Origin: a virus | Reading direction: 5' to 3' (one strand) | Length of the DNA stretch: 50,132 bases | Virus record (IMG/VR): IMGVR_UViG_3300036884_000045 | Location: 1 to 50,132 of that record | Program-made: the position numbers and the translations under genes | The notes under the pieces: model-generated | Databases searched by the model: none | Told to the model about the DNA's origin: nothing | The model's input: only the letters and a program-made list of their open reading frames with translations | Shown here: piece by piece, positions 1-50,132 of the stretch | Position numbering within the stretch: position 1 is the first letter of the stretch | Layout: every line of letters starts with the position of its first letter

Positions 1-111
1 TATGAATTTAAGCCAGAGGACAGGAAGGAAATTCCCGCACAGGTGAAGATTGAGCCGGCACAATTTGTCCCCGTTAATAAATCAAAGAGTAAATTCCAGG
101 TTGTAAAATAA
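1..111 (+). CDS. 3' end of small coiled-coil head-region protein (partial)
   Basis: The reading frame is open from base 1 to TAA at 109-111 and corresponds to the last 36 codons of the complete gene at 39943-40164. It is cut by the window edge. The downstream MuF gene starts directly after the stop codon. Function unknown; see the complete copy. Confidence 0.85.
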   Translation, partial: YEFKPEDRKEIPAQVKIEPAQFVPVNKSKSKFQVVK

Positions 112-1104
112 TTGCCCTCCCAAGAATCCATAGCGTTATCGAAACTTACAACTGATAAAATCAATTCCCTGTTATTATTAAGGGACGAAACAGCAGATAA
201 GCAATACCTTGCATGGGAGAATGAACTACTTAATACTTACAAACGTTCCTTAATTGCAATCAAAGATCAAATCCGTTCTATGTATGAAAAATATGGGGAA
301 TCGGTTACTTTATCTGATATGCAAAGTTTTAACAGGTTAAAGAATCTTGAAATCCAGATCACCAAAGAGATCAACACACTGAATGCTAATATTACTATCA
401 GAACAAGAAAACAGCTAGGGAATTTCTTTGAATCTAATTATTATCAAACAGGCTTTGCTATTGAATCAGGGCTAGGCATGGATTTAAGTTTCGGTTTACT
501 TAATCCTAAAGTCATTCAGGAAGCTGTTTTGAATCCTTACGATTGGGAAGGGCGTTTGAAGCTATGGAATAATAAACTATTACTGGATATAAAGCAGAAC
601 GTAACGGACGGATTAACTCAGGGGCTTGGATTAGTAAAGACTACTAAAAATATTCAATCCTCTTTTGAAACTAACCTTGGTAAAAGAGCAGCCGATAAGA
701 TTACAAGATCGAATATATTAAGAGTAGTAAGAACCGAGTCTGCATGGGCGCAGGAGATGGGGAATCAGGCGGGGTTCTCACAATTAGAACAAGATGCTTT
801 CGACTTAGGTTTTGAAACTTCCAAAGTTTGGGATGCCGTACTTGATTCCCGCACACATCCGAATCATGGTGATATGGATGGGAAAGAAGCTGATAAAGAT
901 GGCATGTTTCATTTTACTACTATGGATGGGAATATGATCCTTGTTAAAGGGCCAAAGTTAATGAGTGGCCCTGATCGAATTAATTGTAGATGTGAAGATC
1001 GCATTCAGATTAAAGGCTTAGAGCCATCCGTAAGAAGGGATAACGAAAATAAAACAGTAATTAAATATACGACTTACGATAATTGGAAGGAAACATTAAA
1101 ATGA
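112..1104 (+). CDS. MuF-like minor head protein, intein-free allele
   Basis: A 330-residue protein of the phage Mu gpF / SPP1 gp7 head morphogenesis family, which are minor capsid proteins found next to the portal. The N-terminal half is helical. The C-terminal MuF domain has RTES near residue 210, a W-D-x-x-L-D-S-R-T-x-P-x-H motif near 245-257, and the conserved N-C-R-C near 295-300. The start is TTG directly after the previous stop codon. It is about 88% identical (41 differences counted by hand in 330 residues) to the extein of the copy at 40165, and differences concentrate in the last third. This allele departs from the usual family residues at RTES-A-W (usually R-A) and RT-H-P (usually RTRP). 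No intein is present. Confidence 0.85.
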   Translation: MPSQESIALSKLTTDKINSLLLLRDETADKQYLAWENELLNTYKRSLIAIKDQIRSMYEKYGESVTLSDMQSFNRLKNLEIQITKEINTLNANITIRTRKQLGNFFESNYYQTGFAIESGLGMDLSFGLLNPKVIQEAVLNPYDWEGRLKLWNNKLLLDIKQNVTDGLTQGLGLVKTTKNIQSSFETNLGKRAADKITRSNILRVVRTESAWAQEMGNQAGFSQLEQDAFDLGFETSKVWDAVLDSRTHPNHGDMDGKEADKDGMFHFTTMDGNMILVKGPKLMSGPDRINCRCEDRIQIKGLEPSVRRDNENKTVIKYTTYDNWKETLK

Positions 1105-1331
1105 TAGATCGTAAAATTGAATCCTTAACATTCCCCGTATTAAGACAAATGAATCTCATAAACGAGAAGGAGTTGAGGGATTTGTTTATCGTTAATGATT
1201 TCAAGGAGATGAGAGCAGAAGGGTTAACCGTTGAGGCGATAATTGAGATATGTTCACAAAAGAAATATAATAACCAGTATCTATCAAAATATATGATTAG
1301 GTATATTATTTATAAAAAGGGGTTATCGTGA
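1101..1331 (+). CDS. Hypothetical 76-residue protein downstream of MuF
   Basis: Unrecognised. The ATG at 1101 overlaps the MuF stop codon as ATGA and has AAGGAAA upstream, so translational coupling is likely. An earlier in-frame start at 1083 is TTG here but ATG in the right copy (42156), because the divergent tract ends exactly at that base. I prefer 1101. The protein is charged and predicted helical, and ends in a K-Y-M-I-R-Y-I-I-Y stretch. Its 3' end overlaps the convergent minus-strand gene at 1310-1468. Confidence 0.6.
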   Translation: MIDRKIESLTFPVLRQMNLINEKELRDLFIVNDFKEMRAEGLTVEAIIEICSQKKYNNQYLSKYMIRYIIYKKGLS

Positions 1332-1468
1332 CAAATTCTTTGTTGATAATCTCTCATATAATCTAACAGGCTACAGCTCCAAAGCCATTTAGACATTTGA
1401 TAAGAGATTGCTTTTGCCCTCCTTATATTTTTGCCATTAAACTTCCTCTTCTTTATCCTAGCCTTCAT
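1310..1468 (-). CDS. Basic 52-residue protein, last gene of reverse cassette
   Basis: Unrecognised. The ATG at 1468 overlaps the TGA of the upstream reverse gene (ATGA), and AAGGAGAAG lies just before it, the best Shine-Dalgarno in this cassette. The first 20 residues are very rich in Lys and Arg, followed by a Trp/Cys/Leu-containing segment, so nucleic-acid binding is possible but not shown. It runs opposite to the surrounding head operon and overlaps the end of the + strand gene at 1101-1331 by about 20 bp. Confidence 0.5.
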   Translation of the reverse strand: MKARIKKRKFNGKNIRRAKAISYQMSKWLWSCSLLDYMRDYQQRICHDNPFL

Positions 1469-1623
1469 TTCTTCTCCTTAATCAGTTTCATTACAAAATC
1501 AGCAAGTCCCATAGCTCCCCTGGATAAGTTTATCAGATCAAACTCTTTAGAAGTTACCCGGAATTGTATTTGACAATCACGTCCGCCCTTGTGAGGGGTG
1601 ATTATGCGTTTAATCTTTTCCAT
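1465..1623 (-). CDS. Ribbon-helix-helix-like small regulator (reverse cassette)
   Basis: A 52-residue protein with the size and layout of Arc/MetJ-type ribbon-helix-helix DNA-binding proteins: a basic N-terminus, one polar beta-strand-like segment (Q-I-Q-F-R-V-T-S near residues 20-27), then two short helices. It resembles in plan the small protein at 21558-21722. The ATG at 1623 lies inside the end of the upstream reverse gene. The palindromes at 1872-1889 and 1906-1922 near the cassette promoter make autoregulation a reasonable guess. The family is inferred from pattern only. Confidence 0.45.
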   Translation of the reverse strand: MEKIKRIITPHKGGRDCQIQFRVTSKEFDLINLSRGAMGLADFVMKLIKEKK

Positions 1624-1834
1624 ATTCTTTTGTATAAAACTTAAATTCAAGTATAATCGTTTCAAATTCATCCGGTTTTCTTGGATTAAAAATCGGATAT
1701 AAATCAAAATAAAAGAATTTCGTTAAAATAAAACGCACTAACTTAAACAACAGTCCCTTACATAATACTTGCGCCTTGTTATATTTATAATCGCCACTAA
1801 AATATGTGTGGGAACCCAAAATTTGTCCTTCCAT
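1610..1834 (-). CDS. Hypothetical 74-residue protein, first gene of reverse cassette
   Basis: Unrecognised. The start at 1834 is preceded by AGAGGAAGG and lies 37 bp downstream of a sigma70-like -10 box on the same strand. The protein is rich in Phe and Lys, with a hydrophobic middle (residues about 28-48). It overlaps the next reverse gene by 14 bp, as expected for a compact operon. The position opposite the head operon suggests an independently expressed accessory cassette. Confidence 0.45.
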   Translation of the reverse strand: MEGQILGSHTYFSGDYKYNKAQVLCKGLLFKLVRFILTKFFYFDLYPIFNPRKPDEFETIILEFKFYTKEYGKD

Positions 1835-1870
1835 CGTCCTTCCTCTATAATTGTTTTTAATCCTACTTTT

Positions 1871-1922
1871 AATATACGAGAATGTATATCTAAAATCAAT
1901 AGACTTTCTAAAATTATTAGAA
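1871..1922 (-). promoter_or_regulatory. Reverse-strand promoter with two palindromes
   Basis: On the minus strand, TTGATT (1899-1894) and TATATT (1876-1871) are separated by exactly 17 bp. The palindrome ATATAC-N6-GTATAT (1872-1889) covers the -10 box and spacer. A second palindrome, TTCTAA-N5-TTAGAA (1906-1922), sits just upstream of the -35 box. Both are plausible operators, possibly for the small ribbon-helix-helix-like protein encoded downstream. I see no other feature between 1923 and the scaffold gene at 2049. Confidence 0.55.
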
Positions 1923-2048
1923 TGATTTTATATAACCAAACACTTATTCTTTCGGTGTCGATATTTAGTATTTCCACGACAACAAAGGAAAGAGATTACG
2001 AAGAGAGAACTTCAACAAACACAGTCAAATCTAAACCATAAGGAATAT

Positions 2049-2693
2049 ATGGAAAAATTAACAAGTTTACCTACACCTGAATTATTTGCTTCAACTTACA
2101 AAGATCAAATCTTATATGTTGCTAAAGCAGATGAAAATGTCATTGTTGATAATAATGGCAAGTATATGCCAGTCGATAAGCATAACGCTGAAATGACAGC
2201 AAAGAAACTTGAAATAGAAAACCTCAAATCTCAAAAAGACTCTACAGATGCTGAATTAACGAAGCTGAAAAAAGAGTTTAAGGATGTTGAGGGGTTTTCA
2301 GATGCCATTAAAAAACTACAGACAGAGAATGCCGAAAAAGATAAAGTTCTCGAATCAACTAAGAAATCTTATACCATCAAAGAAGCGGTAAAAGATGCTT
2401 ATAGAGATTTAGGCGTTAATGCAGAATACTTGGATTATGTAATAGGTAAGGAAAACCCCGAACTCGAAAAGGTGGAACTGAAAGAAGGTAAATTTGTGAT
2501 CGACACCGAAAAAGTTAAAACATTAAAAGAAAAATATAAAGCAGTAATCGGTATTACTACTGTTAAGGGCTTTACGCCTGATAATGGCAATATCGATACT
2601 TCCGGTGATGCTGAATTTAAGAAATACAACGTCACTCAACAAATTGAATTAAAGAAAAAAGACCCGGAAACATATAAACGAGTTTTCGGATAG
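2049..2693 (+). CDS. Capsid scaffold protein (GP20-like)
   Basis: A 214-residue, highly charged protein with a long coiled coil (residues about 55-110). It lies immediately before the major capsid gene, where scaffolding proteins of the GP20-like kind sit. A scaffold guides assembly of capsid subunits into the procapsid and then leaves. The C-terminus is Lys-rich (V-T-Q-Q-I-E-L-K-K-K-D-P), fitting the capsid-binding end of known scaffolds. AAGGAATAT precedes the ATG. The assignment rests on position and composition. Confidence 0.75.
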   Translation: MEKLTSLPTPELFASTYKDQILYVAKADENVIVDNNGKYMPVDKHNAEMTAKKLEIENLKSQKDSTDAELTKLKKEFKDVEGFSDAIKKLQTENAEKDKVLESTKKSYTIKEAVKDAYRDLGVNAEYLDYVIGKENPELEKVELKEGKFVIDTEKVKTLKEKYKAVIGITTVKGFTPDNGNIDTSGDAEFKKYNVTQQIELKKKDPETYKRVFG

Positions 2694-2706
2694 GAGATAA
2701 AATTTC

Positions 2707-3735
2707 ATGGCACTTCAAGCAACGGCAATTACCAATATTTATGAACCAACAATATGGTCTAAATATTTCATAGAACTTACTACTCAAAAATCATTACTTA
2801 TTCAATCAGGTATAGCGGGCACAGACCTGGAACTAACAGCGGCAGCCAACGAGGGCGGACGTGTTGTTAATATGCCTTTCTGGGATGATCTTCCACATGA
2901 TACAGGTTCAACAACCAGATCAAAGGTCGCAACCGATACAGATGATGAAATCACACCGGCCGGAATTACATCCAATGAAGATATAGCAGTTAAAGAATTT
3001 AGAACACAGGATTTCCAGGTTGCCCCGATAGTCAAATATGTGGCTGGTGACGATCCTGCAAATGTAATAGTTCAAAGATATGCAACATGGTGGAATAAAG
3101 AAGAGCAAAGACTTCTTCTACTTAAATTAACAGGTGCTTTCCTTAATTCAACCATTTACGGAAACTTACAGAATGATATTTCCACAGGTGCACCTACAAC
3201 TAATGCAGCTAATCTAATTTCAACAGATGCAATTCTTGATACCCAGTTTCTTTTAGGCGATGCTTATGAGAAATTGACCGGTATTATAATGCACTCAGTA
3301 GTTTTCAAAAGATTAGCTAAACTTGATTTGATTGATAACTTACCTGAGTCACAGCAAAGTCCATTGATTATGCCAACCTATCAGGGGAAGAAAATCCTTG
3401 TTGATGACGGTATGACTGTATATGATGGTACTACTTACAAAAAGTATTATACTTATTTATTCGGACAGGGAGCAATCGGAAGGGTAGATATACCTCTTCA
3501 ATCCGGCGATCCCGAACTTGAATTATTCAGAAATCCTAAAGCTGGCGTTGGTGCTGGTATGTTGGATATAATTTCAAGACGTTATTTCATTTTACACCTT
3601 AGAGGAATCAAGTATTATGATTCTAATATGGCTGGTGTTTCTCCCTCAGATGCTGAGTTAGTTGATCCTACAAATTATACTCAGGTTTATTTAACCAAGA
3701 ATATAAGAATCGCACGTTTGGTCACAAACGGGTAA
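2707..3735 (+). CDS. Major capsid protein (HK97 fold, Gp13-like)
   Basis: A 342-residue protein with features of the Gp13-like HK97-fold capsid family: an N-terminal region with I-Y-E-P-T-I-W, a V-V-N-M-P-F-W-D-D-L segment near residues 57-66, and a C-terminal domain with Y-F-I-L-H-L-R-G-I-K near 298-307. It would form the icosahedral shell. It starts 13 bp after the scaffold stop codon with TAGGAGATAAAA upstream, a strong ribosome binding site. It has fewer charged runs and more even codon use than its neighbours, as expected for a highly expressed gene. Confidence 0.88.
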   Translation: MALQATAITNIYEPTIWSKYFIELTTQKSLLIQSGIAGTDLELTAAANEGGRVVNMPFWDDLPHDTGSTTRSKVATDTDDEITPAGITSNEDIAVKEFRTQDFQVAPIVKYVAGDDPANVIVQRYATWWNKEEQRLLLLKLTGAFLNSTIYGNLQNDISTGAPTTNAANLISTDAILDTQFLLGDAYEKLTGIIMHSVVFKRLAKLDLIDNLPESQQSPLIMPTYQGKKILVDDGMTVYDGTTYKKYYTYLFGQGAIGRVDIPLQSGDPELELFRNPKAGVGAGMLDIISRRYFILHLRGIKYYDSNMAGVSPSDAELVDPTNYTQVYLTKNIRIARLVTNG

Positions 3736-3748
3736 TTCAAACATTTAT

Positions 3749-3768
3749 GGGGTTGCATAAGCGACCCC
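3749..3768 (+). other. Hairpin after the capsid gene
   Basis: GGGGTTGC and GCGACCCC form an 8-bp stem with one G-U pair around an ATAA loop. Only AAATTT follows rather than a T-run, so it is a poor intrinsic terminator. It may protect or partly attenuate the capsid transcript. Confidence 0.45.
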
Positions 3769-3795
3769 AAATTTAATATTAAAGGAAAAATAAAC

Positions 3796-4230
3796 ATGGA
3801 AAAATCATTTAGTAGTATTGTAAATAAAGAAAAGCATGGATTAGGCGGAGTTGTTAAAACTCTCGCTTCTGCTTTTTCTGGCGATCTTGTTTTCGTAGTT
3901 AGTCCCGCAACCGTTACACCCGCCCCGAGGTCAACAGCATGGACAAGAACCGTAAAGGTTTATCTTAAAAATGCAGCTGGCGATATTCATACTTGGTTTA
4001 GCAAGGCCATTGCTACGGGTGTTTCTATTGCAGATACCTCAACGGCCGGAGCCGCTACTATTCCGAGTACAACCCTTACCTTTATCGAGGGCGTGGCCAC
4101 CGTGGTGGTTAGCGGAGACGCACAGGCATGGCTTAATACAGAGACTGATACTTTGACGGTTCCACAAGCGACCATCTTGGGTTATACGGTGGCAGCGAAA
4201 ACAAGTGTAGAAACCTTTACAACTCCTTAA
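3796..4230 (+). CDS. Probable capsid decoration or Ig-like structural protein
   Basis: Unrecognised 144-residue protein. After about 30 residues it is rich in Thr, Ala and Val with alternating beta-strand patterns, consistent with one immunoglobulin-like domain; head decoration proteins often sit directly after the capsid gene. Codon use is noticeably richer in G and C than its neighbours (many GCC, ACC and GTG codons), which hints at a different origin. No enzymatic motif is seen. Confidence 0.5.
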   Translation: MEKSFSSIVNKEKHGLGGVVKTLASAFSGDLVFVVSPATVTPAPRSTAWTRTVKVYLKNAAGDIHTWFSKAIATGVSIADTSTAGAATIPSTTLTFIEGVATVVVSGDAQAWLNTETDTLTVPQATILGYTVAAKTSVETFTTP

Positions 4231-4245
4231 TCCAAAGGATTATAA

Positions 4246-4533
4246 ATGATAACCTTTGAATTATTCGGGATTGTAAAATCTAAAGGTAAAACTATAGCCG
4301 TTGGTGACAGCGGCTTATTTTCTACCGATAATAATAAAGTCATATCTAAATTAGATCAACTCGGATTCAAAAGAATCGAATCAATCACTCTTGAAACAAG
4401 CGAAAAAAAAGAGTCCGAGTTGGTCCTTAAATCAGAACTTGAAGTGCCAAAAGGTGTAACGTTTCCTATAGAAATGAAAATACCCGATGCACATAATAAA
4501 CCCATTAAAAAACCGAAAGGTAAGAAGAAATGA
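4246..4533 (+). CDS. Hypothetical 95-residue head-region protein
   Basis: Unrecognised. A small mixed alpha/beta protein with an acidic middle and a strongly basic tail ending in K-P-K-G-K-K-K. AAAGGATTATAA precedes the ATG, and the stop codon overlaps the next start (ATGA). The position between capsid and neck genes suggests a structural or assembly role. Confidence 0.55.
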   Translation: MITFELFGIVKSKGKTIAVGDSGLFSTDNNKVISKLDQLGFKRIESITLETSEKKESELVLKSELEVPKGVTFPIEMKIPDAHNKPIKKPKGKKK

Positions 4534-5396
4534 AAAAGATAATATTTGCAATTTTAGTTTTAATTGGCTCGGTTATTGTAATGGGACAGGACAGGACAGT
4601 ATTACCGAACACTCCTTTTTATAAAGATACCCTATCGGCAAGCAGAGATACAATAGATGTTCTATTCTCTGATTATGGAGATAAAGAAACATTTACCTTT
4701 ACAGCCTACACCACTACAGGAACGGACACAGTTTTAATTTATACCAAGTCCTTAGATGGTACTATCTGGGTAAGTAAGGCTTCTTTTGCAATTACCACTA
4801 CTCCGGTTGAATATGGGATAGATGATCCGGAACCTACTGCAATAAGAGTTATAAGCACAAGTAACGATGCCTCGACTACCGTATTTGTATTGGCAGGTAA
4901 GAAAGGTTTAATAAATGATTATGGAGAAACTTCAACCACTACAGTAACGATAGATCCCCCAACAGGTGGATTTGCTACAAATAATAAACTTGATTCTGCT
5001 GTAACCATATTAAAGGCACCCCTTGACACAACCGGCAATTATGCAAGGAGTATAATCAAGGCTGATTTGGATAGTCTTAACGTTGTGAATATTTGTTTAG
5101 TAGATTCTGCTAAAGGCGACACCCTTACAACTGCAGGACTTATACATCAGATAAATATTGCATCATTAGGAATATTGCATTGGTACATATACACCCTCTA
5201 CTCTGATAGTGGGTATTATCATAAGGCTACTAAATGGGGTGGAAATGTTTTTGCAAGTTTACCCCCTGTGATGCCAGCATTGGGTAGCTTTACATCTGAA
5301 AAATTAGATCCTGCACAATTCATTTATGTTGATTATTTGAAAAGCGGAATTCATAATGGCAGCCAAATAATATATGTACAAATACAAGGAAGATAG
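4530..5396 (+). CDS. Signal-peptide protein in the head operon
   Basis: A 288-residue protein with a clear Sec signal peptide (M-K-K then a hydrophobic core to about residue 18, predicted cleavage before Gln-20). The mature part is rich in Thr, Ser and Asp and looks beta-structured. Function unknown; it could be a surface-displayed or envelope-acting protein made late in infection. A secretion signal is unusual within a phage head gene cluster. The ATGA overlap with the previous gene supports the start. Three signal-peptide genes follow in a row. Confidence 0.65.
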   Translation: MKKIIFAILVLIGSVIVMGQDRTVLPNTPFYKDTLSASRDTIDVLFSDYGDKETFTFTAYTTTGTDTVLIYTKSLDGTIWVSKASFAITTTPVEYGIDDPEPTAIRVISTSNDASTTVFVLAGKKGLINDYGETSTTTVTIDPPTGGFATNNKLDSAVTILKAPLDTTGNYARSIIKADLDSLNVVNICLVDSAKGDTLTTAGLIHQINIASLGILHWYIYTLYSDSGYYHKATKWGGNVFASLPPVMPALGSFTSEKLDPAQFIYVDYLKSGIHNGSQIIYVQIQGR

Positions 5397-5400
5397 TAAT

Positions 5401-6537
5401 ATGAAAAATATAATTTTATTTGTAATGTTATTGAGTGGTCTTTTATTTGCACAAACAACACCAAGTGGATATACTGCCAATATCCATTTAAGAAAATGGG
5501 CTGATGGTGCGATACACCCATCGGGCGATAGTCTCAATGCTAATTTAGATGGTATCGATACTCTTTTAGGAAAGCATAGTAATGCTGTTTTAATTAAATC
5601 AGATAGAACAATTCATAGATATTCTACACTAAAATTAGCTGTTGCTGATGCTGATTCAGGAAGTGTTATTACATTATATCAGGGAGTTTACTCTGATTCC
5701 GTAACTGTTACAACACAAGGAATAACCATTAAGGGCATTTCAAAGGAATCTGTTTTAATTACGGGAGCACTATATATAACTGCTTCTTTTGGAGAATTAT
5801 CAAATGTTAAAATATCTGGAAACTTAACTTTTATAGGACAAATTTCTACTGCTTGTTATGTAGTTAATGATTGTAGACTTGAAAATAATGTAAATGTAGG
5901 ATTAGCAGGGATAGCAATAGCGAGCGATGTTGAGTTTAATAATTGTTATTTAGGTTCTGATGCTTCAACTTGGGCTGGAAGTTCAAAAACTTTTTATTTT
6001 AATACATCTATACAAAGAGCAATTTACTTTCACTGCTGTTACAGTTTCGCATGGCATGATAGTCAAGCATTTATTCTTAATGCATACTCACGAGTTGATT
6101 TACAAACATGTGATCTTGCTCTCTATGGTGTATATTTTACCGGAGGTACCGGCTATACTGTTCCAATACCAGAATTGGATGCGAATGGTGGGAGATTTCA
6201 GACTACTACTGGTGGGTATTCTAATAGTGGTTATTGTGTGATGGTTGCCAGAAATTGTGCATTTGGGTTTTCAAGCACAATTACTTTGAGCAATCATTTT
6301 CAAATTCAGTTAATGCAGTGTACTATAGCGGCTGGAGCACCCAACTCCACAATAATATGTAATTCTGCTTCTAACAATTTGCAGATAATAATGTGTTATG
6401 GGGTTATAAATTTTAGTAATATAACAGGAAGCGGTTTAGCTAATCTACACATACAAGACTGTATTTTTGGTTTTGCCAAACCGACTGGAATAGCAAATGA
6501 TGATAATAATGTGTGGAACTCTTACGTGGATTATTAA
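5401..6537 (+). CDS. Secreted right-handed beta-helix protein
   Basis: A 378-residue protein: signal peptide (residues 1-18, ending L-F-A before Gln), then a segment resembling phage fibre anchors (L-R-K-W-A-D-G-A-I-H-P near 30-40), then repeated short beta strands typical of pectate-lyase-like right-handed beta-helices (residues about 80-370). Such domains often bind or cut polysaccharide, but no catalytic set is visible. I chose the ATG at 5401 because it has AAGGAAGATAG upstream and begins the signal peptide; a TAC-rich upstream extension is unlikely. Confidence 0.65.
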   Translation: MKNIILFVMLLSGLLFAQTTPSGYTANIHLRKWADGAIHPSGDSLNANLDGIDTLLGKHSNAVLIKSDRTIHRYSTLKLAVADADSGSVITLYQGVYSDSVTVTTQGITIKGISKESVLITGALYITASFGELSNVKISGNLTFIGQISTACYVVNDCRLENNVNVGLAGIAIASDVEFNNCYLGSDASTWAGSSKTFYFNTSIQRAIYFHCCYSFAWHDSQAFILNAYSRVDLQTCDLALYGVYFTGGTGYTVPIPELDANGGRFQTTTGGYSNSGYCVMVARNCAFGFSSTITLSNHFQIQLMQCTIAAGAPNSTIICNSASNNLQIIMCYGVINFSNITGSGLANLHIQDCIFGFAKPTGIANDDNNVWNSYVDY

Positions 6538-6538
6538 C

Positions 6539-7441
6539 ATGAAAACAATAATTTTATTTATAGCATTATTCTCAATATCTATTTATAGCCAATCAGGATA
6601 TGGTTATGATTATGGAAATAATTATGGCGGAATTTCTATTGCTTTTACTGGTTCTGGGATGATACAAATAGGACAAACTGGTGTTCATAGTTTTGGATTA
6701 TCTTTAGATAAAACAGGAATAAACAGAGTACGAAGCTTAATTACTTCTGTTGCTGCACCAATAGTAATAACTTCTGCTAAATCAGTTATTGATTTTGTTT
6801 CAGAAGGTGCAGGCGGAAATGTTACCTCTGATGGTGGTGGAACTATAACAGCAAGGGGACTTGTTTGGGATTATTCAACAAACCCTATGCCCTCTGTAAC
6901 TTCATTTAAGGGAAAGACCATAGAACCGGGTACTACAGGTAGTTTCACAAACACAATGATTGAATTAGATACTACTCACACTTTTCGTTATAGGGCTTAT
7001 GCAACTAATTCGGCAGGTACTTCTTATGGAAATGATTCTACTTTTGCTATTAGAACTAATATACTTATTTATGATGCTTATTTATCAGGAGATGGAACAT
7101 CCATCAATGAAGATAGTCAGTTGGCAAACACTTTGAATTATAGTGGTATGTGGTATTGCGGGGGTGGAGTAATAACAAGTGATGCTTTTTCAGATATGAA
7201 TAATGACAACTATACATTGCAGTCGAATGTTGATGGTGTTGATATAACATTCTCCCCCTCTACAGTTGACCAAGTGCATGGAGATATTGCTATTGTTAGG
7301 CAGTCTTTTACTATCGGCACTTTTTCATTAGCATCAGCTAATATTCCCACTTGTGGAATCTTTGATGCAGACCATGCCCCAGATGATGTTCAAATTGATC
7401 TTAGGGTAATAATCACAAAGAAAGTGCCATATAACCCATGA
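6539..7441 (+). CDS. Secreted Ig/FN3-like repeat protein
   Basis: A 300-residue protein with a signal peptide ending in Y-S before Gln, a Gly/Tyr-rich segment (residues 20-32) and one Bacteroidota-type Ig/FN3-like unit (about 95-175) with T-A-R-G-L-V-W and Y-R-A-Y-A-T-N-S-A-G-T-S-Y-G. These repeats are common in secreted adhesins of Bacteroidota. The same module occurs without a signal peptide at 15384-15788. The start at 6539 is 1 bp after the previous stop codon and is chosen because it opens the signal peptide. Confidence 0.65.
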   Translation: MKTIILFIALFSISIYSQSGYGYDYGNNYGGISIAFTGSGMIQIGQTGVHSFGLSLDKTGINRVRSLITSVAAPIVITSAKSVIDFVSEGAGGNVTSDGGGTITARGLVWDYSTNPMPSVTSFKGKTIEPGTTGSFTNTMIELDTTHTFRYRAYATNSAGTSYGNDSTFAIRTNILIYDAYLSGDGTSINEDSQLANTLNYSGMWYCGGGVITSDAFSDMNNDNYTLQSNVDGVDITFSPSTVDQVHGDIAIVRQSFTIGTFSLASANIPTCGIFDADHAPDDVQIDLRVIITKKVPYNP

Positions 7442-7463
7442 TAAATAAAGCAGGTAAAAGAAA

Positions 7464-8027
7464 TTGAACAAATACATTTGTACACAAGCGGAAGTAAAAG
7501 AACTACTGCAAATAACAGCAACGACATGGGACACCATGATAACGAATTTACTTCCTGTTATTGCAAAACAGATTACCGCTTATTGTAAAAATACATTTGT
7601 GTCTGATAAAGTTAAACTTACTTCATTAGATTTAGTATTTGCCGCAACAGCGAAAACAATTACGGGCGATACCAGCCTTGATAATTTTACAACAGGATAT
7701 TTTTACGCAGACGATGTGATTTTAATTGAAGGCAGTATAAGGAATGACGGGGTTTATGAATTACAAACTGTTTTGAATAATGTACTCACTCTTAAATCTA
7801 CCGATACGATTAAAGATGAGGCTGTAAGCGATTTCATAGTTTCAATCCAAAGAATAGATTACCCGGGCGATCTTAAATTAGCTTTTGCAGATATAGTAAA
7901 ATCATTCATTGATGTTAACAGGGGCGTTCAACATTTCTCTTTAGCAGATTATTCGGTTACTTATTTTAATAGTAATATCTCAGATTTCGCAAAAGGTATA
8001 TTAAATAATTATAGGAGGATATTTTAA
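7464..8027 (+). CDS. Head-tail connector (gp6-like adaptor)
   Basis: A 187-residue protein whose N-terminus (a V-K-E-L-L-Q-I-T stretch, W-D-T-M-I-T-N-L-L, then A-Y-C-K-N-T-F near residue 45) matches the gp6/HK97 gp6-like adaptor pattern, here with an extra beta insert (about 60-110). Adaptors form a ring under the portal. The start is TTG with AGGTAAAAG upstream. The C-terminus is helical (F-A-K-G-I-L-N-N-Y-R-R). Confidence 0.68.
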   Translation: MNKYICTQAEVKELLQITATTWDTMITNLLPVIAKQITAYCKNTFVSDKVKLTSLDLVFAATAKTITGDTSLDNFTTGYFYADDVILIEGSIRNDGVYELQTVLNNVLTLKSTDTIKDEAVSDFIVSIQRIDYPGDLKLAFADIVKSFIDVNRGVQHFSLADYSVTYFNSNISDFAKGILNNYRRIF

Positions 8028-8028
8028 C

Positions 8029-8154
8029 ATGGCAAAAAGAATCAAATCAGGCACTTTTAAGACTTCTTACAAGAACGGAAAGAAAGTAGTTACCGGAATC
8101 TCAAAGAAGACTGGCAAAAGAATAGTTCATCATATAGCCAAAAAAGGAAAATAA
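8029..8154 (+). CDS. Lys-rich 41-residue protein
   Basis: Unrecognised. The ATG at 8029 follows a strong AGGAGG site. Nearly two fifths of the residues are Lys, Arg or His, and there are no acidic residues, so DNA or RNA contact is plausible. It lies between the connector and head-closure genes, next to a second basic mini-protein with the same M-A-K beginning. Confidence 0.55.
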   Translation: MAKRIKSGTFKTSYKNGKKVVTGISKKTGKRIVHHIAKKGK

Positions 8155-8158
8155 TATC

Positions 8159-8287
8159 ATGGCAAAAACTAAAAGTTCAAGAAAAAAGAAAAGTAGTGGC
8201 GGTGGTAAGTCAAGATTTGCCGCAACGATAAGGAAAAACCCAAGTAAATTCCCCGCCAAGACAGTTGCATGGGCTAAGAAACATTGA
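8159..8287 (+). CDS. Lys/Ser-rich 42-residue protein
   Basis: Unrecognised. Begins M-A-K-T-K, has an R-K-K-K-S-S-G-G-G-K linker and a short helix (F-P-A-K-T-V-A-W-A-K-K-H). No acidic residues. The stop codon overlaps the TTG start of the head-closure gene. It may be packaged in the head or help neck assembly; there is no direct evidence for either. Confidence 0.5.
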   Translation: MAKTKSSRKKKSSGGGKSRFAATIRKNPSKFPAKTVAWAKKH

Positions 8288-8607
8288 AGATCCCCTATAA
8301 CATAACATTTGCTTTTCAATCCGTTACCTCCGTAAGTGATAACATGGGGGGAACTACAGACACGTGGGCGACTGTTTCAGGTTTAAGCGCCGTACAGGGT
8401 CATCACAGAGAATTAAATGCAAACGAAATCTTTGCAAATGAAAAGAAAGGATTTAAGGCATTTGATATGTTCTATTGTGATTATATTTCCTCAGTAACAG
8501 ACACTTATCAAATCCTGTTTAATGGCGGCGTTTATAAAATACAGAATGTAAATGATCCTCATGGGATGCATTTATTTTTACAAATAGATACTCTAAAAAA
8601 TAGTTGA
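8284..8607 (+). CDS. Head-tail joining (head-closure) protein
   Basis: A 107-residue beta-rich protein matching the phage head-tail joining family (SPP1 gp16 / HK97 gp7-like): D-N-M-G-G-T-T-D-T-W near residues 20-29, then R-E-L-N-A-N-E, and V-Y-K-I-Q-N-V-N-D near the end. It would seal the connector after packaging. The TTG start overlaps the preceding stop codon. Confidence 0.75.
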   Translation: MKIPYNITFAFQSVTSVSDNMGGTTDTWATVSGLSAVQGHHRELNANEIFANEKKGFKAFDMFYCDYISSVTDTYQILFNGGVYKIQNVNDPHGMHLFLQIDTLKNS

Positions 8608-8623
8608 TTAAGGATAATTGAAT

Positions 8624-8956
8624 ATGGCAGATAATATAGAAACACACGCAGAGCAAGAAGTTCATGCAAAAGAAAGTGGGTATAGAATATTACAATCTTG
8701 GCACATATATCTAATGATCGCAGTAATGCTTGTTGGCTTTGGTGTCACTTGGGGAACTACTACAAGCGCCATAACTACTTTAGAAAATAGAGTAACAAAA
8801 ACGGAAGTAAATATTAACGAGATGCAGAAGGAATTGCCCACACAAGCAGTTCTTGTTTCTAAAATAGAAACATTAACCAAACAAGTTGATGTTTTATCAG
8901 ACAAGTTAGATAGAATCTTAATGAATACTTACGGACAAAAAGGAGTAAGAAAATGA
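8624..8956 (+). CDS. Membrane/coiled-coil lysis accessory protein
   Basis: A 110-residue protein with one transmembrane helix (about 28-50) followed by a long coiled coil (55-100), the plan of XhlA-like accessory lysis proteins. I start at ATG 8624 after AAGGATAATTG; an upstream TTG adds two residues. It opens the lysis cassette, and its stop codon overlaps the next small membrane protein. Confidence 0.6.
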   Translation: MADNIETHAEQEVHAKESGYRILQSWHIYLMIAVMLVGFGVTWGTTTSAITTLENRVTKTEVNINEMQKELPTQAVLVSKIETLTKQVDVLSDKLDRILMNTYGQKGVRK

Positions 8957-9030
8957 GCATAACAACGGTTTATATATTCATAGGAATAATAATTTTAGTA
9001 ACACTGTATCAAATATTTAGAAAAAAATAA
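8953..9030 (+). CDS. 25-residue membrane peptide
   Basis: One hydrophobic helix ending in R-K-K. ATGA overlap with the upstream gene and AAGGAGTAAGAAA before the start support translation. Its place between the coiled-coil membrane protein and the putative holin suggests a lysis role, perhaps a small antiholin-like or accessory peptide. Confidence 0.45.
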   Translation: MSITTVYIFIGIIILVTLYQIFRKK

Positions 9031-9042
9031 AAGGAGTCCAAA

Positions 9043-9309
9043 ATGTCACTTTTCGGAAAGATAAATTGGTTGGATGTATTGAAGGGATTCATAGTAGGCG
9101 TAGGCACTGTAGTCTTAACAGGGGTTTATACAGCGTTACAATCCGGCACGCTTCCAACGTTAGCACAACTTGAAACTTTGGGATTGACTGGGCTCGGTGC
9201 GGGATTAGCTTATTTACTCAAAAATATATTTAGTAATAATGCCGGAGTTCCTTTAGCAAAAGACGTTCCCGCAAGTACAACGGTTGGCGAATTAACTAAT
9301 AAAGTTTAA
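9043..9309 (+). CDS. Putative holin
   Basis: An 88-residue protein with two hydrophobic segments (about 11-30 and 45-62) and polar ends, directly upstream of the lysozyme gene. Holins form membrane lesions that let the endolysin reach the cell wall and set lysis time. AAAGGAGTCC precedes the ATG. The family is not recognised; the call rests on topology and position. Between this gene and 9384 there is a weak hairpin (CCGGCT/AGCCGG). Confidence 0.6.
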   Translation: MSLFGKINWLDVLKGFIVGVGTVVLTGVYTALQSGTLPTLAQLETLGLTGLGAGLAYLLKNIFSNNAGVPLAKDVPASTTVGELTNKV

Positions 9310-9383
9310 GCAAAGTCCTTCATAGGCTTGCAAACAGTGCCGGCTTCGCAACTTAAAATGGAGCCGGTCAATATTGAAAAACA

Positions 9384-9878
9384 ATGACAGATAGATTTAA
9401 TAAATTCTTTAATGCCCTTATAAAAAACGAGGGTGAATATTCAGACGATAAAGCCGATTCCGGTGGGAAAACTTTATATGGAATATCTCAAAACAATTTC
9501 CCCTCTCAATTTGCACAAGTGGTTGCTTTATGGAAACAGGATAAAGTTAGGGCTTTAGCATTTGCAGAGGATTTCTATTTTGCCAATTTCTATAAAACTA
9601 TTTATGAACTAATACATGATGAGAAAATCGCTTTTAAGGTTTTCGATTTAGGCGTTAATATGGGGATGGTTAAAGCCATTAAAATATTACAGGATTCTTT
9701 AGGAATTACAAATGATGGAATATTCGGACAAAATACTTTAGATGTTGTTAATTGCAGAGACTGTTATCAAAGTTACTTGAATGAGGCAGAAAAATATTAT
9801 CGGAGAATAGTTTATCAAAATCCTGAAAAGACTAAGTTCTTAAAGGGTTGGTTGGCTCGCTTGCGGAGGACTATATGA
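9384..9878 (+). CDS. Endolysin, glycoside hydrolase 108 muramidase
   Basis: A 164-residue enzyme with the GH108 signature: E-G-E-Y-S-D-D near residues 16-22 (catalytic Glu first) followed by D-S-G-G-K-T-L-Y-G-I-S, then a C-terminal peptidoglycan-binding domain (about 85-160; L-G-I-T-N-D-G-I-F-G). It would hydrolyse the glycan backbone of peptidoglycan in the periplasm. No signal peptide is seen, so it needs the holin. The stop codon overlaps the next ATG. Confidence 0.85.
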   Translation: MTDRFNKFFNALIKNEGEYSDDKADSGGKTLYGISQNNFPSQFAQVVALWKQDKVRALAFAEDFYFANFYKTIYELIHDEKIAFKVFDLGVNMGMVKAIKILQDSLGITNDGIFGQNTLDVVNCRDCYQSYLNEAEKYYRRIVYQNPEKTKFLKGWLARLRRTI

Positions 9879-9949
9879 CTTTCCTAAAGGCTTTTTTACT
9901 TGCACTTGCATTAACAGTTCTGGTTTTCATATTTGGGGGATGGATTTGA
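9875..9949 (+). CDS. 24-residue membrane peptide
   Basis: A single hydrophobic helix with one Lys near the start. It overlaps the endolysin stop codon (ATGA) and the start of the next membrane protein in a different frame. CGGAGGACT gives a good ribosome site. Probably an accessory of lysis or of the following protein. Confidence 0.4.
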   Translation: MTFLKAFLLALALTVLVFIFGGWI

Positions 9950-10446
9950 AATCTGAAACATGGGCATTATTACTTGCTGTTTTCGTATTACTCTTTATCG
10001 GTGGTTTATGTGGATTCTTTATTAGGGGGTGTAATGATAAGCCATTAACGGTTATCAAGGAAATTCACGATACAACATATTTACCCGCAAAACCGATATT
10101 AGATAACCAAGCCCACGTTTATCCTACAAATCAGGTTATCCCCTTACAAAAGGACACTGCAAATCAGGCTAAACCCTGTATATTCTCTGAATTTACCTTT
10201 GCAGACTCAATTAGAGGCTCGCAGGACTCCATTAAGTATAAGGTGACACATACATCGACTTTTACAAAAGACTCCGTTATTTCGGTGTTTGGTGTAGAAA
10301 TACAGCCATTCTATAAGATAGTAACGGACTCAATTTGGATTCCCCAGATAGTCCTTCAAAACGAACCCTGGCATAAAGACGGTTGGGCATATTCTACAAT
10401 CGGCTTATTTATTATTTCAGTTCTATATCTGATAGGCATATTGTGA
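9940..10446 (+). CDS. Two-membrane-helix envelope protein, spanin-like candidate
   Basis: A 168-residue protein with an N-terminal helix (about 8-28) followed by G-L-C-G-F-F-I-R-G-C, a periplasmic-looking middle rich in beta strands, and a C-terminal helix (about 150-168). It follows the endolysin, where Gram-negative phages place spanins that disrupt the outer membrane. No clean lipobox is visible, so the spanin call is tentative. The stop codon overlaps the next GTG start. Confidence 0.45.
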   Translation: MDLKSETWALLLAVFVLLFIGGLCGFFIRGCNDKPLTVIKEIHDTTYLPAKPILDNQAHVYPTNQVIPLQKDTANQAKPCIFSEFTFADSIRGSQDSIKYKVTHTSTFTKDSVISVFGVEIQPFYKIVTDSIWIPQIVLQNEPWHKDGWAYSTIGLFIISVLYLIGIL

Positions 10447-10784
10447 TAATAGAGAAATGGGATGTTGACGGACTTATTAACAATCTTAAAAAGAATGAAA
10501 TTCCTAAAGCATTGAATTTGGCGGGCGTGCTTATCGAGGGACAAGCAAAGGAATTATGTCCGGTAGATACTGGATTCTTAAAAGGTTCGATTACCCATGA
10601 CGTAAACGCTGAAGGTGATGCAGTAAGAATCGGGACTAATGTAGAATATGGAATATATCAGGAATTAGGAACTGTTAAAATGGCAGCGCAACCTTATTTA
10701 AGACCGGCTCTTTATAATTCAAAAGCAAACATTCTTAAAATATTTAATAGCGGTGGCGAAACTGTCACAATGAATAAAGCATGA
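10443..10784 (+). CDS. Tail completion protein, HK97 gp10-like
   Basis: A 113-residue protein with the HK97 gp10 family hallmark C-P-V-D-T-G-F-L-K-G-S-I near residues 38-49, followed by V-E-Y-G-I-Y-Q-E-L-G-T and Q-P-Y-L-R-P-A. It links the head-closure ring and the tail. The GTG at 10443 overlaps the previous stop codon; a longer upstream start would overlap a membrane protein and is rejected. Confidence 0.82.
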   Translation: MIIEKWDVDGLINNLKKNEIPKALNLAGVLIEGQAKELCPVDTGFLKGSITHDVNAEGDAVRIGTNVEYGIYQELGTVKMAAQPYLRPALYNSKANILKIFNSGGETVTMNKA

Positions 10785-11203
10785 TACAGGAATTACAAAC
10801 AGCGATAACTTCAAGAGCAATTACTTCTAATACTTTCGCTACTGGAATAAGTAATAAGTTTTATTATAGCATAGCTCCTTTGGGTGCGACTGGTAAGTAT
10901 GCTATTCTCTCAGACGTGGCAAATCCTAACTCCATTGATACAGGGAATTTATTTGAAGAGTGCTATTTCCAGATCGCTATTTATGAGACATCTACTGCAG
11001 GAATTTCAAGTTCTGCGGGGGTGCATACATTAGCGACTTATTGTAAAACACTTTTTGATAACTGTTTGGGAATAATGACAGTAACGAATTATAATCTGAC
11101 TCACTTTAGGAGAATGAATATAATCGGACCAAGATCGACACAACTTAATGACGGGTTTGTAATAATATTAAACTATTACGCAACCTTACAAAAAGGAAGA
11201 TAA
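10781..11203 (+). CDS. Probable tail terminator
   Basis: A 140-residue protein in the usual slot for the tail terminator (between gp10-like protein and tail tube). The pattern of helix, strand (Y-F-Q-I-A-I-Y-E-T), long helix and ending strands fits that alpha/beta family. It would cap the growing tail tube. ATGA overlap with the upstream gene. Family assignment mainly by position. Confidence 0.6.
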   Translation: MIQELQTAITSRAITSNTFATGISNKFYYSIAPLGATGKYAILSDVANPNSIDTGNLFEECYFQIAIYETSTAGISSSAGVHTLATYCKTLFDNCLGIMTVTNYNLTHFRRMNIIGPRSTQLNDGFVIILNYYATLQKGR

Positions 11204-11229
11204 TTTAATTATATATATGAGGAAATAAC

Positions 11230-12141
11230 ATGGCTTCTGAAGTATCTGGTTTAACTGGTAAATTTTTCTATGACAGTGTAGAGCAAGCTGTTAAGAAAGC
11301 CGATATTGATATGAGTTTCAATATGGCCGACTCAACATCAACAGCTACAAATCCGCTCTCTACTGAATCAATAGCATTAAGGGCAAAAAGGACTATTAAG
11401 GTTGATGCTCTTTTATATGATGCTTTTGGTACTGAGATTGTAACCGGCACATTGACATTAGGGAAGAAATATTTAGTAACTGCATCCGCCTCTACTTTTG
11501 ATGGTAAGTGGGCTGTTGGTTCTCTATTCACTTCCGACGGTACGGAAACAGCCACCGGAACCGAGAAAGTAAAATTGCATGGTGATGAAATTACAGGTGG
11601 GAGCTTAGCTTTATCAATAGCAGGGACTTTCAAATGTACCGCTATGGATTATAGTTTCAAAATGAATACAGCCGATTCAACAACCACGGCAACAGACTCT
11701 TCAAGTACAGAGGAAATCGCATTAAGGTCGGTGGCAACAAGTAAAATTGATTGCATCATGTATAGAGATACAGCCGATAAGGTTACGAATAGTACACCTA
11801 CAGCAACAGCCCTTGTATTGACTTTCAAAACAGGGACAACGATTACTGGAACTGGGGTATTCAAACAAATGAGTATTACGGATGACATTAACGGAATCGT
11901 AAAAGTATCTTATCAGATTGATTGGGTTGGACTTCCTGTTGAGGTTAATTGTGGCTTCTTAGAAATGGGCGTTTCTAACTCTTGTCAAAGAATATATGAA
12001 ACAGGAACTTCAACAAATAAAGAAATCACTGGTAATGCAATCTTCACCGAAAAGACAATCACGGCTGATGTTAATTCGGAAGTAAAGATTTCTTATAGTG
12101 GTACTTTTGTTGGAGCTATAACCCCAAGTGTTTACAGTTGA
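11230..12141 (+). CDS. Major tail tube protein with internal duplication
   Basis: A 303-residue protein; tail tube subunits are commonly about 150-200 residues, with extra domains in some phages. Two segments repeat: near residues 28-60 (M-A-D-S-T-S-T-A-T then S-T-E-S-I-A-L-R) and near 140-175 (T-A-D-S-T-T-T-A-T then S-T-E-E-I-A-L-R), each followed by a K-x-D-x-x-x-Y element. The subunit therefore seems to carry two related beta domains. It polymerises around the tape measure. Ribosome site AGGAAATAAC before ATG. Confidence 0.72.
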   Translation: MASEVSGLTGKFFYDSVEQAVKKADIDMSFNMADSTSTATNPLSTESIALRAKRTIKVDALLYDAFGTEIVTGTLTLGKKYLVTASASTFDGKWAVGSLFTSDGTETATGTEKVKLHGDEITGGSLALSIAGTFKCTAMDYSFKMNTADSTTTATDSSSTEEIALRSVATSKIDCIMYRDTADKVTNSTPTATALVLTFKTGTTITGTGVFKQMSITDDINGIVKVSYQIDWVGLPVEVNCGFLEMGVSNSCQRIYETGTSTNKEITGNAIFTEKTITADVNSEVKISYSGTFVGAITPSVYS

Positions 12142-12521
12142 TAATTAAGAATAAGAAATATAAGCTATCTCGGACGAAAGGATGGGATGGCTTAAAGTTA
12201 ATGGAGTTTACTGAAACTTTGGATCTTCCAAAGGAAGGCACTCCATTGACAGTTGAACAAGTGAATAATAATACCTTAGTTTATGTTTTAACGATAAACA
12301 ATTCCCTTAAAGCCACATTCATAAACTTACCCTGGTATCTGAAAATATTCAATCTAAAATATTTCAAGTTCTTAAAGAATCAGTCTGCTTTTTTATTAAA
12401 GAATCTCAACTCTAGTGAACTTCCTGTTTTATATTGGGAGGTTATGGAATTAGACGGTTATAAAAAAAAAGTAGTTCCGGTGGTGGAAAAAGAATCGGAA
12501 CCCAAATCACAAAAGAGTTGA
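12138..12521 (+). CDS. Tail assembly chaperone (G-type)
   Basis: A 127-residue protein between tail tube and tape measure, the position of lambda gpG. It begins at TTG overlapping the tail-tube stop codon. A nine-A run at 12462-12470 lies in frame as AAA AAA AAA; slipping back one base there joins this frame to the gene at 12518. The tail of the unshifted protein is Lys/Glu-rich. Such chaperones coat the tape measure before tube assembly. Confidence 0.65.
   Translation: MIIKNKKYKLSRTKGWDGLKLMEFTETLDLPKEGTPLTVEQVNNNTLVYVLTINNSLKATFINLPWYLKIFNLKYFKFLKNQSAFLLKNLNSSELPVLYWEVMELDGYKKKVVPVVEKESEPKSQKS
12462..12501 (+). promoter_or_regulatory. Programmed -1 frameshift site for tail chaperones
   Basis: Heptamer A AAA AAA sits at 12464-12470 in the zero frame. 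Three bases later GTTCCG (12474-12479) pairs with CGGAAC (12496-12501) as a 6-bp hairpin. After a -1 slip, reading from AGT at 12470 meets no stop codon and enters the gene at 12518 in frame (12138 and 12518 differ by the right phase). This is the lambda G/GT arrangement. Confidence 0.7.
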
Positions 12522-12751
12522 TATGCAGATGTTATCCTTATATAAAATATCACAAATATGATTCATGGTTAAAGAAAGTGGATATAAAAGATATACACGA
12601 AATGAGACATGGAATTTTTAATTACGCGGGTTTATGTGGCGAGTATTCCGGCATGGTTAAGGGTGCTTTTGAGTATCAATCAGAAGATGAGAGACATAGT
12701 GAATTTGAGAAACAAATTGAACACGCTAAAAAAATGGGATATGATTTTTAA
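12518..12751 (+). CDS. Tail assembly chaperone, T-like extension
   Basis: A 77-residue frame that follows the G-type gene and ends where the tape-measure ATG begins (TAATG). It can be read alone from TTG at 12518 but more likely is produced as the C-terminal part of a frameshift fusion. It contains C-R-C-Y-P-Y and an acidic, helical end. Some phages with tail-tube/tape-measure pairs use the fusion to recruit tube subunits. Confidence 0.6.
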   Translation: MICRCYPYIKYHKYDSWLKKVDIKDIHEMRHGIFNYAGLCGEYSGMVKGAFEYQSEDERHSEFEKQIEHAKKMGYDF

Positions 12752-15384
12752 TGGCTGATGTAGTTTTTGGAAGTGCCGTAGTTGAATTAAAAACGGATTC
12801 GAGCAAATTAAAATCCGAAATGGATAAGGTTAAGTCCGACGTTCAGAAAGATGTAAAGGAAATTGGAGATCGCTTTGCCAAAATAAAAATGGATATTGAT
12901 AACCGGGCAATGTATATGAAGTTGTCCGAGTTGAAGCAATACGCCATAGATCTTAATGCGAAGCTTCAACAACAAGTTAAAATGAATGTTGATTATGGGG
13001 ATATTGAAAAAACCAAAGTCGAACTAGATCAAGTTAATTCTAAATTACAGGGATTTTCAAATCAGGCAGGGCAAACATCAAATTCAGTTACCGGATTTTT
13101 CGGCAAGATAGGACTTGCCATAGCGGAAGTATTTGCAGTTAGGAAGATTGCAAGTTTTATAGAACAATCGACAGCGTTAGCCGCCGAACTAATGGACTTG
13201 CGGAACGCCTTTCAAGGCTCTGCTGAAGATATGTCATTATTTCAGAAAGCCACAGCCGGGACGGTTAGTGAAGGTAATTTATTAAAACTTTCAAATCTGG
13301 CACTTACTTTAGGAATAAACCTTAAAGATCAACCTAAATTATTTTTACTCGCAACCGATGCGGTTAAAAATTATGGCGGCACCGTACAGGAAAAGTTTGA
13401 TTCTATAATCAGGGCTTCCGAGGGCATGGTTCGAGGCATTGCTCAGCTCGGAATTGAAAGGGGGGCGTTTAATCAAAGAGTAAAAGAGTTGGCCGACATA
13501 GAGGGTGACTCTATAACTAATCTTGATGCCGAAATCCAAAAGAGAATCAGGCTTCAAGCAATAATGGAACTCTCTGGTAAAACTATTGAGGACGTTAAGA
13601 ATAGGGTTAAAACATTAAATGAACAAATAAAATCTATTCCTGTCATTAAAGAAGAAGTAATGAGTTCCTTTGGAGCGTTATTTACCCTCATACTTTCTAA
13701 AATGCCCTTTATCAACGATCAACTAGAAGCGTTCAATCTGAATGTTAAAAAATTGGCGGCTGGTGGAACTGTTCAATATGAAGCTCAAAATTCAATAACC
13801 CCCGCTGTTAAAGAAAAGTTTTTCGGAGATACTTCAAAAGAAGATAGGGACAAATTAATCAAGCAATGGCAAGATGATACAGCTAAATTAAAAGCCGCTC
13901 AAAATCAATTTCAAGTTAATACCGTTATCTTACCTTCGGGACAGGTTATAAAATCACAACAGAATTCAGACACAGAAAATGCAAACGAACAACAAATTGC
14001 TACAATTGAGGCACGTATAAAAGTTGCAAAAGATTTGGGTGATAAGTTTATCAAGGCCGGTTCGTTTTCTCCTAAAGTTGATGTGGGGGAAGACAAAAAC
14101 AAAGGCGGTATTGACAATAAAAATCTATTAGCGGAACTCGACGCTAAATCGGAACTCGCATCTGAAAATAAAAAGCTTGATGAGGAAGTATTGCTAAACC
14201 TTGAAAAGAATATTTCAGAATTGGGGACTGAATATGAGAAAAAGCGTGGAGTAATCGAACAGAATTATCAGAAAGAAAAAGCAGATGCGGAACGTGAACG
14301 GGACTTAGAAATTCAGAAGCAGAACAATAAAGTTAAGGCCTCAACAAAAGACAGTCCTGCCGACCTAAAGGTTATCAATGATGATATTGCGAAAGCTAAT
14401 GTTGTTTATAATGAGAAAATACTTGCAGCGGATCAAAAGTTACATGATTCTAAAATCGCACTTGCTGATTCTGAAACAAAAGAAAAATTAGCTTTTGACC
14501 AAAAGTATTTAACTATCACCCAACAATTAGAAAAGGATAAATACGATCAAGCTATAAGAGATTATTCTCTTTCTGTTAAGGATTATGAAGCATACTTAAA
14601 CAAAATGCTGGAATTACATATTAAGAAACTTCAACAAGATAATGACGAGATAATAAAATTTAATTTAGAACACCCCGCTAAAAAAGATCAAAAAACTTTA
14701 ATTGATATTACAGAACAAAGAACTATCGGGACCACTGAAATAAAAGCACAGACGATTGATTATACAGAAAAGAAAAATGATAAAGAAATTGCGGACTGGA
14801 AGAAACATAACAAATTATTATTCGACATTAGCAGTGACACCGCCAGATCAATAGCTGAAGTCCTTAGCTCCGAATGGGGCAAAGCGTGGGAGAAAATGTT
14901 TGGCAAAGCCGATTCAGTAATTGCAAGACTCGGACAGGCATTAACGGAAAAACTTCTAAACAGAATAATGGACTTCGGGGTAGACTCAGCTTTCACCGGA
15001 CTAATAAAAATGCTTGGTATGAGTGCTCCGGTTTTGTCCGGCGCTGTCGGTGGCGGTCTCATAGGTGGTTCTTTTAATCTTGCAAGTGGCGGGAAATTTA
15101 TAGTTCCTCCTGGATTTTCAAATGATACCTTTAAGATGAATGTTTCATCTGGAGAACGTGTTTCTGTTATCCCTGCCTCTCAGGTAAGTAATAATTTTAA
15201 TAATAATGTTGATATGTCAGAAGTAGTCAAGGCCATTAAAATATTAAATGCAAATACTGTTGATGGCATAACCAGAACGAAAAAACAAATCATTGGAATT
15301 GAAGGGGAGACAAAAGGAACTGATCTTTATTGGATTAATAAAAAAGTCAGCAAACAACAAACAAGATATTCGGGAGTTGCATAA
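12751..15384 (+). CDS. Tape measure protein
   Basis: An 877-residue protein: N-terminal helical region with heptads (1-110), hydrophobic segment (about 110-135), a domain with A-E-L-M-D-L-R-N-A-F-Q-G-S-A-E-D (about 145-165), long coiled coils (430-680), a Gly-rich hydrophobic segment (about 760-785), and an ending rich in Asn. It fixes tail length. At about 1.5 angstrom per residue the tail would be roughly 130 nm (inference). It overlaps the next gene by one base (TAATG). Confidence 0.88.
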   Translation: MADVVFGSAVVELKTDSSKLKSEMDKVKSDVQKDVKEIGDRFAKIKMDIDNRAMYMKLSELKQYAIDLNAKLQQQVKMNVDYGDIEKTKVELDQVNSKLQGFSNQAGQTSNSVTGFFGKIGLAIAEVFAVRKIASFIEQSTALAAELMDLRNAFQGSAEDMSLFQKATAGTVSEGNLLKLSNLALTLGINLKDQPKLFLLATDAVKNYGGTVQEKFDSIIRASEGMVRGIAQLGIERGAFNQRVKELADIEGDSITNLDAEIQKRIRLQAIMELSGKTIEDVKNRVKTLNEQIKSIPVIKEEVMSSFGALFTLILSKMPFINDQLEAFNLNVKKLAAGGTVQYEAQNSITPAVKEKFFGDTSKEDRDKLIKQWQDDTAKLKAAQNQFQVNTVILPSGQVIKSQQNSDTENANEQQIATIEARIKVAKDLGDKFIKAGSFSPKVDVGEDKNKGGIDNKNLLAELDAKSELASENKKLDEEVLLNLEKNISELGTEYEKKRGVIEQNYQKEKADAERERDLEIQKQNNKVKASTKDSPADLKVINDDIAKANVVYNEKILAADQKLHDSKIALADSETKEKLAFDQKYLTITQQLEKDKYDQAIRDYSLSVKDYEAYLNKMLELHIKKLQQDNDEIIKFNLEHPAKKDQKTLIDITEQRTIGTTEIKAQTIDYTEKKNDKEIADWKKHNKLLFDISSDTARSIAEVLSSEWGKAWEKMFGKADSVIARLGQALTEKLLNRIMDFGVDSAFTGLIKMLGMSAPVLSGAVGGGLIGGSFNLASGGKFIVPPGFSNDTFKMNVSSGERVSVIPASQVSNNFNNNVDMSEVVKAIKILNANTVDGITRTKKQIIGIEGETKGTDLYWINKKVSKQQTRYSGVA

Positions 15385-15788
15385 TGGCAGTTGCACCTTC
15401 AATCACTACTACTGCAGCTTTTGGAATTACTCCTTATTCCGCAGTAGCCGGTGGATATCTTGTCTCAGACGGAGGTGCGGGATTATCTTTGATAGGCACT
15501 TGTTGGGGAACCAGCATAAATCCTACTTGTGATTTAGAGGCAACTTACCATGATGGAACTAATGCAAACGGTATTCTGAGAAGTAGTTTAACTAATTTAT
15601 TACCGAATACATTATATCACTTTAGGGCTTATGCTGCCAATAGCATAGGATTGACGTATGGCGCAGATATGACTTTCACCACAACCAAACTTTATTATAC
15701 GACAATTACTTTTCCTGTACAAAATATAAATGAAACGGAAACCATACAATTAACAATAAAATTTGCTCACAGTTCGGATGATTATTAA
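15384..15788 (+). CDS. Tail protein with Bacteroidota-type Ig/FN3 module
   Basis: A 134-residue protein, most of it one beta module with V-S-D-G-G (near 29-33) and Y-H-F-R-A-Y-A-A-N-S-I-G-L-T-Y-G (about 73-88). It is the same module type as in the secreted protein at 6539-7441, but without a signal peptide. It sits right after the tape measure, so it could be a tail-tip adhesive domain. Confidence 0.55.
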   Translation: MAVAPSITTTAAFGITPYSAVAGGYLVSDGGAGLSLIGTCWGTSINPTCDLEATYHDGTNANGILRSSLTNLLPNTLYHFRAYAANSIGLTYGADMTFTTTKLYYTTITFPVQNINETETIQLTIKFAHSSDDY

Positions 15789-15790
15789 AA

Positions 15791-17290
15791 ATGAGTTTAG
15801 ATAGAAGTTGGAACGCAACAAATCATGGATTAAAGGTTACTCAATGGAATAATATTTCCATGTCTTTTAGTCTTGATGAAACAATGTTAGCAGTAGGAAA
15901 TATTAAACTTGAAATAGGGGATGAGAATGGAGAGCTTGATGCTTTATTCTTTGGGACGGATGCATTTAATTCTACTGTATTAAAAACTCCCGACGTGAGT
16001 ATTTTATTTAATGGCAGGGTTTATGGTGGTAATGTTATCGAGGATTCCACAAACTCAGTTCAGGAAACGAAAAGAATTACTATTGAGATTAAACCTCAAA
16101 CAGACATCATCAATAAAAAAATGGTTTATCGAGATAATAATATTCCGATAAATCCATTACATTTTCCAATAGACCCCGCTGGTTTATCGAGTACCGCATC
16201 TGTTCCTATTGGAGTTATGTTAGAAAAAATTTATCAATTAGTTAATCCTGATATAAATATTGCCGATAATTCTTTGCAAATAGTACATGATTGGACTTTC
16301 AAAGGACTTGGAGATACTGATACAGGAGTGGCCGGTTGGCTTGATGATATAAAATTCCACGAACTTGAAATACTTCCTGATGCTTTATTTAAGTATAATT
16401 ATTTAGGTGTGTCAACATTAGGAGATATATTAAAAAACTTAACGCTTGATTTTGGGGCATTCACCGGAATGTTTTCAAAGGATAGGGCATTCTTTAAGAA
16501 ACTTTTTTACTATGATGGCAGCAATACTCAAACAATGACGGTTACAAAATGGGAGAAAAATTATAAGTTCGGATTGATTGACTATATTTCTTATATATGT
16601 GGCTTTTATAGTGACGATGGTTTATTAGGAGACGCTAACAACCCTTATGAACAAGGAATATTTACCTCATTAACGGATAGAACTATTTCAAGAAGTGGAT
16701 ATACCTGTTTCTTTGTTACTCCGAACTTCTCTCCCGGTAGTGACACAAACACCTTTTTTAATTGGCACATAGGAGACTTTAGTCACTTTACCGGACAAAA
16801 ATATTATACCTTCGATCATGGCTCAACAATTTCCCCTTACCCTGCGGAACTTGATATTTGGACAAATAATGGCTCAAACTTTCAAGTAGTTGGCATTCCT
16901 ATTGGAGCAAGTAGATATGTAGTAATGAAAAGAATTACCGGAACTAATGATCCTGAGGCAAGCGGAAGCTTAACCGGCGGAATGAGCCCGATAACATATA
17001 CCGGCTGGGCTGACCCTTCGACTGGTTATTATTACATTGCACAGGGACGTGACCCCGCTATTGAATCAAACGCTTGGCAGAATTACGGAGATCTTGTTAC
17101 TAAATTCTGGTATCAATACAGGGGAAATATTCAGAATTGCAGAGTAGACAAATTTACTTTACTTGGCTGTAATTATGATTTCTTAAAAGATTTTATTTAT
17201 GGTACTTCAAAATATCAGATAATTTCCTTAACCCTTTACCCCTCTCAAAATTACTCTGAATGCGAAGCCATTTATATAGGTGAATTATGA
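15791..17290 (+). CDS. Distal tail / tail-tip structural protein
   Basis: Unrecognised 499-residue protein in the place of distal-tail or hub proteins, following the tape measure. The first 110 residues look like a beta-rich hub domain (F-S-L-D-E-T-M, then V-S-I-L-F-N-G-R-V-Y-G-G-N-V). The rest is rich in aromatic residues, Gly and Asn, as receptor-near tail proteins often are. AAAATG start 2 bp after the previous stop codon; the end overlaps the next ATG. Confidence 0.55.
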   Translation: MSLDRSWNATNHGLKVTQWNNISMSFSLDETMLAVGNIKLEIGDENGELDALFFGTDAFNSTVLKTPDVSILFNGRVYGGNVIEDSTNSVQETKRITIEIKPQTDIINKKMVYRDNNIPINPLHFPIDPAGLSSTASVPIGVMLEKIYQLVNPDINIADNSLQIVHDWTFKGLGDTDTGVAGWLDDIKFHELEILPDALFKYNYLGVSTLGDILKNLTLDFGAFTGMFSKDRAFFKKLFYYDGSNTQTMTVTKWEKNYKFGLIDYISYICGFYSDDGLLGDANNPYEQGIFTSLTDRTISRSGYTCFFVTPNFSPGSDTNTFFNWHIGDFSHFTGQKYYTFDHGSTISPYPAELDIWTNNGSNFQVVGIPIGASRYVVMKRITGTNDPEASGSLTGGMSPITYTGWADPSTGYYYIAQGRDPAIESNAWQNYGDLVTKFWYQYRGNIQNCRVDKFTLLGCNYDFLKDFIYGTSKYQIISLTLYPSQNYSECEAIYIGEL

Positions 17291-17781
17291 TTTTTGGAAT
17301 TTCAGCACCTAAATTTGTTTACTCAGGAACGGATATTTTACTTGATTATGTAACTTATGAAAAGAGCGAGCCTGATTACAGGTATATCGAATTGGAAGAA
17401 GAAATCGGAACGGTGGGTAATAGATATAGTTTTAGGCGTGGTTCGCATTGGGATGTTGAATTAAAAATGTACTTATATCAATATGAAGAGACAGCAGAAG
17501 CAAAATATTTAGAAATTATGGCTTGTGAAGGATTAACGGGAACTTTTTATTTACACAGAGATAAAGACCCCTTCAAAGATTCAGCGGGTGTAGTTGTCCC
17601 CTTTCTTTTACGTGAAATAATACCCTCACATTTTGACAGCCTCGACTGGCATGATCTGTTAACGCTGAAATTTGAAAGCACAAGGTTTGTAGATAGAACT
17701 AAATCAACTATTGCGACCATTGTAAACGCCGATGGATTTACACCGATTATTAACCCTGATGGACAGAATATTATAGGATAA
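17287..17781 (+). CDS. Tail-tip associated hypothetical protein
   Basis: Unrecognised 164-residue protein with many acidic and aromatic residues (D-Y-R-Y-I-E-L-E-E-E near 30-40) and F-Y-L-H-R-D-K-D-P. ATGA overlap with the upstream tail gene suggests a shared function at the tail tip. Confidence 0.5.
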   Translation: MIFGISAPKFVYSGTDILLDYVTYEKSEPDYRYIELEEEIGTVGNRYSFRRGSHWDVELKMYLYQYEETAEAKYLEIMACEGLTGTFYLHRDKDPFKDSAGVVVPFLLREIIPSHFDSLDWHDLLTLKFESTRFVDRTKSTIATIVNADGFTPIINPDGQNIIG

Positions 17782-17786
17782 ATATT

Positions 17787-18854
17787 ATGAAAAAATACTT
17801 TTTGCTTACGTTTTTACTTTTTACATTAATTGTCCAGGCTCAGACGGCAGGGGTTAAAATTAGGGACTTACCTAATGCAACAAGCATAAATAACTCTGAT
17901 TTTATAATGTTAGATCAAGGGGGGAACGTTACCTATTATAAAACCACACTATCTGGACTAAAAACTTTTATAAGTGGAACTTTTTTATCTGACAACAATA
18001 CTTTTACAGGCACGAATACTTTTACAGGCAGTTTTTATGCTACCGGACAAAGTAATTTTTCAGGGCAGGTTACTTTTCAGCAAAACACATATTTTACAAG
18101 ACCGGCAACTTTCTCATCTACTATTCTAGGAAGCATTACGGGGAATGCAGGAACGGTGACGAATGGGCTGTATAGTACCGATCGTTGGTCTAATCCGTTA
18201 TGGTTAACCTCCCTAGATGGTTCTAAAATTCTAAGTAATTCATTACTTGGTTCATCTATAGCCAACAGTACTATTACTCTGGGAAAATTTGACCCATCAG
18301 TGCTATCTTTTATACTTGCTAATGGCGGAGTGGGGACAGGCGGGACAATAACAGATGGTTCAATTACAACAAGCAAATATGCAGATCAATCAGTAACTAA
18401 TGCAAAATTGGCCGGTGATATGACTCCAGAAAAATTAGCATTTAATGGTGATGGAAATATAATCATTGGGAATGGTCAAGATCACACAAATGAATGGGGA
18501 GCATTAAATGGCGATGTTACCATGTCGGGTTTAGGAACCACCACTATTGGGGCAGGAAAAGTTAAATTAAGTCAATTATCCCCATCACTTCAATCAACAA
18601 TAGCCTCGATTTCTGTTGCACAGGCTTCGAGCGGGCGTGTCCAGTTTGGATCATGGGGTGGAGTAGCTGATAGTATAGTGGCAGTGTGTTATGCCGGGAT
18701 AACTGCAAGTTCAATAGTGGTTGCAAGTGCAGTAGGTTGGCCAGTAAGCATAAATGACCGATTGGGCGTGCAATGCTATGATGGTTATTTCGTCATTTTC
18801 AGAACTTCTGGCGGAACGGATGGTTTATTTGTGAATTGGATTTTAATAAGATAA
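17787..18854 (+). CDS. Tail-fibre-like protein with a signal peptide
   Basis: A 355-residue protein. The first 19 residues form a Sec signal (cleavage predicted before Gln). Next comes K-I-R-D-L-P-N-A-T-S-I, the kind of segment seen at fibre N-termini, then N-T-F-T-G-T repeats, a G-N-A-G-T-V-T element and repeats of I-T-D-G-S-I-T-T-S-K / V-T-N-A-K-L-A (about 195-215), typical of trimeric phage fibres. A fibre with a signal peptide is unexpected because virions assemble in the cytoplasm. Confidence 0.65.
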   Translation: MKKYFLLTFLLFTLIVQAQTAGVKIRDLPNATSINNSDFIMLDQGGNVTYYKTTLSGLKTFISGTFLSDNNTFTGTNTFTGSFYATGQSNFSGQVTFQQNTYFTRPATFSSTILGSITGNAGTVTNGLYSTDRWSNPLWLTSLDGSKILSNSLLGSSIANSTITLGKFDPSVLSFILANGGVGTGGTITDGSITTSKYADQSVTNAKLAGDMTPEKLAFNGDGNIIIGNGQDHTNEWGALNGDVTMSGLGTTTIGAGKVKLSQLSPSLQSTIASISVAQASSGRVQFGSWGGVADSIVAVCYAGITASSIVVASAVGWPVSINDRLGVQCYDGYFVIFRTSGGTDGLFVNWILIR

Positions 18855-18864
18855 GGAGAAAATA

Positions 18865-21195
18865 ATGAGAAATTTAATGGAACTTTTAATAATATGCTTA
18901 GTGTTGAGTATTCAAGTATTTGCAACAAATAAATACTTAGGTCTCGCTAAAGCAGGGGACTCAACTGGTTCAAGTTGGACGAATATGCAGAGTTATTCAA
19001 GTGCTAATGCTTTTAAAAGGCCTGATAATTCGGCACTTGTTGGGGGCGATTCTGTTTTCTTTGATGGGCATACTGATTCAGTGGTTTATGCTCCATTATC
19101 AATATTAAATGTTCGCCCTTTTTCTGGACGAGCTGTCATTACAAAAGGTAAAGATACCAGACATAACGGAGAAGTAATATTTTCATTAACAGCAACAACA
19201 GAGGATGGGTATGCTTTGCAATTGGTTCATTGTATAAATACTACAGTTACTGGTTTAACGATAAGAATAAAGGCATCTGGCTGTACTAATAGCACTCCAT
19301 TTAAGCCAAATTGGGCTTTATATATGACTTATTGGTATGCATCTCCCATTGACGAAATGAATGGGATAATAATAGATAATTGTCATATAACAAGTAATGG
19401 CTGGGGTTCTTTAATAAACTTAGAGGCACAGACAGGAACTTCAATTACTAATTGTTTATTGGATATACCGTATAATAATACCCAATCAGAACAGGATTGC
19501 ATTGATATAAAATATGGCTCTGGCGGCGGTTATACTATTACTAACAATACAATCCACATAGTAGGTTCATTGCAAGCACCCGATCAACATCATTCGGAGG
19601 TTATCCAATGGTGGGGTGGACATACTGCGTTGAAAAATAATTATGAAACAAAGATTGCAAATAACTTTATAACATTCTTTTGCCAAAGCGCAGGTTTTGG
19701 GCCGGGCATTTTCTTGTTTAGTGAAGTACCCGGGAATAGATTCTTGATCTATAATAATATAATAGTCATGAAAAATGCCGTTGGAAGTGATGCACAAAAG
19801 ATGATTACTATATGTCCTGTTTTAACAGGGGAAGGAACTGACGGACAGGACACAAGTTATAATATTTCACTAAGGTTATACAATAACACGATTGTTAATG
19901 GAGACAGTCATGGATATGGATTATGGCTGGAATATGTAGATACTCTTATTATAAAAAATAATATTTTTATGAATTTAGGTGATTCAGCTGCAACACCTTT
20001 TAATTATTCCAGAGGAAGTTTGGGCAGCACGGCATATAAGGATATTGACTATAATCTATATTATCAGCACCCATTTGCAGGTTCTTCTCTTTTAATGTTT
20101 ACTGATTCCGTTAATTCAGTGAATTGGGCTGGATGGCAAGCATTATATAATACTGGTGGAGTACATATTGATGCTCATAGTACAACCGGTACAGCAAGTT
20201 TTGCGAATCTATGGGGGACTAATGCAGTAGATTATAAACTTGTTCCGGGTTCGAAGGGCATAGATCAAGGAACTACAATCACACTAACCAGTCCTGATAT
20301 TGTTGGGACGGTCAGATCTGGCATTTATGATGATGGTGCAATTGAATATAATTCAGTTTATCATAATTTGACATTAGATGCTGATCCAAGTAATGGTGGG
20401 ACTGTTTCACCTTCGGGAGTTACCTCTCAGCTTGAAAATTCTAATGTTTCCATAACGGCAACTCCAAATTCTGGTTATCATTTTGTTAGTTGGACAACCG
20501 ACACACCGCCCAATTTAGTAAGTACGGATAATCCTTATATGGTTGGAATGGATGTTGATTATTATTTTACCGCTCAATTTGCCATAAATAAAGTGGCAGT
20601 ACCAACTTTGTTTTCTCCAACTTCTGGGACTACAGGAACGGACTCAGCTTTGGCTTTATTGTGGCAAGTGGATACAGGTGCTGTTAGTTATAGACTACAG
20701 GTTTCCGTCAGTAGTGGCTTCTCGTCAGGTGTGGTATTTGATGAGGCGGGACTTTCAGGTGGTATGGCTAAGGTAGTTTCTGGTCTAAGTTATGGTACTG
20801 AATATTATTGGAGAGTTAATGCTACAAATACAGCTGGAACAAGTGACTGGAGTTCTATATGGAACTTCACAACATCCTCTACACCAATGCAGTTACCAAC
20901 TGTTCCAGTGTTGATATTCCCTGCAAATGGGCAGACAAATCAGCCATTAACAACCACTTTTGTCTGGGGTTCAATAGGTGCTTCATCTTACACCATTACA
21001 ATTCAGCATCAAATAACAAATGGAAGAAGTACTGCTAATGTAATAGATATTATAGCAACGGTATCAACAAATTCATTTACATATAATTTGCCGAGTATAG
21101 GCACTCAGTATTTTTGGAGTGTAACAGCAACAAATACAGCTGGAACCAGTTTACCATCTGTTACTAAAAGTTTTGGAAGTTTGGTATGCCATTAA
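18865..21195 (+). CDS. Large secreted beta-helix / FN3 adhesin-like protein
   Basis: A 776-residue protein, last in the late operon. Signal peptide (1-21, ending V-F-A). Residues about 60-490 show right-handed beta-helix repeats (many N-N-T/I-x-x-N turns). Then an InlB-B-like repeat (about 505-570; G-G-T-V-S-P-S-G, F-V-S-W), and two FN3-like domains (about 580-675 and 680-770), each with Y-W-R-V/F-W-S-V and A-T-N-T-A-G-T-S. It suggests a tailspike or surface adhesin acting on host polysaccharide. No catalytic residues are identified. Confidence 0.65.
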   Translation: MRNLMELLIICLVLSIQVFATNKYLGLAKAGDSTGSSWTNMQSYSSANAFKRPDNSALVGGDSVFFDGHTDSVVYAPLSILNVRPFSGRAVITKGKDTRHNGEVIFSLTATTEDGYALQLVHCINTTVTGLTIRIKASGCTNSTPFKPNWALYMTYWYASPIDEMNGIIIDNCHITSNGWGSLINLEAQTGTSITNCLLDIPYNNTQSEQDCIDIKYGSGGGYTITNNTIHIVGSLQAPDQHHSEVIQWWGGHTALKNNYETKIANNFITFFCQSAGFGPGIFLFSEVPGNRFLIYNNIIVMKNAVGSDAQKMITICPVLTGEGTDGQDTSYNISLRLYNNTIVNGDSHGYGLWLEYVDTLIIKNNIFMNLGDSAATPFNYSRGSLGSTAYKDIDYNLYYQHPFAGSSLLMFTDSVNSVNWAGWQALYNTGGVHIDAHSTTGTASFANLWGTNAVDYKLVPGSKGIDQGTTITLTSPDIVGTVRSGIYDDGAIEYNSVYHNLTLDADPSNGGTVSPSGVTSQLENSNVSITATPNSGYHFVSWTTDTPPNLVSTDNPYMVGMDVDYYFTAQFAINKVAVPTLFSPTSGTTGTDSALALLWQVDTGAVSYRLQVSVSSGFSSGVVFDEAGLSGGMAKVVSGLSYGTEYYWRVNATNTAGTSDWSSIWNFTTSSTPMQLPTVPVLIFPANGQTNQPLTTTFVWGSIGASSYTITIQHQITNGRSTANVIDIIATVSTNSFTYNLPSIGTQYFWSVTATNTAGTSLPSVTKSFGSLVCH

Positions 21196-21210
21196 ATTTT
21201 AACCCAAGTA

Positions 21211-21240
21211 AAAGCCCCTTTTCGAAGGGGCTTTTTTTTT
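21211..21240 (+). terminator. Strong intrinsic terminator of the late operon
   Basis: AAAGCCCCTT and AAGGGGCTTT make a perfect 10-bp stem with a TTCG loop, followed by T's through 21240. It lies 15 bp after the last fibre gene. Confidence 0.93.
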
Positions 21241-21272
21241 GATCTAAATAACGGGGAAAAGCCCTATATTTG
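21238..21272 (+). promoter_or_regulatory. Candidate Bacteroidota-type promoter
   Basis: TTTG at 21238-21241 and TATATTTG at 21265-21272 are 23 bp apart, fitting the Bacteroidota consensus TTTG-N17-23-TAnnTTTG at its upper limit. It follows the late terminator and precedes the early genes. Confidence 0.35.
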
Positions 21273-21298
21273 TCTGTCAACCAAGAGGAGTAGAAATA

Positions 21299-21424
21299 AT
21301 GTCATTTGTTGCAGTTCCTAGGGTCATTTGTTGCAGGCCGGTTGTGTTGTCCCTTCCACGCATGGCACTTATTACAATAAGCAGAAAAGACCGAGCATAC
21401 AGTCGAGGTTTTGAAATTTCATAA
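21299..21424 (+). CDS. Possible 41-residue leader protein
   Basis: ATG at 21299 has AGAGGAG 9 bp upstream. The frame covers the two 14-bp direct repeats and ends at 21424. The sequence is Val/Arg/Cys-rich and unlike anything I know. It could equally be chance inside a regulatory region. Confidence 0.22.
   Translation: MSFVAVPRVICCRPVVLSLPRMALITISRKDRAYSRGFEIS
21301..21336. repeat. Pair of 14-bp direct repeats
   Basis: GTCATTTGTTGCAG occurs at 21301-21314 and again at 21323-21336, a spacing of 22 bp (about two helical turns). Possible binding sites for a regulator or replication protein between the late terminator and early promoter. Confidence 0.6.
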
Positions 21425-21498
21425 TCTTTTCTCTTTTGTTGGCATAGTTGTTGTAATCTCTATAAAAACAAGACTTAAAAATTTATTTTCATTTACTA

Positions 21499-21531
21499 TT
21501 GACTTTTGTTTGTGCATACTGTATATATGCA
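21499..21531 (+). promoter_or_regulatory. Early promoter with operator-like palindrome
   Basis: TTGACT (21499-21504) and TATATA (21522-21527) are separated by 17 bp. TGCATA-N7-TATGCA (21513-21531) covers the spacer end and the -10 box. The next gene encodes a small ribbon-helix-helix-like protein, a natural candidate to bind it. 21425-21498 holds no other feature I can name. Confidence 0.65.
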
Positions 21532-21557
21532 GTAGAAATTATAAACGAGTTGAGGAA

Positions 21558-21722
21558 ATGGAAAAAATAATTCACCCTATCAGATGCACTTCAAAAGAAA
21601 GAGAAACCATAAAGAGGCTTAACTACAGGCTCAAAAGGAAGGTCGCACTTCCTGTTTCTGAAATTTATATTAACGCACTTAGGGCTTATCTTGATAATTT
21701 ACAAAACAACTTAATTAAATAA
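21558..21722 (+). CDS. Small ribbon-helix-helix-like regulator
   Basis: A 54-residue basic protein: short strand (I-R-C-T-S-K), helix (E-R-E-T-I-K-R-L-N), second helix (V-S-E-I-Y-I-N-A-L-R-A-Y). This plan fits Arc/MetJ-like DNA-binding proteins. First gene after the early promoter, so it may repress its own operon. ATG at 21558 chosen for GAGTTGAGGAA; upstream in-frame codons lie within the promoter. Confidence 0.5.
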   Translation: MEKIIHPIRCTSKERETIKRLNYRLKRKVALPVSEIYINALRAYLDNLQNNLIK

Positions 21723-21733
21723 CGAGGCTTAAA

Positions 21734-21997
21734 ATGTGGCTATTATATATGTTCTTGGGTGCCATGGGCATGATGTGCTCAATGGCTCTTGTTGGGGGGA
21801 TTAAAGAGGGATGGGAAGTAATTCAGCTAAGAAAAGATAAGAAGACTCTCGGTGAAAGAATAGAACGTCTTAAAAAGCAATGCAAACTTTATGAGGATGT
21901 ACTTCATAAGCTATCCGAGGAAAATGCAAATCACCTTGATACTATCGAGTATCAGAGACAGGAAAGAGAATTTAAGAAAGGCAGCAAAGAGAATTAG
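21734..21997 (+). CDS. Membrane-anchored coiled-coil protein
   Basis: Unrecognised 87-residue protein. An N-terminal hydrophobic helix rich in Met (residues 2-23) precedes a charged coiled coil (35-75). Ribosome site AACGAGG. It is transcribed with the early genes; a role at the host membrane during takeover is possible. Confidence 0.55.
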   Translation: MWLLYMFLGAMGMMCSMALVGGIKEGWEVIQLRKDKKTLGERIERLKKQCKLYEDVLHKLSEENANHLDTIEYQRQEREFKKGSKEN

Positions 21998-22017
21998 GAA
22001 TATTAAATAAATAAAAA

Positions 22018-22038
22018 AGGGCAGCCTGAAACTGCCCT
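22018..22038 (-). terminator. Hairpin with terminator form on the minus strand
   Basis: AGGGCAG and CTGCCCT pair perfectly (7 bp). On the minus strand the stem is followed by a T-run (A-run at 22012-22017 on +). On the + strand no T-run follows. It could stop antisense transcription, or serve as an RNA hairpin ahead of the ATPase gene. Confidence 0.5.
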
Positions 22039-22063
22039 AACAGAAAACTAACGAGGTAAAATT

Positions 22064-23470
22064 ATGAAAGATGAAGCGAATAATCAACCATTAAAAATCA
22101 TTGGCTTAAAAGTGGACGGAATACGGAAACTTCAAGCTGTTGAAATGGAATTTAAGGATAAGGGACTCATTCAGATTAAAGGGAAAAATAAACAGGGGAA
22201 AACTTCAATCCTTGATACAATAGAATTTTTAATCAAAGGAAATAAAGTTCTTAACTCTGATATTATCGGGCATGGGAAAGAATCTGCAAAGGCAGAAATG
22301 ACAATCGGTAATTATCAGATTGAAAGGGTTATCGGCAAAACCCCGAAACTGAAAGTAAAGAATCTTGAAACCGGATTTATGGAAAAGGGAGAAGTTCAGA
22401 ATTTCCTTGACACTTTTGTTAATGAACTTACTTTTAATCCAAGACCCTTCCTGGATAAGACACCTTTCCAGCAATTAAAATTCTGTATGGATCTGTTTCA
22501 TATAGACTTTACTTCCATTAACGCCCAACTAACTACGCTTGAACAGGACAGGCTTTTCTGCGGAAGGGAAGTAAAGAAGTTCGGAGAGATTGAGGTTGTG
22601 CCGGAAATGAAAGGTATTGATGTTAATAAGCTGATTGCTCAAAGAACCGAATTAGAGGGAAGGAATAAAATTAGGCGTGATGCTTACGATCTTGAGAAGC
22701 AGAATGAAATAAATAAGATCAATATTTTTAATAATGAGCAAAAGGATAAGGCTCAAAAGATTAAAGACCTGAAATCCGAAATTGCTCAAAATTGGAAAGA
22801 CAGGGAGAGCGTTGAAAGCGAAATCGTTGAACTGGAAAAGAAGTTAAAAGAATTAAATAAACGCCTTGAATTTACGATACTAAAAAATGGACAGCTTGAG
22901 TCTGAAATTAACAAGACTCCTGAACCCGATCCAGAAAAATCAATCTCTATAAATCTTCCCGAACCCGATTATGAAGCCACTACTGAAATTGATGCAGCAA
23001 TTCAAGAAGCCTCTGTTAATAACGAAAAGGCTCGTCAATATCAGAATTATCTTACTAAGAAACAGGAAAAGGCTGACAAGCAAATCGAGTATGATTCCTT
23101 TGATAACAAGATAAAAGATTTGAGAGATCAGAAACTTGAAATACTCCGCAATACCAAAACAGGCGTGGAAGGACTTGAAATCAGGGAAGAAGGATTGTTT
23201 TACAATGGTAATTTCTCCGAGAATTGGAGCGATTCAGAATCTATAAGAATATCCTCTGAATTATGCCTTGCACAGATGCCAAAGTTAAGAGCAATATTTA
23301 TTGATAGGGCAGAATCCTTTGATAGTGATTCATTGAAGGACTTGGAAACATGGGCTATTGAGAATGACATTGAGGCATTCGTTACTATCGTTTCAGACAT
23401 ACCGGAAACATTAGATGTTGATTGCTTTTATATACAGGAAGGAAAAATAATTGAAAAGGAAGGTGAGTAA
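22064..23470 (+). CDS. SMC/Rad50-like ATPase of the recombination module
   Basis: A 468-residue protein with Walker A G-K-N-K-Q-G-K-T-S (about 39-47), a long coiled coil (about 185-290 and 310-370), and a C-terminal half with R-I-S-S-E-L-C-L-A (signature-like) and A-I-F-I-D-R-A-E (Walker B-like). It resembles RecF/SMC-type proteins found beside YqaJ and RecT in phages, probably handling DNA ends during recombination. ACGAGGTAAAATT precedes the ATG. The stop codon overlaps the next start. Confidence 0.75.
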   Translation: MKDEANNQPLKIIGLKVDGIRKLQAVEMEFKDKGLIQIKGKNKQGKTSILDTIEFLIKGNKVLNSDIIGHGKESAKAEMTIGNYQIERVIGKTPKLKVKNLETGFMEKGEVQNFLDTFVNELTFNPRPFLDKTPFQQLKFCMDLFHIDFTSINAQLTTLEQDRLFCGREVKKFGEIEVVPEMKGIDVNKLIAQRTELEGRNKIRRDAYDLEKQNEINKINIFNNEQKDKAQKIKDLKSEIAQNWKDRESVESEIVELEKKLKELNKRLEFTILKNGQLESEINKTPEPDPEKSISINLPEPDYEATTEIDAAIQEASVNNEKARQYQNYLTKKQEKADKQIEYDSFDNKIKDLRDQKLEILRNTKTGVEGLEIREEGLFYNGNFSENWSDSESIRISSELCLAQMPKLRAIFIDRAESFDSDSLKDLETWAIENDIEAFVTIVSDIPETLDVDCFYIQEGKIIEKEGE

Positions 23471-23907
23471 TGAAAAGAATTATTGAGTTCACCCCCGCAT
23501 TTGATAAAAGAAACCCTGACCCCAAAATAAATTATGGCATCCATTGTGTAGAATTAAGAATGGTAGTAAAGGGGAAAGAAGGGGCAGTCCAATTCGTTTT
23601 ATATACAAATTGGAACTTGCCTCACGTTACTAACGAATTCTTATCAAAACCACTTGATCGTTTAGGTGTGAAGTGTTTCTTCACACCACTCCCTGCCGAT
23701 ATTGGATACCACAGCCCAAAACCAATGTATGAAGGGCAAGAACCAATAAGCGGGAAGTGTGAATATGTAAACGGGAAATCCTGTTATTATGATGGTTCGG
23801 GAATGCACGCAGAAAAAGTTTATAACCTTCTTGTTGAAAAAGGCTCTGAGGAAGTATGGCAATATTTAGAAAACTATTATAAAGAAACCTTTGAGGAAAA
23901 GAATTAA
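23470..23907 (+). CDS. Conserved hypothetical protein of the recombination module
   Basis: A 145-residue protein that I associate with phage recombination loci but cannot name a function for. Notable motif: G-Y-H-S-P-K-P-M-Y-E-G-Q near 78-89, and C-E-Y-x-N-G-K-S-C-Y-Y-D-G-S near 97-110, where Cys and His could bind a metal. It overlaps the upstream ATPase by one base and precedes the exonuclease. Confidence 0.6.
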   Translation: MKRIIEFTPAFDKRNPDPKINYGIHCVELRMVVKGKEGAVQFVLYTNWNLPHVTNEFLSKPLDRLGVKCFFTPLPADIGYHSPKPMYEGQEPISGKCEYVNGKSCYYDGSGMHAEKVYNLLVEKGSEEVWQYLENYYKETFEEKN

Positions 23908-23908
23908 T

Positions 23909-24931
23909 ATGGAAACAACATCAACAACAACCCAGCTTAACCGAGAACTTATCCAGCCTATTATTGATGAAGCCCTGAAGAATGGCAGGTCAATCCCTAC
24001 TACACAAATGGATAAAACCGTTTGGCTTGGTATCAGGAAAGTTCTTGGAATCGGGGGAAGCGAAGCTGCGGTAGTTCTTGGGATATCAAGATATAAAACC
24101 CCTTATCAGTTATGGCAGGAGAAAGTAAGCGAAGAAATAGAGGAAATCTCAAACAAGTTTACTCTTTGGGGAAATCTACTGGAGGAACCGATTGCGCAGG
24201 CATATATGAGAGAAACCGGGAACATAGTTATTGCCGATAATAAAATCAGAATCCATCCAAAATACGATTGCTTGTTTACTAACCTTGACCGAGTGATAAT
24301 GGAGAATGGCAAGGAAACAGGGTGTGTAGAGTGCAAAAGCACCGTTAAATCGGTTTATAATTCTTGGGAGGCAAATGAGGATGATAATCCGCAAGGAATC
24401 CCGCTAGAGCATTATATACAGGTTCAGGATGAATTGGCTTGTTCCGGTTTACCTTTCTGTGATTATGTGGTGCTGTTAGTGGACCAGAGGGAAATCAGAA
24501 TTAAAAGGATTCTTCCGGACCCTGAATTCATAGAGAAAATGGAAACTGCGCTTGTTGGTTGGTGGAATGCCTATGTAGTTACTAACGAAGCACCACCCAT
24601 GACAGTTAAGGAATATGCCTTTGTTGCTCCACAGGAAGAAAGTTTTATCGAAGCTACTGGAGAGATTGCGGAACTATATAACAGCCTTAAAGAAAAGAAA
24701 GGTACTGCTAAAATCCTCGATAAAGAAATCGGGGAAATGGAAGATAAGATAAAGGAATTTATTGGGGAGAAGGCTAATCTCGTCTTGATTGATACGGTTA
24801 TAGCGACTTGGAAACAGCAATCAAGATCAGGAATTGACAGCAAGTTATTAAAATCAAAATATCCCGAAATCAGTAGAGAAGTGGAGAAGGTAAGCACATT
24901 CCGGGTGTTGAAGTTAAAGGAAATAAAATGA
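23909..24931 (+). CDS. YqaJ-family viral exonuclease
   Basis: A 340-residue PD-(D/E)XK nuclease. G-I-G-G-S-E-A-A-V-V-L-G-I-S near 45-58, L-E-E-P-I-A-Q-A-Y near 88-96, and the catalytic G-C-V-E-C-K-S near 133-139 match lambda-exonuclease-like YqaJ proteins, which resect double-stranded ends for RecT annealing. ATG 23909 chosen over an upstream alternative because it lies just after the previous stop codon. Confidence 0.85.
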   Translation: METTSTTTQLNRELIQPIIDEALKNGRSIPTTQMDKTVWLGIRKVLGIGGSEAAVVLGISRYKTPYQLWQEKVSEEIEEISNKFTLWGNLLEEPIAQAYMRETGNIVIADNKIRIHPKYDCLFTNLDRVIMENGKETGCVECKSTVKSVYNSWEANEDDNPQGIPLEHYIQVQDELACSGLPFCDYVVLLVDQREIRIKRILPDPEFIEKMETALVGWWNAYVVTNEAPPMTVKEYAFVAPQEESFIEATGEIAELYNSLKEKKGTAKILDKEIGEMEDKIKEFIGEKANLVLIDTVIATWKQQSRSGIDSKLLKSKYPEISREVEKVSTFRVLKLKEIK

Positions 24932-25482
24932 ACCAATCTGGCATTTATAAAATCACCAACCTTAAAAACGGGCACTGTTATATCGGGAGTACTGCGGTCT
25001 TAGACAAAAGGAAAGCAGAGCATTTCTATTCATTAAATAAGCAGAAACATCATTCGGCATACTTACAAAACGCCTTTGATATATATGGGGAAATAAATTT
25101 CGGGTTTGAAGTCTTGGAATATTGCGATGTTTCAAAACTTTTTGAAAGAGAACAATATTGGTTTAATCGCTGTCGGGACGAAAATATTATGCTATATAAT
25201 ATGTGTCCGATAGCTGGAAGTCCACTTGGTTCAAGGCGGTCAGACGAGACAAGGAAGAAGATGTCTAATTCCAAGCAGGGGACGCATTTGTCAGTTGAGA
25301 CAAAGAGGAAGATGTCAGAGTCGCATATTGGTATGAACACTTGGATGAGCGGTAGAAAATTTTCTGAAGAAACACGGAGGAAAATGTCAGCATCCAGAAT
25401 GGGCAAACTATGGTCTGAAGAAAATAAACAGAAACTGAGAAAGCCCAAAAGAAAAAGAAATATTATTATTAACAAAACTTAG
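24928..25482 (+). CDS. Free-standing GIY-YIG homing endonuclease with NUMOD3 repeats
   Basis: A 184-residue protein. GIY-YIG domain: S-G-I-Y-K-I near 4-9, C-Y-I-G-S near 17-21, then R-K-x-E-H, and F-E-R-E-Q-Y-W near 71-77 with the catalytic Glu. Four NUMOD3-like DNA-binding repeats follow (about 103-170: S-D/V/E-E-T-R/K-R/K-K-M-S). This is the seg-like class of mobile genes. It is coupled by ATGA to yqaJ and lies before recT, interrupting neither. Confidence 0.85.
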   Translation: MNQSGIYKITNLKNGHCYIGSTAVLDKRKAEHFYSLNKQKHHSAYLQNAFDIYGEINFGFEVLEYCDVSKLFEREQYWFNRCRDENIMLYNMCPIAGSPLGSRRSDETRKKMSNSKQGTHLSVETKRKMSESHIGMNTWMSGRKFSEETRRKMSASRMGKLWSEENKQKLRKPKRKRNIIINKT

Positions 25483-25490
25483 GAGTTCGT

Positions 25491-26501
25491 ATGACAGAGA
25501 TGAAGGAAGCTGTAAAGAACAGCGTACTAAAACAGAACGGTAATTTACCCGCAAAGGTAGATGTTCTAAATGCAATCGAGAAGCAACGTCCCGGGTTTGC
25601 CCTTGCTCTCCCGAAAGACTTTGATGCAGACAGATTTACAAGAATCGCTATTACTGCTATAAAAGCAAACCCCGCACTTCAAAGATGCGATTCAATGTCC
25701 GTTCTTGGTGCTTTAATGTTATGCGCTCAGTTAGGGCTTGAACCGAATACCCCCCTGCATGAAGCTGCCATTATTCCCTATGGAGATAAAGCGCAATTTC
25801 AAATCGAATACCGGGGATTAATGAAATTAGTTTGGAACTCCGGTTTAATTGCCTTTATCGATTACGATAAGGTCTGCAAAAATGATGTGTTTGAATATAC
25901 GAAAGGATTCAACCCAACCTTAGTCCATAAACCGAGAATGGACGGTGATCGTGGCGAAGCATACGCTTATTATGCTGTTGCTGAATTACAGGGAGGGGGG
26001 AAAGTATTCGTTGTTAAAACTATCGATGATATTAAAAAACATGCGGTAAGATTCAGCAAGGCTTACGGTTCCGGTCCCTGGAAAACCGATTTTGATCCGA
26101 TGGCAATTAAAACAGTTCTAAAGGAATTATGCGATAAGAAGCTCCCCAAAAGAACGACCTCAGAAGCCCTGAGATTCGCCACTGCTTTATCAAAAGACGA
26201 AAAGATAAATGCAGTAAGTCCCGAAACATTATTAACCGCACAGGAAAGAGCAATTTCCCTTGATGATATTCAGACAGAGGATGCGATTGTCATTGAGGAA
26301 GAAAAGAAAAATGATTCCGAAAACGCTTTCGTTGATAAGCCCGAATATTGGGTAAAAGCAATTCAGGGAATCAAAACCAGTAGAGAATATCAGATATTCC
26401 TAAAAGAGCACGTTGAGGATTTTAACATGTTCGAGGGTGCTGGACTACAAGGCATAAAAGACGCTATGGCAGAGAAGGAAACCGAGTTCAAGAAAAAATA
26501 A
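25491..26501 (+). CDS. recT: RecT single-strand annealing protein
   Basis: A 336-residue RecT-family annealase: L-Q-R-C-D-S-M-S-V-L-G-A-L-M near 62-75, A-Q-L-G-L-E-P-N-T near 78-86, I-E-Y-R-G-L-M-K-L near 104-112, and a D-P-M-A-x-K-T-V-L-K-E-L segment near 201-212. It pairs single strands made by the YqaJ exonuclease. TAGGAGTTCGT precedes the ATG. Confidence 0.9.
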   Translation: MTEMKEAVKNSVLKQNGNLPAKVDVLNAIEKQRPGFALALPKDFDADRFTRIAITAIKANPALQRCDSMSVLGALMLCAQLGLEPNTPLHEAAIIPYGDKAQFQIEYRGLMKLVWNSGLIAFIDYDKVCKNDVFEYTKGFNPTLVHKPRMDGDRGEAYAYYAVAELQGGGKVFVVKTIDDIKKHAVRFSKAYGSGPWKTDFDPMAIKTVLKELCDKKLPKRTTSEALRFATALSKDEKINAVSPETLLTAQERAISLDDIQTEDAIVIEEEKKNDSENAFVDKPEYWVKAIQGIKTSREYQIFLKEHVEDFNMFEGAGLQGIKDAMAEKETEFKKK

Positions 26502-26520
26502 CTAACTAATTATTCACAAT

Positions 26521-26536
26521 GGGAGGGAAACCTCCC
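26521..26536 (+). other. GAAA-tetraloop hairpin
   Basis: GGGAGG-GAAA-CCTCCC, a perfect 6-bp stem with a GNRA loop, 19 bp after recT and 11 bp before the next start. No T-run follows. Possibly an mRNA stability or processing element. Confidence 0.45.
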
Positions 26537-26547
26537 GCTTATTACCT

Positions 26548-26718
26548 ATGGAAAACTTTCAATTAAAATTTGCTAAAGAGAACTTGAGAAAGGTTTATGT
26601 TAAAAAACTCAATGATTGGGAAATTGATTTTATTTCTACAATAGAAGATTTACTTGAAAGGGGAATCGAATTAACCAGAAAGCAATTCAACACACTCAAA
26701 TTACTGGCAGAGAAATGA
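26548..26718 (+). CDS. Hypothetical 56-residue protein
   Basis: Unrecognised. A helical, charged protein (F-A-K-E-N-L-R-K-V, W-E-I-D-F-I-S-T-I-E-D-L-L-E-R-G). The stop codon overlaps the next start as ATGA. The ribosome site is weak; the hairpin upstream may matter. Confidence 0.5.
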   Translation: MENFQLKFAKENLRKVYVKKLNDWEIDFISTIEDLLERGIELTRKQFNTLKLLAEK

Positions 26719-26963
26719 GCGAAACATTAAAAGAAAAAATGCTTAGAAAATTCAATAAAGTGCATTATTGTAAGGCCAAAAAATCATGTTGCAATTTAAC
26801 TGATCGCATATATTATGATGAACACCCCGAAGAACGCATCTGCAATAAGGTCGCTACTTTTTTGGAAAATGATAACTGGTATTGTGGTTTTCATGCCCCT
26901 TCACAACTCAAAAGAAAGGAAGAAAAAGCAGAGAAAAGATTAGTTAATAAGAGGATGTTTTAA
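26715..26963 (+). CDS. Cys-rich zinc-binding-type protein
   Basis: An 82-residue protein with C-K-A-K-K-S-C-C near 19-26, I-C-N-K near 42-45 and W-Y-C-G-F-H-A-P near 55-62: several Cys and one His, as in small zinc ribbons. Located in the replication/recombination module. Function unknown. Confidence 0.55.
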   Translation: MSETLKEKMLRKFNKVHYCKAKKSCCNLTDRIYYDEHPEERICNKVATFLENDNWYCGFHAPSQLKRKEEKAEKRLVNKRMF

Positions 26964-26964
26964 T

Positions 26965-27150
26965 ATGACCAAATATTTTGATCCGCACGAAGGTAGTAAC
27001 ATAATCAAATTTCCCAAGAAATATACTTATGATAAAAATAAGTACCAATCAAAGAGAAAGAATTTGTCCGAGACATCGGCTCCAAGAATTAAGCCATTAC
27101 TTGTTGGTAAGGTTAAAGATGAACTTTTAGGTAAAACAAAAGGAAAATAA
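26965..27150 (+). CDS. Hypothetical 61-residue basic protein
   Basis: Unrecognised. Lys-rich with I-I-K-F-P-K-K-Y near 13-20. Start is 1 bp after the previous stop codon, and the protein is followed at once by the DnaQ-like gene. Likely an operon member. Confidence 0.45.
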   Translation: MTKYFDPHEGSNIIKFPKKYTYDKNKYQSKRKNLSETSAPRIKPLLVGKVKDELLGKTKGK

Positions 27151-27153
27151 ACT

Positions 27154-27741
27154 ATGCTTACAAAATTTTTATTCATTGATACAGAGACAACCGGGCTGGA
27201 TTGCAATAAGAATGGAATTATTCAGATAGCCGGATACATCGAGTTTAATAATGACGGAGTATTTGAAACAAAGGAAACATTCAATCTGCTTTGTTCCCCT
27301 TTTGTTGGTGACGTTGTGGAAGATGCTGCTTTAGAAGTGAATGGAAAGGGAAAAAGCGAAATAATGTTATATGAGGCTCCCGGATTAGTTTACAAATCCT
27401 TTATTTCAATGTTAGGCAAATATTGCGACAAATTTAATAAAGAAGATAAACTATTCTTTACCGGCTATAATGCCCGATTCGATTATGATTTTATGAGGGC
27501 ATGGTTTAATAAGTGCGGTGACAAGTTCTTTGGATCATGGTTTTATTTCCCCCCTATTGATGTAATGAATCAGGCAATTATAAAACTTATTCAGTTAAGA
27601 CATACACTTCCAAACTTCAAACTTAAAACTGTTACAGAACACTTTGGAATTGTACCTACTGGCGATCTTCACAATGCACTAACTGATATTGATATCACTG
27701 AACAACTATTTCTTAAACTTTTTAATAATCAAGAACAATAA
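27154..27741 (+). CDS. DnaQ-like 3'-5' exonuclease (DEDDh)
   Basis: A 195-residue nuclease: F-I-D-T-E-T-T-G-L near 8-16 (first two acidic residues), G-Y-N-A-R-F-D-Y-D-F near 104-113, and L-H-N-A-L-T-D-I-D near 173-181 (His and last Asp). It would proofread or trim DNA or RNA ends; no phage polymerase is visible in the window. Confidence 0.85.
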   Translation: MLTKFLFIDTETTGLDCNKNGIIQIAGYIEFNNDGVFETKETFNLLCSPFVGDVVEDAALEVNGKGKSEIMLYEAPGLVYKSFISMLGKYCDKFNKEDKLFFTGYNARFDYDFMRAWFNKCGDKFFGSWFYFPPIDVMNQAIIKLIQLRHTLPNFKLKTVTEHFGIVPTGDLHNALTDIDITEQLFLKLFNNQEQ

Positions 27742-27742
27742 A

Positions 27743-28258
27743 GTGCATACAGTAATTAAGCAGAAGAAAAATACCTTTCGCAAAATACCTAATCCGAATA
27801 TAACCGGAAGCTATTGCGGAAACCTTAATTGTGGCAGATATATTGACTACAAAGAGGACTGTATGTATAACCACGATCTTAAACTTATTCTATGCCTAAA
27901 GTGTAAGCCTGTAAGTCAGAACAAACAGAACAAATACAGGAACACCCCCCGATTATATGACGGTCATGTTTACCAGTCAACTAAAGAGGCTAAGTATGCT
28001 ATTCAGCTTGATCTCAGGAAACGTGCCGGAGAAATTAAAGGCTGGGAGAAGCAAGTAAAAATAGATTTAAAAGTTTTAGGGCAGCATATCTGCAACTACT
28101 ATTGCGATTTTATAATAACCCATAATGACGGGACCAAAGAATACATAGACGTTAAATCTGATGCTACAGTATTGCCCTTATTCATGATTAAATGGCGATT
28201 ACTTGAAATTCATGTCAAGAATTTTGAACCAGAGAATAAATTAACAATAGTGAAATAA
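27743..28258 (+). CDS. DUF1064-like nuclease with N-terminal zinc motif
   Basis: A 171-residue protein, starting at GTG 27743 right after the previous stop codon. C-G-N-L-N-C-G near 26-32 and C-L-K-C near 52-55 suggest a zinc knuckle. Residues about 75-165 match DUF1064: Y-D-G-H-V-Y-Q-S-T-K-E-A near 72-83, Y-Y-C-D-F-I near 119-124 and E-Y-I-D-V-K-S near 134-140, a PD-(D/E)XK-like pattern. Probably a DNA-processing nuclease. Confidence 0.7.
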   Translation: MHTVIKQKKNTFRKIPNPNITGSYCGNLNCGRYIDYKEDCMYNHDLKLILCLKCKPVSQNKQNKYRNTPRLYDGHVYQSTKEAKYAIQLDLRKRAGEIKGWEKQVKIDLKVLGQHICNYYCDFIITHNDGTKEYIDVKSDATVLPLFMIKWRLLEIHVKNFEPENKLTIVK

Positions 28259-28310
28259 TGAATAAACCCACAAACACTCACATTGACAGGAAAAGAAGGG
28301 GGATGAGATT

Positions 28311-29483
28311 TTGACCCATGCTTCTCTTTTTACGGGTTTTGGAATGTTTGACTATGCAGCAGAGAAAGCCGGTTACAAAAACATATTTCAGGTAGAGATA
28401 AATGAGTTTTGCCAAAAGTTATTAAATGTTCGCTATCCTGAAACAGACAAATATTTAGATATAAAGGAATTTGATGGAACAAAATACAGAGGACTTATTG
28501 ACGTTATTTCCGGTGGCTTCCCCTGTCAGCCCTTTAGCCAAGCAGGACAAAGAAAAGGGCGTGAAGATGAACGAGCCTTATTCCCGGAAGCACTTAGAGT
28601 TATTAGAGAAGTGTCACCCGAATGGCTACTTCTGGAAAATGTTTACGGACTCCTTAATATCCATGATGGAGACTACTTTCAAAACGAAATTGTTGCATCG
28701 TTGGAGAATGAAGGTTACTCGGTTCAACCGTATATTATTCCAGCTTCAGCCATCGGGGCGATCCACAGGAGGGATAGAATATGGATTATTGGGTACTCCA
28801 AGAGCGCAGGAAAGACCACGCAGCGAGAAGTTTTTGCAGAGAGAACAGGGGATAAAGAGGGTTCCAACTCCAAGCGAAGTAATAGATTTAATGAATCGGG
28901 GGCTTCTAAAAACTCCAAGCAGATTCGATGCAACGGTAGTGAGTGGAAAGAAAAATCCGACATCGGGAAATTCGGGAAGTTTAGCTCAGGAAATGAGTCA
29001 GGGGTTTCCGACAAGGTTATTGCCAACGATGAGAGCCGGATTAACGGGGGACATAACAGAGAATCGGAAAAACGACAAGAATCGGAATTTGGAAAAGGCT
29101 TTAGCGATGGAATTACTACCAACCCCGAAGAAACAAAATGCAAATTCGGAAGGATTGCACGGACAAGGGGGAATGGATTTACAAACACAAATTTCACTAC
29201 TACCCACACCGACATCACACGACAATCGGGACAGGGGGTCGATAGACGACCCGTGCATTCGGAGAAGAGTGGAATTAGGGAAGAATATAGATTTATCAAT
29301 GACAGTCAATTCCAAAGAGAATGGATTGAAGTTGCAAACCAAATTTGTGGAATGGATGCTGCACCTTCCACCGGATTACACAAATCCAGATATCGCAAAC
29401 AGCGACTTGAAGGTTTGGGAAACGGTATTCAATGGGAAATAGCCTGGACTTTCTTTGAATTGATTAAGGAGTTTTCAAATTGA
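28311..29483 (+). CDS. DNA (cytosine-5) methyltransferase
   Basis: A 390-residue enzyme. Motif I S-L-F-T-G-F-G-M-F-D near 5-14, motif IV G-G-F-P-C-Q-P-F-S near 67-75 with catalytic Cys, motif VI L-L-E-N-V near 107-111, motif VIII R-R-D-R-I-W-I near 152-158, motif X-like L-G-N-G-I-Q near 371-376. Residues about 163-325 are low-complexity and polar; this is the stretch that is open in a second frame (28474-29442). It likely protects phage DNA from host restriction. TTG start with AAGAAGGGGG upstream. Confidence 0.85.
   Translation: MTHASLFTGFGMFDYAAEKAGYKNIFQVEINEFCQKLLNVRYPETDKYLDIKEFDGTKYRGLIDVISGGFPCQPFSQAGQRKGREDERALFPEALRVIREVSPEWLLLENVYGLLNIHDGDYFQNEIVASLENEGYSVQPYIIPASAIGAIHRRDRIWIIGYSKSAGKTTQREVFAERTGDKEGSNSKRSNRFNESGASKNSKQIRCNGSEWKEKSDIGKFGKFSSGNESGVSDKVIANDESRINGGHNRESEKRQESEFGKGFSDGITTNPEETKCKFGRIARTRGNGFTNTNFTTTHTDITRQSGQGVDRRPVHSEKSGIREEYRFINDSQFQREWIEVANQICGMDAAPSTGLHKSRYRKQRLEGLGNGIQWEIAWTFFELIKEFSN
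28474..29442 (+). CDS. Overprinted protein inside the methyltransferase gene (LPTP-type)
   Basis: A 322-residue frame, offset from the methyltransferase frame, with its own AAAGGA before the ATG. It looks like a known phage protein type marked by repeated L-L-P-T-P (and G-T-P, K-T-P) motifs, an N-terminal S-P-V-S-P, S-R-K-H-L-E-L-L-E and a C-terminal F-V-E-W-M-L-H-L-P-P-D-Y-T. I recognise the family pattern from phage genomes, where it is often annotated as methyltransferase-related, but know no proven function. Both frames are intact over 969 bp. Confidence 0.55.
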   Translation: MEQNTEDLLTLFPVASPVSPLAKQDKEKGVKMNEPYSRKHLELLEKCHPNGYFWKMFTDSLISMMETTFKTKLLHRWRMKVTRFNRILFQLQPSGRSTGGIEYGLLGTPRAQERPRSEKFLQREQGIKRVPTPSEVIDLMNRGLLKTPSRFDATVVSGKKNPTSGNSGSLAQEMSQGFPTRLLPTMRAGLTGDITENRKNDKNRNLEKALAMELLPTPKKQNANSEGLHGQGGMDLQTQISLLPTPTSHDNRDRGSIDDPCIRRRVELGKNIDLSMTVNSKENGLKLQTKFVEWMLHLPPDYTNPDIANSDLKVWETVFNGK

Positions 29484-29890
29484 AGGATTTACTCCTCTCC
29501 ATATTGTTAACAAGATCCAGCATAGACAAGCCCATGCTTTCGGTTGACCTATTCAGATTAGTTAATCCTAACCTCTCCCTGCGCTCTTTTCAAAGGTCAA
29601 TTTCAGACATAATTAATGAGTATAACCAGAAAACCTATGAGAAGGTCATTAGGGGTCAAATAAGCAAGGATTCGGCTGTGTTGATACTAAGTGATAAGAG
29701 CAGGGGCTATTTCGCAGCAGGAACCAAGGAGGCAAGGAAGGAGGGCGTCCTAGAATATTTCTCAACTGTAAAAACAGAACTTGCTAAGGCTCGTTTCTTA
29801 AACAAATTTGTAAATGAGGTGGATAATTTGAGGCTACAACAGGACTTTGAATTTTTAAGAGAAGAAAATAATGGAGAGTTATTCGGATGA
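29480..29890 (+). CDS. Hypothetical 136-residue protein
   Basis: Unrecognised. Helical, with an R-S-F-Q-R-S-I-S-D-I-I-N-E segment (about 35-47) that may be a winged-helix part, a middle with S-K-D-S-A-V-L-I-L-S, and an acidic C-terminal helix. TTG start overlaps the methyltransferase stop codon; ATGA overlap with the next gene. The tight coupling suggests a shared task with its neighbours. Confidence 0.5.
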   Translation: MKDLLLSILLTRSSIDKPMLSVDLFRLVNPNLSLRSFQRSISDIINEYNQKTYEKVIRGQISKDSAVLILSDKSRGYFAAGTKEARKEGVLEYFSTVKTELAKARFLNKFVNEVDNLRLQQDFEFLREENNGELFG

Positions 29891-30705
29891 AAAGAATAAT
29901 CAGCTTTAGCGGTGGCAAAGATTCAACGGCTTTAATCCTATGGGCTAAAGAAAACTTGGATGAATTTGACACCATATTTTGTGACACTGGTTGGGAGTCG
30001 GACGAAACCTATGAATATATCCAGTATATAAACTTAATGTTGCTTAATGGAAAACTGATAGTATTGCATTCAAAAGATTATTCGAGTTTTGAAGATTTAT
30101 CAATTAAAAAACAAAGAATCCCTAGTAGTCAGGCTCGTTATTGTACTGAAGAATTAAAACTTATCCCTACTAAAAATTATATATCTCAATATCTCCCTGT
30201 TTTATGTTCTGAATTTGAACCCCCGGAAGTCGAAATATATGTTGGAATCCGGGCTGATGAAAGCGAAGCAAGAAAAGATTTACCGGAAAGAACGTGGTCA
30301 GACTTTTATAATTGTTTCCTTAATAGACCCTTGATATATCAAAATGTCGAATATGTTTTTGATCTGCATAAGAAATATGGGGTAAAACCCAACCCGCTAT
30401 ACAGCAAGGGATTTAGTAGAGTTGGTTGCTATCCATGTATCAATATTCGATTGCCTGAGTTAAGGCAATTATTCATTAGAGACCCGCAACGAATTGATAA
30501 AATTAGAGAACTTGAAAGAAATGTCGGGAGAAGTTTTTTCTCTCCCAAAAGAATACCTAAAAGATTTCATACTGGTTTTGATTTTAAAAGCGGTAAATCC
30601 TTCCCCTGGATTGATGATGTTATCAAATATATATCTTCCGGTAAGTATGAGATTCAAGACGAAGAAGGGGAATCATGTATGAGTTATTATTCAATATGCG
30701 AATAA
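29887..30705 (+). CDS. PAPS-reductase-like (PP-loop) protein
   Basis: A 272-residue protein with the PP-loop motif S-F-S-G-G-K-D-S-T near residues 6-14 and F-C-D-T-G-W-E near 34-40, C-T-E-E-L-K near 86-91, and C-Y-P-C near 186-189. The family activates substrates with ATP; in phages it may serve sulfur or nucleotide modification. A role in DNA modification beside the C5 methyltransferase is a guess. Confidence 0.75.
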   Translation: MKRIISFSGGKDSTALILWAKENLDEFDTIFCDTGWESDETYEYIQYINLMLLNGKLIVLHSKDYSSFEDLSIKKQRIPSSQARYCTEELKLIPTKNYISQYLPVLCSEFEPPEVEIYVGIRADESEARKDLPERTWSDFYNCFLNRPLIYQNVEYVFDLHKKYGVKPNPLYSKGFSRVGCYPCINIRLPELRQLFIRDPQRIDKIRELERNVGRSFFSPKRIPKRFHTGFDFKSGKSFPWIDDVIKYISSGKYEIQDEEGESCMSYYSICE

Positions 30706-30749
30706 ATTGAGGAAAATATGAAATTTAATATCGGGACGGAAATATGAGT

Positions 30750-30778
30750 TTGACTTTATGTAACACTTTTTGTAAATT
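30750..30778 (+). promoter_or_regulatory. Possible internal promoter
   Basis: TTGACT (30750-30755) and TAAATT (30773-30778) are 17 bp apart. The -10 box is a weak match (4 of 6). It lies in the 204-bp gap between the PP-loop gene and the replication genes, just ahead of a predicted RNA hairpin. Confidence 0.35.
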
Positions 30779-30822
30779 GGTCATAGGTCAAGATACATTA
30801 TGAACAGTTTTATTAAAATATT

Positions 30823-30887
30823 TGCCCTTTACAGTTTACCTACCCTATGGGTTCGTAATGTTGTCTTGACCGACTCTGTAGAGGGCA
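30823..30887 (+). ncRNA. Predicted structured RNA element
   Basis: TGCCCTTTACAG (30823-30834) pairs along all 12 positions with CTGTAGAGGGCA (30876-30887), one pair being G-U. The 41-nt loop contains a smaller hairpin, ACCC-TAT-GGGT (30842-30852). No known riboswitch class is recognised. It lies before the DnaD-like replication gene, so it could be a leader RNA, an origin structure or a transcript terminator without a T-run. Confidence 0.45.
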
Positions 30888-30909
30888 TTTCAATTTTGAA
30901 GGCCCACCC

Positions 30910-31104
30910 ATGACAAACGTAAAATTTTGTGCTTCCGATAGTCAAGACGGATTCGAGGTTTTTCTTAATGATAAAAATAGAATAGCCTTTATTACCTTCA
31001 ATGATTATGACCCGATAATGTCTCCAGTTATTGATATTGAAATAGAGGATGCGAAACTACTCATAAAAATTCTTACCGGACTTATTAACGAGGCAGAATC
31101 ATAA
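30910..31104 (+). CDS. Hypothetical 64-residue acidic protein
   Basis: Unrecognised. A small alpha/beta protein (I-A-F-I-T-F near 25-30, then I-D-I-E-I-E-D-A-K-L-L-I-K-I-L). It ends one base into the next ATG. Probably translated together with the replication protein. Confidence 0.5.
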   Translation: MTNVKFCASDSQDGFEVFLNDKNRIAFITFNDYDPIMSPVIDIEIEDAKLLIKILTGLINEAES

Positions 31105-31967
31105 TGGCAAGACCAACCAAACAGGGAATAGATTACTTCCCTTTAGATTGCAACTTCGATGACAAAACCGAAATGTATTTATTAGAAAAGGAAAGTGCCG
31201 GACTCTCGGTTTTAATTACTATTTGGCAGTTGATTTATCAAAACAAGGGCTATTATATAAACAATAATAGTGATCTGAATTTAATGATAAAAAAGAGAAT
31301 TTCATTAGATACAGAAATAATAAAGGATTGCATAAATACCAGTTTAAGTAGGAATATATTCGATTCGGGTATGCAGAAACGGCATAGCATTTTAACTTCA
31401 AGGGCAATCCAAAAAAGATTTTTTACTGCTGCCGAAAAGAAAAAGCAAGTTCTTTACAATCCCAAATTTATGCTTATTGACGTTTCGGGTTTCCATAACT
31501 TAATTAAAACAGAAATAAACGGGGTTAATGTTTCCGAAAATGCCACAAATGTAAATGTAGAAGTAAAAGAAGATGTAAAGGTAGATATAGAAGTAAAAGG
31601 AAAAGAAGATGGGCAAACCGATTTCATCAGCAAAATATTTTTAGATTGCTGGGGAATACCAAGTATTAGGATCACTACTCAACAAAGAATGATTATGGAA
31701 GGATGGATACCTTTATACGGAGAGAGAGAAATTCAGCTTGCATGTAATGAAGCGGTGAAACAGGGCAAAGATCACAAAGCATTAGCATATATAGAAAAGA
31801 TAATGAGCAACAAGGTCCAGAAGATCGCTATTGAGAAATCAAAAGCTGAAGCACTTAAAAAGAAAATTGAAGTTCAGGAATCAGCAACATCGAAACCTTG
31901 GACAAAAGGAATATTATTAAATGAACTTTATGACGATGAAGGTAGATTAAAAAAGGTCATTAAATGA
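31104..31967 (+). CDS. DnaD-like replication protein with Lin1244-type N-terminus
   Basis: A 287-residue protein. N-terminus M-A-R-P-T-K-Q-G, D-Y-F-P-L-D and G-Y-Y-I-N match the Lin1244/Lin1753-like (DUF4373) N-terminal domain; a linker rich in Val/Lys/Glu (about 135-170) follows; residues about 180-245 look like a DnaD domain (A-L-A-Y-I-E-K-I-M near 230-238). Such proteins load the replicative helicase or prime replication, so this is the likely initiator. ATAATGG coupling to the upstream gene. Confidence 0.75.
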   Translation: MARPTKQGIDYFPLDCNFDDKTEMYLLEKESAGLSVLITIWQLIYQNKGYYINNNSDLNLMIKKRISLDTEIIKDCINTSLSRNIFDSGMQKRHSILTSRAIQKRFFTAAEKKKQVLYNPKFMLIDVSGFHNLIKTEINGVNVSENATNVNVEVKEDVKVDIEVKGKEDGQTDFISKIFLDCWGIPSIRITTQQRMIMEGWIPLYGEREIQLACNEAVKQGKDHKALAYIEKIMSNKVQKIAIEKSKAEALKKKIEVQESATSKPWTKGILLNELYDDEGRLKKVIK

Positions 31968-32005
31968 ACCCCCTTAAAAATAACCATTAACAGTGAGGTA
32001 AAATA

Positions 32006-32242
32006 ATGCATATAAAGTATGACAAACAAAGCGAAGATGAATTTTACAATAAAATACACCCTTACGGACAAACCAAACTGGCGAAACAATTACAAACATT
32101 GGAACGAGGCATAGCTTGTGATGGCGAAATAGAGGTGGTTTATTATATCAAGACTTCTGATGTTCGCAAGCTCGTTAAGTCAATAATCAAAACCAAGAAC
32201 AAACAAATCGCATACTACAAAAGATGTGCGAGAATGGATTAA
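32006..32242 (+). CDS. Hypothetical protein with N-K-Q-I-A tail motif
   Basis: A 78-residue unrecognised protein. Its last 24 residues (K-T-K-N-K-Q-I-A-Y-Y-K-R-C-A-R-M-D at the end) closely resemble the end of the otherwise different protein at 33990-34295, suggesting a shared binding tag. GTGAGGTAAAATA precedes the ATG. Confidence 0.5.
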   Translation: MHIKYDKQSEDEFYNKIHPYGQTKLAKQLQTLERGIACDGEIEVVYYIKTSDVRKLVKSIIKTKNKQIAYYKRCARMD

Positions 32243-32246
32243 ATAA

Positions 32247-32825
<579 letters not shown>

Positions 32826-32852
32826 TTTAATTAAATCAACAAGGATAATATA

Positions 32853-33293
32853 ATGAAACAGATAATTGAACAGTTCAAGAAGAAATGGGATTGGCGTAGA
32901 ATGGACGAACACTCTGATTGGAATGATATGTTTGTGGAAGTGGAGTCTATTGCAAAACAATCCTTCGATCTCGGTCTTGCCACAGGTAAGGCAGAGAATA
33001 AAGACTGGTTCAAAGATGTGAGAAATCATACTATAGCATTTATTCAAACCGCAACTGAAAATGAATTGATGCAGGCACTAAAAGAAGCTGATATAGATTT
33101 TTATTCCAAGATAAAAGATACTGTATTTTCTAAGCCACAGACAGAGAGTTGTAAGTGGACTATTGATGATAAAGAAGAAAATTATAATACGGATTGCAAA
33201 GAACATATTAGCGTTTTAGCACTTATGGGACTTACAGATAGTTTCAAATTCTGCCCTTTCTGTAAACTCCCTATCTCCATAGAGGGGGAATAA
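32853..33293 (+). CDS. Hypothetical protein with C-terminal zinc-binding motif
   Basis: A 146-residue protein: charged helical N-terminus (W-D-W-R-R-M), then C-K-W near 107-109, C-K-E-H near 121-124 and F-C-P-F-C near 136-140, a probable zinc ribbon. It overlaps the next ATG by one base (TAATG). Unknown function; an accessory early gene. Confidence 0.5.
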   Translation: MKQIIEQFKKKWDWRRMDEHSDWNDMFVEVESIAKQSFDLGLATGKAENKDWFKDVRNHTIAFIQTATENELMQALKEADIDFYSKIKDTVFSKPQTESCKWTIDDKEENYNTDCKEHISVLALMGLTDSFKFCPFCKLPISIEGE

Positions 33294-33541
33294 TGAATAA
33301 TATGCCCTTAAAGATTTATATAAGTGAACTAATGGGTAGACATTTAGTTACACACCCAGAATATAATCCAATACTCGTAAGGGCGGACATAATTCCTAAT
33401 GCCGAACAATCCGTTCCATACTATTCTGAAAGCTATGTCAATGAATTGAAAAAACAAATTAAGCAATTACCGAGACGAAATGAATGGATAAGATACCAAA
33501 ACAGTTTATCGAAACATCTAAAAAAATTGATGCTCTGTTAA
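33293..33541 (+). CDS. Hypothetical 82-residue protein
   Basis: Unrecognised. It begins at the stop codon of the upstream gene and overlaps the next gene by 58 bp in another frame, an unusually long overlap in this genome. Ends in a basic helix with L-M-L-C. Either its 3' end or the start of the next gene could be slightly different from what I give. Confidence 0.4.
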   Translation: MNNMPLKIYISELMGRHLVTHPEYNPILVRADIIPNAEQSVPYYSESYVNELKKQIKQLPRRNEWIRYQNSLSKHLKKLMLC

Positions 33542-33882
33542 ATGATCTTGAAAAAGGAAATGTTGACAGGGGTTGGATTAAAATTCAACTGCTTGCACTA
33601 ATAGAAGAGACTATTAAAAAGGTTTCAAACCTTGACAAACAAATCCATGACGATTTAAGAGAGAGCCAAAAGAAGTTAATGGAGAAGATTGATAAAATGC
33701 AGTGGATAGAATTTGATAAGCAGAAACCAGAACATAGTGGGGAGTATATTATCAGTAATGGAGATGAGGTATTTCCAAGTCTTTATTACCGAGACGAAAT
33801 GAATTTCTATAGCAGCAACCACATTAAAGTAATCGTACGGGAATGGATGCCCTTACCATCCTTACCAGAAGGAGAAAAGTAA
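33484..33882 (+). CDS. DUF551-containing protein
   Basis: A 132-residue protein: helical first 75 residues, then W-I-E-F-D-K-Q-K-P near 79-87, S-G-E-Y-I-I-S-N-G near 90-98, and E-W-M-P-L-P-S-L-P-E near 119-128, the ends of a DUF551 domain common in phages. Function unknown. Another DUF551 C-terminal scrap lies at 35147-35221. A 15-codon frame follows at 33883-33930 and then nothing recognisable until 33990. Confidence 0.65.
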   Translation: MDKIPKQFIETSKKIDALLNDLEKGNVDRGWIKIQLLALIEETIKKVSNLDKQIHDDLRESQKKLMEKIDKMQWIEFDKQKPEHSGEYIISNGDEVFPSLYYRDEMNFYSSNHIKVIVREWMPLPSLPEGEK

Positions 33883-33989
33883 ATGAGCGCAGATAAAAGA
33901 AAACTTCATGATAGGGCAATGCAATTTTAAGCGGGACATTACCACTAACTGAATATCAGGATATTAACTAACTAACGTAAGAGAGAATA

Positions 33990-34295
33990 ATGGACAAAGA
34001 AGAACTTAAAGACTATATCCTAAAACAAGCGGGATTAAATGCTGTAGTCATTATGACTATTGAGGGAATACAAACGATAGATTTGGATGCTTTTATTAAA
34101 CAACCCGCCGAAGGGATATTATATGACCTTAACCGAGACCCCGTAACCGTATTAACATTCCTTGAAAATCCTAAATGGATAAACGATTATGCTTGTGGAT
34201 TAGTAATTACAAAACTTAAAAATAAATTAAAAGAAACAATCAAAAAGAAAAATAAACAAATCGCAAGGTGGAAACGCATTGCAGAAATGGATTAG
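33990..34295 (+). CDS. Hypothetical protein with N-K-Q-I-A tail motif
   Basis: A 101-residue unrecognised protein. Mixed alpha/beta start; the last 24 residues (K-K-K-N-K-Q-I-A-R-W-K-R-I-A-E-M-D) match the tail of the protein at 32006-32242. Ribosome site AAGAGAGAATA. Confidence 0.5.
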   Translation: MDKEELKDYILKQAGLNAVVIMTIEGIQTIDLDAFIKQPAEGILYDLNRDPVTVLTFLENPKWINDYACGLVITKLKNKLKETIKKKNKQIARWKRIAEMD

Positions 34296-34302
34296 AGGAT
34301 AT

Positions 34303-34980
34303 ATGCTTAATAAACAGACAGGCAATATGTATGACTTTGTTACTCATACTTGGAATGTAATTAAAGGTAAATGTTCTCACGAATGTTCTTATTGTTACAT
34401 GAAACACTTTGCATTAAAGCCTATCCGATTTGATGAAAAGGAATTGAAAACAGATTTAGGGAAAGGGAATTTTATATTTGTGGGATCTTCAACTGATATG
34501 TTTGCGGAAGATGTTTCAAGAAATTGGATAGTGCCCGTACTCAATCGCTGTCTTGAATTTGATAACACCTATTTATTTCAGAGTAAAAACCCCGAAAGAT
34601 TTAACGAATTTTCTGCTTATCCCGATAAAGTAGTTTTCGGCACAACCATAGAGAGCAACATAGATTATGAAATTTCAAAAGCACCAAAGATGATGGCTCG
34701 CATGATACAGATGGCACAATTAAGGCTTCGTGGTTTTAGAACTATGGTTACACTTGAGCCTATTTTGGAGTTCGACTTAAACGCATTAACAAAAATGATT
34801 GAAGCTATACGTCCCGAATGGGTTAATATCGGTGCTGATTCTAAAGGGCATAATTTGCCCGAACCATCCTATGAAAAAATAATGCAACTTTTTAAAAACT
34901 TAAAAACTTTTACAACCGTAAAACAAAAGAGAAGTTTAGGAAGACTTAATGCACTAATCGATTATAGGGGGAAGAAATGA
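34303..34980 (+). CDS. Radical-SAM-like DUF5131 (phage Gp37/Gp68) protein
   Basis: A 225-residue protein. C-S-H-E-C-S-Y-C-Y near 24-32 is a CxxxCxxC iron-sulfur motif typical of radical SAM enzymes; F-V-G-S-S-T-D-M-F near 57-65 and T-L-E-P-I-L near 153-158 match DUF5131. The substrate is unknown. ATG 34303 has AGAGGATAT upstream; a TTG at 34279 would add eight residues overlapping the previous gene. Confidence 0.75.
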   Translation: MLNKQTGNMYDFVTHTWNVIKGKCSHECSYCYMKHFALKPIRFDEKELKTDLGKGNFIFVGSSTDMFAEDVSRNWIVPVLNRCLEFDNTYLFQSKNPERFNEFSAYPDKVVFGTTIESNIDYEISKAPKMMARMIQMAQLRLRGFRTMVTLEPILEFDLNALTKMIEAIRPEWVNIGADSKGHNLPEPSYEKIMQLFKNLKTFTTVKQKRSLGRLNALIDYRGKK

Positions 34981-35144
34981 TTGATTGGACACATCAGGTA
35001 GCAAATTTGAAAAAGGAGAGACAGGCTAATGAATTTGCTTGTGAGTTACTAATGCCAGAATCATTGATTGATAAATACATGGAAGAAAATGAAGTTGATG
35101 ATTTTTCTGACCTTGATAAAATGGCTAAAGCATTGATGATTTAG
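34977..35144 (+). pseudogene. Truncated ImmA/IrrE-like remnant
   Basis: A 55-residue frame beginning at ATGA overlap. K-E-R-Q-A-N-E-F-A-C-E-L-L-M-P near 13-27 is the typical E-x-x-A-N-x-F-A-x-E-L-L-M-P element of ImmA/IrrE metallopeptidases. The HExxH catalytic region and most of the domain are missing, and the frame stops soon after. ImmA-type proteases cleave phage repressors; only a scrap remains. Confidence 0.6.
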
Positions 35145-35146
35145 GA

Positions 35147-35221
35147 TATGAGATACATGGAGTTACCCATTGGATGCCCTTACCCCCACTCCCTGTAAAA
35201 AAGGAGAAAAGAGATGATTAG
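35147..35221 (+). pseudogene. DUF551 C-terminal remnant
   Basis: Reading from 35147 gives Y-E-I-H-G-V-T-H-W-M-P-L-P-P-L-P and a short Lys-rich tail before TAG. This is the end of a DUF551 protein with no start codon in frame. The intact relative at 33484-33882 ends W-M-P-L-P-S-L-P-E. Confidence 0.65.
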
Positions 35222-35366
35222 CAAAGCATACCAAAAACGCATAGATAAAATAAATTATTGGCTTCTTACTGAATGGGGGCAACAGTTTATTTTCAATATT
35301 CAGCATAAGGGGAAGCTAAATGGAAAAGAAAAAGAGTTATTAAAGAGATTATCCAAAAGGAGTTAA
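35214..35366 (+). CDS. Hypothetical 50-residue basic protein
   Basis: Unrecognised. ATG 35214 follows AAAAAAGGAGAAAAG, an excellent ribosome site that lies inside the DUF551 remnant. Lys-rich, with W-L-L-T-E-W-G-Q-Q-F near 16-25. Confidence 0.5.
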   Translation: MISKAYQKRIDKINYWLLTEWGQQFIFNIQHKGKLNGKEKELLKRLSKRS

Positions 35367-35367
35367 C

Positions 35368-35499
35368 ATGACCGAACCAAGATGTAAAACAGCAAGTGAG
35401 CCAAAGAGTATTAAAGAGGAACTGAGTCAATTCTGTTATGAACAACCAAATAGTAAATTCAATATTCTAAATTCACCCCTAATCGACAGCATAGAATGA
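35368..35499 (+). CDS. Hypothetical 43-residue protein
   Basis: Unrecognised. The ATG is 1 bp after the previous stop codon with AAAAGGAGTTAAC upstream. Mixed polar residues, two Cys. No predicted domain. Confidence 0.42.
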   Translation: MTEPRCKTASEPKSIKEELSQFCYEQPNSKFNILNSPLIDSIE

Positions 35500-35524
35500 G
35501 AATATAAAATAATTAGTGACCTAC

Positions 35525-35553
35525 TTGTAATTGTGTTACCAATTTATTATATT
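35525..35553 (+). promoter_or_regulatory. Candidate promoter upstream of the terminase genes
   Basis: TTGTAA (35525-35530) and TATATT (35548-35553) are separated by 17 bp within the 80-bp gap before 35580. It would start the packaging and head operon. Confidence 0.45.
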
Positions 35554-35579
35554 CGCAACAAATCTTAAAAGGTTTTCTT

Positions 35580-35771
35580 TTGTTGAACGAATACAGCTCA
35601 CTAATCATCGCACTTCTTTGTATAATAATCAGCATCCTCTGTATCTATGCCTGTGATCTAAAAAGAGACCGCAACTATTACAAAACTAATTTCAAATATT
35701 GGATGGATTCTACACGTGAGTTAGAGGAAGAGCTATTCAAGATTAAAACCGGGGATAAAGAACTTGCCTGA
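35580..35771 (+). CDS. Single-pass membrane protein
   Basis: A 63-residue protein with a hydrophobic helix (about 8-26, with Cys) and a charged tail. Begins at one of two successive TTG codons after AAAAGG. The stop codon overlaps the next ATG (TGATG). Function unknown. Confidence 0.5.
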   Translation: MLNEYSSLIIALLCIIISILCIYACDLKRDRNYYKTNFKYWMDSTRELEEELFKIKTGDKELA

Positions 35772-36145
35772 TGAAATCCGTAAAAGTTGACATATCGAAA
35801 ATCAAAATAATTCAAAAATCCTGTGGCTTATTAAATGATAATTCCTTTGCTGTTTATGTGGTTTCTGATATAAGGGACAAAAAGGGCTTTTACAGATTAT
35901 TGCCTGAATTTACTAAGGAATGTTTTATAAATGCAGGACTACAGTTTTATAATGAAATAATCCTTGTGAATGCGGTTGGCAGTTTACCGATAAGAGTCGG
36001 CAGGCAGTTTGGTGGTTATCGTAAGGTTGGCAGAATGCATCAAAATATATTAGTTTTTTATAAAGGCGATCCGAAAAGAATAAAGGGGAAATTTGGAGAA
36101 ATTGAAATTGATAAGGATTTATTCCTTGCTGAAGAGGTCGCCTAA
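35771..36145 (+). CDS. C-terminal part of a phage DNA methyltransferase
   Basis: A 124-residue protein resembling only the C-terminal part of phage adenine-type DNA methyltransferases that sit next to terminase: S-F-A-V-Y-V-V-S-D-I-R-D-K-K-G-F-Y near 25-41, Y-N-E-I-I-L-V-N-A-V-G-S-L-P-I-R near 60-75, R-K-V-G-R-M-H-Q-N-I-L-V-F-Y-K-G-D-P near 83-100. The upstream catalytic (D/N)PP(Y/W) half is absent and I find it nowhere in the window. Probably a truncated, non-catalytic relic that is still translated. Confidence 0.6.
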   Translation: MKSVKVDISKIKIIQKSCGLLNDNSFAVYVVSDIRDKKGFYRLLPEFTKECFINAGLQFYNEIILVNAVGSLPIRVGRQFGGYRKVGRMHQNILVFYKGDPKRIKGKFGEIEIDKDLFLAEEVA

Positions 36146-36531
36146 TGCCTGTTAAGAAAACAAAGGGAAAAGTGCTTAAAAGTGCGAAAAAAGAAGGTCG
36201 TACCGATTGGCTTAGGAATCAGGCATTAGTTCAGACTGCTTATGTTGATTTATTAAAGGAATTGAAAAGATGCCCTACTATTCTTGAGGTTGCTAATAAA
36301 GTTCACCTATCCATAAAGGCGATTGATAACCACGTAAAGCAATTGAAATTTGAGCCATTAGGGGATTCTATGAGGGCTTTAACTCCCGACGTGGTGGCTT
36401 CGATTTATAATTCAGCACGCAAGGGACAGCCGGCAAGTCAAAAGTTATGGATGCAGATTATGGAGGGGTGGAGAGAGAAAACAGAAGTTGAACATTCCGG
36501 CGGTGTTAAAATCATTAAGGATAACATTTGA
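36145..36531 (+). CDS. terS: Terminase small subunit
   Basis: A 128-residue protein: basic start, helix-turn-helix (about 45-75; C-P-T-I-L-E-V-A-N-K-V-H-L-S), then A-S-Q-K-L-W-M-Q-I-M and the ending T-E-V-E-H-S-G-G-V-K, a small-terminase hallmark. It recognises phage DNA for packaging. Overlaps the previous gene by one base (TAATG). Confidence 0.75.
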   Translation: MPVKKTKGKVLKSAKKEGRTDWLRNQALVQTAYVDLLKELKRCPTILEVANKVHLSIKAIDNHVKQLKFEPLGDSMRALTPDVVASIYNSARKGQPASQKLWMQIMEGWREKTEVEHSGGVKIIKDNI

Positions 36532-36584
36532 AAAGTGCGAATTTAGAGCGTGAATACAATGTGTCCATCGGTAAAACACTTTGA
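36528..36584 (+). CDS. Possible 18-codon coupling mini-gene
   Basis: TTG at 36528 overlaps the small-terminase stop codon (TTGA) and the frame stops at 36582-36584 overlapping the large-terminase TTG start (TTGA). The large terminase has no clear ribosome site, so this mini-frame could deliver ribosomes to it. Chance cannot be excluded. Confidence 0.3.
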   Translation: MKSANLEREYNVSIGKTL

Positions 36585-37840
36585 CTGAGACCTGTGTTAA
36601 TACAGCCGATGTAGTTTTGGAATCGTTTTACGATTTCTGGCAAGCCTGCAGAGATGATCATTATACATTTTACATTTGTAAGGGTGGCAGGAATAGTGCA
36701 AAATCAACAACAATCTCACAAAGAATGATATTCGACTTAATGGATCTTCCCTTGAACGGTTTATGTATTCGTAAGGTTGGTAATACAATCCAAGAATCTG
36801 TTTATGAGCAATTAAAAGAAGCCACTTATTTGTTGGATGTATTTGATGAGTTTGTTTTCACAAAATCTCCATTAAGAGTAATTTATAAAGCAAGGGGAAA
36901 TTATATTATATTCAGGGGTGCAGACGATGCGCAAAAATTGAAATCAATTAAGACTTCAAACTTTCCCATAGCTCGTGTTTGGATTGAAGAACTAACAGAA
37001 TTTAAGACAGAGGAAGAATTACAGACGATTATGGATTCTGTTTTGCGTGCGGAGTTACCGGAAAATTTAACTTATAAGTTCTTTTATTCGTATAACCCAC
37101 CTAAAAGAAAACAGCACTGGGTAAATAAAAAATATGAATCTGTTATAATTCCAAAGAATACATACATACATCACTCGTCATATTTAGATAATCCTTACTT
37201 GCCTTTTCAAACGCTAGAGGAAATAAACGAAGTAAAAGAAAAGAATATCCGTAAATATAACTGGATTTATTTAGGTGAACCAACCGGTGGGGGGATCGTA
37301 CCTTTTGAGAACTTAAACTTTAGAAAAATAACAGATGATGAAATAAGAAGTTTTAATAATATAAGGCAGGGCATGGATTGGGGTTACGCCGCACATCCTT
37401 TCTGCTTCGCAAGATTTCACCTGGATAAGAAAAAAGAAATCTTGTATTTATTTGATGAGGTTTTCGGAGTTGGCTTATCTAACCGGAAAGCAGCAGAATC
37501 TATAAATGCAAAAAAATATAACGATGAGTGGATTACCGCCGATAGCGCAGAGCCTAAGTCTATAGCAGAAATGAAGGAATATTCATTAAGGGTAAAGGGA
37601 GCAATTAAGGGTCCGGGTTCAGTTGAGTATGGAGAAAAATGGCTTAATGATTTAACAGAAATAGTTATTGACCCCGATAGATGTCCTAACTGTGCAAAGC
37701 AATTTGAAGATATTGATTACAAAGTTGATAGGGATGGGAATATCAAATCAGAATTAGAAGATGTGGAAAACGAGGCAATAGACGTAGCTCGTTACGCCTG
37801 TGAGGGGGATATGAGAAAAAACAAAATAGAGTTCTTTTAA
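36581..37840 (+). CDS. terL: Terminase large subunit (PBSX-type)
   Basis: A 419-residue packaging motor. ATPase: K-G-G-R-N-S-A-K-S-T near 30-39 (Walker A-like), R-V-W-I-E-E-L-T near 127-134 (Walker B and catalytic Glu). Nuclease: G-M-D-W-G near 263-267, T-A-D-S-A-E-P near 318-324, then a C-P-N-C near 368-371 and a final acidic region with E-N-E-A-I-D-V-A-R-Y near 398-407. PBSX-family terminases usually package by headful, which fits the circularly permuted assembly. TTG start. Confidence 0.9.
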   Translation: MTETCVNTADVVLESFYDFWQACRDDHYTFYICKGGRNSAKSTTISQRMIFDLMDLPLNGLCIRKVGNTIQESVYEQLKEATYLLDVFDEFVFTKSPLRVIYKARGNYIIFRGADDAQKLKSIKTSNFPIARVWIEELTEFKTEEELQTIMDSVLRAELPENLTYKFFYSYNPPKRKQHWVNKKYESVIIPKNTYIHHSSYLDNPYLPFQTLEEINEVKEKNIRKYNWIYLGEPTGGGIVPFENLNFRKITDDEIRSFNNIRQGMDWGYAAHPFCFARFHLDKKKEILYLFDEVFGVGLSNRKAAESINAKKYNDEWITADSAEPKSIAEMKEYSLRVKGAIKGPGSVEYGEKWLNDLTEIVIDPDRCPNCAKQFEDIDYKVDRDGNIKSELEDVENEAIDVARYACEGDMRKNKIEFF

Positions 37841-37855
37841 CACAAGGAAATTAAG

Positions 37856-39442
37856 ATGCCATATTTTAGTGGAACGGACACAGTAAAGCTGCAAATGAAT
37901 GTAGCTCAAATCAAATCAGACTCAAAACTTATTACTGCAATTATAGAACGCTGGGAGCAATCACACGTATATAGGCACATGATTGAGGGGGAAAAATATT
38001 ACTCGGTTAGGCATGAAATATGTCATAAGGATTTTACTAAAGCGTATATTTTCAATAAAGACATAAATGATTTTGTCCAGGTAGAGAATAAAAATGCCTC
38101 GAATCTGAAAACTATAAATCCATTCCTTAGATACTTAAACAGGCAAAAGACTAACTACATAGCGGGTAAACGTATTCAATTCACTGTCAAGGATGCAGAG
38201 AACAATACGGATGCCGAAACACTACAGGAAAATATTAACAATGAGCTGAATGATTACTTTGAATCAACTGCTTATGATTTAGTATTGCATGCCTCGAATA
38301 AAGGCATGGAAGTATTGATGCCCTTCATAAATGCAGATGGTAAATTCGATTATAGAATCGCTCCGGCACAGAACATCATTCCTGATTATGATGAAGAAAC
38401 AGGTCAACTTATTTCAGTAATGAGGTATTATGAAAAGGATTATTTAGCAGACAATGACGAACAAAGGGATTCTTTAAGAACCAGCTCACAGTTAATGGAA
38501 GTCCGCAGAGTTGAGATATGGACTAAAGAAGATGTTTCCTATTATGTACAGGACTCACCGGGCGGGCTTTATGTATTTGAAAGTTCACGCTCTCATTTTG
38601 AATTAACCAATCCTTTGTTAAACCCTGAAGATCAAACAGCAAAAGGAAGCTGGGGGAGACCTCCGTTTATATTCCTGAATAATAATTCAGAAAAGGAAAG
38701 CGATCTATTACCTATTAAATCTCTGTTAGGCGCTTACGATGCTGTCTCTACTGGATTTTTTCAAGATGTTGATACTATCCAATCAGTAGTTTATCACGTT
38801 AATGATTATGGCGGAACGGATGCTAAAGAGATCCCACAAATGCTAAAGTTATTCAAATCAATAAGCACACAGGGACCGGATGGGAAAGTTGAAGCCATTC
38901 AAATCGAAATACCATTTGAAGCTAAAAAAGAAATCCTCTCAATACTCGAAAAGAATATTTTCAGATTTGGCGAAGGTGTAGATTTGACAGCAGTAAATAA
39001 GGGGGCTAATATTCCCATCATAGGTGTTGAGGTTACGTTTAATGATTTGTATTTGAAAGGGAATAATACGATCTCTCAATTAAAGTTAGCACTTAAAGAC
39101 TTTATTTGGTTTTTAATTTTCTATATGCAGAATAAGAAAATGCCCGGACGTGTTGACTCTAAAAATGTTCAATTACTTGCCGATTCTGTTTCTGCTGTTA
39201 TCAAAGTATCAAAGATTAGTAATGATACGGAGTTAATTACTAATCTGCTTGCAAGTAAAGGCATTATGAGTAATGAAGCCATAATGAATAAGCACCCCTA
39301 CATTGATGACGTGGAAACGAATAAGGCTCAATTAGAGGAAGAGGCTACTGTTAATCTTGATACAGTTCCGCCTGACAATATCAATGTTGATATGACCAAT
39401 ACTGATATGAATAAGCAGAAACAAAAACAAGTCGCGGTATAA
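37856..39442 (+). CDS. Portal protein (SPP1 gp6-like)
   Basis: A 528-residue protein in the gp6-like portal family: I-I-E-R-W-E-Q-S near 28-35, F-L-R-Y-L-N-R-Q-K-T-N-Y-I-A-G-K near 88-103, Y-Y-E-K-D near 191-195, and the central P-F-I-F-L-N-N-N-S-E near 267-276. A dodecamer forms the DNA entry channel. ATG 37856 after CAAGGAAATTAAG. Confidence 0.88.
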   Translation: MPYFSGTDTVKLQMNVAQIKSDSKLITAIIERWEQSHVYRHMIEGEKYYSVRHEICHKDFTKAYIFNKDINDFVQVENKNASNLKTINPFLRYLNRQKTNYIAGKRIQFTVKDAENNTDAETLQENINNELNDYFESTAYDLVLHASNKGMEVLMPFINADGKFDYRIAPAQNIIPDYDEETGQLISVMRYYEKDYLADNDEQRDSLRTSSQLMEVRRVEIWTKEDVSYYVQDSPGGLYVFESSRSHFELTNPLLNPEDQTAKGSWGRPPFIFLNNNSEKESDLLPIKSLLGAYDAVSTGFFQDVDTIQSVVYHVNDYGGTDAKEIPQMLKLFKSISTQGPDGKVEAIQIEIPFEAKKEILSILEKNIFRFGEGVDLTAVNKGANIPIIGVEVTFNDLYLKGNNTISQLKLALKDFIWFLIFYMQNKKMPGRVDSKNVQLLADSVSAVIKVSKISNDTELITNLLASKGIMSNEAIMNKHPYIDDVETNKAQLEEEATVNLDTVPPDNINVDMTNTDMNKQKQKQVAV

Positions 39443-39445
39443 TAA

Positions 39446-39628
39446 ATGGATAACAATATCGAGAACATGATTCCCTTCATTATGATAGGGTTTGTATTTG
39501 TGTTGGTATTCGGTTTTCAGCTTTTAATCCGTTGGGACGACAGAAGAGATCGCAAAAAATCAGACCCTGATAAAAACAAATATACTGAAGATGTCTTCCA
39601 TGATGAAGATGATTGGTATAAAAACTAA
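39446..39628 (+). CDS. Small membrane protein
   Basis: A 60-residue protein with one transmembrane helix (about 8-28) and a charged Asp/Lys tail. Unusual neighbour for portal and MuF genes. Function unknown. Confidence 0.5.
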   Translation: MDNNIENMIPFIMIGFVFVLVFGFQLLIRWDDRRDRKKSDPDKNKYTEDVFHDEDDWYKN

Positions 39629-39677
39629 ACAGGACTTAAAGCAATAAAATGTATTTAATTAAAACGAGAGGTAATAA

Positions 39678-39935
39678 ATGGGATTGTTTAATAGTGTTTC
39701 TAAACTTACTCAAAAAGTTATATCAAAATTTAAGAATACTGGTTATAACGAAAAGAAGGTTCATGTTTCTTCTGCAAATAACCCATCTCAGAAAGGTATG
39801 GCTAAATCTTTTATTATTCGTAAGGGTTTTAGGAAGAACAAAGAACAACCCAAGATGTCTAATAGACAAAAACGGATTAAGAATAATCCTGTAAGCAAAT
39901 ATTGGTTCGGCAACTTTTCACCTGTTAAATATTGA
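39678..39935 (+). CDS. Basic 85-residue protein
   Basis: Unrecognised. Lys/Asn/Ser-rich, with F-I-I-R-K-G-F-R-K-N near 45-54. ACGAGAGGTAATAA before the ATG. A competing frame starting at 39649 is less likely because it lacks a good ribosome site. Confidence 0.5.
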   Translation: MGLFNSVSKLTQKVISKFKNTGYNEKKVHVSSANNPSQKGMAKSFIIRKGFRKNKEQPKMSNRQKRIKNNPVSKYWFGNFSPVKY

Positions 39936-39942
39936 GGTTAAT

Positions 39943-40164
39943 ATGTTAATTAGTAGAGGTCGGTTTGATGGATTATGTAACGAGAATAAAGAATTATGGA
40001 AAGAGATTTGTCATCTTTGGGACAGGATAAATCTTCTATCTAAAACACTTGGCTATGAATTTAAGCCAGAGGACAGGAAGGAAATTCCCGCACAGGTGAA
40101 GATTGAGCCGGCACAATTTGTCCCCGTTAATAAATCAAAGAGTAAATTCCAGGTTGTAAAATAA
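39943..40164 (+). CDS. Small coiled-coil head-region protein
   Basis: Unrecognised 73-residue protein: helical first half (L-C-N-E-N-K-E-L-W-K-E-I near 11-22), then a Pro/Val/Lys-rich tail. The stop codon directly precedes the MuF TTG start. Its last half also appears at 1-111. GAGGTTAAT before ATG. Confidence 0.55.
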   Translation: MLISRGRFDGLCNENKELWKEICHLWDRINLLSKTLGYEFKPEDRKEIPAQVKIEPAQFVPVNKSKSKFQVVK

Positions 40165-42177
40165 TTGCCCTCCCAAGAATCCATAGCGTTATCGAAACTT
40201 ACAACTGATAAAATCAATTCCCTGTTATTATTAAGGGACGAAACAGCAGATAAGCAATACCTTGCATGGGAGAATGAACTACTTAATACCTACAAGCGTT
40301 CTTTACTTGCAATCAAAGATCAAATCCGTGCCATGTATGAAAAGTATGGGGAATCGGTTACTTTATCAGAAATGCAGTCCTTCAATCGGTTAAAGAATCT
40401 TGAATTACAGATTACTAAAGAGATCAACACGTTAAATACTAATATCACTATCAGAACCAGAAAACAGTTAGGCAATTTCTTTGAATCTAATTATTATCAA
40501 ACGGGCTTTGCTATTGAATCAGGCTTGGGGATGGATTTAAGTTTTGGTTTGTTGAATCCTTCGGTTATCCAGGCGGCAGTTGTTAATCCTTACGATTGGG
40601 AAGGGAGATTGAAGCTATGGAATAATAAATTACTGTTGGATATTAAGCAGAACGTAACTGATGGATTAACACAAGGGAATGGATTAGTAAAGACTACTAA
40701 AAATATTCAAACCTCTTTTGAAACTAATCTGGGCAAAAGAGCAGCAGATAAAATAACACGCTCAAATATTTTAAGAGTAGTAAGAACCGAATCCACAAGG
40801 GCACAGGAAATAGGAAATGTCTCTGGATTTTCACAAGCTCAACAGGATGCAAGCGATTTAGGTTTTGAAACATTAAAAATATGGGATGCTACACTTGATA
40901 GTAGAACACGCCCGAATCATGGGGCTATGGATGGCAAGGCAGCCGATAGTGAAGGGATGTTTCACTTTACAACTATGGATGGGAATAAGATTCTTGTTGA
41001 GGCTCCGCATTTAACAAATACAACGGACGATATAAACTGTTTCCCTGAATATGTTAATGCCTTTTCAATCACCCCTATCAAAAAGGCATATAAACGATTC
41101 TATGAGGGTGAATTAGTTGAGATCACTACTCGAAGTGGAATAAAGCTCACCGGTTCCCCTAAACACCCAATACTTACCCCTGAAGGATGGATCGGCATAG
41201 GTTCTTTGAATAATGGGGATAATGTTTTGAAGTGTACTCTCAACAAGAATGTCGTTTCTTGCAACCCAAATATAAATAATATTCCATCCCGAATTAGTAA
41301 AGTTTTTGATCTTTCTTCTATCTTTTTCCCTTGTCAGCGGACAGGCGGGGTCTCTCAACAATTCCATGGCGACGGAACCGATGGCGATGTCGATATTGTA
41401 TTGGTTAAAGGCCTTTTGAGGGATCGCATTAAATCCTTTTTGAGCAAACCAGTCAAGAATATATTTCTCACCCTCGCCGACCTTGGAAAGGGTCTTTTGT
41501 TTTGTATGAGCCGAAAGACTCATTTCCTCAATAGTCCTAACCCTACCAGTACAAGCTTTATGAGCAGCCTCGACTTGGTGAAGCCTTTTCTTTTTAGACA
41601 TATTTTTCCATTTAAGAGATTCGCTCTCGGATTGAGTTCTGCGGGTAATGCCGTTTTTAGTGAGGATTCTTCTTATAACGGCACGGCTAATATTAAAAGT
41701 TTTAGCGATTTGATTTTCGGAAACACCAGAGATATAGTCTTTGATAATTTTAGACGAATTAAAGATTTCAAATTTACTCATATTATTTCTAAGAGTAAGT
41801 TGAGTACATTCTTTCGGGGTTCTCTTTTCAATACTATAGTCTCTCATAATTCTATCGACACACCCAGTGCTGATATTGAAAATTTTTGCAAGGTCTTTCC
41901 GGTAAGTGCCGGAATTGTAAAGACTGATAAAGTGGTTAATATTAGAAAGTTTTATTTTAGCGGGCATTTGTATAACCTTGAAACTGTTAATAATTATTAT
42001 CTTGCTGCTAATATACAAAAAGACAACGACAATATCAATTTCTTAATAGCGCATAATTGCCGCTGCAATTCAAGAGTTGAAATCAAAGGCTTAGAGCCTT
42101 CTGTACGCAGGGATAATGAAAATAAAACAGTCATCAAATATCAGACTTACGATAAATGGAAGGAAACATTAAAATGA
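40165..42177 (+). CDS. MuF-like minor head protein precursor with intein
   Basis: A 670-residue precursor. Extein residues 1-291 and 632-670 equal the 330-residue MuF protein at 112-1104 (about 88% identity). Residues 292-631 are an intein at the conserved N-C-R-C motif. Splicing would restore D-D-I-N-C-R-C, as in the empty allele D-R-I-N-C-R-C. This allele has family-typical residues R-T-E-S-T-R-A and D-S-R-T-R-P-N-H-G. TTG start as in the other copy. If splicing fails the head protein would be non-functional. Confidence 0.88.
   Translation: MPSQESIALSKLTTDKINSLLLLRDETADKQYLAWENELLNTYKRSLLAIKDQIRAMYEKYGESVTLSEMQSFNRLKNLELQITKEINTLNTNITIRTRKQLGNFFESNYYQTGFAIESGLGMDLSFGLLNPSVIQAAVVNPYDWEGRLKLWNNKLLLDIKQNVTDGLTQGNGLVKTTKNIQTSFETNLGKRAADKITRSNILRVVRTESTRAQEIGNVSGFSQAQQDASDLGFETLKIWDATLDSRTRPNHGAMDGKAADSEGMFHFTTMDGNKILVEAPHLTNTTDDINCFPEYVNAFSITPIKKAYKRFYEGELVEITTRSGIKLTGSPKHPILTPEGWIGIGSLNNGDNVLKCTLNKNVVSCNPNINNIPSRISKVFDLSSIFFPCQRTGGVSQQFHGDGTDGDVDIVLVKGLLRDRIKSFLSKPVKNIFLTLADLGKGLLFCMSRKTHFLNSPNPTSTSFMSSLDLVKPFLFRHIFPFKRFALGLSSAGNAVFSEDSSYNGTANIKSFSDLIFGNTRDIVFDNFRRIKDFKFTHIISKSKLSTFFRGSLFNTIVSHNSIDTPSADIENFCKVFPVSAGIVKTDKVVNIRKFYFSGHLYNLETVNNYYLAANIQKDNDNINFLIAHNCRCNSRVEIKGLEPSVRRDNENKTVIKYQTYDKWKETLK
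41113..41967 (-). CDS. Antisense homing-endonuclease-like gene inside the intein
   Basis: A 284-residue protein on the minus strand. Two helix-turn-helix units: Y-R-K-D-L-A-K-I-F-N-I-S near 22-33 and E-N-Q-I-A-K-T-F-N-I-S near 84-94, each followed by a T-x-R/K-T-x-x-E element. A Vsr/PD-(D/E)XK-like nuclease region follows: G-E-G-E-K-Y-I-L near 164-171, Y-N-I-D-I-A-I near 191-197, V-A-M-E-L near 200-204, G-W-N-I-I-Y-I-W near 228-235. ATG 41967 is the complement of intein His-310 and has AAGG 8 nt upstream; a longer start at 42018 lies close to the promoter. Codons are in exact register with the sense codons, so TTA, CTA and TCA never occur among about 18 Leu and 26 Ser. The usual His after the core is not obvious, so catalysis is unproven. 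Confidence 0.75.
   Translation of the reverse strand: MPAKIKLSNINHFISLYNSGTYRKDLAKIFNISTGCVDRIMRDYSIEKRTPKECTQLTLRNNMSKFEIFNSSKIIKDYISGVSENQIAKTFNISRAVIRRILTKNGITRRTQSESESLKWKNMSKKKRLHQVEAAHKACTGRVRTIEEMSLSAHTKQKTLSKVGEGEKYILDWFAQKGFNAIPQKAFNQYNIDIAIGSVAMELLRDPACPLTREKDRRKIKNFTNSGWNIIYIWVARNDILVESTLQNIIPIIQRTYADPSFRGKYWVFRGTGELYSTSSSDLN
42010..42038 (-). promoter_or_regulatory. Minus-strand promoter inside the intein
   Basis: On the minus strand TTGATA (42038-42033) and TATATT (42015-42010) are 17 bp apart, ending 42 bp before the antisense ATG at 41967. The boxes lie in the codons for A-N-I-Q-K-D-N-D-N-I-N, between splicing blocks F and G. Matches 5 of 6 at each box, the same layout as the promoter at 1871-1899. 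Confidence 0.6.
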
Positions 42178-42404
42178 TAGATCGTAAAATTGAATCCTTA
42201 ACATTCCCCGTATTAAGACAAATGAATCTCATAAACGAGAAGGAGTTGAGGGATTTGTTTATCGTTAATGATTTCAAGGAGATGAGAGCAGAAGGGTTAA
42301 CCGTTGAGGCGATAATTGAGATATGTTCACAAAAGAAATATAATAACCAGTATCTATCAAAATATATGATTAGGTATATTATTTATAAAAAGGGGTTATC
42401 GTGA
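42174..42404 (+). CDS. Hypothetical 76-residue protein (right copy)
   Basis: Same as 1101-1331. In this copy the alternative earlier start at 42156 is ATG rather than TTG, because the last divergent base lies there. Confidence 0.6.
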   Translation: MIDRKIESLTFPVLRQMNLINEKELRDLFIVNDFKEMRAEGLTVEAIIEICSQKKYNNQYLSKYMIRYIIYKKGLS

Positions 42405-42541
42405 CAAATTCTTTGTTGATAATCTCTCATATAATCTAACAGGCTACAGCTCCAAAGCCATTTAGACATTTGATAAGAGATTGCTTTTGCCCTCCTTATA
42501 TTTTTGCCATTAAACTTCCTCTTCTTTATCCTAGCCTTCAT
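42383..42541 (-). CDS. Basic 52-residue protein of reverse cassette (right copy)
   Basis: Same as 1310-1468, with the AAGGAGAAG ribosome site and the ATGA overlap with the upstream reverse gene. Confidence 0.5.
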   Translation of the reverse strand: MKARIKKRKFNGKNIRRAKAISYQMSKWLWSCSLLDYMRDYQQRICHDNPFL

Positions 42542-42696
42542 TTCTTCTCCTTAATCAGTTTCATTACAAAATCAGCAAGTCCCATAGCTCCCCTGGATAA
42601 GTTTATCAGATCAAACTCTTTAGAAGTTACCCGGAATTGTATTTGACAATCACGTCCGCCCTTGTGAGGGGTGATTATGCGTTTAATCTTTTCCAT
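42538..42696 (-). CDS. Ribbon-helix-helix-like regulator (right copy)
   Basis: Same as 1465-1623; middle gene of the reverse cassette. Confidence 0.45.
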   Translation of the reverse strand: MEKIKRIITPHKGGRDCQIQFRVTSKEFDLINLSRGAMGLADFVMKLIKEKK

Positions 42697-42907
42697 ATTC
42701 TTTTGTATAAAACTTAAATTCAAGTATAATCGTTTCAAATTCATCCGGTTTTCTTGGATTAAAAATCGGATATAAATCAAAATAAAAGAATTTCGTTAAA
42801 ATAAAACGCACTAACTTAAACAACAGTCCCTTACATAATACTTGCGCCTTGTTATATTTATAATCGCCACTAAAATATGTGTGGGAACCCAAAATTTGTC
42901 CTTCCAT
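42683..42907 (-). CDS. Hypothetical 74-residue protein of reverse cassette (right copy)
   Basis: Same as 1610-1834; first gene of the reverse cassette. Confidence 0.45.
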   Translation of the reverse strand: MEGQILGSHTYFSGDYKYNKAQVLCKGLLFKLVRFILTKFFYFDLYPIFNPRKPDEFETIILEFKFYTKEYGKD

Positions 42908-42943
42908 CGTCCTTCCTCTATAATTGTTTTTAATCCTACTTTT

Positions 42944-42995
42944 AATATACGAGAATGTATATCTAAAATCAATAGACTTTCTAAAATTATTAGAA
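42944..42995 (-). promoter_or_regulatory. Reverse cassette promoter and palindromes (right copy)
   Basis: Same as 1871-1922: TTGATT-17-TATATT on the minus strand with ATATAC/GTATAT and TTCTAA/TTAGAA palindromes. Confidence 0.55.
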
Positions 42996-43121
42996 TGATT
43001 TTATATAACCAAACACTTATTCTTTCGGTGTCGATATTTAGTATTTCCACGACAACAAAGGAAAGAGATTACGAAGAGAGAACTTCAACAAACACAGTCA
43101 AATCTAAACCATAAGGAATAT

Positions 43122-43766
43122 ATGGAAAAATTAACAAGTTTACCTACACCTGAATTATTTGCTTCAACTTACAAAGATCAAATCTTATATGTTGCTAAAG
43201 CAGATGAAAATGTCATTGTTGATAATAATGGCAAGTATATGCCAGTCGATAAGCATAACGCTGAAATGACAGCAAAGAAACTTGAAATAGAAAACCTCAA
43301 ATCTCAAAAAGACTCTACAGATGCTGAATTAACGAAGCTGAAAAAAGAGTTTAAGGATGTTGAGGGGTTTTCAGATGCCATTAAAAAACTACAGACAGAG
43401 AATGCCGAAAAAGATAAAGTTCTCGAATCAACTAAGAAATCTTATACCATCAAAGAAGCGGTAAAAGATGCTTATAGAGATTTAGGCGTTAATGCAGAAT
43501 ACTTGGATTATGTAATAGGTAAGGAAAACCCCGAACTCGAAAAGGTGGAACTGAAAGAAGGTAAATTTGTGATCGACACCGAAAAAGTTAAAACATTAAA
43601 AGAAAAATATAAAGCAGTAATCGGTATTACTACTGTTAAGGGCTTTACGCCTGATAATGGCAATATCGATACTTCCGGTGATGCTGAATTTAAGAAATAC
43701 AACGTCACTCAACAAATTGAATTAAAGAAAAAAGACCCGGAAACATATAAACGAGTTTTCGGATAG
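43122..43766 (+). CDS. Capsid scaffold protein (right copy)
   Basis: Identical translation to 2049-2693. Confidence 0.75.
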   Translation: MEKLTSLPTPELFASTYKDQILYVAKADENVIVDNNGKYMPVDKHNAEMTAKKLEIENLKSQKDSTDAELTKLKKEFKDVEGFSDAIKKLQTENAEKDKVLESTKKSYTIKEAVKDAYRDLGVNAEYLDYVIGKENPELEKVELKEGKFVIDTEKVKTLKEKYKAVIGITTVKGFTPDNGNIDTSGDAEFKKYNVTQQIELKKKDPETYKRVFG

Positions 43767-43779
43767 GAGATAAAATTTC

Positions 43780-44808
43780 ATGGCACTTCAAGCAACGGCA
43801 ATTACCAATATTTATGAACCAACAATATGGTCTAAATATTTCATAGAACTTACTACTCAAAAATCATTACTTATTCAATCAGGTATAGCGGGCACAGACC
43901 TGGAACTAACAGCGGCAGCCAACGAGGGCGGACGTGTTGTTAATATGCCTTTCTGGGATGATCTTCCACATGATACAGGTTCAACAACCAGATCAAAGGT
44001 CGCAACCGATACAGATGATGAAATCACACCGGCCGGAATTACATCCAATGAAGATATAGCAGTTAAAGAATTTAGAACACAGGATTTCCAGGTTGCCCCG
44101 ATAGTCAAATATGTGGCTGGTGACGATCCTGCAAATGTAATAGTTCAAAGATATGCAACATGGTGGAATAAAGAAGAGCAAAGACTTCTTCTACTTAAAT
44201 TAACAGGTGCTTTCCTTAATTCAACCATTTACGGAAACTTACAGAATGATATTTCCACAGGTGCACCTACAACTAATGCAGCTAATCTAATTTCAACAGA
44301 TGCAATTCTTGATACCCAGTTTCTTTTAGGCGATGCTTATGAGAAATTGACCGGTATTATAATGCACTCAGTAGTTTTCAAAAGATTAGCTAAACTTGAT
44401 TTGATTGATAACTTACCTGAGTCACAGCAAAGTCCATTGATTATGCCAACCTATCAGGGGAAGAAAATCCTTGTTGATGACGGTATGACTGTATATGATG
44501 GTACTACTTACAAAAAGTATTATACTTATTTATTCGGACAGGGAGCAATCGGAAGGGTAGATATACCTCTTCAATCCGGCGATCCCGAACTTGAATTATT
44601 CAGAAATCCTAAAGCTGGCGTTGGTGCTGGTATGTTGGATATAATTTCAAGACGTTATTTCATTTTACACCTTAGAGGAATCAAGTATTATGATTCTAAT
44701 ATGGCTGGTGTTTCTCCCTCAGATGCTGAGTTAGTTGATCCTACAAATTATACTCAGGTTTATTTAACCAAGAATATAAGAATCGCACGTTTGGTCACAA
44801 ACGGGTAA
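43780..44808 (+). CDS. Major capsid protein (right copy)
   Basis: Identical translation to 2707-3735; the hairpin after it recurs at 44822-44841. Confidence 0.88.
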   Translation: MALQATAITNIYEPTIWSKYFIELTTQKSLLIQSGIAGTDLELTAAANEGGRVVNMPFWDDLPHDTGSTTRSKVATDTDDEITPAGITSNEDIAVKEFRTQDFQVAPIVKYVAGDDPANVIVQRYATWWNKEEQRLLLLKLTGAFLNSTIYGNLQNDISTGAPTTNAANLISTDAILDTQFLLGDAYEKLTGIIMHSVVFKRLAKLDLIDNLPESQQSPLIMPTYQGKKILVDDGMTVYDGTTYKKYYTYLFGQGAIGRVDIPLQSGDPELELFRNPKAGVGAGMLDIISRRYFILHLRGIKYYDSNMAGVSPSDAELVDPTNYTQVYLTKNIRIARLVTNG

Positions 44809-44868
44809 TTCAAACATTTATGGGGTTGCATAAGCGACCCCAAATTTAATATTAAAGGAAAAATAAAC

Positions 44869-45303
44869 ATGGAAAAATCATTTAGTAGTATTGTAAATAA
44901 AGAAAAGCATGGATTAGGCGGAGTTGTTAAAACTCTCGCTTCTGCTTTTTCTGGCGATCTTGTTTTCGTAGTTAGTCCCGCAACCGTTACACCCGCCCCG
45001 AGGTCAACAGCATGGACAAGAACCGTAAAGGTTTATCTTAAAAATGCAGCTGGCGATATTCATACTTGGTTTAGCAAGGCCATTGCTACGGGTGTTTCTA
45101 TTGCAGATACCTCAACGGCCGGAGCCGCTACTATTCCGAGTACAACCCTTACCTTTATCGAGGGCGTGGCCACCGTGGTGGTTAGCGGAGACGCACAGGC
45201 ATGGCTTAATACAGAGACTGATACTTTGACGGTTCCACAAGCGACCATCTTGGGTTATACGGTGGCAGCGAAAACAAGTGTAGAAACCTTTACAACTCCT
45301 TAA
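44869..45303 (+). CDS. Probable decoration protein (right copy)
   Basis: Identical translation to 3796-4230, including the GC-richer codon use. Confidence 0.5.
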   Translation: MEKSFSSIVNKEKHGLGGVVKTLASAFSGDLVFVVSPATVTPAPRSTAWTRTVKVYLKNAAGDIHTWFSKAIATGVSIADTSTAGAATIPSTTLTFIEGVATVVVSGDAQAWLNTETDTLTVPQATILGYTVAAKTSVETFTTP

Positions 45304-45318
45304 TCCAAAGGATTATAA

Positions 45319-45606
45319 ATGATAACCTTTGAATTATTCGGGATTGTAAAATCTAAAGGTAAAACTATAGCCGTTGGTGACAGCGGCTTATTTTCTACCG
45401 ATAATAATAAAGTCATATCTAAATTAGATCAACTCGGATTCAAAAGAATCGAATCAATCACTCTTGAAACAAGCGAAAAAAAAGAGTCCGAGTTGGTCCT
45501 TAAATCAGAACTTGAAGTGCCAAAAGGTGTAACGTTTCCTATAGAAATGAAAATACCCGATGCACATAATAAACCCATTAAAAAACCGAAAGGTAAGAAG
45601 AAATGA
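45319..45606 (+). CDS. Hypothetical 95-residue protein (right copy)
   Basis: Identical translation to 4246-4533. Confidence 0.55.
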   Translation: MITFELFGIVKSKGKTIAVGDSGLFSTDNNKVISKLDQLGFKRIESITLETSEKKESELVLKSELEVPKGVTFPIEMKIPDAHNKPIKKPKGKKK

Positions 45607-46469
45607 AAAAGATAATATTTGCAATTTTAGTTTTAATTGGCTCGGTTATTGTAATGGGACAGGACAGGACAGTATTACCGAACACTCCTTTTTATAAAGA
45701 TACCCTATCGGCAAGCAGAGATACAATAGATGTTCTATTCTCTGATTATGGAGATAAAGAAACATTTACCTTTACAGCCTACACCACTACAGGAACGGAC
45801 ACAGTTTTAATTTATACCAAGTCCTTAGATGGTACTATCTGGGTAAGTAAGGCTTCTTTTGCAATTACCACTACTCCGGTTGAATATGGGATAGATGATC
45901 CGGAACCTACTGCAATAAGAGTTATAAGCACAAGTAACGATGCCTCGACTACCGTATTTGTATTGGCAGGTAAGAAAGGTTTAATAAATGATTATGGAGA
46001 AACTTCAACCACTACAGTAACGATAGATCCCCCAACAGGTGGATTTGCTACAAATAATAAACTTGATTCTGCTGTAACCATATTAAAGGCACCCCTTGAC
46101 ACAACCGGCAATTATGCAAGGAGTATAATCAAGGCTGATTTGGATAGTCTTAACGTTGTGAATATTTGTTTAGTAGATTCTGCTAAAGGCGACACCCTTA
46201 CAACTGCAGGACTTATACATCAGATAAATATTGCATCATTAGGAATATTGCATTGGTACATATACACCCTCTACTCTGATAGTGGGTATTATCATAAGGC
46301 TACTAAATGGGGTGGAAATGTTTTTGCAAGTTTACCCCCTGTGATGCCAGCATTGGGTAGCTTTACATCTGAAAAATTAGATCCTGCACAATTCATTTAT
46401 GTTGATTATTTGAAAAGCGGAATTCATAATGGCAGCCAAATAATATATGTACAAATACAAGGAAGATAG
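45603..46469 (+). CDS. Signal-peptide protein (right copy)
   Basis: Identical translation to 4530-5396. Confidence 0.65.
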   Translation: MKKIIFAILVLIGSVIVMGQDRTVLPNTPFYKDTLSASRDTIDVLFSDYGDKETFTFTAYTTTGTDTVLIYTKSLDGTIWVSKASFAITTTPVEYGIDDPEPTAIRVISTSNDASTTVFVLAGKKGLINDYGETSTTTVTIDPPTGGFATNNKLDSAVTILKAPLDTTGNYARSIIKADLDSLNVVNICLVDSAKGDTLTTAGLIHQINIASLGILHWYIYTLYSDSGYYHKATKWGGNVFASLPPVMPALGSFTSEKLDPAQFIYVDYLKSGIHNGSQIIYVQIQGR

Positions 46470-46473
46470 TAAT

Positions 46474-47610
46474 ATGAAAAATATAATTTTATTTGTAATG
46501 TTATTGAGTGGTCTTTTATTTGCACAAACAACACCAAGTGGATATACTGCCAATATCCATTTAAGAAAATGGGCTGATGGTGCGATACACCCATCGGGCG
46601 ATAGTCTCAATGCTAATTTAGATGGTATCGATACTCTTTTAGGAAAGCATAGTAATGCTGTTTTAATTAAATCAGATAGAACAATTCATAGATATTCTAC
46701 ACTAAAATTAGCTGTTGCTGATGCTGATTCAGGAAGTGTTATTACATTATATCAGGGAGTTTACTCTGATTCCGTAACTGTTACAACACAAGGAATAACC
46801 ATTAAGGGCATTTCAAAGGAATCTGTTTTAATTACGGGAGCACTATATATAACTGCTTCTTTTGGAGAATTATCAAATGTTAAAATATCTGGAAACTTAA
46901 CTTTTATAGGACAAATTTCTACTGCTTGTTATGTAGTTAATGATTGTAGACTTGAAAATAATGTAAATGTAGGATTAGCAGGGATAGCAATAGCGAGCGA
47001 TGTTGAGTTTAATAATTGTTATTTAGGTTCTGATGCTTCAACTTGGGCTGGAAGTTCAAAAACTTTTTATTTTAATACATCTATACAAAGAGCAATTTAC
47101 TTTCACTGCTGTTACAGTTTCGCATGGCATGATAGTCAAGCATTTATTCTTAATGCATACTCACGAGTTGATTTACAAACATGTGATCTTGCTCTCTATG
47201 GTGTATATTTTACCGGAGGTACCGGCTATACTGTTCCAATACCAGAATTGGATGCGAATGGTGGGAGATTTCAGACTACTACTGGTGGGTATTCTAATAG
47301 TGGTTATTGTGTGATGGTTGCCAGAAATTGTGCATTTGGGTTTTCAAGCACAATTACTTTGAGCAATCATTTTCAAATTCAGTTAATGCAGTGTACTATA
47401 GCGGCTGGAGCACCCAACTCCACAATAATATGTAATTCTGCTTCTAACAATTTGCAGATAATAATGTGTTATGGGGTTATAAATTTTAGTAATATAACAG
47501 GAAGCGGTTTAGCTAATCTACACATACAAGACTGTATTTTTGGTTTTGCCAAACCGACTGGAATAGCAAATGATGATAATAATGTGTGGAACTCTTACGT
47601 GGATTATTAA
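46474..47610 (+). CDS. Secreted beta-helix protein (right copy)
   Basis: Identical translation to 5401-6537. Confidence 0.65.
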   Translation: MKNIILFVMLLSGLLFAQTTPSGYTANIHLRKWADGAIHPSGDSLNANLDGIDTLLGKHSNAVLIKSDRTIHRYSTLKLAVADADSGSVITLYQGVYSDSVTVTTQGITIKGISKESVLITGALYITASFGELSNVKISGNLTFIGQISTACYVVNDCRLENNVNVGLAGIAIASDVEFNNCYLGSDASTWAGSSKTFYFNTSIQRAIYFHCCYSFAWHDSQAFILNAYSRVDLQTCDLALYGVYFTGGTGYTVPIPELDANGGRFQTTTGGYSNSGYCVMVARNCAFGFSSTITLSNHFQIQLMQCTIAAGAPNSTIICNSASNNLQIIMCYGVINFSNITGSGLANLHIQDCIFGFAKPTGIANDDNNVWNSYVDY

Positions 47611-47611
47611 C

Positions 47612-48514
47612 ATGAAAACAATAATTTTATTTATAGCATTATTCTCAATATCTATTTATAGCCAATCAGGATATGGTTATGATTATGGAAATAATTATGG
47701 CGGAATTTCTATTGCTTTTACTGGTTCTGGGATGATACAAATAGGACAAACTGGTGTTCATAGTTTTGGATTATCTTTAGATAAAACAGGAATAAACAGA
47801 GTACGAAGCTTAATTACTTCTGTTGCTGCACCAATAGTAATAACTTCTGCTAAATCAGTTATTGATTTTGTTTCAGAAGGTGCAGGCGGAAATGTTACCT
47901 CTGATGGTGGTGGAACTATAACAGCAAGGGGACTTGTTTGGGATTATTCAACAAACCCTATGCCCTCTGTAACTTCATTTAAGGGAAAGACCATAGAACC
48001 GGGTACTACAGGTAGTTTCACAAACACAATGATTGAATTAGATACTACTCACACTTTTCGTTATAGGGCTTATGCAACTAATTCGGCAGGTACTTCTTAT
48101 GGAAATGATTCTACTTTTGCTATTAGAACTAATATACTTATTTATGATGCTTATTTATCAGGAGATGGAACATCCATCAATGAAGATAGTCAGTTGGCAA
48201 ACACTTTGAATTATAGTGGTATGTGGTATTGCGGGGGTGGAGTAATAACAAGTGATGCTTTTTCAGATATGAATAATGACAACTATACATTGCAGTCGAA
48301 TGTTGATGGTGTTGATATAACATTCTCCCCCTCTACAGTTGACCAAGTGCATGGAGATATTGCTATTGTTAGGCAGTCTTTTACTATCGGCACTTTTTCA
48401 TTAGCATCAGCTAATATTCCCACTTGTGGAATCTTTGATGCAGACCATGCCCCAGATGATGTTCAAATTGATCTTAGGGTAATAATCACAAAGAAAGTGC
48501 CATATAACCCATGA
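47612..48514 (+). CDS. Secreted Ig/FN3-like protein (right copy)
   Basis: Identical translation to 6539-7441. Confidence 0.65.
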   Translation: MKTIILFIALFSISIYSQSGYGYDYGNNYGGISIAFTGSGMIQIGQTGVHSFGLSLDKTGINRVRSLITSVAAPIVITSAKSVIDFVSEGAGGNVTSDGGGTITARGLVWDYSTNPMPSVTSFKGKTIEPGTTGSFTNTMIELDTTHTFRYRAYATNSAGTSYGNDSTFAIRTNILIYDAYLSGDGTSINEDSQLANTLNYSGMWYCGGGVITSDAFSDMNNDNYTLQSNVDGVDITFSPSTVDQVHGDIAIVRQSFTIGTFSLASANIPTCGIFDADHAPDDVQIDLRVIITKKVPYNP

Positions 48515-48536
48515 TAAATAAAGCAGGTAAAAGAAA

Positions 48537-49100
48537 TTGAACAAATACATTTGTACACAAGCGGAAGTAAAAGAACTACTGCAAATAACAGCAACGACAT
48601 GGGACACCATGATAACGAATTTACTTCCTGTTATTGCAAAACAGATTACCGCTTATTGTAAAAATACATTTGTGTCTGATAAAGTTAAACTTACTTCATT
48701 AGATTTAGTATTTGCCGCAACAGCGAAAACAATTACGGGCGATACCAGCCTTGATAATTTTACAACAGGATATTTTTACGCAGACGATGTGATTTTAATT
48801 GAAGGCAGTATAAGGAATGACGGGGTTTATGAATTACAAACTGTTTTGAATAATGTACTCACTCTTAAATCTACCGATACGATTAAAGATGAGGCTGTAA
48901 GCGATTTCATAGTTTCAATCCAAAGAATAGATTACCCGGGCGATCTTAAATTAGCTTTTGCAGATATAGTAAAATCATTCATTGATGTTAACAGGGGCGT
49001 TCAACATTTCTCTTTAGCAGATTATTCGGTTACTTATTTTAATAGTAATATCTCAGATTTCGCAAAAGGTATATTAAATAATTATAGGAGGATATTTTAA
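48537..49100 (+). CDS. Head-tail connector (right copy)
   Basis: Identical translation to 7464-8027, TTG start. Confidence 0.68.
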   Translation: MNKYICTQAEVKELLQITATTWDTMITNLLPVIAKQITAYCKNTFVSDKVKLTSLDLVFAATAKTITGDTSLDNFTTGYFYADDVILIEGSIRNDGVYELQTVLNNVLTLKSTDTIKDEAVSDFIVSIQRIDYPGDLKLAFADIVKSFIDVNRGVQHFSLADYSVTYFNSNISDFAKGILNNYRRIF

Positions 49101-49101
49101 C

Positions 49102-49227
49102 ATGGCAAAAAGAATCAAATCAGGCACTTTTAAGACTTCTTACAAGAACGGAAAGAAAGTAGTTACCGGAATCTCAAAGAAGACTGGCAAAAGAATAGTT
49201 CATCATATAGCCAAAAAAGGAAAATAA
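49102..49227 (+). CDS. Lys-rich 41-residue protein (right copy)
   Basis: Same as 8029-8154. Confidence 0.55.
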   Translation: MAKRIKSGTFKTSYKNGKKVVTGISKKTGKRIVHHIAKKGK

Positions 49228-49231
49228 TATC

Positions 49232-49360
49232 ATGGCAAAAACTAAAAGTTCAAGAAAAAAGAAAAGTAGTGGCGGTGGTAAGTCAAGATTTGCCGCAACG
49301 ATAAGGAAAAACCCAAGTAAATTCCCCGCCAAGACAGTTGCATGGGCTAAGAAACATTGA
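49232..49360 (+). CDS. Lys/Ser-rich 42-residue protein (right copy)
   Basis: Same as 8159-8287. Confidence 0.5.
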   Translation: MAKTKSSRKKKSSGGGKSRFAATIRKNPSKFPAKTVAWAKKH

Positions 49361-49680
49361 AGATCCCCTATAACATAACATTTGCTTTTCAATCCGTTAC
49401 CTCCGTAAGTGATAACATGGGGGGAACTACAGACACGTGGGCGACTGTTTCAGGTTTAAGCGCCGTACAGGGTCATCACAGAGAATTAAATGCAAACGAA
49501 ATCTTTGCAAATGAAAAGAAAGGATTTAAGGCATTTGATATGTTCTATTGTGATTATATTTCCTCAGTAACAGACACTTATCAAATCCTGTTTAATGGCG
49601 GCGTTTATAAAATACAGAATGTAAATGATCCTCATGGGATGCATTTATTTTTACAAATAGATACTCTAAAAAATAGTTGA
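49357..49680 (+). CDS. Head-tail joining protein (right copy)
   Basis: Identical translation to 8284-8607. Confidence 0.75.
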   Translation: MKIPYNITFAFQSVTSVSDNMGGTTDTWATVSGLSAVQGHHRELNANEIFANEKKGFKAFDMFYCDYISSVTDTYQILFNGGVYKIQNVNDPHGMHLFLQIDTLKNS

Positions 49681-49696
49681 TTAAGGATAATTGAAT

Positions 49697-50029
49697 ATGG
49701 CAGATAATATAGAAACACACGCAGAGCAAGAAGTTCATGCAAAAGAAAGTGGGTATAGAATATTACAATCTTGGCACATATATCTAATGATCGCAGTAAT
49801 GCTTGTTGGCTTTGGTGTCACTTGGGGAACTACTACAAGCGCCATAACTACTTTAGAAAATAGAGTAACAAAAACGGAAGTAAATATTAACGAGATGCAG
49901 AAGGAATTGCCCACACAAGCAGTTCTTGTTTCTAAAATAGAAACATTAACCAAACAAGTTGATGTTTTATCAGACAAGTTAGATAGAATCTTAATGAATA
50001 CTTACGGACAAAAAGGAGTAAGAAAATGA
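49697..50029 (+). CDS. Lysis accessory membrane protein (right copy)
   Basis: Identical translation to 8624-8956. Confidence 0.6.
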   Translation: MADNIETHAEQEVHAKESGYRILQSWHIYLMIAVMLVGFGVTWGTTTSAITTLENRVTKTEVNINEMQKELPTQAVLVSKIETLTKQVDVLSDKLDRILMNTYGQKGVRK

Positions 50030-50103
50030 GCATAACAACGGTTTATATATTCATAGGAATAATAATTTTAGTAACACTGTATCAAATATTTAGAAAAAAA
50101 TAA
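50026..50103 (+). CDS. 25-residue membrane peptide (right copy)
   Basis: Same as 8953-9030. Confidence 0.45.
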   Translation: MSITTVYIFIGIIILVTLYQIFRKK

Positions 50104-50115
50104 AAGGAGTCCAAA

Positions 50116-50132
50116 ATGTCACTTTTCGGAAA
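50116..50132 (+). CDS. Putative holin, 5' fragment cut by the window edge
   Basis: First 17 bases of the gene seen complete at 9043-9309; the start codon and AAAGGAGTCC site are present. Confidence 0.6.

Follow-up and report, generated by a model that had tools for sequence, protein, structure and literature searches.

It has been reported that M.EcoHK31I, a two-polypeptide C5-cytosine methyltransferase, carries motifs I–VIII and X on its larger chain and motif IX on its smaller one (PMC3404938). The gene of the small chain lies inside that of the large chain, in another frame, and M.EaeI is another two-polypeptide C5 methyltransferase. M.AquI is split after motif VIII, with part of the recognition region, motif IX and also motif X on the second chain. 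In Bacillus phages, tandem recognition domains are known that lie between motifs VIII and IX, are exchangeable and belong to the catalytic frame. M.BatI from a Bacillus anthracis prophage has an unusually short recognition domain, and its toxicity in E. coli is independent of methylation (PMC8936443). Long same-strand overlaps in which both frames are under selection have rarely been established in prokaryotes and their viruses.

The window, i.e., the whole stretch of viral DNA analysed here (50,132 nucleotides; IMG/VR record IMGVR_UViG_3300036884_000045), contains a methyltransferase gene, termed alpha, and within it a long open +1 frame, termed beta (Table 1). Alpha matches PF00145 (E 6.2e-46, profile search) and phrog_363, and the presence of the PF00145 catalytic motifs I–VIII, including the PCQ loop, meets the criterion for a C5-cytosine methyltransferase; the criterion for a canonical single-chain enzyme, motif IX in the same chain, is not met, and the match covers only profile positions 1–234 of 324. 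From the substitution pattern in relatives, the alpha variable region is inferred to be a weakly constrained linker. The +1 frame is open for 325 codons (28465–29439), a length reached by 0 of 5000 shuffles that keep the methyltransferase protein and its codon usage (mean 136, maximum 318), and it holds five LLPTP-like motifs against a shuffle mean of 0.06 and a maximum of 2. An in-frame TTG at 28471 lies one codon before the beta ATG. The window beta matches phrog_1008 (E 5.6e-20); searches of Pfam and NCBIfam with it gave no match. Its AF2 model is poor as a whole (pLDDT 62, pTM 0.29), with pLDDT of about 68–90 over residues 41–90 of the N-terminal domain; the best structure match for beta in the PDB, GnsA with Z 3.5, was treated as no match.

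Table 1. Position of the two overlapping frames and their parts in the window.
Feature	Position	Strand	Description
Alpha, C5-cytosine methyltransferase	28311–29483	+	390 aa, TTG start; motifs I–VIII and X; motif IX absent from alpha frame
Alpha catalytic part	28326–28796	+	motif I 28326–28343; PCQ motif IV 28512–28538; motif VIII 28749–28796
Alpha variable region	28797–29402	+	202 aa, 74% S/N/G/R/K/E/T/D/Q; basis: composition, and substitution pattern in relatives
Alpha motif X (RLEGLGNGIQWEIAWTFFEL)	29403–29462	+	end of overlap
Beta Shine–Dalgarno-like AAAGGA	28463–28468	+	5 bases 5' of ATG 28474
Beta, +1-frame gene	28474–29442	+	322 aa, ATG start; stop 29440–29442
Beta N-terminal domain	28474–28785	+	overlaps alpha motifs IV–VIII; helix-helix-strand-strand predicted, residues 36–94
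Beta cassette 1 (LLGTP...)	28786–28902	+	
Beta cassette 2 (LLKTP...)	28903–29016	+	
Beta cassette 3 (LLPTM...)	29017–29112	+	weak likeness to cassettes of L031, L091, L042 (score 40–44)
Beta cassette 4 (LLPTPKKQNANSEGLHGQGGMDLQTQIS)	29113–29196	+	twins in actinophages: beta of L309 (score 70), alpha of L296 (score 60)
Beta cassette 5 (LLPTPTSHDNRDRG..IRRR..LGK.IDLSM)	29197–29322	+	twins in L039, L032, L180 (scores 89–91)
Beta motif-IX-like element (GLKLQTKFVEWMLHLPPDYT)	29323–29382	+	

Two further observations concern the surroundings of the locus. Positions 29480–30705, downstream of the methyltransferase, hold a small hypothetical gene followed by a PAPS reductase-like gene (recognized by eye), and the order is the same in Bacteroides phage BS-TP4. 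The first 9 kb of the window (1–9059) are repeated at 41074–50132, i.e., at an offset of 41073, from about base 1084, with 736 mismatches, all of them within bases 1–1083; this may point to a redundant or circular genome of ~41 kb, one end of which was replaced or misassembled.

The overlap is common in a subfamily of phage methyltransferases and occurs across phages of several bacterial groups. A sample of 160 viral methyltransferase loci was chosen by catalytic-frame motifs only, and 143 were usable for the +1-frame counts, since 17 had no methyltransferase ORF by regular expression or contained N. At 120 of these 143 loci, at least 99% of the synonymous shuffles gave a shorter +1 frame, whereas the +2 frame stayed at chance level (p of 0.05 or less at 8/143); an LLPTP-like motif was found in the +1 frame at 126/143 loci (about 6 motif occurrences expected) and an MGFPxGW motif at 118/143 (about 1 expected). 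Because the scans started from seeds that already had a beta frame and retained no more than the 80 best matches each, the share of overlaps is valid for this subfamily and not for all C5 enzymes. phrog_1008 was matched by the window beta and by all 117 aligned beta members, only one of which matched Pfam (SHOCT domain). Among bacterial genomes, phrog_1008 was found in 4/348 from the phylum of a Scopulibacillus isolate and 21/349 from that of a Paraburkholderia isolate, both samples including the centre genome, itself with a match. The 38 distinct beta-family ORFs from bacterial-genome and pattern-found loci all lie in the +1 frame of a methyltransferase; no stand-alone beta gene occurs among these ORFs, which passed the beta profile and came from 13 exact DNA-pattern loci and phrog_1008 searches of 9, 348 and 349 genomes. 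One pattern locus, L183, had no beta ORF of more than 60 aa at the match and failed the beta profile. A plasmid search with one beta gave three records, and in some records both ORFs are already annotated, e.g., LEYRA_61 and LEYRA_62 of Paenibacillus phage Leyra.

The initial annotation, made from sequence alone, had claimed that the methyltransferase variable region is also open in a second frame at 28474–29442 with its own AAAGGA site, and that this frame shows an L-L-P-T-P-type pattern known from a recurring phage protein. Both claims held, the coordinates included. Its mechanical link, namely that CTN CCN ACN CCN read one base off produces the strings common in phage methyltransferase inserts, is supported, and the A-D-S and N-S-like strings of the alpha insert are a by-product of LLPTPxASD. 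Its suggestion of a general overprinting held as well, and its question of whether homologs of the two frames always overlap was answered by 38 beta-family ORFs out of 38.

Selection was assessed by counting differences between close pairs at alpha codon positions 1, 2 and 3, where alpha position 1 corresponds to beta position 3; the main set comprised 48 independent pairs with 2227 variable-region codons, and stretches below 65% local identity were excluded. The single-coding parts gave 0.130/0.076/0.456 upstream and 0.074/0.062/0.437 downstream, the overlap with the catalytic part gave 0.138/0.072/0.242, and the overlap with the variable region gave 0.239/0.095/0.102, with alpha position 1 the fastest. 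Similarly, 14 Bacillus-type pairs gave 0.175/0.060/0.040 in the variable overlap against 0.079/0.054/0.333 upstream. Twelve actinophage pairs that have the cassettes in alpha served as a mirror control and showed the ordinary, i.e., reversed pattern (0.033/0.036/0.163). Slow third and fast first alpha positions in the variable region mean that beta is the constrained frame there; beta is thus protein-coding and under purifying selection, and its conservation, as the substitution positions, the cross-frame cassettes and the mirrored control show, is not forced by the first frame; measuring selection in each frame was the second check proposed by the initial annotation. A rough inference without a fitted model, taking single-coding position 3 as neutral, puts the relative rate of changes that alter beta and are mostly silent in alpha at ~0.2, and that of changes that alter alpha and are mostly silent in beta at ~0.5. 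The alpha reading frame is also kept open: among 36 loci identified by way of beta, 35 have no interruption of it in the variable region, where 4.2 are expected from beta-synonymous shuffles (1 of 37 rows was left out, and L184, one of the 38 beta ORFs, with a shortened alpha, was not entered). The closest relatives of the window are near-identical contigs, so selection was measured in relatives and not in the window lineage. In the Bacillus-type loci L331, L323 and L332, beta ends early or lacks the full motif-IX pattern, which possibly reflects recent frame losses.

The beta array consists of recurring cassette types of about 35 residues each. In actinophages, motif VIII is followed in the alpha frame by one to five cassettes and then by motifs IX and X, and a given cassette type can be found in alpha of one phage and in beta of another, where the best scores were 109, 107, 104 and 99 and shuffled tails did not exceed 45; an example of such cross-frame twins is GGHLTRSGDRSHELLLPGVA in Estave1 alpha and GGHLNRSGSRKHELLLPGVA in CheeseTouch beta. 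For 178 of 407 cassettes, a twin was found in a methyltransferase with less than 50% identity in its catalytic segment, and none of 100 shuffled tails reached the twin score against any cassette. Modules of the beta array and those placed between motifs VIII and IX of the methyltransferase frame in other phages are one and the same. In the window, two of the five cassettes (4 and 5) have clear twins and three do not. The cassettes are read as target-recognition modules because they are mobile and placed between motifs VIII and IX, DNA reading itself being inferred. Intermediates also exist: L171, L174, L003 and L008 have cassettes in beta and motif IX in alpha, and in L242 the array starts in beta and goes on in alpha. 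The AF2 model of an in-frame actinophage enzyme matched M.HhaI with Z 22.7 and rmsd 3.3 for 233 residues, over residues 1–366; the EWMMGWP helix and motif X were placed confidently, while the cassettes were not confidently folded (residues 162–277 below 50). Aligning a mixture of alpha and beta fragments with a single fused enzyme gave a faulty alignment, which was discarded.

Actinophages with a complete alpha still have a beta with the N-terminal domain and 0–2 cassettes, and this persistence suggests that beta may have a role beyond supplying a recognition domain. In L239–L241, the beta N-terminal domain is open in the +1 frame at 1847–2119 though the cassettes and motif IX sit in alpha. 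In L193, beta (6832–7596, reverse strand of the locus) has an additional LLPTPTASD cassette upstream of the PCQ motif, before alpha motif IV. In three actinophage copies (L312, L313 and L315), indels end alpha near motif VIII and place the cassettes and motifs IX and X in one frame with beta; the resulting split resembles that of M.AquI, though assembly error is not excluded.

The C-terminus of beta, LNPxWVEWLMGFPxGWTD, is shaped like motif IX, which reads RRLTPRECARLMGFPDTF in canonical enzymes; that of the window beta (EWMLHLPPDY) is divergent from the consensus. Across 236 methyltransferase ORFs (47 of 283 were dropped as duplicates or incomplete), the motif-IX pattern was present in the +1 frame only in 184, in alpha only in 28, in both in 2 and in neither in 22; it is thus absent from alpha in 206, 11 of them canonical genome enzymes missed by the regular expression. 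Motif IX is in frame in each of the 28 canonical genome enzymes, as the regular expression showed for 17 and reading by eye for the other 11; an open +1 frame is absent from all of them. In the in-frame actinophage homologues, motif IX immediately precedes motif X. Profile comparisons gave weaker support: hhalign of beta against canonical enzymes aligned only the motif-IX stretch, in the right register but weakly (probability 2.4%, E 0.019, 19 columns), and a PDB sequence profile search with beta returned nothing but the methyltransferases 4onq (E 0.65) and 4onj (E 0.66), both plant DRM enzymes, over the same stretch. The swap of motif IX between frames is, in our judgement, stronger evidence for the identity of beta than these alignments. 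With motif IX on the small chain and missing from the large one, the M.EcoHK31I-type arrangement is met, the element being divergent in the window itself.

Initiation signals are in line with a separate beta start. A beta ATG near the PCQ motif exists at 127 of 154 loci; a Shine–Dalgarno match of at least 5 bases precedes the first such ATG at 51/127, compared with 6.5% among 2044 ATGs taken from these genes as controls, and Lys-Glu pairs are written AAGGAG in 21/35 cases at the beta start site versus 20/123 elsewhere. The signal is not universal: a Shine–Dalgarno match with any start codon occurs at that place in 70/154 loci, versus 21–40 of 113–153 at displaced places. In one of the locus comparisons, 30 of the 154 rows were dropped before counting. 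This enrichment favours separate initiation of beta over frameshifting, translation from this start being inferred.

These data most probably describe a C5 methyltransferase split over two overlapping frames. In the proposed mechanism, the alpha frame would give the catalytic chain with motifs I–VIII, the variable linker and motif X, and beta would be translated from the same message from its own Shine–Dalgarno sequence and ATG inside alpha, giving a chain in which the array of LLPTP cassettes stands between a small N-terminal domain and motif IX. Together, the alpha and beta chains would form one C5-cytosine methyltransferase, as reported for M.EcoHK31I; the beta cassettes would supply target recognition, and their exchange and reordering by the phage may allow different sites to be protected. 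Translation of beta, assembly, the need for both chains, DNA reading and the specificity of each cassette are inferred, without translation, binding or methylation data. The initial annotation had not recognised that the second protein is related to the enzyme, carrying its motif IX and very likely also the region for target recognition, nor had it named the M.EcoHK31I precedent.

It could be argued that beta is a real but separate protein, e.g., an anti-restriction factor, regulator or toxin, which merely shares DNA with the methyltransferase. The retention of its own N-terminal domain and start even where the actinophage alpha is complete, and the lack of a Pfam family beyond the single SHOCT match, would fit this reading. 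However, in actinophages it is the methyltransferase frame that holds, between motifs VIII and X, both the cassettes and the motif-IX element, motif IX is absent from alpha exactly where beta has it, and no beta-family ORF in the bacterial-genome loci (0/38) lies outside a methyltransferase; a separate protein is thus unlikely. Even less support is found for programmed frameshifting, in which a ribosomal shift from alpha to beta in the vicinity of motif VIII would yield a single fusion with motif IX at its end. Natural fused forms are known, by indel in L312, L313 and L315 and as the in-frame actinophage enzymes, but frameshifting would need neither a beta that is open and constrained before motif VIII (position 3 of the catalytic overlap 0.242 versus 0.456), nor an enriched beta Shine–Dalgarno sequence and ATG, nor an alpha maintained open as far as motif X; it is considered very unlikely, although no search for slippery sites was made.

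The remaining alternative, a shadow ORF whose +1 frame is conserved merely through the methyltransferase frame, finds some support in the beta N-terminus, which is partly forced by the codons of motifs IV and VIII. Against it, substitutions in the variable region are slow at alpha third positions, and cassettes that are nearly identical turn up elsewhere in the other frame; on these grounds the shadow ORF was rejected for the cassette and motif-IX region and is all but excluded.

The split two-chain enzyme, the reading preferred here, would account for the low complexity of the alpha variable region in these phage methyltransferases and its many A-D/N-S strings, for the apparent shortness or absence of a recognition domain in them, and for the lack of catalytic motifs in a methyltransferase-labelled PHROG family. 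A bolder reading is that, for a large share of phage C5 methyltransferases, two chains are obligatory and the recognition part is kept in an overlapping frame as a mobile cassette library, from a pool common to phages of unrelated hosts, each cassette working from either frame; the balance of evidence tips only slightly in its favour. If it is true, overprinting would be a general way to keep specificity exchangeable while binding it physically and inseparably to the catalytic gene. Should the cassettes prove to be recognition modules, they would offer a large natural set for decoding C5-methyltransferase specificity.

In the literature searched (judged by title and abstract opening), no paper was found to describe overlapping-frame recognition subunits as a general feature of phage C5 methyltransferases, nor was such a description found in the relevant passages of PMC3711429, PMC5009743, PMC12707154, PMC4081073, PMC3439449 and PMC6456624. 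M.BatI may possibly be an alpha chain with an unnoticed beta; this is only a lead, as no M.BatI sequence was compared, and no candidate with the M.BatI residue numbers was found among the Bacillus-type relatives. ShiLan-type hidden HNH endonucleases (PMC11855218) are similar in that a protein is coded in another frame within a phage (mycobacteriophage) methylase gene; they differ in being homing insertions of sporadic distribution and not a domain of the enzyme itself. phrog_1008 is named DNA methyltransferase by PHROGs, yet it is the overlapping-frame chain and not the catalytic one. Multispecific Bacillus phage C5 methyltransferases also combine tandem recognition domains in one phage enzyme (PMC8936443), whereas in most members of the present class the modules lie in the overlapping frame. 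As in M.AquI, the enzyme of the present class would consist of two chains, the second with motif IX and recognition sequence; motif X is on the second chain in M.AquI and on alpha here. The closest likeness, judged by motif layout alone, is to M.EcoHK31I: the window alpha has motifs I–VIII and X but not IX, and the beta gene lies inside alpha in another frame, as does the small-chain gene of M.EcoHK31I. The present class differs in being widespread in phages, in its often longer beta with up to several exchangeable cassettes and in the assignment of recognition to beta. Against this assignment, the predicted TRD of M.EcoHK31I has been placed in the larger chain (PMC3404938); the selection data presented here argue otherwise for this class. 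The two-polypeptide plan is known from M.EcoHK31I; its inferred spread in phages and the recognition-like cassettes, of inferred role, which recur between divergent enzymes in an overprinted frame, are what the present loci add.

Follow-up and report, generated by a model that had tools for sequence, protein, structure and literature searches.

The window analysed here, a stretch of 50,132 nucleotides of phage DNA, shows the usual gene order of terminase, portal, MuF and capsid. MuF is the phage Mu protein F-like minor head protein. In this record the MuF gene contains an intein, and the DNA strand opposite the intein bears a second gene. The features of the sense strand are:

40165–42177, plus strand: MuF open reading frame with the intein (Pfam PF04233, E = 4e-10; PHROG head proteins)
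40165–41037, plus strand: N-extein of MuF
41038–42057, plus strand: intein of 340 residues, Cys1 to His-Asn and followed by Cys+1 (sequence; PF14890, 2.4e-5; TIGR01445, 2.7e-4)
41158–41178, plus strand: block B region, PKH43PIL (sequence); its complement encodes the nuclease C-terminal motif YWVFRG
42058–42177, plus strand: C-extein of MuF

The opposite strand carries the following:

41967–41113, minus strand: putative homing-endonuclease gene of 284 codons, from ATG at 41967–41965 to the stop codon at 41115–41113 (open reading frame; homologs in 132 further loci; AlphaFold2 model)
41839–41940, minus strand: helix-turn-helix unit 1, nuclease residues 10–43 (HTH_7, 9.5e-9; AlphaFold2 helices)
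41656–41757, minus strand: helix-turn-helix unit 2, nuclease residues 71–104 (HTH_23, 7.9e-5; AlphaFold2 helices)
41158–41475, minus strand: Vsr/DUF559/MTES_1575-like nuclease core, residues 165–270 (profile matches, AlphaFold2)
41976–41979, minus strand: Shine-Dalgarno-like AAGG, 8 nt before the antisense ATG and within the complement of block F (YNLE)
42010–42038, minus strand: promoter-like site TTGATA-17-TATATT (10 of 12 positions), 43 bp upstream of the antisense ATG; a weak match

An earlier note, made from the letters of this DNA alone, had described the sense frame as a complete intein without an endonuclease domain in its middle, and both statements hold. Cys1, the block B histidine (His43 at 41164–41166, within TGSPKHPIL), the penultimate histidine, the C-terminal asparagine and Cys+1 are all present, and AlphaFold2 predicts an all-beta, Hint-type fold for the termini (residues 1–70 and about 290–320, pLDDT 84–96). 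Residues 126–289, on the other hand, are predicted to be disordered (pLDDT <50), and searches of Pfam, TIGRFAM and PHROG yielded no match of the sense middle to endonuclease families, so that the in-frame endonuclease domain found between blocks B and F of bifunctional inteins is lacking here. The arrangement is not that of a split intein in a fractured gene either: a single sense frame is open throughout 40165–42177, and, just as the note had proposed, one uninterrupted intein hosts the antisense gene.

The coordinates given in that note were all correct, and the sequence confirms its 284-codon minus-strand gene, which runs from block F through block B: the antisense ATG is the complement of intein His310 and the stop codon overlies intein Leu26. 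The codon boundaries of the two strands coincide, and each nuclease codon is therefore the exact reverse complement of an intein codon. As a consequence of this register the nuclease can avoid sense stops through synonymous choice alone, that is by not using TTA, CTA and TCA. In fact, none of these triplets occurs among its 18 leucine and 26 serine codons (P ~5e-10, calculated from the codon usage of the genome). In the same register, antisense stops number 24 in the 291 codons of the N-extein versus 0 in the 284 overlapped codons, and a chance origin of the antisense reading frame is excluded. A longer antisense reading of 301 codons starts from a TTG, but it is the ATG that is preceded by the Shine-Dalgarno-like site.

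Open reading frames in the codon-complement register are common opposite GC-rich genes, and the sense gene of phage Sejanus has other long antisense stretches, which might suggest that the antisense frame is a by-product of the codon composition of the intein and that the minus strand encodes nothing. Such an explanation has next to no chance of being right, since the window has a GC content of 36% and its other genes contain 25–32 antisense stops in this register. It is further contradicted by nuclease homologs in the databases, by a free-standing relative, by the high confidence of the structural model (pLDDT 91) and by the codon-position test detailed below, which refutes it with antisense wobble in 27 of 27 pairs.

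The note had also assigned two helix-turn-helix units and a Vsr-like core to the minus-strand protein, a reading that it held would fall if no nuclease homologs existed. The two units and the core are recovered by matches to HTH_7, HTH_23 and MTES_1575/DUF559/Vsr and by helices in the AlphaFold2 model, and homologs do exist. In Pfam, the protein encoded in the window matches HTH_7 (1.1e-8) and, weakly, the Vsr-like MTES_1575 (0.0043); among 20 family members, matches were obtained to MTES_1575 in eight, to DUF559 in four and to Vsr in one. Comparison of family profiles with the PDB retrieved the 'mobile intron protein' 3r3p (E = 1.7e-6 with profile A1; 3r3p_A at 4.6e-4 with profile A5), which we take to be the catalytic domain of the homing endonuclease I-Bth0305I, and the endonuclease-like protein 3hrl (1.3e-4). 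The AlphaFold2 model, calculated from a 53-sequence alignment, has a mean pLDDT of 91.3 and consists of helical N-terminal units and an alpha-beta nuclease core. The acidic active-site residues of EDxHD/Vsr-like nucleases are present, with E167, D193 and E202 invariant or nearly so in the 53-sequence alignment; the residue of 3r3p aligned to D193 is alanine. In the alignment, the position of the EDxHD active-site histidine corresponds to an invariant glutamine, Gln184, as in the DUF559-like chain 3hrl, which counts against the assignment. Top-ranked Foldseek matches in BFVD are viral endonucleases; a Foldseek search against the PDB gave no significant match to the antisense protein, probably because the chain is multi-domain. 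Identification of the antisense product as a helix-turn-helix protein with a predicted Vsr/DUF559-like nuclease core and as kin of I-Bth0305I is well supported at the level of sequence and model.

Relatives of the antisense protein were found in 137 phage records and, by a scan with narrower alignments, in 213 viral-contig stretches; a scan of the viral contigs with the single sequence had returned two identical copies only. The relatives include those in phages Aaphi23, Idiomarinaceae 1N2-2, Gordonia Vivi2, Klebsiella RCIP0015, Escherichia Snoke, Salmonella LSPA1, Vibrio H2 and Mycobacterium Sejanus. The set analysed comprised the window and 132 other loci, with nucleases falling into 58 clusters at 50% identity and GC contents of 35–70%. 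Frequent stop codons in the minus frame of homologous inteins, combined with a sense middle matching a known endonuclease, would have spoken against the arrangement according to the earlier note; instead, the sense register is free of stops across the nuclease match in 132 of the 133 loci, the other two antisense registers having on average 21 and 9 stops. The one locus that departs from this is a free-standing copy, adjacent to a MuF gene that has no intein. Antisense stops occur at 0.0002 per codon in intein middles versus 0.023 in exteins, and at 90 representative embedded loci only 2 codons causing a sense stop were observed where extein usage predicts 623. Nearly all inteins have splicing motifs at their two ends, Cys1 is conserved in 119 of 127 and the N|C junction almost throughout. 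In three loci (L035, L047 and L056) the automated call of the C-terminal junction lacks N|C at the expected place and NC follows only about 10 residues later, which may reflect a shifted or degenerate junction. Insertion is usually directly before the CRC motif of MuF. MuF is the intein host in the window and in most relatives (62 of the 75 exteins tested) but not in all, the others including VG15, minor capsid 2, deaminase and GH19 proteins. FoX3, which served as a control, shares the similarity in block B and lacks the antisense nuclease. In the annotated records inspected, the nuclease is annotated solely in Acinetobacter phages, as a hypothetical protein; annotation pipelines miss it elsewhere because it lies under a larger gene.

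The Acinetobacter phages provide a natural control. In Obolenskvirus phages MuF is devoid of an intein and the nuclease gene is free, convergent and located just downstream; in Acinetobacter phage BUCT629 (locus L134, 4007–5607; also L142) it overlaps the 3' end of the intein-less MuF gene. This free-standing nuclease uses TTA, CTA and TCA 12 times and its opposite register is full of stops. A nuclease freed from the intein does not keep the opposite strand open. It is possible that the free-standing gene represents an ancestral or an escaped form; a search for split-intein remnants beside it found none.

Which of the two strands is selected was addressed with 27 independent pairs, for which differences are given at sense positions 1/2/3. 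In the nuclease core they amount to.373/.157/.261, with the maximum at position 1, which is the antisense wobble position, and in the first 60 intein codons to.214/.103/.337, with the maximum at position 3. Of 1455 core codons with a single difference, 62% of the changes are synonymous in the antisense reading versus 23% expected, while the corresponding values for the sense reading are 26% and 23%. Antisense identity exceeds sense identity in all 27 pairs, and the switch of selection between the strands falls near the ends of the nuclease gene. The block B segment shows the least divergence of any overlapped segment at all codon positions (.133/.043/.216). This pattern means that the intein middle, while coding for the nuclease, is filler from the standpoint of MuF, and that block B serves both. 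It shows antisense selection in the middle of the intein and sense selection at its ends. The comparison of substitutions on both strands, which the earlier note had put forward, thus speaks for selection on the nuclease but leaves the sense middle almost without amino-acid constraint beyond staying open.

These values also bear on the proposal that the sense middle is a real domain, degenerate or of an unknown kind, and that the antisense similarity is its mirror image. The sense strand does conserve motifs of the type FHGD..D.E.EVV, and one PHROG head family extends across the intein. However, such motifs are the complement of YNxDxAxGxVAxE in the nuclease core, core substitutions are near neutral in the sense reading (26% vs 23%) and constrained in the antisense reading (62% vs 23%), and the sense middle has neither a confidently predicted fold (pLDDT <50 for residues 126–289) nor a match to a sense endonuclease family. 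A sense-coded domain is therefore extremely improbable.

Signals for expression of the nuclease lie within the intein as well. The antisense start is situated about 21 residues before the intein end, in block F, and the family consensus upstream of it reads GGAGGTTATAAACATG. Shine-Dalgarno matches of at least 4 nt precede 77% of the starts, a value slightly favoured by the choice of start, versus 11% of internal codons. Two further measures are free of this start-choice bias: for the block F leucine, whose codon forms the Shine-Dalgarno sequence on the opposite strand, CTC is used 66 times versus 12.5 expected, and for the histidine facing the start, CAT is used in 49 of 60 cases versus 24 expected. 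A predicted Shine-Dalgarno and start signal is thus built into the complement of block F through biased synonymous codons, and the gene is predicted to be expressed. Promoter-like sites were found 8 times compared with 4.9 expected in shuffles. Between blocks F and G, the intein of the window is longer by about ten residues (IQKDNDNINF, 41998–42027), which are missing from the 15 aligned relatives, and the promoter-like site overlies this insert. The weakness of the promoter match would suit an unexpressed relic, whose reading frame persists merely since the intein must stay open. Still, an open sense frame requires no conservation of antisense amino acids, yet this conservation is strong in 27 of 27 pairs, and conservation of the Shine-Dalgarno sequence and of the start codons runs counter to sense codon usage, which makes a relic very hard to believe in.

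The record overlaps itself by 9 kb (1–9059 and 41074–50132), so that the genome is circular or terminally redundant; its size is about 41.07 kb including the intein and about 40.05 kb when the intein is absent. Different MuF alleles are found at the two ends, and their comparison adds two features:

112–1104, plus strand: second MuF allele at the other end of the same record, intein-less, with the empty target ...DRIN|CRCEDR... (also contigs L135 and L136)
40290–42156: diverged tract of about 847 bp around the intein, 747 bp upstream and 99 bp downstream (allele comparison)

All 170 allele differences reside inside the diverged tract and the remaining 8.2 kb of the overlap are identical. Over the stretches compared, four other contigs, two with the empty and two with the intein allele, are near-identical to the window except in the tract. 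The two-allele pattern derives from metagenome assemblies, in which shared assembly-graph edges could inflate the identity outside the tract, but the occurrence of the alleles on separate contigs speaks against such inflation. The tract is as homing with co-conversion of the flanks would leave it; recombination of another kind is a possible source. Elsewhere, inteins that are 98.3% and 92.5% identical occur in exteins just 68% and 57% identical, and lateral spread of the intein-nuclease unit is apparent here from sequence comparison. Other proteins of this phage include a RecT annealing protein and an RNase T-like exonuclease. Its C-5 cytosine DNA methylase gene (28311–29483) contains a further antisense reading frame of 191 codons (28724–29299, minus strand), for which no Pfam match was found.

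A nuclease that is real and yet serves another purpose for the phage, such as keeping out competing phages, packaging DNA or assembling heads, with mobility being incidental, deserves consideration, given that head genes are concerned in most cases (62 of 75 exteins are MuF). Phage nucleases can mediate exclusion, and cutting of intein-less MuF genes would in itself exclude rivals. Nevertheless, we consider another role quite unlikely: the intein-nuclease unit also occurs outside MuF, in a deaminase gene among others, lateral spread and a tract centred on the insertion site fit homing, and the nuclease is related to an intron homing endonuclease.

It is highly probable, then, that the window contains a mobile intein of phage head genes with a homing-endonuclease gene on its antisense strand; splicing, expression, the cleavage site and the homing event are what we infer for it. 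The nuclease gene would sit within the loop into which an in-frame endonuclease is fused in canonical inteins. From the sense strand a single MuF-intein precursor would be produced, whose two terminal segments, folded as the Hint domain, would splice out the intein together with its filler middle, for which the absence of stops would be the sole sense requirement. The antisense strand would give rise to the two-HTH Vsr/DUF559-like nuclease from a ribosome-binding site in the complement of block F. In MuF genes that lack the intein, this nuclease may cut at the conserved N|CRC codons; an intein-bearing copy would then serve as the repair template, and the intein would be installed with flanking DNA. 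With somewhat less assurance we regard it as likely that the family constitutes a whole unrecognised intein class, characterized by an antisense in-register homing endonuclease with its ribosome-binding site and start in synonymous codons of block F and its C-terminus in block B.

Canonical bifunctional inteins, which contain in-frame LAGLIDADG or HNH domains, resemble this element in that Hint splicing segments form the ends, the insertion targets a conserved codon within a conserved gene, the information for the endonuclease is placed between blocks B and F, and homing is predicted. In contrast to them, the endonuclease of this element is not part of the intein polypeptide; a gene of its own specifies it from the opposite strand, starting in block F and overlapping block B. 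Dassa et al. are said to have described, in 2009, fractured genes with split inteins and free-standing Vsr-like endonucleases. These have in common with our system a related nuclease fold, inteins and phage genes, but here the intein is one uninterrupted reading frame that encloses the nuclease gene in antisense orientation and codon register. Likeness to EDxHD/Vsr-like homing endonucleases (I-Bth0305I, 3r3p; Taylor et al. 2011, cited in PMC3943268) extends to profile homology of the catalytic domain, a modular build of DNA-binding region and nuclease core, and phage origin. I-Bth0305I lies in a group I intron, whereas the nuclease described here resides in an intein, has an invariant glutamine at the histidine position and possesses two N-terminal helix-turn-helix units. 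The ShiLan insertion, an HNH endonuclease hidden on the same strand without a splicing domain (PMC11855218), likewise places a homing nuclease in another frame of a stop-free in-frame insertion into a phage gene; our nuclease is on the opposite strand and splicing blocks are present. Antisense His-Cys homing-endonuclease genes within self-splicing elements are known from group I introns of nuclear rDNA (PMC9548176), which are RNA introns of a non-coding gene and, unlike the element studied here, involve no double protein coding. A group I intron with an antisense endonuclease gene was rejected for our locus, as 40500–42700 gave no Rfam match to a self-splicing intron RNA at E ≤ 1. The literature searched, with Gosselin et al. 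2025 (bioRxiv 10.1101/2025.01.02.630785) and Gorbalenya 1998 (PMC147447) left aside, holds no description of an antisense endonuclease gene in an intein. The two-strand arrangement thus appears to be previously undescribed, as the earlier note had supposed, but the window is not unique, its relatives mostly sharing the same organization.

If the class is real, few families of protein genes that overlap in fully antiparallel, in-register fashion would be larger or better supported. The class would represent a mobile element hidden by double coding, in that the host gene sees a self-removing insert and the opposite strand carries the machinery for spreading. More than 100 natural examples with 35–70% GC and one free-standing control would offer a quantitative test bed for two-strand protein evolution, including the question of why the codon-complement register is favoured. 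Furthermore, the family is a source of new candidate homing endonucleases and of inteins able to accommodate a long unstructured insert.

Some members deviate in their location. In Virus Rctr197k (L010, KX853510.1, 616–1968) a dCMP/cytidine deaminase is interrupted by an intein with the antisense nuclease, and the record labels the deaminase a head morphogenesis protein, apparently because of the intein. In L124, L132, L084, L069 and L114 the intein-nuclease unit occupies other sites or exteins, which points to retargeting, and in two of these the C+1 residue is serine or threonine.

Follow-up and report, generated by a model that had tools for sequence, protein, structure and literature searches.

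A probable homing endonuclease gene antisense to a phage head-gene intein, with a putative promoter and ribosome-binding site in the codons of the intein

The window analyzed here, an IMG/VR virus record of 50,132 bases, probably carries a mobile intein in a phage head gene whose homing endonuclease is encoded separately, by an opposite-strand gene that has a promoter and ribosome-binding site of its own; its transcription, DNA cutting and protein splicing are inferred. Directly observed are the overlap of the two genes, constraint on the antisense frame, selection on its Shine-Dalgarno (SD) sequence and start codon, enrichment of promoter sequences upstream of it, and the coexistence of empty and filled alleles of the insertion site. 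The features are listed in Table 1.

Table 1. Positions of the head gene, the intein and the antisense unit in the window
Feature	Position	Strand	Description
Intein-free allele	112-1104	+	Same gene as the host gene, 330 aa; insertion site between 984 and 985
Host gene	40165-42177	+	MuF-type minor head protein with intein, 670 aa (330 aa after predicted splicing); Pfam and phrog matches
Intein	41038-42057	+	340 aa (C1 ... AHN/C); Cys at 41038, Asn at 42057; whole antisense unit inside
Sigma70-like promoter	-35 TTGATA 42038-42033; -10 TATATT 42015-42010	-	17-nt spacer ttgtcgttgtctttttg; inferred transcript start near 42003
Shine-Dalgarno AAGG	41979-41976	-	Reverse complement of CCTT in block F codons AAC CTT (Asn-Leu)
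Antisense gene	41967-41113	-	284-aa putative homing endonuclease; ATG start, TAA stop; two helix-turn-helix domains and a Vsr/I-Bth0305I-like nuclease domain

The plus-strand ORF matches Pfam Phage_Mu_F (E = 4e-10) and phrog_15127 (E = 9e-51). Its insert meets the criteria for an intein, namely a block A Cys, a block B TxxH motif and a block G Asn followed by Cys, Ser or Thr, with block F reading GHLYNLE and block G reading AHN/C. Among 71 host proteins the splicing residues H334, N631 and C632 are invariant, C292 and T331 are conserved in at least 90%, and Pfam Intein_splicing is matched in 54 at E ≤ 0.001. An ADP-ribosyltransferase domain was also matched in two of the 71 head proteins and Phage_min_cap2 in three. 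In the predicted structure of the sense product, the flanking Hint parts mostly have pLDDT values of 83-96, and approximately residues 430-570 reach only 31-45. The best Foldseek matches of this model are intein splicing domains (top E = 6e-3); by itself, Foldseek found nothing in the PDB at E ≤ 1e-3 with the sense or the antisense model. Removal of the intein restores the host protein, the intein-free allele having exactly the 670 minus 340 residues expected, and the same holds in two other contigs. By its motifs, its modeled Hint fold and its precise insertion, the region is identified as an intein, with splicing itself inferred. The criterion for a conventional endonuclease-bearing intein, an endonuclease in frame as an intein domain, is not met; here the middle part of the intein is the mirror of the codons of the endonuclease gene.

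A tblastn search with the antisense product matched 135 of 50,697 phage records at E ≤ 1e-3, and most of the matches listed overlap genes whose annotation is minor head, head morphogenesis or hypothetical protein. Twenty-two of 23 annotated phage loci that were fetched have the antisense arrangement, none of the 22 with a CDS annotated on the antisense strand there; the Snoke and fEg-Eco06 records annotate the intein and nothing else of the unit. One alignment-based scan yielded three loci and a scan of genome contigs also yielded three, while a search over 369 genomes of one class found 48 with a match, only an Aggregatibacter prophage being near full length. The window, the annotated phages and the IMG/VR and genome scans gave 218 loci, a count from which the copies of the window (L001-L003) had been removed and in which the identical copies L027, L028, L148 and L150 were kept. 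Loci were collected by their endonuclease only, so that an opposite open frame was not selected for. Setting aside two loci without such a frame (L011 and L220) left 216, of which 188 had a start codon assigned in block F context, and dereplication of these at 80% amino acid identity left 131. In the other 28 of the 216 (e.g., L018, L078 and L120) the antisense endonuclease is present, but no start codon was identified in the context of block F; contig ends may truncate some of these genes, and others may use a start elsewhere or no longer have one.

For the promoter analysis, the host codons up to 120 nt upstream of the SD sequence were redrawn synonymously 1000 times per locus in all 131 loci, and the best sigma70-type site was scored with a fixed E. 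coli-type matrix. This run replaced an earlier one, which required a full-length upstream stretch and took only 82 of the 131. The antisense strand beats the synonymous null at p < 0.05 in 63/131 loci (Fisher 3e-63); in the remaining 68 there is no significant site. With phage codon usage as the null, the sense strand at the same place is significant in 13/131 (Fisher 2e-5) and the extein in 6/129, and with the intein's own codon usage the antisense count is 62/131 and the sense count 10/131 (Fisher 0.37). Thus the slight excess on the sense strand vanishes with the intein's own usage and the antisense signal stays, so AT-richness or odd codon usage is not its source. The same explanation is ruled out by the extein and by conventional inteins, of which 16 from 30 control loci had a placeable C-block: none of the 16 has a significant promoter, TATAAT or TTGACA. 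Taking one locus per 60% cluster leaves 49/106 significant. In a matrix-free count, TATAAT ranks first among upstream hexamers on the antisense strand, occurring in 51/131 loci (sense strand, 5), and TTGACA occurs in 29 loci on the antisense strand versus one on the sense strand. Exact TTGACA-16..18-TATAAT pairs occur in 14 loci in 14,148 upstream strand-bases, versus three in 1,394,866 strand-bases elsewhere in the same loci, and perfect consensus pairs are found at a spacing of 17-18. These counts support a family-wide enrichment of sigma70-like promoter sequences upstream of the antisense gene, from which transcription is inferred.

The original prediction had named free variation of both boxes in homologs as one possible refutation. 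The letters and the position do vary, with the -10 box of significant sites ending 26-30 nt before the start codon in 33/63 and 45-48 nt before it in 23/63; the refutation thus applies to letters and position, though not to the presence of a promoter, for which the 63 significant loci speak. Two designs are seen, according to the residue before the splice Asn, which in the 131 loci is His in 61, Ser in 47, Lys in nine, Arg in six, Gln in six, and Gly and Phe in one each. In the His loci the -10 box falls on block G, where Ile is encoded by ATT in 31/46 cases (9.8 expected) and by ATA in 26/37 (5.9 expected), Thr, Ala or Val codons in -CA or -TA are over-used, and an extended -10 box (TGnTATAAT) often lies on the I-I-x-H codons; the block G His codon itself is unbiased (CAC in 37/60, 38.7 expected). 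In the Ser loci, TTGACA lies on block G next to the splice junction, the Ser at the position before being TCA in 15/16 (2.6 expected), and TATAAT lies on the preceding strand codons. A -35 TTGACA by the splice junction is the best site in 23/47 Ser loci versus 0/61 His loci, and in the S class both boxes are inside the intein in 27/28 significant cases. It is conceivable, and we put it forward tentatively, that the demands of the antisense promoter have influenced the catalytic end of the intein, with selection for endonuclease expression setting residues of the splicing active site, and that the endonuclease may repress itself at this promoter. As the C-extein half of the homing site coincides with the promoter or adjoins it, self-repression is a reasonable guess.

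In the window itself, the letters of the predicted promoter are as originally described: TTGATA and TATATT on the minus strand are separated by 17 nt, within the 15-19 nt required of a sigma70-type promoter, with the -10 box ending 42 nt before the ATG. The boxes lie in the linker between blocks F and G, and AAGG and the ATG lie inside block F, which bears out the proposal that promoter and ribosome site are both written in intein codons. A TTG at 42018 was rejected as an alternative start codon, as it is just upstream of the -10 box and so would be absent from any transcript of that promoter. The site matches the consensus at 10/12 positions and is one of only two reaching at least 10/12 in a scan of 2.2 kb. 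The weighted matrix gives it 12.7 bits, and no other site in the 120 nt before the SD sequence scores higher. Apart from identical copies, the nearest relatives of the locus share only 34-36% amino acid identity, and the exact boxes are therefore not testable by conservation. Taken alone, the site is moderate evidence for a promoter; the strong evidence comes from the family.

A chance match of these boxes in AT-rich coding DNA, with the antisense gene having another promoter or being silent, is the alternative that survives best, and we regard it as unlikely but not negligible. A plain consensus scan of the 2.2-kb region at a threshold of 9/12 returns eight promoter-like sites versus 7.9 in shuffles, synonymous recoding gives p = 0.055 with phage codon usage (0.030 with the intein's own), and over half of the homologs, as given above, have no significant site. 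Against chance, only seven sites of at least 12.7 bits occur in 41,073 bp on both strands, with 0.010 expected per 120 nt of one strand; moreover, the distance to the start codon is beside the 45-48 nt class of the family, the spacer is 17 nt and the site is wholly inside the intein.

Somewhat less likely still is that the antisense gene owes its transcription to read-through, from minus-strand promoters or small ORFs that lie upstream in 42361-42907. Minus-strand promoter-like sites are present at 42407-42378 (10/12) and 42389-42361, and no terminator-like site was found between 42000 and 43200, so read-through cannot be excluded. Overlapping small minus-strand ORFs at 42538-42780 and 42683-42907 (80 and 74 aa) are possible genes, but they have no Pfam match. 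A mobile unit that needed outside transcription would also be silent at new sites, and the boxes of the S class are, as noted, almost always inside the intein.

The AAGG is 8 nt before the ATG, as the original prediction had it, and across the family SD sequence and start are written in block F. In 188/216 loci a start codon could be assigned at the block F motif H-V-Y-[ND]-L-[QE] or within three codons of it; the ATG is the reverse complement of a His codon, and the [ND]-L-[QE] codons, read on the other strand, give the SD sequence (GGAGG, GAGG or AAGG). Start codons in the 131 loci are ATG in 114, GTG in 16 and TTG in one, and the strongest SD word per locus is GGAGG in 48, GAGG in 23, GGAG in 20, AAGG in 11, AGG in six and none in 23. 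The block F Leu codon is CTC in 92 of the 111 loci that have Leu at this position, versus 24.5 expected from the usage of each locus (z = 16.5), an excess seen in every GC class; in conventional inteins CTC is at this position in 0/16. From codon choice alone, the SD sequence and start of the antisense gene are thus judged to be under selection across the family. The window has CTT for this Leu, and its AAGG alone is not decisive because CTT makes up 22% of its Leu codons. An SD-like word precedes 22/37 plus-strand ORFs of the window, with a background of 10.7%, which indicates that the host of the phage uses SD initiation.

The codon bias in blocks F and G could in principle serve the sense strand through translation speed, RNA folding or element-specific codon usage, and rare codons such as ATA in block G, together with the slight sense-strand excess of promoter-like sites with phage codon usage, are compatible with this. 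We consider it very improbable, since under the own-usage null the sense strand is at background and the antisense count holds, the block G His codons are unbiased, conventional inteins lack TATAAT, TTGACA and CTC at these positions, and perfect consensus pairs occur at a spacing of 17-18.

The antisense ORF faces the middle of the intein with codon opposite codon, and its product is predicted with high confidence (AlphaFold mean pLDDT = 93.2), whereas the sense reading reaches only 31-45 over most of the same DNA. The model consists of two N-terminal helix-turn-helix domains, forming the DNA-binding part, followed by a nuclease domain. The best solved structures for the nuclease domain are Vsr (PDB: 1cw0, Z = 10.3 over 110 residues), I-Bth0305I (PDB: 3r3p, Z = 9.6 over 91/97) and 3hrl (Z = 9.6), and a profile search agrees with the fold (3r3p, E = 6e-6; 3hrl, E = 2e-4). 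In 60 sequences D193 and E202 are invariant and E167 is nearly invariant; the His of the EDxHD motif remains unmapped residue by residue. According to the model, the product is a Vsr-fold nuclease related to I-Bth0305I, with cleavage inferred.

That the antisense frame is a gene is indicated by its coding constraint. The codon-aligned opposite frame is free of stops over approximately 260 codons in 216/218 loci; the mean numbers of stops in the other two opposite frames are 19.8 and 8.8. The codons TTA, CTA and TCA, each of which would put a stop in the sense frame, are absent from the 131 loci (0 versus 745 expected) and from the window (0 versus 19.3, P = 6e-12). Zero antisense stops are weak evidence alone in GC-rich inteins, as 5/16 conventional inteins also have none. 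In 37 independent pairs (9,957 codons), the overlap has most of its substitutions at antisense codon position 3 (2936, 1616 and 3788 at positions 1, 2 and 3), and in the extein controls the maximum is at sense position 3. Identity is 0.656 for the antisense versus 0.558 for the sense product, the antisense being higher in 35/37 pairs. In terms of sequence constraint, and without transcript data, the antisense ORF is a real gene, its frame being the constrained one. The claim that it is independently expressed is accordingly supported at the level of the family, by this constraint, the fold, the selection on SD sequence and start, and the promoter excess, again without a transcript. Long codon-opposed antisense ORFs are common in GC-rich genes, but that this one is a non-coding shadow of the sense gene is practically untenable and is ruled out by the codon-position counts and the confident fold, the locus being AT-rich (36% GC), the antisense frame being the conserved one with invariant active-site-like residues, and two homologs (L011 and L220) having the endonuclease without an opposite open frame. 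L011 (455-1348) comes from an Acinetobacter phage, where it is annotated as a free-standing gene adjoining a minus-strand gene, and L220, from an IMG/VR contig, has the same stop pattern. These two homologs may represent the source of the antisense gene or an escape form.

The left end of the window is not a plain repeat of its right end and holds a different, intein-free allele of the head gene. Positions 1-111 equal 40054-40164 and positions 1105-9059 equal 42178-50132 without a mismatch. Between the two alleles, 170/993 positions differ, spanning 237-1083 and clustering most closely around the insertion site; third codon positions account for 105 of them, and 289/330 residues agree. The empty allele is also present in two other IMG/VR contigs (L221 and L222), L222 differing from the empty copy of the window by one mismatch over the 2.6 kb immediately before the divergent patch and by one in 4,071 bp from there on, and L001 and L002 carry the filled allele. 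The likeliest reading of these comparisons is a circular genome of approximately 41 kb, assembled through a bubble from a population with both alleles, in which the intein came with its flanks from a diverged donor by co-conversion. That the divergent patch arrived with the intein is an inference; the patch looks like the trace of a recent homing event around the insertion site.

In the mechanism that we propose, the endonuclease gene would occupy the stretch where an in-frame endonuclease domain would usually sit, codon facing codon. Host RNA polymerase would start on the minus strand at the sigma70-type promoter in the C-terminal codons of the intein, and ribosomes would start at the SD sequence and ATG written in block F, so that the endonuclease would be made independently of the head gene. 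It would then cut intein-free alleles, and repair would copy the intein together with promoter, ribosome-binding site and gene. Late sense transcription may afterwards oppose the antisense expression. The arrangement would free the timing of the endonuclease from that of the head gene, which is likewise inferred.

Inteins with an in-frame endonuclease (LAGLIDADG and others) share with this element the Hint halves, a conserved insertion site in the host protein, an endonuclease between blocks B and F, and homing. In those inteins, however, the endonuclease is an intein domain translated with the host protein, whereas here it is a separate opposite-strand gene with its own putative promoter and ribosome-binding site, and the sense linker mirrors its codons. 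Antisense homing endonuclease genes exist in nuclear group I introns, on the strand opposite the host gene; this orientation is shared, but the intron is non-coding and no overlap of two proteins results. According to PMC2988022, the T4 intron endonucleases I-TevI, I-TevII and I-TevIII have their own promoters in the mobile element, which uncouple their timing from that of the host gene, and I-TevI acts as a repressor of its own expression. This repression takes place at its late promoter. The embedded promoter is a likeness to the present element; the T4 promoters lie inside a non-coding intron, whereas here the promoter is on the opposite strand inside protein-coding splicing motifs. The I-Bth0305I/EDxHD (Vsr-fold) family resembles the antisense product in its nuclease domain, by profile and fold, and in its N-terminal helix-turn-helix-type DNA-binding domains. 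According to PMC3943268 it was described as a group I homing endonuclease family, unlike the genes antisense inside inteins found here. The literature searched yielded no earlier account of an endonuclease gene lying antisense inside an intein, but most subscription papers are outside its scope, so an earlier report may exist; a term search in PMC7765530, PMC3229294, PMC5050341 and PMC3943268 likewise found none.

If this reading is true, there is a common class of mobile inteins, apparently overlooked, in which the endonuclease is encoded antisense and its promoter, ribosome-binding site and start are set within splicing motifs. A single stretch of DNA would then hold two proteins and a control region, and would do so repeatedly in phages of very different hosts. 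It would be a clear case of overlapping antisense coding with selection on both strands, and would explain unannotated ORFs in Aaphi23, Jersey-like Salmonella phages, Snoke and Gordonia phages. It would also offer a testable reason for the arrangement, namely that the timing of the homing enzyme need not follow the late head gene. On the plus strand, a strong promoter-like site, TTGAGA-17-TATAAT (11/12), at 42316-42344 lies within a small ORF (42156-42404), upstream of the next head genes.
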